Source of the DNA: a virus
DNA: 29,828 bases
Direction: 5' to 3' (one strand)
Virus record (IMG/VR): IMGVR_UViG_3300032334_000809
Coordinates: 1 to 29,828 of that record
The notes beneath the pieces were generated by a model that saw only the letters and a program-made list of their open reading frames with translations, had not been told where the DNA came from and made no database searches. Every line of letters begins with the position of its first letter. Within the stretch, counting starts at the first letter, position 1. The position numbers were made by a program, and so were the translations under genes. Shown here piece after piece: positions 1 through 29,828 of this stretch.

Positions 1-452
1 GCACCATCTAGCATCAAGTCTAAAGTTTTATCTTTAACACCAGTTGCACGAACTAGCACATGAAGAATATACACATGAGTTGGCGTCTTTAAATTAAGAT
101 CCGACATACCAAGATCTTTATCGGTCAATTCTCTATCGATAATTGCTCTATCTTTATCTGAGATTTTATCTCCATATTTCGCTAACAAATCTTTAGTTGT
201 AAACTTTTGAAGAGAATCGAGTTTTTGAAATGCGAGTTTCATTTCATCAACATCACGAACTTTAAAATCACTTCCGGGCATAAAGTTTTTGATTGCGAAT
301 CCTTTACCAGATCCAGCGCCTCCAGCAAGAAATACTATTTGTCCATATTTCTTTCCGTTGTTATAAAGAATCTGTTTCTCGCAAAGTTGATTTGCATGAA
401 AGTCTTTCATTAAAACAAATTCCGAAAAAGATAATTTTATTGAATTTTTCAT
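1..452 (-). CDS. P-loop NTPase / zeta-toxin-like kinase, partial
   Basis: The N-terminal 150 residues of a protein that runs off the left edge of the window. The frame is open from an ATG at 452 to base 1. Residues 39-51 form a hydrophobic strand followed by GGAGSGKG (44-51), a clear Walker A loop, in a setting (IVFLAGGAGSGKG) typical of phage P-loop kinases and zeta-toxin-like proteins. The next segment, with a charged VRDVDEMK stretch, would fit a nucleotide- or substrate-binding region. The start overlaps the stop of the upstream baseplate gene as ATGA, so it is translationally coupled to a late structural operon. Whether it phosphorylates a nucleotide, a sugar or a protein cannot be said, because the C-terminal half is missing. 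Confidence 0.7.
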   Translation of the reverse strand, partial: MKNSIKLSFSEFVLMKDFHANQLCEKQILYNNGKKYGQIVFLAGGAGSGKGFAIKNFMPGSDFKVRDVDEMKLAFQKLDSLQKFTTKDLLAKYGDKISDKDRAIIDRELTDKDLGMSDLNLKTPTHVYILHVLVRATGVKDKTLDLMLDG

Positions 453-1987
453 GGTACTATGTTATTTCTCCAGTTGTTTACTATGGATGAGTTGTCTAAA
501 TCTATTTTATTTTTTACATCACCAATACTTGTTCCAAGTTTTGCAATATCTATAGAAAAATCAATTTCAGCTCCAGATACTGTCTTATTATGATTTATTG
601 GAGATGATGCTCTACTTAAGGTTAATGCTTTAATATATTCACCAGCACGAATTCTATGTTCTACTGTTGTTACGAAATACTTTCCAGATTCTAATCGATT
701 GGGAATCAAATTTGAATTTAATGGATTCGATACTCTCTCAGTATGACTAGGAGAATATAGATAAACTATATTACCAATACCAATATTATTAGTTCCGCCT
801 TGTATTTCTACACTAATTTTAAATAAAGTTTTTGAAATATGTCCAACAATGTTTTCCGACAACCAAGTATTTCTATTTGCCGTATCGTTGATTGAAGATG
901 TGATTAATTTTCTTCCGGGAATTTCATTCTTAGAATCATTATAAACATTAAATATATTGTACTCATCAATTAATTTATAAGAATAAAAATCATTTGTTAC
1001 TGTGTCTTTTGTTGTGTATCCAAATTTTTTTGTTGAATGTGTTCTTGAGATTGGGTCGATTGTTGTCAATGATGTATTATAGAATCCTAAAACCATTGCT
1101 TGAATATGATTAAAATTTGAATTTCTTTCTAAAATCGGTGTTCGAATTATTTTTCCAGATTCTAAAGCTAGATTTGTTTTTTCATTAAAGTAAATTTTTT
1201 GTGGCTTTGTCAATTTTGCTTCAGCAATTAAAGACTCTATACTTCCAAAATAATGTGAAGCAGTAAATGGTTTATTGTCTGTATATGTTCCAGTCAAAGG
1301 AATTAATCTTTCAAAGAAAACAAAAAACTTGTCTTTTCTACATGATCTATGACAAAGAAACTCCATTGCTTTGTGTGGCATTAAACCAGTTGAAATAAAT
1401 GGTTTTGTCAAAGTTAAATTTGGATCATCTACAATTAAATCATTTACTGACATTTCTGAGTAAATTAACTTAGCAGCTTCTCTATAAGAAATATTTTTAT
1501 AACTTTTAAATAAAGATTTCTTTAATGAATTTACATGCGATCTCGAAACAAAATGCAAATCAAATGATGAATTAAATGTAGTTGGATCAACAGCAGATTC
1601 ACTAATTTTATGAACTATTAGATCCTCTCTCCAAATAATAATATCATTCGTCTTCGGCTTTGTAATTTTAATATTGATCTGTTCTCCGCCTTTAATTCTA
1701 AATGATTCTAAAAATCCTGCGGTGTCTATAATTGTAATTGATCCCGAAATACATGATGCAAAAATATCTTCATGAATTGATATGTTTGAGTATTGACCAG
1801 CTAATGTAATTCTTTCTCCACTTCTAACTGTAATGCTTATTTCCGCTACATTTACCGTACCACCAGGAATAGTGTTAGTTAAATTTTTAGTTTCGCTTAA
1901 ATTATAATTAGACGAAGCATTATTTGCAGATGAAGTGGCTCTTGTGTATGCATCAACAATTTGATCTGGATAAAATAAACGATTCAT
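449..1987 (-). CDS. 27: baseplate hub protein, T4 gp27-like
   Basis: A 512-residue protein following gp53 in one coupled operon (ATGA overlap at 1984-1987). After a low-complexity Asn/Ser/Thr N-terminus, the region around residues 45-110 has the pattern seen in gp27-type hub proteins of distant T4-like phages: a short beta motif, then an 'IHEDIFASCISGSITIIDTA' segment, a glycine and a strand ending in INIKI. The C-terminal third (YFVTTVEHRI..GEYIKALTLSR) looks like the beta-domain of hub proteins that wrap the tail tube. The expected role is the ring joining the tail tube and spike to the baseplate. It is longer than T4 gp27 (about 390 residues). Assignment rests on remembered family patterns and gene context; another hub or wedge subunit is possible. 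Confidence 0.6.
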   Translation of the reverse strand: MNRLFYPDQIVDAYTRATSSANNASSNYNLSETKNLTNTIPGGTVNVAEISITVRSGERITLAGQYSNISIHEDIFASCISGSITIIDTAGFLESFRIKGGEQINIKITKPKTNDIIIWREDLIVHKISESAVDPTTFNSSFDLHFVSRSHVNSLKKSLFKSYKNISYREAAKLIYSEMSVNDLIVDDPNLTLTKPFISTGLMPHKAMEFLCHRSCRKDKFFVFFERLIPLTGTYTDNKPFTASHYFGSIESLIAEAKLTKPQKIYFNEKTNLALESGKIIRTPILERNSNFNHIQAMVLGFYNTSLTTIDPISRTHSTKKFGYTTKDTVTNDFYSYKLIDEYNIFNVYNDSKNEIPGRKLITSSINDTANRNTWLSENIVGHISKTLFKISVEIQGGTNNIGIGNIVYLYSPSHTERVSNPLNSNLIPNRLESGKYFVTTVEHRIRAGEYIKALTLSRASSPINHNKTVSGAEIDFSIDIAKLGTSIGDVKNKIDLDNSSIVNNWRNNIVP

Positions 1988-2514
1988 AATACGGGTTTAG
2001 TTATGATTGATTTTAAACCCATGTCTACAGCATTAACTAAATCTCTTTTAACAAGTTTTATTCTAGATTTATTGATGTTTCTACGAACTTCATATTCGTA
2101 TTGAGACTCCGCCTTTCTTTGATTTTGGGGTAAATTAGTCCAAGTGGTTTCATCGATTATATCATTATTTAAATTATAATAATATTTTACTGTGCCTAAT
2201 GCTGATGCCATAGTTCCGTATTTTTCTTCAACGTAAGAATTTAACATCTTAGTGCTTTTAGGCCAATCATCGTAAATATTATAAATGTCATTTGATAATA
2301 GAATCACCCAATCGTACATTGGTGTTGCATAAAATTTATATGACACATAATCTGGCCTTTCTCCATCTTTTACAACATAAGGAGTGAAAGAAATACCTCG
2401 ATATGTCTTGAAGAAATCTTTTATTTTTATTGAAGTTGTAATGTCAATTGCTTTAATATAATCGACATTATCAACTTTATAAGCAACTTTTGGATAGTAT
2501 TGAAATATGCTCAT
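1984..2514 (-). CDS. 53: baseplate wedge protein gp53
   Basis: A 176-residue homologue of T4 gp53, the wedge subunit that clamps the inner baseplate. Typical family features are the N-terminal 'FQYYPKVAYKVDN' start, the middle part 'RPDYVSYKFYATPMYDWVILLSNDIYNIYDDWP' read in pieces as RPDYVSYKFY, YDWVILLSND and DDWP, and a long helical C-terminal part with a conserved E-x-x-x-RR-x-IN segment. It sits between gp48 and the hub gene, five bases after the gp48 stop. No Shine-Dalgarno sequence is visible before the ATG at 2514, so translation probably relies on coupling to gp48. The length is close to that of T4 gp53 (196 residues). Confidence 0.85.
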   Translation of the reverse strand: MSIFQYYPKVAYKVDNVDYIKAIDITTSIKIKDFFKTYRGISFTPYVVKDGERPDYVSYKFYATPMYDWVILLSNDIYNIYDDWPKSTKMLNSYVEEKYGTMASALGTVKYYYNLNNDIIDETTWTNLPQNQRKAESQYEYEVRRNINKSRIKLVKRDLVNAVDMGLKSIITKPVL

Positions 2515-2519
2515 GACTA

Positions 2520-3542
2520 TTAGAATATTGTATGATTGCTATATGACGCATATACATCAGAAGCTGTGAGAAGTCTGGTTTCTTTTAATCCCAAATTCAA
2601 TGTAACATCTGTTGGAAAATATTGATCACCATCAAAAAATGTCATCTTATTACCTGATCCATAATCTGTTGCTACAGATTCTATCACACATAAGTTAGAT
2701 TCAAATAAAATTGCTAACTCGCTCATAGTATGATTGTAAAGAAGCAATTGAAATTTGCACATGTCTGGATATCCGAACAATTTAGTTTGACCAGTGCTTG
2801 CAATTAAAAGATCGAATTCAGCTCCGGTATATGATGCTGTCCCCGAAGATCCTGAGCCAGATTCAAAATCACTACCACTAAGACCTAATCCATCATTTGA
2901 GTCTGATAGTTCATCAACATAGGTATTACCATCATCAGGTTTAGTTGGATCATTAGATGGATCTGATTCTGATGTTCTCGGAGAAGATGCTATTCTAAAT
3001 GTTTGAATAATATCTCGCATTGCTTGTGCTTCTACTAAACTTGTTGGTTTCATCGAAAATGGTAAAGAAAATTGTCTAAATGTTGGACCAGAATAGATTA
3101 ATTGTTGAAAGTTATTAAACAATTTTCTTTGTAAAAATTCAAAGTTAGCTTTTCCAGACTGTCCAGCCGATGCAAATGCTCCAGCAGCAGAACCAACAGC
3201 ATTCATCAATTGCTTTTGTAATGCTTCATAAAAGCTGCCGCCCATTCTTTGAATAACGCCAAGACCAGTATCTTCTACTCCTGCAGATGGATTCCCATAA
3301 ATGTTTGCAGCTGGATTCCATTGATTGGATAAAGATGATTGAAACGTTCCGCCCATCTTGATATAAATAATCGGAGAAGACGATTCTGTCGATTCACCTA
3401 ATGAATTAAAAAATTCGAATCTAACTACAGGAATTATATACTCGGATCCTGCAAAATCTGTTCCAAAATTTAATTGAGTAGCTGTTGGGTAGTCCCAAGA
3501 TCCATTTCCGGGAACAAAATTTGAATTTATACTTGTTGCCAT
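2520..3542 (-). CDS. 48: baseplate tail-tube cap/initiator, gp48-like
   Basis: A 340-residue protein with the signature of the gp48/gp54 family that nucleates the tail tube on the baseplate. Near residue 155 the run 'FRQFSLPFSMKPTSLVEA' followed by 'AMRDIIQTFR' is the recurrent motif of these proteins. The C-terminal part (PDMCKFQLLLY, a glycine-rich turn, then YFPTDVTLNLGLKETRLLTASDV) is the tube-like beta-domain with its usual ending. Between the halves, about residues 188-236, lies an Asp/Ser/Gly-rich insertion of low complexity. An Ala/Gly helix near residues 110-135 precedes the motif. It is the first gene of the leftward late operon, with AGGA ahead of its ATG. gp54 is the alternative, but gp48 fits the 340-residue length and gp53 neighbour. 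Confidence 0.75.
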   Translation of the reverse strand: MATSINSNFVPGNGSWDYPTATQLNFGTDFAGSEYIIPVVRFEFFNSLGESTESSSPIIYIKMGGTFQSSLSNQWNPAANIYGNPSAGVEDTGLGVIQRMGGSFYEALQKQLMNAVGSAAGAFASAGQSGKANFEFLQRKLFNNFQQLIYSGPTFRQFSLPFSMKPTSLVEAQAMRDIIQTFRIASSPRTSESDPSNDPTKPDDGNTYVDELSDSNDGLGLSGSDFESGSGSSGTASYTGAEFDLLIASTGQTKLFGYPDMCKFQLLLYNHTMSELAILFESNLCVIESVATDYGSGNKMTFFDGDQYFPTDVTLNLGLKETRLLTASDVYASYSNHTIF

Positions 3543-3568
3543 TTTTTTTCCTAACTAAATTATTATTC

Positions 3569-3576
3569 TATTTATG
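3569..3576 (-). promoter_or_regulatory. T4-type late promoter-like motif before gp48
   Basis: On the minus strand this octamer reads CATAAATA, seven of eight bases of the T4 late consensus TATAAATA, 27 bases upstream of the gp48 start. It overlaps the start codon of the divergent gp4 gene on the other strand. The position fits a late promoter for the gp48-gp53-hub operon. No -35 element is expected for gp55-type late promoters. Confidence 0.45.
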
Positions 3577-4017
3577 TCATATAAAGGTAAATTTAAACCA
3601 CAAAATTATCAAAAGTATAAAGGTGATCCAACTAACATTATTTATCGAAGTCTTTTGGAGCGTAGATTCATGGTGTATTGCGACACAAATGCTTCAGTGC
3701 TTGAATGGTCTTCAGAAGAAGTTGTCGTTCCATATGTCTCTCCTATTGATAATCGTTATCATAGATACTTTGTTGATTTTTGGATGAGATATAGAGATCG
3801 AGAAGGAATTCTTAAATCAGTTCTTATTGAAATAAAACCAGCAATACAAACACAACCACCAAAAAGAAAAGACACACCTACTGGAAGACCGACTAGAAGA
3901 TTCCTAAATGAAGTGAAAACTTGGGGTGTGAATCAAGCAAAATGGAAAGCTGCAACAGAATATGCTAAAGATAGAAATTGGGAATTTAAAATAATTACAG
4001 ACAAAGATTTGAGATAA
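3574..4017 (+). CDS. 4: head completion protein gp4 (gp50/gp65 type)
   Basis: A 147-residue homologue of T4 gp4, which completes DNA-filled heads before tail joining. Typical features are the N-terminal 'GKFKPQNYQKYKGDPTNI' start, 'YRSLLERRFMVYCD' with an arginine pair, a strand 'YFVDFWMRY' and then 'VLIEIKPAIQTQPPKR', which resembles the core of a PD-(D/E)XK nuclease fold (FVDF...EIKP). The C-terminus (VNQAKWKAATEYAKDRNWEFKIITDKDL) is also characteristic, like TnsA-type endonucleases. The length matches T4 gp4 (about 150 residues). It begins the rightward structural operon, divergent from gp48, and its start has no clear Shine-Dalgarno. In T4, gp4 also neighbours genes 2 and 53. Confidence 0.85.
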   Translation: MSYKGKFKPQNYQKYKGDPTNIIYRSLLERRFMVYCDTNASVLEWSSEEVVVPYVSPIDNRYHRYFVDFWMRYRDREGILKSVLIEIKPAIQTQPPKRKDTPTGRPTRRFLNEVKTWGVNQAKWKAATEYAKDRNWEFKIITDKDLR

Positions 4018-4026
4018 ATAGAATAT

Positions 4027-4626
4027 ATGGATATATTCGACAAAATCATACAACAAGGATTAGCTAAAGGAATCGTGCCTGCGAAGAGCAAGGCTGCGAG
4101 AACTTGGTATCGAAACTCGGTAAAGAATTTAGCTTCGAATATTCCATCTTCGCAAATGGAGAGATTGACAAATCCAACAAGAAAAGTTGGCACAATGGAA
4201 ATTGGTTATATGTACGCTTTTGCTTATGATCCTAAGATGAAGAAAGAGCTACCGTACTATGACACATTCCCATTAATCTTTCCTGTTAAGTTTGATACTG
4301 ATGGATTTTTAGGAATTAACTTTCATTATTTGCCTCTAATGCTTAGAGCAAAATTGATGGATGCTTTATATTCTACTTTGACAAATAAAAATTATGATGC
4401 TACAACGAGAGTTAAGATTTCGTATTCAATTTTACAATCAGCTTCGAAGTATAGATATTATAAGCCTACACTTAAAAAGTATTTAAGAAATCATGTTAGA
4501 TCACAATTTTTAGAGATAAATGTAAACGAATGGGACATTGCATTGTTTCTTCCAACAGAGTCATTTAGAAAAGCTGATGCAAGAAAAGTGCATGAAGATT
4601 CTATTAGAAAAATATCGAGAGCATAA
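4027..4626 (+). CDS. gp2-like / neck-region structural protein
   Basis: A 199-residue basic protein after gp4. The pattern 'LPYYDTFPLIFPVKFD', then 'FLGINFHYLPLMLRAKLMDAL' and a C-terminal 'WDIALFLPTESFRKA' is strongly conserved in T4-like phages of cyanobacteria and proteobacteria. There, proteins of this type are often annotated as DNA end protector gp2. The N-terminal 25 residues are basic and helical (AKSKAARTWYRNSV), consistent with DNA binding. T4 gp2 binds the packaged DNA ends and blocks host RecBCD, and in T4 gene 2 adjoins gene 4, as here. Direct similarity to T4 gp2 cannot be judged by eye, so the gp2 name is provisional. Confidence 0.5.
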   Translation: MDIFDKIIQQGLAKGIVPAKSKAARTWYRNSVKNLASNIPSSQMERLTNPTRKVGTMEIGYMYAFAYDPKMKKELPYYDTFPLIFPVKFDTDGFLGINFHYLPLMLRAKLMDALYSTLTNKNYDATTRVKISYSILQSASKYRYYKPTLKKYLRNHVRSQFLEINVNEWDIALFLPTESFRKADARKVHEDSIRKISRA

Positions 4627-5247
4627 ATGGCAACTACAATAAATGGATTTTTTAGGGTATCAGACTTTCAAAATTCAATCAAAGCTGTGGTTCGTCCAAA
4701 CTATTTTATTGCTGAATTAAGTGGATATCAAAACAAACCATTTGCTATATTAAGTCCATATAAAAATAAAGAAATGTTTCCAATTGATCAAACATTCAAA
4801 TTTAGATGTGAAAAAGCTGAATTTCCCGGAAAAACACTTGCAACAAATGAAGACGTTGGTGGTGGCGGAACAACATTAAAACTTCCATATGATGTAACAT
4901 ATAACGACATTCAATTGTCTATCATATGTACTGAAGATAAAAAAGAAAGAATGTTTTTTGAGAATTGGACGAATTCAATTATCGGTGCTGCTGGATACGA
5001 TTATCTAGTAGGTAGTCAACTTTTTACACAGGGTCCAGGACTTGTTAATTATTATGAAGATTATGCAAAAGGGGTAAAACTTTCGGTTAAACAATTAAAT
5101 GCAAAAGCTGAAGTAATTATGAATTTTGTAATGCATGACATTTATCCGATTGCAATTTCAGCCATGAATGCTTCTTGGGATGAAACTAACTCTTATCAAA
5201 GATTCTCTGTCACACTAAATTATCGCTACTATACGTTATTCCCTTAA
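4627..5247 (+). CDS. 19: tail tube protein, gp19 family
   Basis: A 206-residue tube-fold protein. The core reads 'FKFRCEKAEFPGKTLAT', then 'LPYDVTYNDIQLSIICTEDKKER', 'FFENWTNSI', and ends with 'DIYPIAISAMNASWDETN' and 'YQRFSVTLNYRYY', the standard signature of T4-like tail tube and tube-initiator proteins. The stop-start arrangement with the upstream gene is TAA-ATG with no gap. It could be the main tube protein (gp19) or a tube initiator (gp54-like): T4 gp19 is 163 residues and gp54 is 320. Its place just before the chaperone-like genes and the tape measure matches where long-tailed phages place their tube gene. Confidence 0.7.
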   Translation: MATTINGFFRVSDFQNSIKAVVRPNYFIAELSGYQNKPFAILSPYKNKEMFPIDQTFKFRCEKAEFPGKTLATNEDVGGGGTTLKLPYDVTYNDIQLSIICTEDKKERMFFENWTNSIIGAAGYDYLVGSQLFTQGPGLVNYYEDYAKGVKLSVKQLNAKAEVIMNFVMHDIYPIAISAMNASWDETNSYQRFSVTLNYRYYTLFP

Positions 5248-5284
5248 CTTACTTAAATTATTTTTTTTATTTTTGGAGATTATT

Positions 5285-6031
5285 ATGCCTTTACCTAAAA
5301 TTAATTCGCCTATCTTTGAATTGATTCTACCTTCAACAAAACAAGTTGTTAAGTATAGACCTTTTCTTGTCAAAGAACAAAAGATTCTTTTGATTGCTGG
5401 AGAGTCAAACGATCAGAATGCTAATCTAATCGCAATCAAACAAATCATCAATAATTGTGCAATCGACAAGATTGATGTAGAAAAACTTCCAACTTTTGAT
5501 TTAGAATATTTCTTTATCAATCTAAGAGCAAGGTCTATTGGAGAAAAAATAGAATTGCGTATGCGTCATCGAACTGGATACAATGATGAAGGTGTCGAAT
5601 GTGATCATACAACAATGGTTAGTTTAGATTTAAATGAAATTGAAGTTGATCAAGAGATTGGACACACAGACAATATTATTTTAGACGAAGAAAATCAAGT
5701 TGGAATTAAAATGAAATACCCAACACTTGATGATGCAAGTTTAAAAAATCTAAACAAAAAATCTAAACATCAAATGGATAACGCAATGGATGCAATTATA
5801 AATTGTGTCGAATACATTTATGATAAAGAAGAAATTTACAAGATTGAAGATATTTCGAAAAAAGAATTGCTTGAATTTATCGAGAATCTTTCACAAGAAC
5901 AGTTTTTGAAAATCAACAAATTTTTTACTTCAATGCCTAAAGTCAAAAAAGAAATTGAATGGAAATGCGATGGATGCGGATCACACGATAAAGTTACACT
6001 AGAAGGAATGTCGAGTTTTTTCGTATTGTGA
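5285..6031 (+). CDS. 26: baseplate hub assembly protein gp26-like (T4_baseplate family)
   Basis: A 248-residue protein. The start is taken at ATG 5285 because GGAG lies seven bases upstream. The in-frame TTG at 5273 is inside that leader. The N-terminus 'PLPKINSPIFELILPS' with 'YRPFLVKEQKILL', followed by 'IINNCAID', 'DLEYFFINLRARSIGE', is the signature of the T4-like baseplate assembly family (gp26 in cyanophages). The C-terminus has a CxxC pair (WKCDGCG) as in a zinc knuckle. The gene comes after the tube gene and before the tape-measure gene, the position used by tail-assembly chaperones in siphoviruses. It ends with a slippery heptamer five codons before its stop (see 6016-6022). Confidence 0.7.
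   Translation: MPLPKINSPIFELILPSTKQVVKYRPFLVKEQKILLIAGESNDQNANLIAIKQIINNCAIDKIDVEKLPTFDLEYFFINLRARSIGEKIELRMRHRTGYNDEGVECDHTTMVSLDLNEIEVDQEIGHTDNIILDEENQVGIKMKYPTLDDASLKNLNKKSKHQMDNAMDAIINCVEYIYDKEEIYKIEDISKKELLEFIENLSQEQFLKINKFFTSMPKVKKEIEWKCDGCGSHDKVTLEGMSSFFVL
6016..6022 (+). other. candidate -1 ribosomal frameshift site (T TTT TTC)
   Basis: The heptamer TTTTTTC lies in register with the gp26-like frame (AGT TTT TTC GTA TTG TGA), which is the X XXY YYZ arrangement for -1 slippage. A slip moves ribosomes into CGT ATT GTG ATG, exactly the frame of the next ORF, which stays open to 6222. A weak six-pair stem (6024-6040, two G-U pairs and two G-U ends included) follows closely. Slippage is inferred from sequence alone. 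Confidence 0.5.
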
Positions 6032-6222
6032 TGGGCAATGATAATTTAGCAAATTATTATAAAACTAATTTTGCTCTGATTCAGCATCATAAATATAGTT
6101 TAGAAGTGCTTGAAAATATGATTCCCTTTGAACGTGATTTATACTTAATGTTATTGGCTCAGCACATCGAAGAACAAAATAACAAAATAGAAGCACAAAA
6201 TCAAAGGGCTAGACAACGATGA
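6031..6222 (+). CDS. small gp51-like protein, or C-terminal extension by -1 frameshift
   Basis: A 63-residue helical, charged protein. The 'NFALIQHHKYSLEVLENMIPFERDLYLMLL' stretch resembles small proteins that follow gp26 in T4-like phages and are often called hub assembly catalyst gp51 or left unnamed. T4 gp51 itself is much longer (249 residues), so the name is not safe. The ATG overlaps the last base of the upstream stop (TGATG). No Shine-Dalgarno sequence lies within 15 bases. Independent initiation is therefore weak, and it may be made mainly as a -1 frameshift extension of the gp26-like protein, or by termination-reinitiation. The C-terminus overlaps the holin-like gene by four bases (ATGA). 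Confidence 0.65.
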   Translation: MGNDNLANYYKTNFALIQHHKYSLEVLENMIPFERDLYLMLLAQHIEEQNNKIEAQNQRARQR

Positions 6223-6677
6223 CAACAAAGCACCACCATCATAAAAAAGAAGACTGGATGAATAGCAAATGGCGCCCTATGATGGGGTGGTCATACATGG
6301 TAACTTGTATTGCTGATTTTATTATTTTTCCAATTTTGTGGTCGGTGCTTCAAGCAGTTCAGCACGGCAATGTTTCGAGTCAATGGAATCCAATCACGCT
6401 TCAAGGTGCTGGACTCTATCATCTAGCAATGGGAGCAGTTCTTGGAGTTGCTGCTTGGAGTCGTGGTCAAGAAAAGATTGCTGGTGCTAGTTCATTTTCA
6501 ACAAGTGTTGGTTCCCCATCACCATTTCAAAATCAACAACAAATATCTACTTTTAGTTCGGAGAAGATTGTAGATACTGTAACTCCCGTTAATCAGATTA
6601 ACAAACCCGCAAGACCAGTAGTTAAAAAGCCTACAGTAACTAATTCAAATCCTGATTCTGTTTTGGATAGAGACTAA
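6219..6677 (+). CDS. holin-like membrane protein (3TM holin family)
   Basis: A 152-residue protein with a cytoplasmic-looking N-terminus that carries four histidines and lysines (residues 5-10). Next come the motif W-R-P-M-M-G-W (18-24), a first membrane segment at about 24-45 and a second at about 64-80, then a Ser/Gln/Pro-rich tail of 70 residues. The W-R-P-x-x-G-W motif before membrane helix one is the hallmark of the 3TM holin family found in gene-transfer agents and marine phages. Only two helices are evident here. The gene is between the hub-assembly genes and the tape-measure gene, not with the endolysin at 22216. That makes a structural or assembly role possible as well as lysis. Start by ATGA overlap. 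Confidence 0.6.
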   Translation: MTTKHHHHKKEDWMNSKWRPMMGWSYMVTCIADFIIFPILWSVLQAVQHGNVSSQWNPITLQGAGLYHLAMGAVLGVAAWSRGQEKIAGASSFSTSVGSPSPFQNQQQISTFSSEKIVDTVTPVNQINKPARPVVKKPTVTNSNPDSVLDRD

Positions 6678-9600
6678 ATGGCTTCAATAGGAAACTATGC
6701 TTCAGCTTTAGCTGAAGCCGCAAGAAACTCCGTAAAAAGTTCCGCGACTGGAATAGGCGCAGCAATTAAGGGCGCAGCATTCTCAGAAATGCCTGGAGTG
6801 ACCAGTGCATATTCTTTCGCTCAAAATTTGAAAAATAGTGCCAGCTCTAAAACAGAAAGTCGAGGCGGCAATAAAGGTGGTGGAGGAGCAGCTTCATCTA
6901 GTAGTTCTTCAGATAGTTCAAATTTTAATGCTGCAGTTGTTCGCGAATTGCAATTAATCAATGAAAATATTCTTGAGCAAACTAGATTATTAAGATATCA
7001 AGTAGATTCTGCTAAAACAAAATCTCAATATGATGAAGAAAATGCTAGAGAACAAGCATTAAGAGATAGTAAATTATTAGATGCAATTAATAATCTCGGA
7101 AAAAACTCTGGTGGAGGAAAAGGTGGTGGTGGCGAAGACGGTAATGATGGTGGACTTTTAGACAAACTTGGTGGTTTGGCTGGTGGCATTGGTGGGCGTG
7201 GTGGGCGTGGTGGTATATCGTCAAAGCGTCGTGGAAGTGTTAAAGGGAAAATTGTAAAAGGTGCTGGTGCGGTTGGTCTTGGTCTCGGCGCATTATATGC
7301 ATATGATAGAGTAGCTAATGGCGGCGAATCAATTGCTGGTGTTGCTAAAGACTTAGCTCCAGGAGCAATTGGTGCTACTGTTGGCGGTCTCATCGGAATG
7401 ATTGGTGGTCCTATTGGAGTAGCCATTGGATCTGCTATTGGGGGAGCAATAGGTGATTCCGATTTCGGACGTAAGATGTTTGAAAAGATTCTTCCAGATT
7501 TAGAAAATTATGGAAAAATATTTAGTCAAAAATTCGGAGAAGTTAGTGCAAGTGTAACAAAAATATTTGATGATTTTGTTCCCACATTTAATGATATTAA
7601 AGGCACTATTACATCATCTTTTACAACTGCTACAGATTATGTAGTTTCTGCATTTGGCGGAATTAGAAAATCTGTAGAATCATCTTTTGGTGAAGTTAAG
7701 AACTGGTTCACTAATTTAAAATTTCCAGATTTAGGTCTAGGTCAAGTAACAAGAGACCCAAAACTAGCAAAAGAAGTTAACGCTGAAATGAACGCTCCAG
7801 CAAATCAAGCTGGAAACATTTTAGGAAATGTTCCAAATCCAATGGGGGGTAAAGCAGCAAAACAAGCTGCAATGAGAGCAGGAAATAAAACTACAGCAAC
7901 CGCATCAATTGCCACAACTATAGAACTCCAAACAGAAAATACAACTAAGCCGTCAAATAGTTATGGAAAGAATGCGACAAAAAATGCTCTTTATGCTAAA
8001 CAATTTTTTGAAAGCCAAGGATGGACACCAGAACAGGCTGCTGGTATTGTTGGTAATTTACAAATCGAATCTGGTCAAAATTTAAAAATAGATGCTATAG
8101 GTGATGGTGGAAAAGCATATGGAATTGCACAGTGGCACCCAGATCGTCAAGCAAAATTTGAAAAATTATTTGGTAAATCTATAAGAGAATCTAATCTTAC
8201 AGAGCAATTGCAGTTCATTCAATGGGAATTAAATAATAATGAAAAAAAAGCTGGCAATGCTTTAAGAACAGCAACAACTGCTGAACAAGCTGCTGCTATT
8301 TTTGATAAACAATATGAAAGATCAAGTGGCGATGCTATAGGAAAAAGAGTATTAATGGCTGCTGGATTGAGAGGCGAACCTTTAAGTATAGCTGAAGCAC
8401 CAAAACCAAAATTACCAGGATTCAATTCAGCAAGAGATAGTCAAGCAGCATATGATGCTATGCCAACAACTCCAGCATTTGCTGGTGGGGGATTTGGATC
8501 ATATAAAGAAGGTCCAAATCCAGAAGCTGATACGCCATTCTCTGGGTCAAAGATTCCAGAAAGTCCAAAGCCAAAAACTTCTCCATTGACTCAAAAGATG
8601 GAAGAAGTTAGAACTGAAATTCGTAAAGCATCAAATGCTACTATCAAAGTTGCTGAAAAAATTGGTAAAGAAACAGTAGACAATTTCAAAAATCTTGCAC
8701 AAAGTAGCGCAAGAATTGCAAATACGGTTGCTCCTAGAAATAGACCAATTCGTCCAATATTAAAAACTCCAGAACAAATCATTGCAGAAACAAATGCAAA
8801 TTTTGCAAAAGCATTTCAAAAGGCTGTTCCAAAAGCATTTAATCTCGCACTAAGACAAGCATTATTTCCTAAAGGTGTTGGTGTAAGTCAACAAGCTGCT
8901 GGTGGCGCATTGTTCCGCGGACAACAATTAAACAATATCTTTGGTATTAATAAAAGCGTAAACAAACTGGCGACAAGTCTATTTGGTAAACAATATGGAG
9001 CAATGTTTGCGCCGGCACTCAATAATCTAGCAACAGGTTATCTTGAAGCTGGTGCTCGCGCTGGAGGTAGACTTCTATTTGGCATGATCGGTGGAATGGG
9101 AGCTGAACAGAGCAATATTCTCACTGGTCAGATTCTTGGTAATTATGCAAGAGGTAATAAGAAACTTGCTGCTGAACAATTGATATACGGTACTACTGGT
9201 GTAGCTACTGGATATGAGACTGTCTTTGCTAAGTATGGATTCAAGAATCCAATGGAAGGCGTCAACTACATGGCAAACACTTTAGGTGCTGCCGTTAGTG
9301 ATCCTGTTGGTAGATTCATGGATCCAAATGCAAAGGCTTCTGAGTGGGTCGATCCAAGAACTGGTAAGAAAGTTAGTTTAAATAGTAAATCGTCATTTAC
9401 TACAGATGCTTATGGTAGATATAATGTTCCACAATCGCAGAATGGAAATAATGCTGCCGTTGGTCCTACGTGGACAAGTGGTTATGATAAAGAACCTACC
9501 GTCACTCCAATTGTTGGTGGAGACAAGGCATTAACTACTACAGATCCGATTGCTGAAGAAGCAAGAAAAAGACAAATACAACTTCTAGAACAACAAAATG

Positions 9601-11744
9601 ATCAAATCGCTGTTGATGCTGTTAGACGCGCAACCGACGCTGCTGAAGCAAAGTATGCAAATCAACAAGGTGATCAGGGAATCATTGGTAAACTTCAAGA
9701 AGTTATAACTGCAATATCTCAAGGTAGAGTTGGATCAGGATCTACTGCTGGGGGATCGCTTGGTTTTGGTGGTGGTTCTCCGGGATTTTTTGATCCTGGA
9801 GGTCCACTAGCAAATGTCGGTAACATGGCTCTCGATCTTGGTAGAGTCGCTGCGACTCAACAAATTTCTAAAGCATTGGGAGTTAGTGGAAAAAATCCAT
9901 ACACAGCAGCTCTTGCAAACTTTGCAATTAGTGAAGGTCTTAAATATGGGGGAAAACTTGCATATAATGCTGTGTTTGGAAATGCTACATTTGCTCAAGC
10001 TGCTGGTCAAACTGCTGGATATATTTCAAATGCATTTGGACTTGGTGGAACGCAAGCCGCAGCACCAATTGTCGATCTTGCCGGAACTGGATATGCGGGA
10101 GCAGCAACTGAAGGAGCGGCTACCGCCGGAAGTATGGCATCAACATTAGGAGCAACAGAAGCTACGGCTACTTGGGTTGCTGCTGAAGAAGGTGGAATGA
10201 TGGTACTTGCAGCTGAAGCTGAGGCTGCAGCAGCTGCAGCTGCTGCAGCTGAGGGGGGCGCACTTGCTCTTGCTGAGGGTGCGTCATTGTTAGGTCCAGT
10301 CGGCTGGGCTATTGCTGCTGTTGCTGTTATTGGTTCGATATTTGGTTGGTGGGATGATGATGAACCATATCAACCAAACGTAATAATGGAAAGAGTTATG
10401 CTTACTCGCGGCAATAATAATATTAATGCTATAGCACCATTATGGACTAATGATTTAGGATATCTAAAAGAAGAAGGCGTCAGGGCTTGGATGGCCATTT
10501 GTGATCAACTATTGAGAATTGGATTCAATGCATTTAAAGCAATGGAAGTTAGTGCTAAAAAAGCGACTAACTTGGGAGCACTTAATTCAGACGATTTGCC
10601 TTTTCATTATATGGTTTCTTGTGTTCAATCATGGCAATCAAATAGTGATGTTGTAATTGGATTTTTCAAAGGTGAACCTAAAGCAAGACAGAATGCATTT
10701 GCAAGTGGATTTGGAAGTTCTGGAGAAGTTGGTTTTATAAATTTTGGTAAAATAGATGCATTTGCAAAGTTAAATGCTAATGATGTTGCTAGAAGAATCG
10801 TTAAAAAAGTTGAAGAACTTTGGAAAAAATCATATACATCCAAAAACATAAGTGCAGATCTTACAAAAACTGCTGAAGCATTACAAAAAGTTAATTATAA
10901 GGCACTAGCTTCAGGATTGCTTGAAGCTACTGCAAGTAGAATAGACACATCATTATCTGAGACAGTTTGGGGTGATATGCAACCAAAAAATGGAATGACC
11001 GATGAGGGGTTTCCGATAAGAATGGTTTACGATCAAAGAACAGGTCAATGGACGCAGCAAGCTGACAATAGGTATGAGATGGTTGGCACTGGAAAATATG
11101 AACAGAAATATAGCGATGAATATGGCTGGCAAAATGTTGAAATTATGGAAAAGCGTCGTACTGGGTTAGGTCTTGTCATGGGATATGATAAGCTAGGAAG
11201 ACCGCTCTATGATTTGAACGATGACGGGAAACTAAGTGAAGCAGATTTCACAACAGATCGTGAACGTATAAAAACAGTTAATCCTAGTCAGAATGCAGAA
11301 ACAATCGGAAACTATATTGGACCAGCCGCTAGAAGGGTGTGGGATCAAGCAGGCAACACATTGGTGCAGGAAGAAGACACCCGTATTATGGGATTTAATA
11401 AGCTAGGAAAACCTATCTATGATTTGAACAATGACAGAAAACTAACTGCACAAGACTTCACATCAAATCTTGACAATATAAAAGCGATTATTCCTTCAGC
11501 AACTGCAAGAAATGTCGGAAACTATATTGCAGACTATTCTGTATCGGCCGCCGAGGCTGCCGCTCGGGCTGCATTGGGCCCTAATGCAGCGGGTGGAGCT
11601 AATGCAGCGGGTGGAACTAATGCCGTTGTTAACTCTGGAAACAAAATCACTAACAATAGTTCATCGACCACTATAATTAAACGCAATGACAGTCTTGATG
11701 TTCTAAGATCAGCATCTGCACAAACTGCAGTTCCGATTGGATAA
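6678..11744 (+). CDS. giant tape-measure-like protein with tail lysozyme domain
   Basis: A 1688-residue structural protein at the tape-measure position, downstream of tube and chaperone-like genes. In order: a Ser/Gly-rich N-terminus, a coiled segment (about 95-130), Gly/Arg-rich linker (150-185), hydrophobic Gly/Ala segments (about 191-209 and 228-259), and a lysozyme-like domain (about 426-565). That domain contains GIVGNLQIESGQ (Glu464 as likely catalytic acid) and YGIAQW at 481-486, as in the phage tail lysozyme family PF18013. Further on are helical Ala/Gln regions, a poly-Ala stretch (about 1178-1200) with a hydrophobic segment ending in GWW (1207-1226), and a C-terminal pair of EF-hand-like repeats (1501-1618). 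The lysozyme would cut peptidoglycan during DNA entry. It is far longer than T4 gp29 (590 residues), so only part can be the length ruler. A structural protein of unknown place is an alternative. Confidence 0.7.
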   Translation: MASIGNYASALAEAARNSVKSSATGIGAAIKGAAFSEMPGVTSAYSFAQNLKNSASSKTESRGGNKGGGGAASSSSSSDSSNFNAAVVRELQLINENILEQTRLLRYQVDSAKTKSQYDEENAREQALRDSKLLDAINNLGKNSGGGKGGGGEDGNDGGLLDKLGGLAGGIGGRGGRGGISSKRRGSVKGKIVKGAGAVGLGLGALYAYDRVANGGESIAGVAKDLAPGAIGATVGGLIGMIGGPIGVAIGSAIGGAIGDSDFGRKMFEKILPDLENYGKIFSQKFGEVSASVTKIFDDFVPTFNDIKGTITSSFTTATDYVVSAFGGIRKSVESSFGEVKNWFTNLKFPDLGLGQVTRDPKLAKEVNAEMNAPANQAGNILGNVPNPMGGKAAKQAAMRAGNKTTATASIATTIELQTENTTKPSNSYGKNATKNALYAKQFFESQGWTPEQAAGIVGNLQIESGQNLKIDAIGDGGKAYGIAQWHPDRQAKFEKLFGKSIRESNLTEQLQFIQWELNNNEKKAGNALRTATTAEQAAAIFDKQYERSSGDAIGKRVLMAAGLRGEPLSIAEAPKPKLPGFNSARDSQAAYDAMPTTPAFAGGGFGSYKEGPNPEADTPFSGSKIPESPKPKTSPLTQKMEEVRTEIRKASNATIKVAEKIGKETVDNFKNLAQSSARIANTVAPRNRPIRPILKTPEQIIAETNANFAKAFQKAVPKAFNLALRQALFPKGVGVSQQAAGGALFRGQQLNNIFGINKSVNKLATSLFGKQYGAMFAPALNNLATGYLEAGARAGGRLLFGMIGGMGAEQSNILTGQILGNYARGNKKLAAEQLIYGTTGVATGYETVFAKYGFKNPMEGVNYMANTLGAAVSDPVGRFMDPNAKASEWVDPRTGKKVSLNSKSSFTTDAYGRYNVPQSQNGNNAAVGPTWTSGYDKEPTVTPIVGGDKALTTTDPIAEEARKRQIQLLEQQNDQIAVDAVRRATDAAEAKYANQQGDQGIIGKLQEVITAISQGRVGSGSTAGGSLGFGGGSPGFFDPGGPLANVGNMALDLGRVAATQQISKALGVSGKNPYTAALANFAISEGLKYGGKLAYNAVFGNATFAQAAGQTAGYISNAFGLGGTQAAAPIVDLAGTGYAGAATEGAATAGSMASTLGATEATATWVAAEEGGMMVLAAEAEAAAAAAAAAEGGALALAEGASLLGPVGWAIAAVAVIGSIFGWWDDDEPYQPNVIMERVMLTRGNNNINAIAPLWTNDLGYLKEEGVRAWMAICDQLLRIGFNAFKAMEVSAKKATNLGALNSDDLPFHYMVSCVQSWQSNSDVVIGFFKGEPKARQNAFASGFGSSGEVGFINFGKIDAFAKLNANDVARRIVKKVEELWKKSYTSKNISADLTKTAEALQKVNYKALASGLLEATASRIDTSLSETVWGDMQPKNGMTDEGFPIRMVYDQRTGQWTQQADNRYEMVGTGKYEQKYSDEYGWQNVEIMEKRRTGLGLVMGYDKLGRPLYDLNDDGKLSEADFTTDRERIKTVNPSQNAETIGNYIGPAARRVWDQAGNTLVQEEDTRIMGFNKLGKPIYDLNNDRKLTAQDFTSNLDNIKAIIPSATARNVGNYIADYSVSAAEAAARAALGPNAAGGANAAGGTNAVVNSGNKITNNSSSTTIIKRNDSLDVLRSASAQTAVPIG
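11178..11530 (+). repeat. tandem EF-hand/dockerin-like repeat, 210-bp period
   Basis: Two direct copies within the tape-measure-like gene. Copy 1 starts at 11178, copy 2 at 11388. Both read G[Y/F][D/N]KLG[R/K]P[L/I]YDLN, then a 12-residue loop, and close with GNYI. Loop 1 (residues 1512-1523) is D-L-N-D-D-G-K-L-S-E-A-D, a full calcium-loop pattern. Loop 2 (1582-1593) has Arg at the usual glycine place. Confidence 0.75.
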
Positions 11745-11771
11745 AAAAAGGAGAGCTGATGCTCTCCTTTT
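11743..11771. terminator. bidirectional rho-independent terminator
   Basis: Perfect stem GGAGAGC (11750-11756), loop TGAT, GCTCTCC (11761-11767), flanked by seven A on the left and T on the right. The A/T flanks pair to lengthen the stem and give a U-tract in both directions. It lies between the convergent tape-measure gene (plus) and gp32 (minus). Confidence 0.85.
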
Positions 11772-11790
11772 CCATAATATAAGTTTGAAA

Positions 11791-12693
11791 TTAGTCTTCT
11801 GCTAATTTCTCAAAGTAACTCAAAGATTCGTCATCGTCATCTTCTGACACATCAGCAACAGTCTTCTTTACTTTACTTGCTGCTGGAGCTGCTGGTGCGC
11901 TCTTTGCAACGATAGAAGAGATTGAATCGCTGTCGCCACCGCCATCAAGACCAAGAACTTTATTGAGTTTAGCTTTCAATTCGTCATACGATTTGAAATT
12001 TTTTGGATCAAGAAACTCGGACAATGCATGTTCTTGTTTCCAAATGTTCTCCAGATCATCATCATCTTGCGACAATGGTGCTGGACGATCAAACTCAGAC
12101 TTGTCGTAGTTTTGATAGCCTTCGACTTTACGAATCTTTAGTTTAAAGTTAGCACCTTCCCAAAGATCGAATGGATTCGTTGGTGCTTCATCTTCAAACT
12201 CAGGATTCATCAAATCGTTTAGCTTGTCAAAGATTTTCTTTCCGAACTTATACAAAAAGACTTTGCCTTCGTTCTCAGGATTGGCTGGATCTTTAACAAC
12301 ATAGATGTTGCTAATGTATTGCAACTTACGCTTCTGCTTACGCGCAATGTCTTTGTTTGAATCGATACCAGAGTTCCAAAGAACTGTATTATGTTCTGAG
12401 ACTGGATCTTTTTTGTTTAGTGTCGTAAGAGAGTTTTCGATATACCATCCACCTGGACCTTGAAAGGAGTGTGTAAAGATTTGAATCCAGGGAACGTCTT
12501 CGCCTTCTGGTGCAGGAAGAAAGCGGATTGTTGCGAAACCGTTGCCAGCTTTATCTACTGTGGGTTTCCAGAATCGAAGGTCTTCGTATGATTTTTTACC
12601 TTCTTCTTTGTTTGAGAGTTTAGAAACTTCTTGTGTTAGTTTCTCTAAGTCTTTGTTGCGGGACTTCTTTAGATCTGCAAATGATGATGCCAT
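11791..12693 (-). CDS. 32: single-stranded DNA-binding protein gp32
   Basis: A 300-residue homologue of T4 gp32, which coats single-stranded DNA in replication, recombination and repair. The N-terminus (LKKSRNKDLEKLTQEV) corresponds to the cooperativity domain, with a Lys/Arg-Ser motif. The core reads 'RFWKPTVDKAGNGFATIRFLP', then GPGGWYIENSL, 'ARKQKRKLQYISNIYVVKDP', 'NPENEGKVFLYKFGKKIFDKL' and 'NPFDLWEGANFKLKIRKV EGY' pieces, typical of marine T4-like gp32. The zinc ligands of T4 gp32 (His and three Cys) are not present: this protein has no cysteine in that region. The C-terminus is acidic (SEDDDDESLSYFEKLAED), as used in T4 to recruit replication partners. A TATAAATA late promoter motif lies 78 bases upstream. 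Confidence 0.93.
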   Translation of the reverse strand: MASSFADLKKSRNKDLEKLTQEVSKLSNKEEGKKSYEDLRFWKPTVDKAGNGFATIRFLPAPEGEDVPWIQIFTHSFQGPGGWYIENSLTTLNKKDPVSEHNTVLWNSGIDSNKDIARKQKRKLQYISNIYVVKDPANPENEGKVFLYKFGKKIFDKLNDLMNPEFEDEAPTNPFDLWEGANFKLKIRKVEGYQNYDKSEFDRPAPLSQDDDDLENIWKQEHALSEFLDPKNFKSYDELKAKLNKVLGLDGGGDSDSISSIVAKSAPAAPAASKVKKTVADVSEDDDDESLSYFEKLAED

Positions 12694-12770
12694 AGTGTGT
12701 TACCTCGTATTAAAATGTATAAATGCGTATTACTGTGTACTTAAAGTATGCGTAGATTTCTCTACAACTT

Positions 12771-12778
12771 TATTTATA
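12771..12778 (-). promoter_or_regulatory. T4-type late promoter motif TATAAATA before gp32
   Basis: Perfect match to the T4 late consensus on the minus strand, 78 bases upstream of the gp32 ATG. It would give a leader of about 65 bases. The presence of gp33 next door agrees with a gp55/gp33 late transcription system. Confidence 0.6.
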
Positions 12779-12781
12779 AGG

Positions 12782-12819
12782 CTTTGCGCCTTATTCTTTG
12801 GCAATACTAGAGCGCAAAG
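12782..12819. other. perfect 8-bp hairpin upstream of gp32 promoter
   Basis: CTTTGCGC (12782-12789) pairs with GCGCAAAG (12812-12819) around a 22-base loop, in the 197-base gap between gp32 and the next gene. There is no T-run, so it is not a standard terminator. It directly abuts the late promoter motif. Role unknown. Confidence 0.5.
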
Positions 12820-12890
12820 TGATTTATTAATTTTTACTCCAGTATTGAATTGTTGACGTTTTGAAGTTTTTGATTGTAGTAGAACTGGTA

Positions 12891-13307
12891 TCATTGTTCT
12901 TCAATCTTCAATGGACCAGAAACATTGATTTCGCAATCAACAGATACCCATCCGTCTTGCTCTAATCCCCATGTACCGTCTTCTTCATAGATTGAATTGA
13001 ATGCTTCTCTATCTTCTTCTGACATGTTACTCGGAAATTCCCAATCTTCCCAAACACCATCTTGTGTGTCAAACTCAAATCCTTCACCAAAGTCTTCGTA
13101 TAGGTCAGTTCCAACACTTGAATCATATGATGCTAACCATTGTTCGATGGTAAGATCTTCTGGTGCTGGTACTGTAAATTTTCCCCATCGCCAACCCATG
13201 TTTTGGGTAACCATGTAGTCATCTTTTTTCCAATAACAAATGTCATTGATACATTTTTTGTGTTCTGGAGAAATGATCCAAACTTTGTCGTTAACTTCTG
13301 GTTCCAT
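12891..13307 (-). CDS. conserved phage protein, function unknown
   Basis: A 138-residue acidic, tryptophan-rich protein between gp33 and gp32. GAGG lies eight bases before the ATG, and the gp33 stop is three bases upstream, so the two are co-translated. No membrane segment, no signal peptide, no metal-binding cysteine cluster. The C-terminal part 'EEDGTWGLEQDGWVSVDCEI' with 'NVSGPLKI' reads like small unnamed proteins in T4-like phages. Its place between a late transcription co-activator and gp32 suggests a role in replication or its regulation, but nothing in the sequence shows it. Confidence 0.7.
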   Translation of the reverse strand: MEPEVNDKVWIISPEHKKCINDICYWKKDDYMVTQNMGWRWGKFTVPAPEDLTIEQWLASYDSSVGTDLYEDFGEGFEFDTQDGVWEDWEFPSNMSEEDREAFNSIYEEDGTWGLEQDGWVSVDCEINVSGPLKIEEQ

Positions 13308-13310
13308 AGT

Positions 13311-13550
13311 TTAGTCCTCATCGTCTAGTGGTAGTCTTGCTTTTTGGGGAATCAATCTAGCTTTCATTGCTTCGCTTTCAATGGTAGCTTTCATCTTTGG
13401 TGTAATGAGTGCTGCAGCTGTTTCAACTTCAATCTTCTTCCGTTCACAATATTCTAGAATCGTGTCTATCATTGTAATCGGTTGTAGCTGTTTTTGCAAG
13501 GATTTGATTTCTCCTTCAAACTCTTTCTGAGTTAGAATTTTAAGATTCAT
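13311..13550 (-). CDS. 33: late transcription co-activator gp33
   Basis: A 79-residue protein starting at ATG 13550, with AGGA five bases ahead. A longer open frame upstream overlaps the previous gene and is not needed. The central pattern 'TMIDTILEYCERKKIEVETAAALITPKMKATIESEA' followed by 'LIPQKARLPLDDED' matches the small gp33 proteins of marine T4-like phages. In T4, gp33 bridges the host RNA polymerase beta-flap and the sliding clamp gp45 and activates late promoters; the acidic/hydrophobic C-terminus (LPLDDED) is where the clamp-binding tail would be. T4 gp33 is 112 residues. Its neighbour gp32 and the TATAAATA motifs in the window support the assignment. Confidence 0.75.
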   Translation of the reverse strand: MNLKILTQKEFEGEIKSLQKQLQPITMIDTILEYCERKKIEVETAAALITPKMKATIESEAMKARLIPQKARLPLDDED

Positions 13551-13588
13551 ATTTTTCCTATTGAACAAAGAATAAGTATAACAGACTC

Positions 13589-14575
13589 TTACGCTGAAGT
13601 CAAAATTGCATTTACCACACGGGAGTAATCTTGCCATACACTTTCTTTACTATACGCTTTATAAAGTGGCTCTAGTGGAGCTATTCCATTTGCAATGATC
13701 TGCTTGATGCTACTATTTTCAATCAATACACTTGGTTCCAGATCCCAATAGTTCCGCATTTGATGACTTCTTGTTACCGCGATTGGTCGCTTTGCTGCTA
13801 ATGCATAATCTGGACTACTTGCTAATCCACATCCATCTAAGTAATCATAAAAGTAACAATTAATGGTGTTTTGTGCTAGTAGATCGATAATTTGTTGCGT
13901 ATCCAAAAGATCGTGCGTAATGATAACATCAATTCCTGGTTTTCTAATGATTTGCTTCACTTCATTTGCGCGAGCGTATGCATTGCTTCCTTTGTATCCA
14001 TGAATTAAGTCTTCGTAGAATCCGAAAGGAATGTGTAGTCTTAGCGTAGCGTCATCAAACTCTTCTTGCACCTTATGTGCGAGTCTAGCAATTCCTTTAT
14101 GTGGTGGCCCAAAGCCTTGAAATCCAATGATTGGTTTTTCTGGTTCAACATAAGATACTGTTGGGGTTCCCGGAAGTAATCGATTCGTTGTAAATACATG
14201 CTTCGTTTCTTTTACGCTAGGATCATCTGCGATAATGTACTGCCAATCATGATTTGTTTCTGGTCTAAATGAATCAGCAATTGGCTGACTCATGTCATGC
14301 ATGATTCTTGCATGTTTGATATGTGGAAATGGTGCTCGCATTTGATAATCGTCCATCCACGGAGTAGTGCCTGGAGCATAATTGTAAATCACAACTTGCG
14401 GATCAAATGATAGAATTCTTTCTTGAGTTTCATGTAAACTATCTGTGTAGATCATGTCAAAATGTAACTCTGGATGTTGCAATAAAACTTTGCCAGTCAC
14501 ATCACCCATCAAGCCAATTCCACAAGCAGCCTTTGCTCCAAGTGTTTGTGTAACGAATAGAACTTTAGTTTTCAT
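13589..14575 (-). CDS. glycosyltransferase-like protein (paralogue A)
   Basis: A 328-residue protein with two Rossmann-like halves (GT-B arrangement): N-terminal 'KVLFVTQTLGAKAACGIGL', 'FDPQVVIYNYAPGTTPWM', and a C-terminal half from 'KPIIGFQGFGPPHKGI' to 'GLASSPDYALAAKRPIAVT'. The last segment resembles the nucleotide-sugar binding region of GT4-like transferases. Closest relatives in the window are the genes at 15646 and 16590. All three share IG-x-x-G with a lysine after it, an 'N-C/L-Y-F/M-Y' strand and 'ALAAKRPIAV'. The likely task is sugar transfer to a phage or host glycan, but donor and acceptor are unknown. The start overlaps the epimerase stop as ATGA. Confidence 0.7.
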   Translation of the reverse strand: MKTKVLFVTQTLGAKAACGIGLMGDVTGKVLLQHPELHFDMIYTDSLHETQERILSFDPQVVIYNYAPGTTPWMDDYQMRAPFPHIKHARIMHDMSQPIADSFRPETNHDWQYIIADDPSVKETKHVFTTNRLLPGTPTVSYVEPEKPIIGFQGFGPPHKGIARLAHKVQEEFDDATLRLHIPFGFYEDLIHGYKGSNAYARANEVKQIIRKPGIDVIITHDLLDTQQIIDLLAQNTINCYFYDYLDGCGLASSPDYALAAKRPIAVTRSHQMRNYWDLEPSVLIENSSIKQIIANGIAPLEPLYKAYSKESVWQDYSRVVNAILTSA

Positions 14576-15540
14576 TTTTGTTTTCCCACTTGCTCATAGA
14601 TCCATTCATATGTAATCTCTAAACCTTTTTTGAGATTTTGTTCTGGAGACCATTTTAATTTTTCTGCAATTAATTCATTGTTGCTATTGCGACCACGAAC
14701 GCCAGTCGGACCATCAATGTGTTTCTTACGGATTGTTTTACCAGCAATATATGCAACAAGATCGACTGTATCATTGATACTAATCATTTGATCTGCACCA
14801 ATGTTTACTGGACCATGAAATGTTTCACTTTGCATCAAACGGCGAACAGCTTCAACGCATTCTCCAATGTATAGAAAACTTCTTGTCTGTTCGCCATCTC
14901 CCCAAATTTCAATTTCATCACCATCTTTTGCTTTTGCAATCTTTCTACAAATAGCTGCAGGAAACTTTTCTTTTCCTCCGTCCCATGTTCCGTATGGTCC
15001 AAAGATATTGTGAAACCGCGCTACTTTGTTTTGCATCCCATGTTGACGATTGTATGCATGAAATAGTCTCTCGGAGAATAGTTTCTCCCAACCATATTCA
15101 GAGTCTGGATGTGCTGGATAAGCACTTGCTTCTCTACAGTCTGGATTCTCATTCGTAGACTGCAACTCTTCGTTATAAACGCAAGCACTACTACTAAAGA
15201 ATACTTTTTTAATTCCCATCTCATTACATCGATGGAGTACATTTAGATTAATACTTGCGCTATTATGCATAACGTCTGCGTCATATAGATTTGTGTTGAT
15301 ATAACCTGCACCGCCCATGTCAGCCGCCAATTGATACACTTCATCGAACCAGTGATCGATAACTCTTTGCACATCAGACTGTAAAGTTAAATCTGCAAGT
15401 TGAAAATCATCTGCGTGAGTGTATTCATGTTCATGTAGTTTTTTATCTACGCCACGAACCCAATAGCCTTCTGATTTCAAACGCTTAACTATGTGACCGC
15501 CAATGAAGCCACCAGCGCCTAATACTAATGCAGTTTTCAT
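14572..15540 (-). CDS. GDP-mannose 3,5-epimerase
   Basis: A 322-residue extended short-chain dehydrogenase. The NAD loop is GAGGFIG (8-14). The family hallmarks of GDP-mannose 3,5-epimerase are all present: 'LAADMGGAGYI' (71-81), SSSACVYNE with catalytic Cys120, Tyr149-x-x-x-Lys153, and 'RFHNIFGPYGTWDGGKEKFP' with Lys192 as the second acid/base, then 'EIWGDGEQTRSFLYI' and 'GVRGRNSNN'. The enzyme converts GDP-D-mannose to GDP-L-galactose (and GDP-L-gulose). In plants it feeds ascorbate and cell-wall L-galactose; in a phage, a GDP-L-sugar donor for the neighbouring transferases is the natural reading. The start overlaps the stop of a 40-codon remnant (ATGA). Confidence 0.9.
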   Translation of the reverse strand: MKTALVLGAGGFIGGHIVKRLKSEGYWVRGVDKKLHEHEYTHADDFQLADLTLQSDVQRVIDHWFDEVYQLAADMGGAGYINTNLYDADVMHNSASINLNVLHRCNEMGIKKVFFSSSACVYNEELQSTNENPDCREASAYPAHPDSEYGWEKLFSERLFHAYNRQHGMQNKVARFHNIFGPYGTWDGGKEKFPAAICRKIAKAKDGDEIEIWGDGEQTRSFLYIGECVEAVRRLMQSETFHGPVNIGADQMISINDTVDLVAYIAGKTIRKKHIDGPTGVRGRNSNNELIAEKLKWSPEQNLKKGLEITYEWIYEQVGKQK

Positions 15541-15659
15541 TTGTCTAATAGTCCTTCGTACAATGTCAATAATTTAAATGGAAGTTTCTGATATTCATTA
15601 ATGACCACTTTCGTAAATGGTGTAAATTCACCTTGTAATACGATACTAAATTTTAACAT
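15537..15659 (-). pseudogene. 40-codon remnant of a WavE-like glycosyltransferase
   Basis: A minus-strand ORF of 40 residues (begins MLKFSIVLQGEFTPFTKVV) between paralogue B and the epimerase. It overlaps the upstream gene by 14 bases and the downstream start by ATGA. The N-terminus 'FSIVLQGEFTPFTKVVINEY' followed by KLPF resembles the first strand-helix of WavE-like LPS glycosyltransferases (hydrophobic strand, QG-x-x, T, helix, LP). After that the similarity stops, so the gene seems to be truncated to its first 35 codons. The remaining frame may be kept because it couples translation to the epimerase. Chance resemblance cannot be excluded. Confidence 0.45.
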
Positions 15660-16593
15660 GATTCCGTTTAAAAAAATCGTCAAAGATACCTTCGTACTGC
15701 TCTAAAAATGTTTTAGCATTCCACATATCGTAATATTTTTCTACTGGAGTTATTCCACTATTAATAATATCTTTAATTTTTGTTTTATCTATGTTGATCT
15801 GATCTGATATAATGTGTCTGAAATATCCTGCGGTGTTTACGCCAATAGGCTTCTTTGCCGCTAATGCTTTATCTATACTACCACTCACGCCATCAAGATC
15901 ATAGTTATTATACATGTAAAGATTAATATCATTATTATTGAGCCATTTTACATTATCATATTCTGTCAGTCGCTCAACAGTAAAATTTAATTCTACATTA
16001 GGCTTTGCTAATGATCTCAATCTATTTAATCTATGTTCTATTCCATCTCTATTTACACCAACATATTCACCCACACTCCAGTGAATATTAAATACAACTG
16101 GTTCATCGAACTGATCGTTGACCAAATTTAGCATTGACTTTATGTTCTTACCATCATGTCCTATGCCGCTAGTTCCTATCTTCAGTACGCCGTTAGGTTT
16201 ATTATACACGATATCATCATAATATGCAATAGGTCTATAGCCAGAATGAAAGTTTTTAAGTCCATAATTCATTGACGGATCTACGGTAATGAATTCATCT
16301 ATGCCAGTAAAATCAATTAGTTCCGAATTTAATGTATGTCCGTGAATTAAGAATTGTGGCTTTAGAGTCTCTGCAAAAACTTTTGTCGTACACCACGGCA
16401 TAGTTACAGAGTGCCAATTATAGATGATTAAATCCATACCATGTGTCTTTGCTAAGAATTCAGGATAACTAGATGCAGTTACAAAATGAAATTTATACTT
16501 TTTACTATGTTTTAATATATCATATGCATTAATGCCCCAATAGTAAATGCCACATCCTTGTACTGGTCCACTAACTAATGCAATCTGTTTCAT
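15646..16593 (-). CDS. glycosyltransferase-like protein (paralogue B)
   Basis: A 315-residue protein. The N-terminal half has 'KQIALVSGPVQGCGIYYWG' and 'MDLIIYNWHSVTMPWC'. The C-terminal half has 'LKIGTSGIGHDGKNI', 'VVFNIHWSVGEYVG', 'NDINLYMYNNYDLDGVSG' and 'KALAAKKPIGV', then a KI-x-DII-x-SG-I-x-PVEKYY stretch. These line up in order with the genes at 13589 and 16590, giving a three-member tandem family of GT-B-like proteins with low mutual identity. Translation is coupled upstream by ATGA (16590-16593). Which sugar it moves is unknown. Confidence 0.68.
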   Translation of the reverse strand: MKQIALVSGPVQGCGIYYWGINAYDILKHSKKYKFHFVTASSYPEFLAKTHGMDLIIYNWHSVTMPWCTTKVFAETLKPQFLIHGHTLNSELIDFTGIDEFITVDPSMNYGLKNFHSGYRPIAYYDDIVYNKPNGVLKIGTSGIGHDGKNIKSMLNLVNDQFDEPVVFNIHWSVGEYVGVNRDGIEHRLNRLRSLAKPNVELNFTVERLTEYDNVKWLNNNDINLYMYNNYDLDGVSGSIDKALAAKKPIGVNTAGYFRHIISDQINIDKTKIKDIINSGITPVEKYYDMWNAKTFLEQYEGIFDDFFKRNHVKI

Positions 16594-17561
16594 TTATTTT
16601 CTCCGCTAAAATGTATTTCTTTAAATCTATTAACGCAAGATTCACTACTCCATGCTTCTCTCATTTTAGCAATTCCATCTTGACTTTTTAATATAGAATC
16701 TTTAAATGACCATTCTGGAAATGGGCGAATGTAGTCATATAGGTGTCTAAATGTATAATTATTAAAAACAGCAATTGGTGCACCAGATGATATAGATTGA
16801 TCTGCTGTAGCCGCCAAACCAGCCATTTGACGATCATACATAAAACAATTCAAATCATTACTAGAACACCAGCGTACTAGGTCACTATTGGACATATAGT
16901 CTCTAGTAATTTGTAATTCAATTCCTGGACGTACATTATTCTCACAACTTTCTTTAATTCGAAAGAACATATCTTCTGGGCAATAATTTGCTATAGGTAT
17001 ATTGATTCTTACTAAAGCCCGTTCAAATTCAACACCTACTCTATGCACTATAAAATCAAAATTTTTATTTTGTGTTGCATATCCAAAACTACCTATAACA
17101 GGTACTTCAGGAACTTCTAGCACCTTTTTAATTGGTAGAATATTGACAATAGGCCGCGGAAAAGAATGTAGTGAGGAATCATTAGATTTAAATGTTGGAT
17201 CAATAACTAGATAGTCATCAAATCCAATTTTTGACATTCTAAAATTTTGTGGAAATGCATTATTTGGATCCACTTCTAGAACTATAGCATATTTTCTACC
17301 CGATAAGTTAGATAGCTTTTTTGCATCAACCGATTCCATATCACGCATTGCAGATGGATGATAATTGAAAATATAAAAGTCATACAGTTCTGAAAATCCA
17401 TCTGCAACTATACGACCATTGTGTAAATCATCAAGAGATAGTTTGTCAATTTCTATGTAATCTAAGTTCCATTCATTAGATTGAAGTGATTCATTAATTA
17501 ATAGTCCACTACTGTATATACTGCACTGTGCTTTTCTTGTGTTTATAAAAATGCCATTCAT
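16590..17561 (-). CDS. glycosyltransferase-like protein (paralogue C)
   Basis: A 323-residue protein of the same family as its neighbours at 15646 and 13589. Shared landmarks are 'YDFYIFNYHPSAMRDM' in the N-terminal half, 'VPVIGSFGYATQNKNFDF', 'LVRINIPIANYCPEDMF' and 'NDLNCFMYDRQMAGLAATAD' in the C-terminal half, followed by the 'SSGAPIAVF' strand-loop. The last 50 residues keep the helix that in the paralogues ends in a tyrosine-rich patch. It is the most divergent of the three. The start overlaps the stop of the GT9-like gene by ATGA. Substrate and acceptor unknown. Confidence 0.65.
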   Translation of the reverse strand: MNGIFINTRKAQCSIYSSGLLINESLQSNEWNLDYIEIDKLSLDDLHNGRIVADGFSELYDFYIFNYHPSAMRDMESVDAKKLSNLSGRKYAIVLEVDPNNAFPQNFRMSKIGFDDYLVIDPTFKSNDSSLHSFPRPIVNILPIKKVLEVPEVPVIGSFGYATQNKNFDFIVHRVGVEFERALVRINIPIANYCPEDMFFRIKESCENNVRPGIELQITRDYMSNSDLVRWCSSNDLNCFMYDRQMAGLAATADQSISSGAPIAVFNNYTFRHLYDYIRPFPEWSFKDSILKSQDGIAKMREAWSSESCVNRFKEIHFSGENK

Positions 17562-18469
17562 AATTGTTTTGTATGTTTTCTATCAGAAGAATATGTTGGT
17601 GTCAGAATTAAATCTGTTATGATTTTAATTGCAACGTTATCATCTATTGTATCACTAAAATATGAGTTTGTCAAATAGTCACCCTCACCCATTAAGCAAT
17701 CACGCATCTTATGCGAAAAGCACATGAATGTTTTTTGATAGTTATTCATGTTTTCTTTGATATGTGCGTAAGTGAATGGTCCACTATTCTTTCCAATAAT
17801 CAATTTAGCGAACATACTTAGATAAGCAATCTGATTTAAATTTCCTGTAGAAGCATTAAATAAATCATCAGTATATGTTACGTTTGGTAACTTAACATCA
17901 ACTTTATGTGTAATGAGAAATTGTTTTTCTGGAAATCTTTTAGCAAGTTCAAAAATAATATTTCGCATAATGCCCATGCTACTCTGTTCGCTTTGTTGAA
18001 AACCGTTACAAACTAAAATAATTTCTTTAGTATCAACTCTAGACAAATAGTTATCTGCTTCTGTAAGATCGAACTTTTGAAAATCGATAGAAGGATGATA
18101 GTATGAATAATCGCCCTTCATTTCTAGATTCAATGCTTGATAAAATTCTTTCCACATGTCATGCAAACAATGAAAATTTGCATGATCTCTTTCTCTTAGA
18201 TACTTACCAATCCAGCAACCAACCCAAGTATTGATGTAAAGAATATCATCTACTTGTGCTATTGGAATAAGTGTATCGATAGGATGAATTGAACTTAAAG
18301 GAACATGCTCACAATTTAAATCAGAAATAATGTTTGGATGTTTATCATGTGCATATTTGAAAGTGATTCCGTTAGGATATCTTGAAATGATATCCCTAAC
18401 GTATTCTTTATTGATAAAGCAGTCACCGTTTCTCCAACGATTGAAGAATGTTATGTTGGTGATGTTCAT
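17558..18469 (-). CDS. GT9-like (heptosyltransferase-type) glycosyltransferase
   Basis: A 303-residue GT-B-type protein. It lacks a signal peptide. The second half begins with 'KEIILVCNGFQQSEQSSMG' (148-166), then 'IFELAKRFPEKQFLITHK', 'NLNQIAYLSMFAKLIIGKNSGP' in pieces, with IIGKNSGP at 224-231. The IIG-x-x-SGP segment with a preceding A-x-L-x-x-x helix is the NDP-heptose-binding pattern of the GT9 (ADP-heptose:LPS heptosyltransferase) group and of related nucleoside-sugar enzymes. It sits in the glycan cassette between the C-methyltransferase-like gene and the three paralogous transferases, with ATGA overlaps on both sides. Donor unknown. A non-enzymatic GT9-fold protein is possible. Confidence 0.6.
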   Translation of the reverse strand: MNITNITFFNRWRNGDCFINKEYVRDIISRYPNGITFKYAHDKHPNIISDLNCEHVPLSSIHPIDTLIPIAQVDDILYINTWVGCWIGKYLRERDHANFHCLHDMWKEFYQALNLEMKGDYSYYHPSIDFQKFDLTEADNYLSRVDTKEIILVCNGFQQSEQSSMGIMRNIIFELAKRFPEKQFLITHKVDVKLPNVTYTDDLFNASTGNLNQIAYLSMFAKLIIGKNSGPFTYAHIKENMNNYQKTFMCFSHKMRDCLMGEGDYLTNSYFSDTIDDNVAIKIITDLILTPTYSSDRKHTKQL

Positions 18470-19695
18470 CTGGAGATAATTTCAAAAAATGGACAAGGAA
18501 CAATAAACGCACCGCCATCATCTAGAAATGCTTTCTCTCTTACTTGAAACTCGCTAATAAAATGCCAGGGAAGAACCAAAGCATAGTCTGGCTTTGCTTT
18601 TCTCATTTCATCTTCGCTAATGATGGGAATGTTTGAACCAATTGTCTTGTAACCAAACTTGTATGGACTACGCTCTGCAATTGCTGTAACATGCGTATGA
18701 TCAATACCAAAGTATTGTAGCAATGTATTGCCTTTGGTGCTTGCTCCGTAACCATACACGCTCTTACCTTTGCTCTTTGCATTGTCAATGAATTCAAGAA
18801 CATCAACTTTCAAATCGTCAAGTCGGTGCTTGAATGAATTCCAAATAATCGGACTTGAAATGTCGACCACATTGTTTTCATAGTTAAGAATTGATTCTAC
18901 ACGATAGTCACAAACATCACGCAAAGGTGATGATCCGAAACTTGTAATTGATGCAGTTTCTTTTTGGAAATAGATTCTAAAACTTCCACCATTAGTGTCA
19001 TTCAAACTACAATCAACAATATGGAATCCATGCTGAGAGAACAACTTGTTAATACTCTTCAGATCATAGTAGTAAACATGCTCATGACAAATATTATCAA
19101 ATGCTAGTTGATTAATCATCAAAGGAGTATAACTCATTTGAAGAACTGCAACTCCATCGTCATCAAGAACATCATACATGTCTTTTACAAATGGATGTGG
19201 ATCATCTAGGTCATAAAACATTGCAATACAAGTAATGACTTTTGCTTTCTTACCAGCAAATTTAGTTCTTTCCCATGCAGATTTACTAAAGTAATCTTGC
19301 ACAACTGTAGCAACTTTGCTACTCTCTGCATAGAATGAATCGTCGCATGGATCAATACCGACTTTGTTTAGATTGTCTGGAACTGCTTTCAATAGCGTTC
19401 CATCATTACATGCAATGTCAAGCCAAATGTCATCATCTTTTAGTTTAACGCGGGATGTAATTTCTTTCACGATACCTTGCAATTCAAGTGTCATGCTTGT
19501 ATTGATTGCGCTGCGATACCAATACTTGCCCCACATGGTAGATGGTGGAGCAATATCTTTTGGATCCAAACGTGGTGCGCCCAATTCTTCATCAAGATAT
19601 AAATCGAGACTATATTTTTGACGACCCTGCATTTCGCTATCGTCTTTGATGAAATCACTTACATAATGATTTCCAAGTTCAAGCAGTTTTTTCAT
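18466..19695 (-). CDS. NDP-sugar C-methyltransferase-like protein
   Basis: A 409-residue protein of the TylCIII/NovU type (class I SAM domain followed by a Rossmann-like C-terminal domain). The ATG at 19695 is preferred: GGAG lies six bases upstream, and the next upstream ATG (19725) overlaps the DUF6165 gene more deeply. The SAM loop is DIACNDGT (93-100). The family's catalytic-region motif CHEHVYYY is at 203-210, and the C-terminal signature GYGASTKGNT at 315-324. The usual N-terminal zinc-binding region with several cysteines is absent: 'LGNHYVSDFI' fits that family's start, but no CxxC is seen. These enzymes methylate 4-keto-6-deoxy sugars, so the product of the Gmd encoded upstream is a plausible substrate. 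Confidence 0.78.
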   Translation of the reverse strand: MKKLLELGNHYVSDFIKDDSEMQGRQKYSLDLYLDEELGAPRLDPKDIAPPSTMWGKYWYRSAINTSMTLELQGIVKEITSRVKLKDDDIWLDIACNDGTLLKAVPDNLNKVGIDPCDDSFYAESSKVATVVQDYFSKSAWERTKFAGKKAKVITCIAMFYDLDDPHPFVKDMYDVLDDDGVAVLQMSYTPLMINQLAFDNICHEHVYYYDLKSINKLFSQHGFHIVDCSLNDTNGGSFRIYFQKETASITSFGSSPLRDVCDYRVESILNYENNVVDISSPIIWNSFKHRLDDLKVDVLEFIDNAKSKGKSVYGYGASTKGNTLLQYFGIDHTHVTAIAERSPYKFGYKTIGSNIPIISEDEMRKAKPDYALVLPWHFISEFQVREKAFLDDGGAFIVPCPFFEIISR

Positions 19696-20173
19696 TAGTT
19701 TCTCCATGGTAAGACTTTTCTTCAATCAATTCAGAATTGCAAAGTAAATTAATTTCTTTCTTAATTCTTGCACGTTCATCATTAGTTTTAGGAATCAATT
19801 TAGCAACATTGATAAAATGTTCTCCATAAGATTGTGCAGCAATTAGATCACGAATATCATCCTCAAGATTCCAGATTTTGTAATTTACAACGAATAGTTC
19901 ATTGAAAAGTTTATTAACAACATCTTTCGTTTGCTTATATGTATCTAGCGAAATTAAAAGACGATGTTCTTTCTCAATATTGTTTAGCTTTGCTTCATCT
20001 TTGATTTCAAGCATTTTGATTTGAAGAATTGTAATTCGATCAAATAGATCACCGACACTTCCTGGAATATATACAGCTCCTAGTGATGGAGATTTGATTA
20101 GAGTTTTTTCCAACGAACCAAATTCTCTTTTGTAAACTGTTTTACCTTTATCAGGACTTTCATAGATTTGCAT
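19679..20173 (-). CDS. DUF6165 family protein
   Basis: A 164-residue protein between Gmd and the methyltransferase-like gene. The ATG at 20173 is chosen because it follows GGAG at ten bases; an upstream ATG in the Gmd gene would lie in overlapping sequence. The pattern '[19 protein letters not shown]', a long helix '[14 protein letters not shown]', then '[20 protein letters not shown]' and '[24 protein letters not shown]' is that of DUF6165, a family seen next to sugar-biosynthesis genes. No catalytic residues are known. It ends 17 bases into the next gene. Its function in glycan synthesis is guessed from company only. Confidence 0.72.
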
Positions 20174-21191
20174 TTTTCTGTTTCTCCATTTCACTTTCAC
20201 ACATTTCGAATACCAAGTCTTTGAACGTGTACTCTGGCTTCCAGTTTAGCACTTTCTTAGCTTTACTGCAATCTCCGAAAATCGTTGGCACTTCTGCTGG
20301 ACGATAGAAATCTTTATTGACTTCAATAATTTTCTCGCCAGTCGAGGTGTTGATACCAACTTCACTTAATCCTTCACCGCGCCATTCAATTTTGAATCCA
20401 AGATACTCTGCAACATCTTCGCAAAAATCGCGAACTGAATGCTCTTCGTCGCTGGAGATAACATAATCATCTGGCGTGTCTTGTTGTAGCATTGCCCACA
20501 TTGCGCGGACATAATCTTTAGCATGGCCCCAATCGCGGCGAGCATTTAGATTTCCTAATTGTAGGATTGGCTGTAATCCAAGATGGGTACGAATCATTCC
20601 TTGAACGATTTTGCGAGTAACAAACTCTGGTCCACGTCGTGGACTTTCATGATTGAATAGAATGCCATTACATGCGAAGAGATTAAAACTTTCGCGATAG
20701 TTTACTACGATCCAGTAGCCGTAGAGTTTAGCTACAGCATATGGTGATCGTGGATAAAATGTAGTAGCTTCTGTTTGTGGAGTCTCTTTTACTTTGCCAT
20801 ACAATTCACTTGTTGATGCTTGATAAAACTTTACTTGCTTTTCTTTCGCGAGTGTCTTAACAGCTTCAAGTAATTTCAAAACACCGATTGCATTTACATC
20901 ACCAGTGTATGTTGGACAATCATAGCTTACGCTAACGTGACTTTGTGCACCAAGATTATAAACCTCATCTGGTTTTACTTTGACAATGATGGATTCTAGA
21001 TTTGCAGAATCAGTCAAATCGCCATAATGAAATTTGATTTTATGCTTGATGGATTCAATATTACTAGTATTAATACCAGTGCTAGAACGCCTAACAATTC
21101 CGTGAACTTCGTATCCTTTATCAAGTAGAAGTTCTGCGAGATAGCTTCCGTCTTGACCAGTAATACCAGTAATTAATGCAACTTTACTCAT
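20160..21191 (-). CDS. gmd: GDP-mannose 4,6-dehydratase
   Basis: A 343-residue enzyme of the extended short-chain dehydrogenase family, converting GDP-D-mannose to GDP-4-keto-6-deoxy-D-mannose. Visible are the NADP loop [10 protein letters not shown] (9-18), VRRSS near 33, '[12 protein letters not shown]' (79-90), the Thr-Ser-Glu catalytic part (127-129), Tyr151-x-x-x-Lys155, and 'FNHESPRRG' (180-188), which are diagnostic for Gmd. '[15 protein letters not shown]' follows and the C-terminus (YRPAEVP, then [15 protein letters not shown]) is complete. Length is normal for the family. No Fcl or Rmd reductase gene follows in this window. First gene of the cassette, 28 bases downstream of a sigma70-like -10 box. 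Confidence 0.97.
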
Positions 21192-21218
21192 AATTTTTCA
21201 CCTCTAAAGAAAAACATT

Positions 21219-21247
21219 ATTCTAACATACAACTATATATCTAGCAA
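21219..21247 (-). promoter_or_regulatory. sigma70-like promoter of the glycan cassette
   Basis: Minus-strand -35 TTGCTA (21242-21247), 17-base spacer, -10 TAGAAT (21219-21224), upstream of gmd with AGAGG ahead of its ATG. Host-type elements suggest early or middle expression. Confidence 0.55.
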
Positions 21248-21259
21248 ATTTTCTCAAAT

Positions 21260-21267
21260 AATAAATA
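21260..21267 (+). promoter_or_regulatory. late promoter-like motif before lysis genes
   Basis: AATAAATA on the plus strand, seven of eight bases of TATAAATA, followed by AAAAAGGAG and the start of the first small membrane gene at 21284. It would leave a leader of about ten bases. Confidence 0.4.
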
Positions 21268-21283
21268 ATAAAAAGGAGAAAAT

Positions 21284-21568
21284 ATGGAATTTACCAGCAT
21301 TACTACTATCGTCGCTGATGTTGGATTTCCAATTGCTGCAGCTATCGCTGCTGGTTATTTTGTATTGCTCTGTCTCAAATTCATTTTATCTGGAGTCACC
21401 TCTTCTATCAAGTCATTAGAGGAGATTACGAAAAGTTTGGATAAACGGATCGACATAATGAATTCCGAAGTAGAAAGAATTGACATTAAGATATCTCATG
21501 CTTTAGGATTACAACCCAACTTTGGTAGAATTGCGAGGGCCCATAATAATGACCTTAGAAAAGACTAA
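21284..21568 (+). CDS. small membrane/coiled-coil protein (lysis module, 1 of 3)
   Basis: A 94-residue protein. One membrane helix at about 13-36 (DVGFPIAAAIAAGYFVLLCL), then a helical charged segment (about 42-72) that would form a coiled coil: 'SLEEITKSLDKRIDIMNSEVERID' is split by regular hydrophobic positions. Strong Shine-Dalgarno AAGGAG before ATG. It is the first of three similar small genes and faces the endolysin gene at 22216. Similarity to the third gene (both carry GFPI-AA--GYFV then a heptad segment ending in -LGLQ or -LQLRG) implies duplication. Roles as holin, anti-holin or spanin-like component are possible, none proven. Confidence 0.7.
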   Translation: MEFTSITTIVADVGFPIAAAIAAGYFVLLCLKFILSGVTSSIKSLEEITKSLDKRIDIMNSEVERIDIKISHALGLQPNFGRIARAHNNDLRKD

Positions 21569-21587
21569 CTCAAAAGAGGAATCTCAA

Positions 21588-21935
21588 ATGTCTGTAGAAA
21601 AATTAGAAGAAGCACACGCAAAGGGACAGTTAATCGAGAAATTAACTTTTGCTTTATTACCACTACTATTTTCATGCGTCGTTTACTTAATGTCTGCACT
21701 TCAAAACTTGTCGCACGATGTTACCATTCTTAATGGAAAAATATCTCTTGTTGTCACATCAGATAATAAGCAAGCAAACAACTCTGGTGCTGAATTAGCC
21801 CGAGAGAAATTAAGACAAGACTTAGAAAAAGAAATTCAACGTAATAGAGATATGATTGCAGAGAATAGAATGCATATCGCAATTCTAGAAGAAAAACTTT
21901 CTATGACAAAAAGAATTCAACCGACTAAAGAATAA
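21588..21935 (+). CDS. small membrane/coiled-coil protein (lysis module, 2 of 3)
   Basis: A 115-residue protein. The start is ATG 21588 with AGAGGA seven bases upstream. An upstream in-frame start would overlap the preceding gene and lacks such a site. One membrane segment at about 18-38 (KLTFALLPLLFSCVVYLMSAL) is followed by Ser/Asn linker and a long charged helix (about 66-105) with heptad leucines and isoleucines. It lies between two related proteins of the same design but shares no clear sequence with them. Co-transcription is likely: TAATG overlap with the next gene. A holin or regulator of lysis timing is one reading. Confidence 0.65.
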   Translation: MSVEKLEEAHAKGQLIEKLTFALLPLLFSCVVYLMSALQNLSHDVTILNGKISLVVTSDNKQANNSGAELAREKLRQDLEKEIQRNRDMIAENRMHIAILEEKLSMTKRIQPTKE

Positions 21936-22225
21936 TGCACATCGTTGAACTAATTAACAAATACGGCTTTCCAATTATTGCTGCATTTGGTCTTGGATAC
22001 TTTGTTCACTATACATGGATTTGGGTGACGCTAGAAGTCAAACCAGTAGTTACTAGTGCAAACAAATCTCTAATCAATCTTATTGATAGAATTAGAACTT
22101 TAGATAATGATTTAATTCGACTCAACGAAAAAGTTGATACAGTTCTTCAGCTTCGTGGTAAGACAATTGAAATTGAAAGAATAGAAGCCGATAAACAAAT
22201 CAACAATAAAAATCATCAAGCATAG
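21935..22225 (+). CDS. small membrane/coiled-coil protein (lysis module, 3 of 3)
   Basis: A 96-residue protein with a membrane segment at about 10-32 (YGFPIIAAFGLGYFVHYTWIW) and a heptad-like helix (about 38-75, 'NLIDRIRTLDNDLIRLNEKVD' in its centre), ending in a polar tail. Clearly related in layout to the protein at 21284. Similar small proteins occur in T4-like marine phages without known function. TAATG couples it to the upstream gene. Its 3' end overlaps the endolysin gene on the other strand by ten bases, so the lysis genes are convergent. Confidence 0.7.
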   Translation: MHIVELINKYGFPIIAAFGLGYFVHYTWIWVTLEVKPVVTSANKSLINLIDRIRTLDNDLIRLNEKVDTVLQLRGKTIEIERIEADKQINNKNHQA

Positions 22226-22707
22226 AAAATGTGTTTGCCTATTTTGGCAATCACTTTCTTATTCCATCTAGGATTTACATAATTAGCATGATAATAAAGA
22301 GCATTGTCTAGCTTCTTTATTCTATGCCCACCAACAAGAATTCTATACGCAGCTTCTTTAGATGCGATAAATTCTTGCGAATCATATCTCATAAGCCGAT
22401 TCTTCTTTTCACACACCCAAGAAAATTGGCATGTCTTTTTAACTTTTTGATAGACGGTTTTGCAAACTGTATTACCAAACTTACCAGATTTAACTCTATT
22501 AAGAGTCACTTGTGCGACTGCAAGTTTACCCTCAAAGGATTCTGTTGCTGCTTCGTAATATATGTTTTGTGCTAAACAATTGATTTGTTGTTCTGTACTA
22601 GGAGTTATCAACTGATATTTGCTCTCTACAATTCCACTATCTACGGATAATATTAAACCAAAAAATAAAAAAGATCCTAGTAAGACTTTTATAGTCTTTA
22701 GTATCAT
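22216..22707 (-). CDS. SleB-type cell-wall hydrolase (endolysin)
   Basis: A 163-residue enzyme of the Hydrolase_2/SleB group. The N-terminus (MILKTIKVLLGSFLFFGLIL) is a signal peptide or signal-anchor, so export through Sec and activation in the periplasm are likely. Family marks: 'CLAQNIYYEAATESFEGKLA' (44-63), with Glu52 as the expected catalytic acid, 'AVAQVTLNRVKSGKFGNTVC', 'CQFSWVC' and 'ALYYHANYVNPRWNKK', then IGKHIFY. The reaction is cleavage of peptidoglycan glycan strands. It is read from GAGGGA before the ATG, opposite the three-gene membrane module. Confidence 0.88.
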   Translation of the reverse strand: MILKTIKVLLGSFLFFGLILSVDSGIVESKYQLITPSTEQQINCLAQNIYYEAATESFEGKLAVAQVTLNRVKSGKFGNTVCKTVYQKVKKTCQFSWVCEKKNRLMRYDSQEFIASKEAAYRILVGGHRIKKLDNALYYHANYVNPRWNKKVIAKIGKHIFYA

Positions 22708-22724
22708 CTACTTCCCTCTTAAAT

Positions 22725-22747
22725 GATGGGGGAATTTAACCCCCATC
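22725..22747. other. stable inverted repeat upstream of endolysin
   Basis: GATGGGGG (22725-22732), loop AATTTAA, CCCCCATC (22740-22747): eight perfect pairs. It follows the secreted-protein/tmRNA region on the minus strand. No T-run, so a terminator or RNA-processing signal are equally possible. Confidence 0.45.
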
Positions 22748-22752
22748 TCTAT

Positions 22753-22800
22753 TTAGAATCCTACGCGAACTCCAAAAATAGATGGTTTTATTGGGACCAT
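22753..22800 (-). other. short ORF with outer-membrane-protein-like C-terminus
   Basis: MVPIKPSIFGVRVGF then stop. The last residues look like the C-terminal beta-strand of a porin, ending in Phe. It may be the tail of a lost outer-membrane gene or chance. No Shine-Dalgarno seen. Confidence 0.25.
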
Positions 22801-22818
22801 CAACCCATGAGCTAATTA

Positions 22819-22992
22819 TTACTTCTTAGCTTCTACTTTCTTCTCTTCTTTTTTAGCTTCTGCTTTAGCTGGTGCTGCTGCAGTTGCTGCTGGTGCGGTT
22901 ACAGCGGGTGCTGCAACTGGAGCCTTTTGAGCCTCTGTTGCAAAAGAAGAAATAGCAAACAAACCGACAAATAGACTAATTAATGTTTTCAT
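22819..22992 (-). CDS. small secreted Ala/Lys-rich protein
   Basis: A 57-residue protein with a signal peptide (MKTLISLFVGLFAISSFA, cleaved near residue 18) followed by a low-complexity Ala/Pro/Val stretch and a Lys/Glu tail. AGAGGT precedes the ATG. Proteins of this form (Ala/Pro, then KAEAKKEEKK-like end) are frequent in Burkholderiales and Methylophilales genomes, which hints at acquisition from a betaproteobacterial host. It is transcribed in line with the tmRNA gene and the endolysin. It is shorter than most gene callers accept. Function unknown, periplasmic location expected. Confidence 0.7.
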   Translation of the reverse strand: MKTLISLFVGLFAISSFATEAQKAPVAAPAVTAPAATAAAPAKAEAKKEEKKVEAKK

Positions 22993-23040
22993 GAATAATA
23001 CCTCTAAGTTAAAAAATAAAAATAAAGAAATTTATCAGTT

Positions 23041-23395
23041 TCGCCACTTACGGTTTAGTCCAAATTACAAAATTGGTAATGGGTGCTATCGTCAAGTAAA
23101 GACTAACTAAAGTTGGTAGGTTATTCTGTTACGAGGAAACCTACCGAAACCCTAAGTGGTTATCACGCCACTAATCTGTATTCGCTATCATTTGCGTTTA
23201 CTTGATTTATTTTTAACGACTGATATGTCGAGTAGCCAATAATTGTACTTATTATCCCGTCGAACCTAATTCGGGCCCATCAGAAGCATACTGTTTGGAA
23301 CTTTTATTATGAGCATTTTTATCTCATTTACCAGTAGACAATACACTTCTGGTGGACCCGGGGGAGAACTGCCCTCCCCGTCCGAAACACCTTTC
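23041..23395 (-). ncRNA. ssrA: circularly permuted (two-piece) tmRNA gene
   Basis: On the minus strand the acceptor piece comes first: TTTCGGACG, a T-arm stem GGGGAG/CTCCCC (23361-23379 region), then CGGGTCC and ACCA (3' end at 23350). After a 71-base spacer the coding piece starts at 23278 with GGGCCCG, which pairs with CGGGTCC as a seven-pair acceptor stem (one G-U). It continues AATTAGGTTCGACGGG, the usual tmRNA 5' sequence. The tag reading frame ANDSEYRLVA ends with TGA TAA (23195-23160). Helices downstream: 23115-23122/23138-23145 (eight pairs) and 23044-23056/23147-23159 (7+5). The spacer ends pair over 12 positions (23338-23349/23283-23294). Rescue of stalled ribosomes and tagging for proteolysis are the known tmRNA roles. 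The T-loop GGCAGTT lacks the common TTC. Confidence 0.9.
23160..23195 (-). other. tmRNA tag peptide reading frame
   Basis: Resume codon GCA at 23195-23193, then AAT GAT AGC GAA TAC AGA TTA GTG GCG and stops TGA TAA. Tag ANDSEYRLVA is ten residues long, the length of the betaproteobacterial ANDERFALAA. Its last three residues are LVA, not LAA. Confidence 0.85.
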
Positions 23396-23427
23396 TAAAA
23401 ATCAGTTTACTACCATTCAGAATATTT

Positions 23428-23456
23428 AGTATATCATTATTTTACAAATGGCGCAA
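23428..23456 (-). promoter_or_regulatory. possible sigma70 promoter of the tmRNA gene
   Basis: Minus strand -10 TATACT (23428-23433), 17-base spacer, weak -35 TTGCGC (23451-23456), inside the end of the MazG-like gene. Start would be about 30 bases before the acceptor piece. Confidence 0.4.
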
Positions 23457-23793
23457 GGTTCGGTGATCTCCATCCCTCGGGCTTTAGCACTTTACCATCT
23501 TCACGCTTTCGAACCTTTCCTGTGTCTTTATCTATCTTGTCAAAATTGCTTCTTGCAACTTCACTCCATGCGCCGTTAACATCATATCCTTTCATGTAGC
23601 AATAACCGAGAATAACCCAAATCATATCCATACATGCATCAAGTTTTTCTACTTCATCATCTTTATTGTTTGCTTGTATGAATTCATTAAACTCTTCAAC
23701 AATTAAATTTCGATATAGACTTGCATTTGCTTTAGTCTTTTCTTGATCACATGCATCAATAAAAATTCGAACATCATCATACATTCTATTCAT
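23437..23793 (-). CDS. MazG-like nucleotide pyrophosphohydrolase
   Basis: A 118-residue protein. ATG 23793 is favoured since GGAG is six bases upstream; longer starts overlap the exonuclease gene more. The all-alpha MazG fold is shown by E-E-x-x-E (33-37), E-K-L-D-A-C-x-D (49-56) and 'GAWSEVARSNFDK' (74-86), followed by the tail 'KRKREDGKVLKPEGW'-type segment common to phage members. These enzymes hydrolyse NTPs to NMP and pyrophosphate, and in phages are thought to change nucleotide or ppGpp pools. The overlap with the upstream exonuclease is eight bases, so co-translation is likely. Confidence 0.75.
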   Translation of the reverse strand: MNRMYDDVRIFIDACDQEKTKANASLYRNLIVEEFNEFIQANNKDDEVEKLDACMDMIWVILGYCYMKGYDVNGAWSEVARSNFDKIDKDTGKVRKREDGKVLKPEGWRSPNLAPFVK

Positions 23794-24454
23794 ATAAAAC
23801 TCCATCATATGCTTCACGGTAAGAAATAAAATCTTTAATATAGTCATCACGCTTTTTAATAAACACTTGCGGATGATCAGAATCTACTGCAATCATAATA
23901 ACTAATTGAGTAACTGGAATTCCAGTACGTTCTTCATACATGACTGCATAAGCAGAGCATTGCATGAAGTAGTTTTTAATATTAGCTTCTTTCTTTTGTT
24001 TAGAAGATGTTTTAAAATCAATGATTGAAAGTTTATTGTCATACTCTGCAATGCAATCAACACGACCAGCGACTTTCAAATGATGTGAATAGAGCGGAAT
24101 CTCAATCGCATGAATATTATTGATATGCTCATCCATGAGTGGTTGCAATGATTTGAACATTACAAACGAATCTGGAATTGCTTTCTCTGCATACTTTTCT
24201 GAGTTATTTAAATAGTCTTCACAGATTTTATGCACTCTTGTTCCACGACTCGATGCCTTAGTGGATATTCGATTTGCTTCCTCTTCACCAACTCTTTTAC
24301 GCCAAGCAATAATATCTGCTTTGGTGTGTTGTGATGTAATTGTGGTCACCGACGGGTATAGTTGCCCGTCGGGAGTTTTATAGAATCTTTTACCATTTAC
24401 GGTTTCAGTTTCTAAGTCATAGTCAATTGCACATGGCACATGATTAAATTTCAC
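23786..24454 (-). CDS. PD-(D/E)XK exonuclease (MGME1/Cas4-like)
   Basis: A 222-residue nuclease. Motifs in order: 'YPSVTTIT' with a following 'WRKRVGEEEANRIS' helix, 'SSRGTRVHKICEDYL' (His75), Glu118, the core GRVD (130-133) then IIDFKTS (144-150), and Q-C-S-A-Y (165-169). This is the RecB-type nuclease core with metal-binding Asp133, Asp146 and Lys148, arranged as in MGME1-like and Cas4-like phage exonucleases. Single-stranded or end-resecting activity in phage recombination or DNA turnover is the likely role. It sits between PhoH and the MazG-like gene. Confidence 0.8.
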   Translation of the reverse strand: MKFNHVPCAIDYDLETETVNGKRFYKTPDGQLYPSVTTITSQHTKADIIAWRKRVGEEEANRISTKASSRGTRVHKICEDYLNNSEKYAEKAIPDSFVMFKSLQPLMDEHINNIHAIEIPLYSHHLKVAGRVDCIAEYDNKLSIIDFKTSSKQKKEANIKNYFMQCSAYAVMYEERTGIPVTQLVIMIAVDSDHPQVFIKKRDDYIKDFISYREAYDGVLYE

Positions 24455-24467
24455 TTTGTATAATCCA

Positions 24468-25247
24468 TTAATTTTGTATTGTGTCTTCGTATTGTAGCTT
24501 TGCTAGTATGTAGTCTTTAACCAAAGATGATCTAACAATGTCTTCAGCAGTAAATTCGATTCTGGTGAATGCTTTCATATGCATAGCAACGTCAAAGAAT
24601 TTTAAAATGCCTGTTCTGTCGTTTGATTTTCTAAGATCAGTTTGTCTATAGTCACCACACCAGATAATTTTAGAACGATATCCAACACGAGTCATTACGG
24701 TATCAATCTCTTCGAAATTCATATTTTGCATTTCATCAACAATGATTATAGCATCATCGAATGACATTCCGCGAATGAATGATGTGGAGATGAATTCAAC
24801 ATACCCTTGCTCTGCTAGTCTTGACCATGCATCTTTACGACCAAAGATCGTTTGGCAAATCTGTTGATATGGTTGCTGATAGATTTCCATCTTTTCAGTA
24901 ACGTCACCAGGCAAATGTCCAATCTCTCTTGATTGGACAGCAGAGCGAACAACAATGATTTTATCAAATGGATTGTTCTTGTCAAGAACTTCCATCAATG
25001 ATTTATACATTGCAATGAATGTCTTTCCAGTACCAGCAACTCCATGCAATGCTACGAAATAATCACCTCTATCATATGCATCAAAGAATAGTTTTTGATT
25101 CTCTGTTAGTGGTTCAAACTTCTTTGCATCATCAAGTTTTAACTTCAATGTGTTATTAACTTGTCTTGGTGCTTTAGTTGTTTGTGGACCAGAAGTTTCC
25201 AATTCATCTGATTGTGGAATTTTTGGTACAGACGGTTTTCTAGCCAT
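24468..25247 (-). CDS. phoH: PhoH-like ATPase
   Basis: A 259-residue P-loop ATPase. After a Pro/Lys-rich N-terminal 45 residues come 'LTENQKLFFDAYDRGDYFVALHG', Walker A GVAGTGKT (69-76), 'IIVVRSAVQSREIGHLPGD' (97-115), Walker B IIIVDEMQN (167-175) and 'SKIIWCGDYRQTDL', the sensor region. This is the classic phage PhoH layout. Many marine phages carry PhoH; its function is not settled, with RNA-related or helicase-type activity proposed. The stop is 14 bases ahead of the exonuclease gene. Confidence 0.92.
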   Translation of the reverse strand: MARKPSVPKIPQSDELETSGPQTTKAPRQVNNTLKLKLDDAKKFEPLTENQKLFFDAYDRGDYFVALHGVAGTGKTFIAMYKSLMEVLDKNNPFDKIIVVRSAVQSREIGHLPGDVTEKMEIYQQPYQQICQTIFGRKDAWSRLAEQGYVEFISTSFIRGMSFDDAIIIVDEMQNMNFEEIDTVMTRVGYRSKIIWCGDYRQTDLRKSNDRTGILKFFDVAMHMKAFTRIEFTAEDIVRSSLVKDYILAKLQYEDTIQN

Positions 25248-25287
25248 CGAAGACCTCTTTCTAGTATTGTAATGAAGGGCTCCAACA

Positions 25288-25524
25288 TTAGAATGTATTT
25301 ACATTCCCCTTAGGATGCGCAGCTTTAGCCTTAGCTAGAACTTCTCTGAATCCATTATCTGGTTTACGAACTCCCAATCGGATTGGATCACCTAGTGCTG
25401 GAGGGCTTAACATAACAAATTCGAATTGAGGATTCTCTTTTAAAAACTCCTCTTTCTCACTCATTTTAAAAACTCTTTCGATTATCTCGCCAGAGTCTTT
25501 ATTTCTAAAATTATAAGTTGGCAT
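25288..25524 (-). CDS. conserved phage protein, FmdB-like N-terminus
   Basis: A 78-residue protein starting at ATG 25524. A longer frame runs into the preceding gene and has no support. MPTYNFRNKDSGEII resembles the start of FmdB-type zinc-ribbon proteins (MPTY-F-C--C), but there is no cysteine at all, so the zinc site is lost. The middle 'NPQFEFVMLSPPALGDPIRLG' and the end 'KPDNGFREVLAKAKAAHPKGN' occur in small T4-like phage proteins. It overlaps the upstream gene by 14 bases. Function unknown. Confidence 0.75.
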   Translation of the reverse strand: MPTYNFRNKDSGEIIERVFKMSEKEEFLKENPQFEFVMLSPPALGDPIRLGVRKPDNGFREVLAKAKAAHPKGNVNTF

Positions 25525-26041
25525 TATTAATTCCTTGCGTAAACCACATAGGCGGAGCACGTTTGGTCCATCTTGCAATCCGCGCCTTTTCGTGTATATA
25601 GTATTTCTTGTAGGATGTAATTCCGTCTCCGTTCACTTTGTATATATCTGGCATTGCTGGCGTAGGCTCAGACCAACCTTCTGTACCAATATTCTTAGGT
25701 ACATTCTTATATAGAACAAAGCATAAACCTGTACGTTCTACCTTATGCACTTTCTCGTATCGATAAGTATACTCTTCGCATAAATCGATTAGAAGATTAC
25801 TTAACCAAATATAATTCTCTTTAGACTTTCTTGCCCATATAGCAGATGGATGATTCTTGTGGGTTGCTTTATACATGATTGAATCGTGTAACGGATCAGC
25901 AAGCACATTGTCAATGCCATCTAATGTACGATGCGCTGTTGATAACAATTGTCCATATTCAAGAATCATCTTGACTACATGCTTGTCTAGATGCATTCTA
26001 GCGCAATTCACTGTGTCTTTATCTAAGTAAAAGATATTAAT
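25511..26041 (-). CDS. conserved phage protein (CDKHVVKMILE type) with apparent AUU start
   Basis: A 176-residue protein. The core 'CARMHLDKHVVKMILEYGQLLSTAHR' (split: HLDKHVVKMILE), 'YKATHKNHPSAIWARKSKENYIWL', 'EYTYRYEKVH' and the end 'ARWTKRAPPMWF' form a widespread phage family of unknown function; relatives begin MNIF-x-LD-x-x-x-x-CA. Here the frame upstream of the first GTG reads I-N-I-F-Y-L-D-K-D-T-V-N-C-A, with ATT where relatives have ATG, no ATG/GTG/TTG before it, and AGAGGA seven bases upstream of it. The start is therefore placed at ATT 26041 rather than GTG 26011. It is the first gene after a terminator. Some relatives are labelled as pyrimidine-dimer glycosylases; this cannot be supported here. 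Confidence 0.7.
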   Translation of the reverse strand: MNIFYLDKDTVNCARMHLDKHVVKMILEYGQLLSTAHRTLDGIDNVLADPLHDSIMYKATHKNHPSAIWARKSKENYIWLSNLLIDLCEEYTYRYEKVHKVERTGLCFVLYKNVPKNIGTEGWSEPTPAMPDIYKVNGDGITSYKKYYIHEKARIARWTKRAPPMWFTQGINNANL

Positions 26042-26059
26042 TTTGTTTTCCTCTTACAA

Positions 26060-26086
26060 ATAAAAAGTGGCGAATGAATCGCCACT
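26060..26086 (-). terminator. rho-independent terminator
   Basis: Minus strand AGTGGCGA, loop TTCAT, TCGCCACT followed by TTTTATTT. Eight perfect pairs. It ends the operon containing the gene at 26092 and separates it from the gene at 25511. Confidence 0.88.
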
Positions 26087-26091
26087 GTGTC

Positions 26092-26292
26092 TCAATAGTT
26101 GTCATCAATAAATTTCGCGACTATTGGGCGAATAACACCTTCAGCTAATCCTGTAGCAGCAATGATGTACTCAATAACTTCATCGCCGCTTAAACCGAGA
26201 TCCCAAGTAGTTAGTGTAAGGCTTTCAACTAATGGTACTGTGTCTTCTTTACGTCGTGGCAACATAATCTTCTGCGTACCGACGATCTTCAT
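26092..26292 (-). CDS. small conserved phage protein, unknown
   Basis: A 66-residue protein after the wHTH-like gene, which it overlaps by 44 bases if the ATG at 26292 is used, or by 17 if the internal ATG at 26265 (MLPRRKED...) is used. Neither has a good Shine-Dalgarno sequence, so coupling to the upstream gene is likely. The part 'LTTWDLGLSGDEVIEYIIAAT' followed by 'GLAEGVIRPIVAKFIDDNY' is a helical segment with no known motif. It ends at a strong terminator. Confidence 0.6.
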   Translation of the reverse strand: MKIVGTQKIMLPRRKEDTVPLVESLTLTTWDLGLSGDEVIEYIIAATGLAEGVIRPIVAKFIDDNY

Positions 26293-26794
26293 AGTCGGTT
26301 ACGTCCGTGTCAATTTCATCCAAAATATCAATTGGTCCGCTTGCGCTAACCATGTTTGACATAGCTGTTTCGAGCGAATCCTCTTCGAATTGAGGAATCT
26401 TTACAACCTTAGCTGGCTTCACCTTAGCGACTTTGGGCACTTTCGCAACCTTCGGTGCTTTGGAAGTAGCAGCTTTAGGCACTTTGGGCTGAACTGACTT
26501 CGGATTAGATTCTACTTTCGTAAATGTTTCTGCGTCAAATCCTCGAGCAGCAATCCATTCACGCATTTCTCGCACATTCATTAGTTCGTAACCAACAACA
26601 TTCCGACCATCGCGGTGTGTTTTGATAATCGCACCACGCTTCTTTGCTCGCCAGAGTTCTGTCGAAATCCGGTACATGCAATCATATTGTAGATCGGTTT
26701 GAATCTGAGTTGGACTACAAACCCAACCGTCACCACATTTAGCCATAAGGACGATTAGACGCTCGCAAGTCCGGGGTGCTTTAACTTTAGCCAT
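26249..26794 (-). CDS. winged-helix-like protein with histone-H1-like Lys/Ala/Pro tail
   Basis: A 181-residue protein. Residues 1-75 (RTCERLIVLMAKCGDGWVC, then SPTQIQTDLQYDCMYRISTELWRAKKRG and a strand 'AIIKTHRDGRNVVGYEL') have the helix-turn-helix plus wing arrangement. Residues about 98-132 are Lys/Ala/Pro repeats of the KAPKVAKVPKVAKV type, as in histone H1 and bacterial H1-like proteins. The C-terminus is acidic. DNA binding through wing and basic tail is likely; gene regulation or nucleoid effects cannot be distinguished. It lies downstream of the strong sigma70-like promoter at 27007. Confidence 0.65.
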   Translation of the reverse strand: MAKVKAPRTCERLIVLMAKCGDGWVCSPTQIQTDLQYDCMYRISTELWRAKKRGAIIKTHRDGRNVVGYELMNVREMREWIAARGFDAETFTKVESNPKSVQPKVPKAATSKAPKVAKVPKVAKVKPAKVVKIPQFEEDSLETAMSNMVSASGPIDILDEIDTDVTDYEDRRYAEDYVATT

Positions 26795-26824
26795 GATTTA
26801 AATTCCTTTTCAAAAATATATAAA

Positions 26825-26983
26825 TTACATCAAGCCGTATGCAACGGCGTCAAGGTCATAAAAATGCTCTGCTTCAATGTGCGGATAGTGAACATCAATT
26901 TCATCTTGCTGCTGAAGTAGAGCAACACGCAGCGCTTCGTAATTAACTAACTGAACGATCAACTGGTCAAAAGTCACTTTCAT
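26825..26983 (-). CDS. short hypothetical protein, first gene behind a strong promoter
   Basis: A 52-residue ORF, MKVTFDQLIVQLVNY..., ending ...VAYGLM. It contains a leucine/glutamine helix (IVQLVNYEALRVALLQQQDEID). AAAGGAG touches the ATG directly, which is too close for initiation. The in-frame GTG at 26977 has GGAG six bases ahead and may be the true start (50 residues). No known domain. It follows the promoter at 27007-27035 by about 20 bases, so it is probably expressed early. Confidence 0.6.
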   Translation of the reverse strand: MKVTFDQLIVQLVNYEALRVALLQQQDEIDVHYPHIEAEHFYDLDAVAYGLM

Positions 26984-27006
26984 CTCCTTTCTTATCCAAT
27001 ACAATC

Positions 27007-27035
27007 ATTATATCACTGTGGATCTGCGAAGTCAA
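27007..27035 (-). promoter_or_regulatory. near-consensus sigma70 promoter
   Basis: Minus strand -35 TTGACT (27030-27035), 17-base spacer, -10 TATAAT (27007-27012). Eleven of twelve consensus bases. It drives leftward transcription into the genes at 26825, 26249 and 26092 and probably acts early with host RNA polymerase. Confidence 0.88.
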
Positions 27036-27057
27036 GGCTTTCCTTTCTGTTGTTTTT

Positions 27058-27303
27058 TTACGACAAAAGAGCGTCAAAATCGAACTTCCTCATGACGGTC
27101 TTGCCTTGCACAATCACCGGGAACTGCTCTGGATAGAACGTATCACCGTATTCATCAATCTCCAGAAGTTTGCCGGATGCAATCCAATCTTCAATCGAAA
27201 GTTTAATTTCAGCAAATTCATTGAGATATTGTCGGCACTCTTGCATTGAATCAAAAGTTTTTGATTTCAAACCATTCTTAAAGTAAGGCTTTGCTAAAAA
27301 CAT
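27058..27303 (-). CDS. hypothetical phage protein
   Basis: An 81-residue protein of mixed charge: 'MFLAKPYFKNGLKSKTFDS', a helical 'MQECRQYLNEFAEIKLSIEDWI' and a C-terminal 'YPEQFPVIVQGKTVMRKFD'. Similar short proteins occur in the early regions of T4-like phages, but no function is known. It ends 23 bases ahead of the strong promoter. Complete, no signal or membrane segment. Confidence 0.65.
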   Translation of the reverse strand: MFLAKPYFKNGLKSKTFDSMQECRQYLNEFAEIKLSIEDWIASGKLLEIDEYGDTFYPEQFPVIVQGKTVMRKFDFDALLS

Positions 27304-27304
27304 T

Positions 27305-27385
27305 TTATGCAGCTCCAGTCAAAACTAATGTAATAACGGCTAACCAACCAGCAACAATAAATCCCAATACAATACGATCACTCAT
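27305..27385 (-). CDS. 26-residue membrane microprotein
   Basis: MSDRIVLGFIVAGWLAVITL then VLTGAA: a start, two charged residues and one membrane helix. GAGG lies eight bases before the ATG, and the first eight bases overlap the stop of the gene at 27378. The next gene begins two bases before its stop codon on the same strand. Too short for ordinary gene calling, but the Shine-Dalgarno and layout support translation. Function unknown. Confidence 0.5.
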   Translation of the reverse strand: MSDRIVLGFIVAGWLAVITLVLTGAA

Positions 27386-27566
27386 TTTCATTTTCCTCTT
27401 TATATTCCCATTGACGCACATAAAAATATTGACCGAACGATTCTTTTAGTCCCCACGGATAGCCTTCTCTAAGCAACCATGAATCGAAATTGGGATATAA
27501 TTCTGAATCCCATACTTTAGGAAAGCCATATTTCCAGCCAGACGGAGGATCAGTCCATAGCTTCAT
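27378..27566 (-). CDS. conserved small phage protein
   Basis: A 62-residue protein, rich in aromatic residues: 'MKLWTDPPSGWKYGFPKVWD', then 'WLLREGYPWGLKES' and 'YFYVRQWEYKEENENE'. This W-x-DPPSGW-x-YGFPK start is recognised in small proteins of many T4-like phages, with no function assigned. The start lies inside the end of the upstream gene (17-base overlap). Confidence 0.72.
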   Translation of the reverse strand: MKLWTDPPSGWKYGFPKVWDSELYPNFDSWLLREGYPWGLKESFGQYFYVRQWEYKEENENE

Positions 27567-27894
27567 AGTTTAACTCCATAAAATTTGTTTCCTCGGGAAG
27601 AACTTCAATAACATAATCAAATACTTCTAATGAGGATACAACAAAATCTTTCAATACATTTTCTCCATGTTCACTGGTTCCGTACGCAAGTTTATTGCAC
27701 TTGTATACGGAACCAGAATAACCATGAAAATAATATGAATCTACATCTTCACTAATTTTGGTCACTCCAGAATTCAATCTCCAGCGCATACCAATATTGC
27801 GCCATGATCCGAAGATTTTGTAAAGGATCTTGTCTCCTTCTGGAAACACATTCCTCGTCACCTTAATCATCACCCATTTGTCTGGACAATACAT
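27550..27894 (-). CDS. conserved phage protein, unknown
   Basis: A 114-residue protein. The N-terminus 'MYCPDKWVMIKV', 'YKIFGSWRNIGMRWRLNSGV' and 'YYFHGYSGSVYKCN' form a pattern frequent in T4-like early regions. The cysteines do not form a pair typical of zinc fingers. AAGGAAAAAATA precedes the ATG. No membrane segment. Function unknown; a small regulator or host-takeover protein would be typical for the region. Confidence 0.68.
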   Translation of the reverse strand: MYCPDKWVMIKVTRNVFPEGDKILYKIFGSWRNIGMRWRLNSGVTKISEDVDSYYFHGYSGSVYKCNKLAYGTSEHGENVLKDFVVSSLEVFDYVIEVLPEETNFMELNYEAMD

Positions 27895-27911
27895 TATTTT
27901 TTCCTTGTTTT

Positions 27912-28160
27912 TTATTCTTTAATTTCAAATCTATACTTGATCATTTCAATACATTTACCAACAGTCCAAGAAATATCACCAGAATCATCATCTTCGAAGT
28001 TTGAAATTCCAATCATTGCAACTTGTGCGAGACAATCTTGTATTATCAACTCAGCGAATTCCCTATCCCTAATCTCTTGCAAAATTATTTGATCGGCTAC
28101 ATCCAGTGTGTCTGCATATGAAGTAGCATCATCAGCAAGTTTTTTAATTCGTTCGTTCAT
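27912..28160 (-). CDS. MNERI-family small protein (copy 1)
   Basis: An 82-residue acidic protein, first identified by its start MNERIKKLAD and the central 'FAELIIQDCL' with 'VGKCIEMIKYRFEIKE' at the end. The same pattern (MNERI-x-x-L-x-x-x-A ... FAELI-x-x-x-C) recurs in the genes at 28516 and 28730, so they are paralogues. The start overlaps the stop of the gene at 28157 (ATGA). Function unknown. Helical throughout, no metal site. Confidence 0.7.
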   Translation of the reverse strand: MNERIKKLADDATSYADTLDVADQIILQEIRDREFAELIIQDCLAQVAMIGISNFEDDDSGDISWTVGKCIEMIKYRFEIKE

Positions 28161-28519
28161 TGTTCATCCCATGTAATTTTTGGATTAGCTTGTTCGTATA
28201 GTTCGACTAGTTGATCCAATGTCCAAACGTCATCAGTTTCAAAAGTTTCAAGCCAATTACCAAATCTAGCCCAATCCTCACTCCGCATGGGTGGCACACC
28301 TATTTCCTCGCCATGCGGATCGTCAGTTCCTCTTACATCAATCCTGCCACAACTATAATGTGTGGTAATTTCTTTAGACTCATATTGATCACCAGCCTTA
28401 AGTCCACTAAAAGCAGAGTCCTCCTCCAGTGTGATCATTTTAGTTTCAACAAGGCCACGTTGTTCATACCAATTTATACTGACTGGACCCATCCAATTAG
28501 TGCTATATCTGATTTTCAC
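28157..28519 (-). CDS. conserved phage protein, unknown
   Basis: A 120-residue protein between two MNERI copies, with ATGA overlaps at both ends. 'MKIRYSTNWMGPVSINWYEQ', 'YSCGRIDVRG', 'GVPPMRSEDWARFGNWLETFETD' and 'NPKITWDEQ' form a pattern conserved in T4-like phages. Nothing in it points to a catalytic site. Because it is locked between paralogues, it was probably inherited with them as a unit. Confidence 0.7.
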   Translation of the reverse strand: MKIRYSTNWMGPVSINWYEQRGLVETKMITLEEDSAFSGLKAGDQYESKEITTHYSCGRIDVRGTDDPHGEEIGVPPMRSEDWARFGNWLETFETDDVWTLDQLVELYEQANPKITWDEQ

Positions 28520-28725
28520 TCTTCAACTCCAAAATGTTCTTTAATCAGTTGTGCAGTTTCCCAAAGTGGATCAGCCTCATGATAACTGTACTCGTGTCTA
28601 TTAACAATGTCCAAACAGTCTCGCACAATCAATTCGGCGAACCTTTGAAAATTATCACCTTGGATGTGCAGGTCTACTTCGGAAAATTCAGCCTCTTCCG
28701 CTAGTTCTCGAATTCGTTCGTTCAT
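28516..28725 (-). CDS. MNERI-family small protein (copy 2)
   Basis: A 69-residue paralogue of the genes at 27912 and 28730: MNERIRELAEEAEFSEVDLH, FAELIVRDCL, then KEHFGVEE at the end. It shares a 23-base identical start region with copy 3. AACGAGATG-type spacing leaves only four bases between the upstream stop and this start. Function unknown; acidic and helical. Confidence 0.7.
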   Translation of the reverse strand: MNERIRELAEEAEFSEVDLHIQGDNFQRFAELIVRDCLDIVNRHEYSYHEADPLWETAQLIKEHFGVEE

Positions 28726-28729
28726 CTCG

Positions 28730-28936
28730 TTATTTCCAAAGTGGAAAATGTTTGCCTACAAGAGTAGCGGCTCTAAGTTCACTGTTCTCTACCAGCATAC
28801 GACAAGTTTCGGTAATGATCAATTCGGCAAACTTTTCTGGAACAAACTCCCTAACAACGAAAGGCACACCGCTTTCAGTGTAGTCCAGTTCCTCCTCGGT
28901 TGCCTGTTCCATCAGTTCTCGAATTCGTTCGTTCAT
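28730..28936 (-). CDS. MNERI-family small protein (copy 3)
   Basis: A 68-residue paralogue: MNERIRELMEQATEEELD, then 'FVPEKFAELIITETCRML' and 'LVGKHFPLWK'. Upstream overlap with the small CxxC protein is ATGA. The DNA over the first eight codons is identical to copy 2 (28703-28725 against 28914-28936), which implies recent duplication or conversion. Confidence 0.7.
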   Translation of the reverse strand: MNERIRELMEQATEEELDYTESGVPFVVREFVPEKFAELIITETCRMLVENSELRAATLVGKHFPLWK

Positions 28937-29094
28937 TCTTTATACACCAATGATTTGGATTCGTTCTGAGTTTCGGGACATACGAAGTGCATAATGTCCC
29001 GACCAACGTAATCCTCTTCAACATCAAGGAATTCTACATCTTCGACCGAATGTTTATTCTGGCATTCAGCACAATGGACATAAAAATTAGTCAT
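28933..29094 (-). CDS. small CxxC protein, possible zinc ribbon
   Basis: A 53-residue protein from ATG 29094. Further upstream starts overlap the next gene heavily. MTNFYVHCAECQNKHSVED holds one CxxC pair; a third cysteine is in HFVCPETQ, with His nearby, so a reduced zinc-ribbon is possible. The overlap with the upstream gene is eight bases. Such small ribbons are common in phage early regions, with unknown targets. Confidence 0.6.
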   Translation of the reverse strand: MTNFYVHCAECQNKHSVEDVEFLDVEEDYVGRDIMHFVCPETQNESKSLVYKE

Positions 29095-29503
29095 GTCGCT
29101 TACCCGAAAAGTAACCATAATTAACGCCGAGATTATATTCCAGATACTCGGTGTCGCCGTTGGTTTCGTAAGCCTCATGCAGCCAACGAATCGCCATCTC
29201 ACGATTCCGACAACCGCAATCCATCATCTTATAGATGGTTTCCTCTAGCCGCTGACCTGCTCGAATTTCATCTTCGATTCTATCATCTTCCTCACGCTTG
29301 ATGACCATAGCGAGGTACTCCAACTCAGCTTCAAGCTGAGCCTCTGTCATCTTTGAGGTGTCCACGTGTCGAGGACGGAAACCATGTGCGTCTTTGTATG
29401 CATCCCAGAAGGTGCATGACAATTGATCATGGCGAGACATTTCTTCCCAAGGAGTGTAATTGTATTCCGCTGCAGAATCGACTGTTTGATTAGCTTGGGT
29501 CAT
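29087..29503 (-). CDS. conserved phage protein, unknown
   Basis: A 138-residue acidic protein starting at ATG 29503, with AAGGA ten bases upstream; the longer frame to 29617 lacks support. 'MSRHDQLSCTFWDAYKDAHG' with FRPRHVD is a pattern found in many T4-like phages, then a charged helical stretch 'MTEAQLEAELEYLAMVIKRE' and a Cys-x-Cys (MDCGCRNRE). The end 'NLGVNYGYFSGKRHD' is as in relatives. Function not known. Confidence 0.72.
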   Translation of the reverse strand: MTQANQTVDSAAEYNYTPWEEMSRHDQLSCTFWDAYKDAHGFRPRHVDTSKMTEAQLEAELEYLAMVIKREEDDRIEDEIRAGQRLEETIYKMMDCGCRNREMAIRWLHEAYETNGDTEYLEYNLGVNYGYFSGKRHD

Positions 29504-29546
29504 TTTGATTTCCTTAAAGATTAGCCGAGAGTTTTCAAATACAACA

Positions 29547-29729
29547 TTAACTAGTCGAACCTGCTTTTGATAGACCAGCATTTCGAAGATTGGTTGCTTG
29601 CCTACCAATGTTAGCAATAGTATACTTCATCGATGGAAATGTTTGATTCCGCTTAGGAGTCTTTGGCTTAAATACGGTGACAAGAATGCCTTCTTCTGTC
29701 ATGTACTGATGATCAATTAATTTTTTCAT
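29547..29729 (-). CDS. small basic conserved phage protein
   Basis: A 60-residue protein, basic, with 'FKPKTPKRNQTFPSMKYTIA' then NIGRQATNLRNAGLSKAG. This pattern (PSMKY-IAN-G--A--LRNAG) recurs in T4-like early regions. The start overlaps the stop of the gene entering from the right edge (ATGA). Basic nature allows nucleic acid binding, but no motif proves it. Confidence 0.65.
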   Translation of the reverse strand: MKKLIDHQYMTEEGILVTVFKPKTPKRNQTFPSMKYTIANIGRQATNLRNAGLSKAGSTS

Positions 29730-29828
29730 TGCCCATCTCCCAAGAGGAATTCTAGCATATCCAAATCGTATTCGTAAAATTCTTCTAGCATTTCGTAGAA
29801 CTCTTCACCGATTTGACCGACATATGCA
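29726..29828 (-). CDS. C-terminal fragment of an unknown gene
   Basis: The frame is open from the right edge to a TGA at 29728-29726. The visible end is very acidic: AYVGQIGEEFYEMLEEFYEY then DLDMLEFLLGDGQ. It overlaps the next gene by ATGA. Too short to identify. Confidence 0.6.
   Translation of the reverse strand, partial: AYVGQIGEEFYEMLEEFYEYDLDMLEFLLGDGQ

Follow-up and report, generated by a model that had tools for sequence, protein, structure and literature searches.

The locus described here raises the question of whether two neighbouring tail genes are joined by a ribosomal slip in relatives of T4. The window is the whole stretch of DNA analysed, positions 1-29,828 of virus record IMGVR_UViG_3300032334_000809, and all coordinates count within these 29,828 nt. 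An earlier note on this DNA proposed that a T run near the end of a gp26-like gene joins it to a gp51-like ORF, and that gp26 and gp51 are the counterpart of lambda G and GT. The lambda pair also consists of two overlapping ORFs between the tube and tape measure genes, with a -1 slip shortly before the first one ends and an extra C-terminal domain on the long form. T4 has been listed as an exception to G-T frameshifting (Atkins et al. 2016, PMC5009743). We find it very probable, chiefly from the sequence and its conservation, that two tail assembly chaperone forms arise through a programmed -1 ribosomal frameshift at T_TTT_TTC.

Slippery site and reading frames in the window

The gp26-like ORF was read from ATG 5285 to TGA 6029-6031, and its 3' codons are AGT TTT TTC GTA TTG TGA. 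These codons place T TTT TTC in the X XXY YYZ register, so that the heptamer described in the earlier note does lie in register near the end of the gene (Table 1). A step of one base back at the heptamer reads ...SSFF-RIVMGNDNLANYY..., and this frame stays open until TGA 6220-6222; the next ORF is exactly in the -1 frame, as had been claimed. The starts available to that ORF, GTG 6028 and ATG 6031, lie within a TGATG overlap, and inspection of the window sequence found no Shine-Dalgarno sequence before either one, again in agreement with the note. Both features of the gp26/gp51 family are present, the PF12322/phrog_150 domain and the phrog_634 C-terminal part, and T4 gp26 and gp51 match the same models. 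PF12322 is named T4_baseplate and phrog_634 is labelled baseplate hub assembly catalyst.

The note gave the gene order as tube, pair, tape measure. The tube gene is indeed upstream (phrog_45) and the likely tape measure gene downstream (phrog_9570), with the pair between them, but a holin-like ORF intervenes before the latter. The match of this downstream gene to phrog_9570, tail length tape measure, covers residues 353-553 only, which is the lysozyme region alone.

Table 1. Coordinates of the tail genes and of the proposed frameshift elements in the window.
Feature	Position	Strand	Evidence
Tail tube protein gene, upstream neighbour	4627..5247	+	phrog_45 tail tube 7.5e-33; PF23849 Phage_TTP_2 2.8e-7
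gp26-like gene, proposed short tail assembly chaperone form (TAC-N), 248 aa	5285..6031	+	PF12322 1.5e-62; phrog_150 1.2e-68
AGAAGGA, anti-Shine-Dalgarno-pairing element 8 nt before slippery site, proposed stimulator	6001..6007	+	pairing -5.7 kcal/mol in window
Slippery heptamer T_TTT_TTC	6016..6022	+	sequence; T6 invariant in 124/124 dereplicated relatives
-1 frame continuation (RIVMGNDNL... to TGA 6220-6222), gp51-like C-terminal part of proposed long form (TAC-NC)	6022..6222	+	-1 frame in relatives; T4 gp51 aligns across junction
gp51-like ORF as conventionally annotated, 63 aa from ATG 6031	6031..6222	+	phrog_634 1e-24, profile positions 60-119 of 121
Holin-like membrane protein gene, separating the pair from the tape measure gene	6219..6677	+	PF11351 GTA_holin_3TM 4e-6
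Likely tail tape measure gene, 1688 aa, phage lysozyme domain	6678..11744	+	phrog_9570 1.3e-39; PF18013 3.2e-29

Conservation of the junction in relatives

The 124 dereplicated representatives with the window-type layout were gathered by gp26 similarity and the T run was not used as a criterion, so the count that follows is not circular: all 124 carry an in-register T6 just before the gp26 stop. The stop itself varies from 0 to 9 nt after the slip while T6 is unchanged, and the run is T7 rather than T6 in 34 representatives. In-register TTTTTTC was found in 80/80 close viral loci, where 6 or 9 nt separate the start of the last codon from the stop, and gp51, wherever it was matched among these loci, is in the -1 frame. 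Named one-copy phages that belong neither to the Tevenvirinae nor to the Ackermannviridae-like group combine T6 with an open -1 frame in 16/16 cases, as do 82/82 more distant loci from a wider scan. TTTTTTC, TTTTTTT or TTTTTTG occurs in named phages of cyanobacteria, Vibrio (KVP40), Aeromonas (Aeh1), Pseudomonas (pf16, Milchi), Stenotrophomonas, Rhizobium, Agrobacterium, Ochrobactrum and Methylophilales. The comparison suggested in the earlier note thus turned up neither a random codon at the heptamer nor a 0/+1 relation, and the slippery site is common to nearly all relatives with the window-type gene layout.

Phenylalanine codons elsewhere in these gp26 genes number 945 TTT and 474 TTC. In the GC-rich phages pf16, RL2RES and Atu_ph04, TTT makes up 7-9% of the other Phe codons, yet TTT is used at the slip. 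As a control, 327 other ORFs from the same loci, each 100 aa or longer, were scanned; one had T6 in register within the last four codons, and T6 together with an open -1 frame was found in none. The slippery-site observation is real and far beyond chance. T4-type gp26 keeps a GLKEFF ending with codons TTC TTT or TTC TTC, and T6 was absent from it in 9/9 loci where gp26 was found; the FF pair alone therefore does not force a T run.

In most of the 124 representatives a purine-rich, Shine-Dalgarno-like element starts 12-15 nt upstream of the heptamer, and the anti-SD-pairing element lies about 8-10 nt upstream of the slip across relatives. Mean pairing was -6.6 kcal/mol, compared with -4.7 for synonymous randomisations (124 representatives; Wilcoxon p = 2e-14), and pairing of -5 or stronger was reached by 80% at the element versus 5% at in-gene control positions. 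The Glu codon at the element is GAG 63 times and GAA 29 times, against 582 and 2276 elsewhere (p = 2e-22), and GAG is preferred even in comparison with other Glu-Gly pairs (15 : 80, p = 1e-13). The pairing and the codon choice show selection on the element over and above the amino acids it encodes, as in dnaX, and would indicate ribosomal slippage of the dnaX kind. The E. coli dnaX -1 frameshift has a Shine-Dalgarno-like stimulator about 10 nt upstream and a homopolymer-type heptamer; it differs from the window in that its run is of As rather than Ts, and a conserved downstream stem-loop was not found for the window lineage. No downstream stem-loop or pseudoknot was found in the window (z = 0.42 and -0.06), and the alifold consensus over the 124 sequences was empty; mean downstream folding in these sequences (z = -1.25) was lower than at the in-gene control (-0.50). 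The heptamer of lambda G/GT, GGGAAAG, differs from that of the window lineage, which also has the selected upstream element.

The same junctions could in principle be read as translational coupling, with termination at TGA, a restart at the overlapping ATG or GTG, two separate proteins and an incidental T run. The TGATG overlap in the window, with both starts at the stop, would permit this and could add some separate product there, and two genes are annotated in databases for many relatives. However, 71 of the 124 representatives have no ATG, GTG or TTG in the first eight -1 codons (86 have no ATG), and for these a slip is the simplest route to the C-terminal part. Several annotated gp51 starts, such as those of loci L089 and L091, fall inside the conserved part, and coupling leaves the invariance of T6 unexplained, a point that counts because the T4-type genes show that the FF pair needs no T6. 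We consider coupling very unlikely as the explanation. Transcriptional slippage, in which the T run would gain a base in the mRNA and give the same fusion, is also very unlikely. The run is a homopolymer and reaches T7 in the 34 representatives mentioned, but most runs have only six Ts, which is short for RNA polymerase slippage, and an anti-SD element selected at a fixed spacing fits a ribosomal mechanism.

Deposited gp51 annotations in L089, L091, L094 and L101 begin well within the conserved part, apparently because there is no start codon closer to the junction in frame; judging from the reading frames, they are likely misannotated frameshift products. Many genomes miss the -1 part or give it an entry of its own, named 'baseplate hub assembly catalyst', whose start is doubtful.

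Two-gene and heptamer-free phages

T4 gene 51 encodes 249 aa and is divergent to gene 26. T4 gp51 matches PF12322 over residues 1-201 (3.9e-52) and phrog_150 along its entire length; its match to phrog_634 is C-terminal. By profile comparison, T4 gp26 and gp51 are paralogues (4.8e-13), and T4 gp51 aligns end to end with the window-type gp26::gp51 fusion, across the slip point (E = 2.5e-21). The apparent lack of a frameshift in T4 is thus accounted for by a second gene copy, in which gp51 is homologous to the whole fusion. T4 genes 26 and 51 belong to the same family as the window gene, PF12322, but differ from the window in being a divergently transcribed pair with no slippery run, whose ratio is not set by frameshifting. 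A phrog_150 match at the C-terminus was read early in the work as a sign of natural fusions; this was ruled out, as T4 gp51 itself matches phrog_150 throughout.

Among 37 records, 30 (the window included) have one PF12322 gene and seven T4-type records have two, a count that is firmest for complete named genomes because virus-contig records may be fragments. Of the 30 one-copy records, 25 have T6 and five, which are Ackermannviridae-like, do not. In a tree, the one-copy group excludes both T4 gp26 and T4 gp51, each of which makes up a single group; long branches meet there, and the tree does not order the events. The data show why T4 differs: there the chaperone forms would come from two genes, while marine and environmental relatives would still slip. 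The split between one and two copies is clean, so that exchanges of the two solutions are testable in cultured phages.

The Ackermannviridae and Vibrio phage D528 have one gp26 copy and a gp51-like part in the -1 frame, with no T6. Their junction is conserved in the Ackermannviridae as GA(A/G)ATTTTCAT(T/C)TAAT (loci L104-L121; L094, L095), and a canonical slippery heptamer was absent from the Ackermannviridae junctions. Most Ackermannviridae have ATT where others carry a start codon, and the junction is usually without a start. A slip on the tetramer T_TTC is a possible route to the fusion in this group. A tentative scenario, to which we give slightly less than even credence, is that a dnaX-like, SD-stimulated frameshift was ancestral in the T4 superfamily, that T4-type phages duplicated the gene, and that the Ackermannviridae and their kin reduced the heptamer to T_TTC, still needing the -1 fusion. 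In Salmonella phage 38 (L085, 2441-3181), the annotated gp26 is cut short at an AAAAAA run relative to its kin, pointing to either an error in sequencing or a genuine change of frame.

Proposed function of the two products

Under the inferred frameshift, whose efficiency is likewise inferred, most ribosomes would terminate at 6029 and give the short gp26-like form of 248 aa, and some would slip one base back, probably aided by the upstream anti-SD pairing, to give a fusion of 312 aa bearing the gp51-like C-terminal part. If the pair works as lambda gpG/gpGT does, the short form would coat the tape measure protein, and the long form, present in the minority, would recruit tail tube subunits. 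In T4 and closely related phages the same two forms would come from the separate paralogous genes 26 and 51.

The gp26-like protein was modelled with AlphaFold2 (pLDDT 91). Its best solved matches were 3fgx, with Z = 7.9, and 2ob9, the tail assembly chaperone of HK97, with Z = 7.6, both below Z = 8; the 2ob9 match covers 84 of 107 residues, and unrelated chains gave Z = 2.0. On its own, Foldseek placed 2ob9 first, yet with an E-value of only 1.6. The resemblance to the HK97 chaperone backs the chaperone reading as support and not as proof. The T4-type gp51 model (pLDDT 88) gave no match in the PDB above Z = 4.6 and did not recover 2ob9, and it matched gp26 proteins in a viral library. A sequence search for solved relatives of gp26 or T4 gp51 returned none.

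The frameshift could also be real and the pair act in baseplate hub assembly instead of tape measure and tube chaperoning. Names such as 'baseplate hub' and 'hub assembly catalyst' in the databases point this way. A review of T4 counts both gp26 and gp51 among the chaperones of hub assembly and refers to genetic studies that put gp26 in the hub (PMC3004832). The same review describes the finished T4 particle as being without gp51; the pair is located between the tube and tape measure genes, the predicted gp26 fold may resemble that of the HK97 chaperone, and, so far as the papers citing the reassignment relate it, the T4-like chaperone genes have been reassigned (PMC10885494, PMC12846349). We regard a hub role as improbable.

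That gp26/gp51 is the counterpart of G/GT, as the earlier note proposed, is supported by the conserved slippery run, the -1 frame and the homology of T4 gp51 to the fusion, but it is not new. The central inference was already made by Vladimirov, Gautam and Davidson (2022, Virology 566:9-15), who treated the tail assembly chaperone genes of T4-like phages, as cited in the PRFect paper (PMC10885494) and the phage Adele paper (PMC12846349). According to these two papers, that work described short and long forms, poly-T slippery signals in the TAC-N genes of T4-like phages, and separate short and fusion genes in some of them, all of which resemble what we find or propose here. Two details may be new, namely the SD element upstream of the slip site and the junction of the Ackermannviridae.

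Several other regions of the window drew attention. By eye, the minus strand at 13589-21191 holds a nucleotide-sugar and glycosyl/methyl transferase-like block in a phage structural contig, including a GDP-mannose dehydratase-like ORF at 20160-21191 (-). Three small membrane-protein ORFs follow in succession at 21284-22225 (+), the first of which resembles the third (GFPIAAAIAAGYFV, GFPIIAAFGLGYFV). Three small adjacent ORFs at 27912-28936 (-) share an MNERI(R/K)xL...FAELI pattern and look like a tandem paralogue family.
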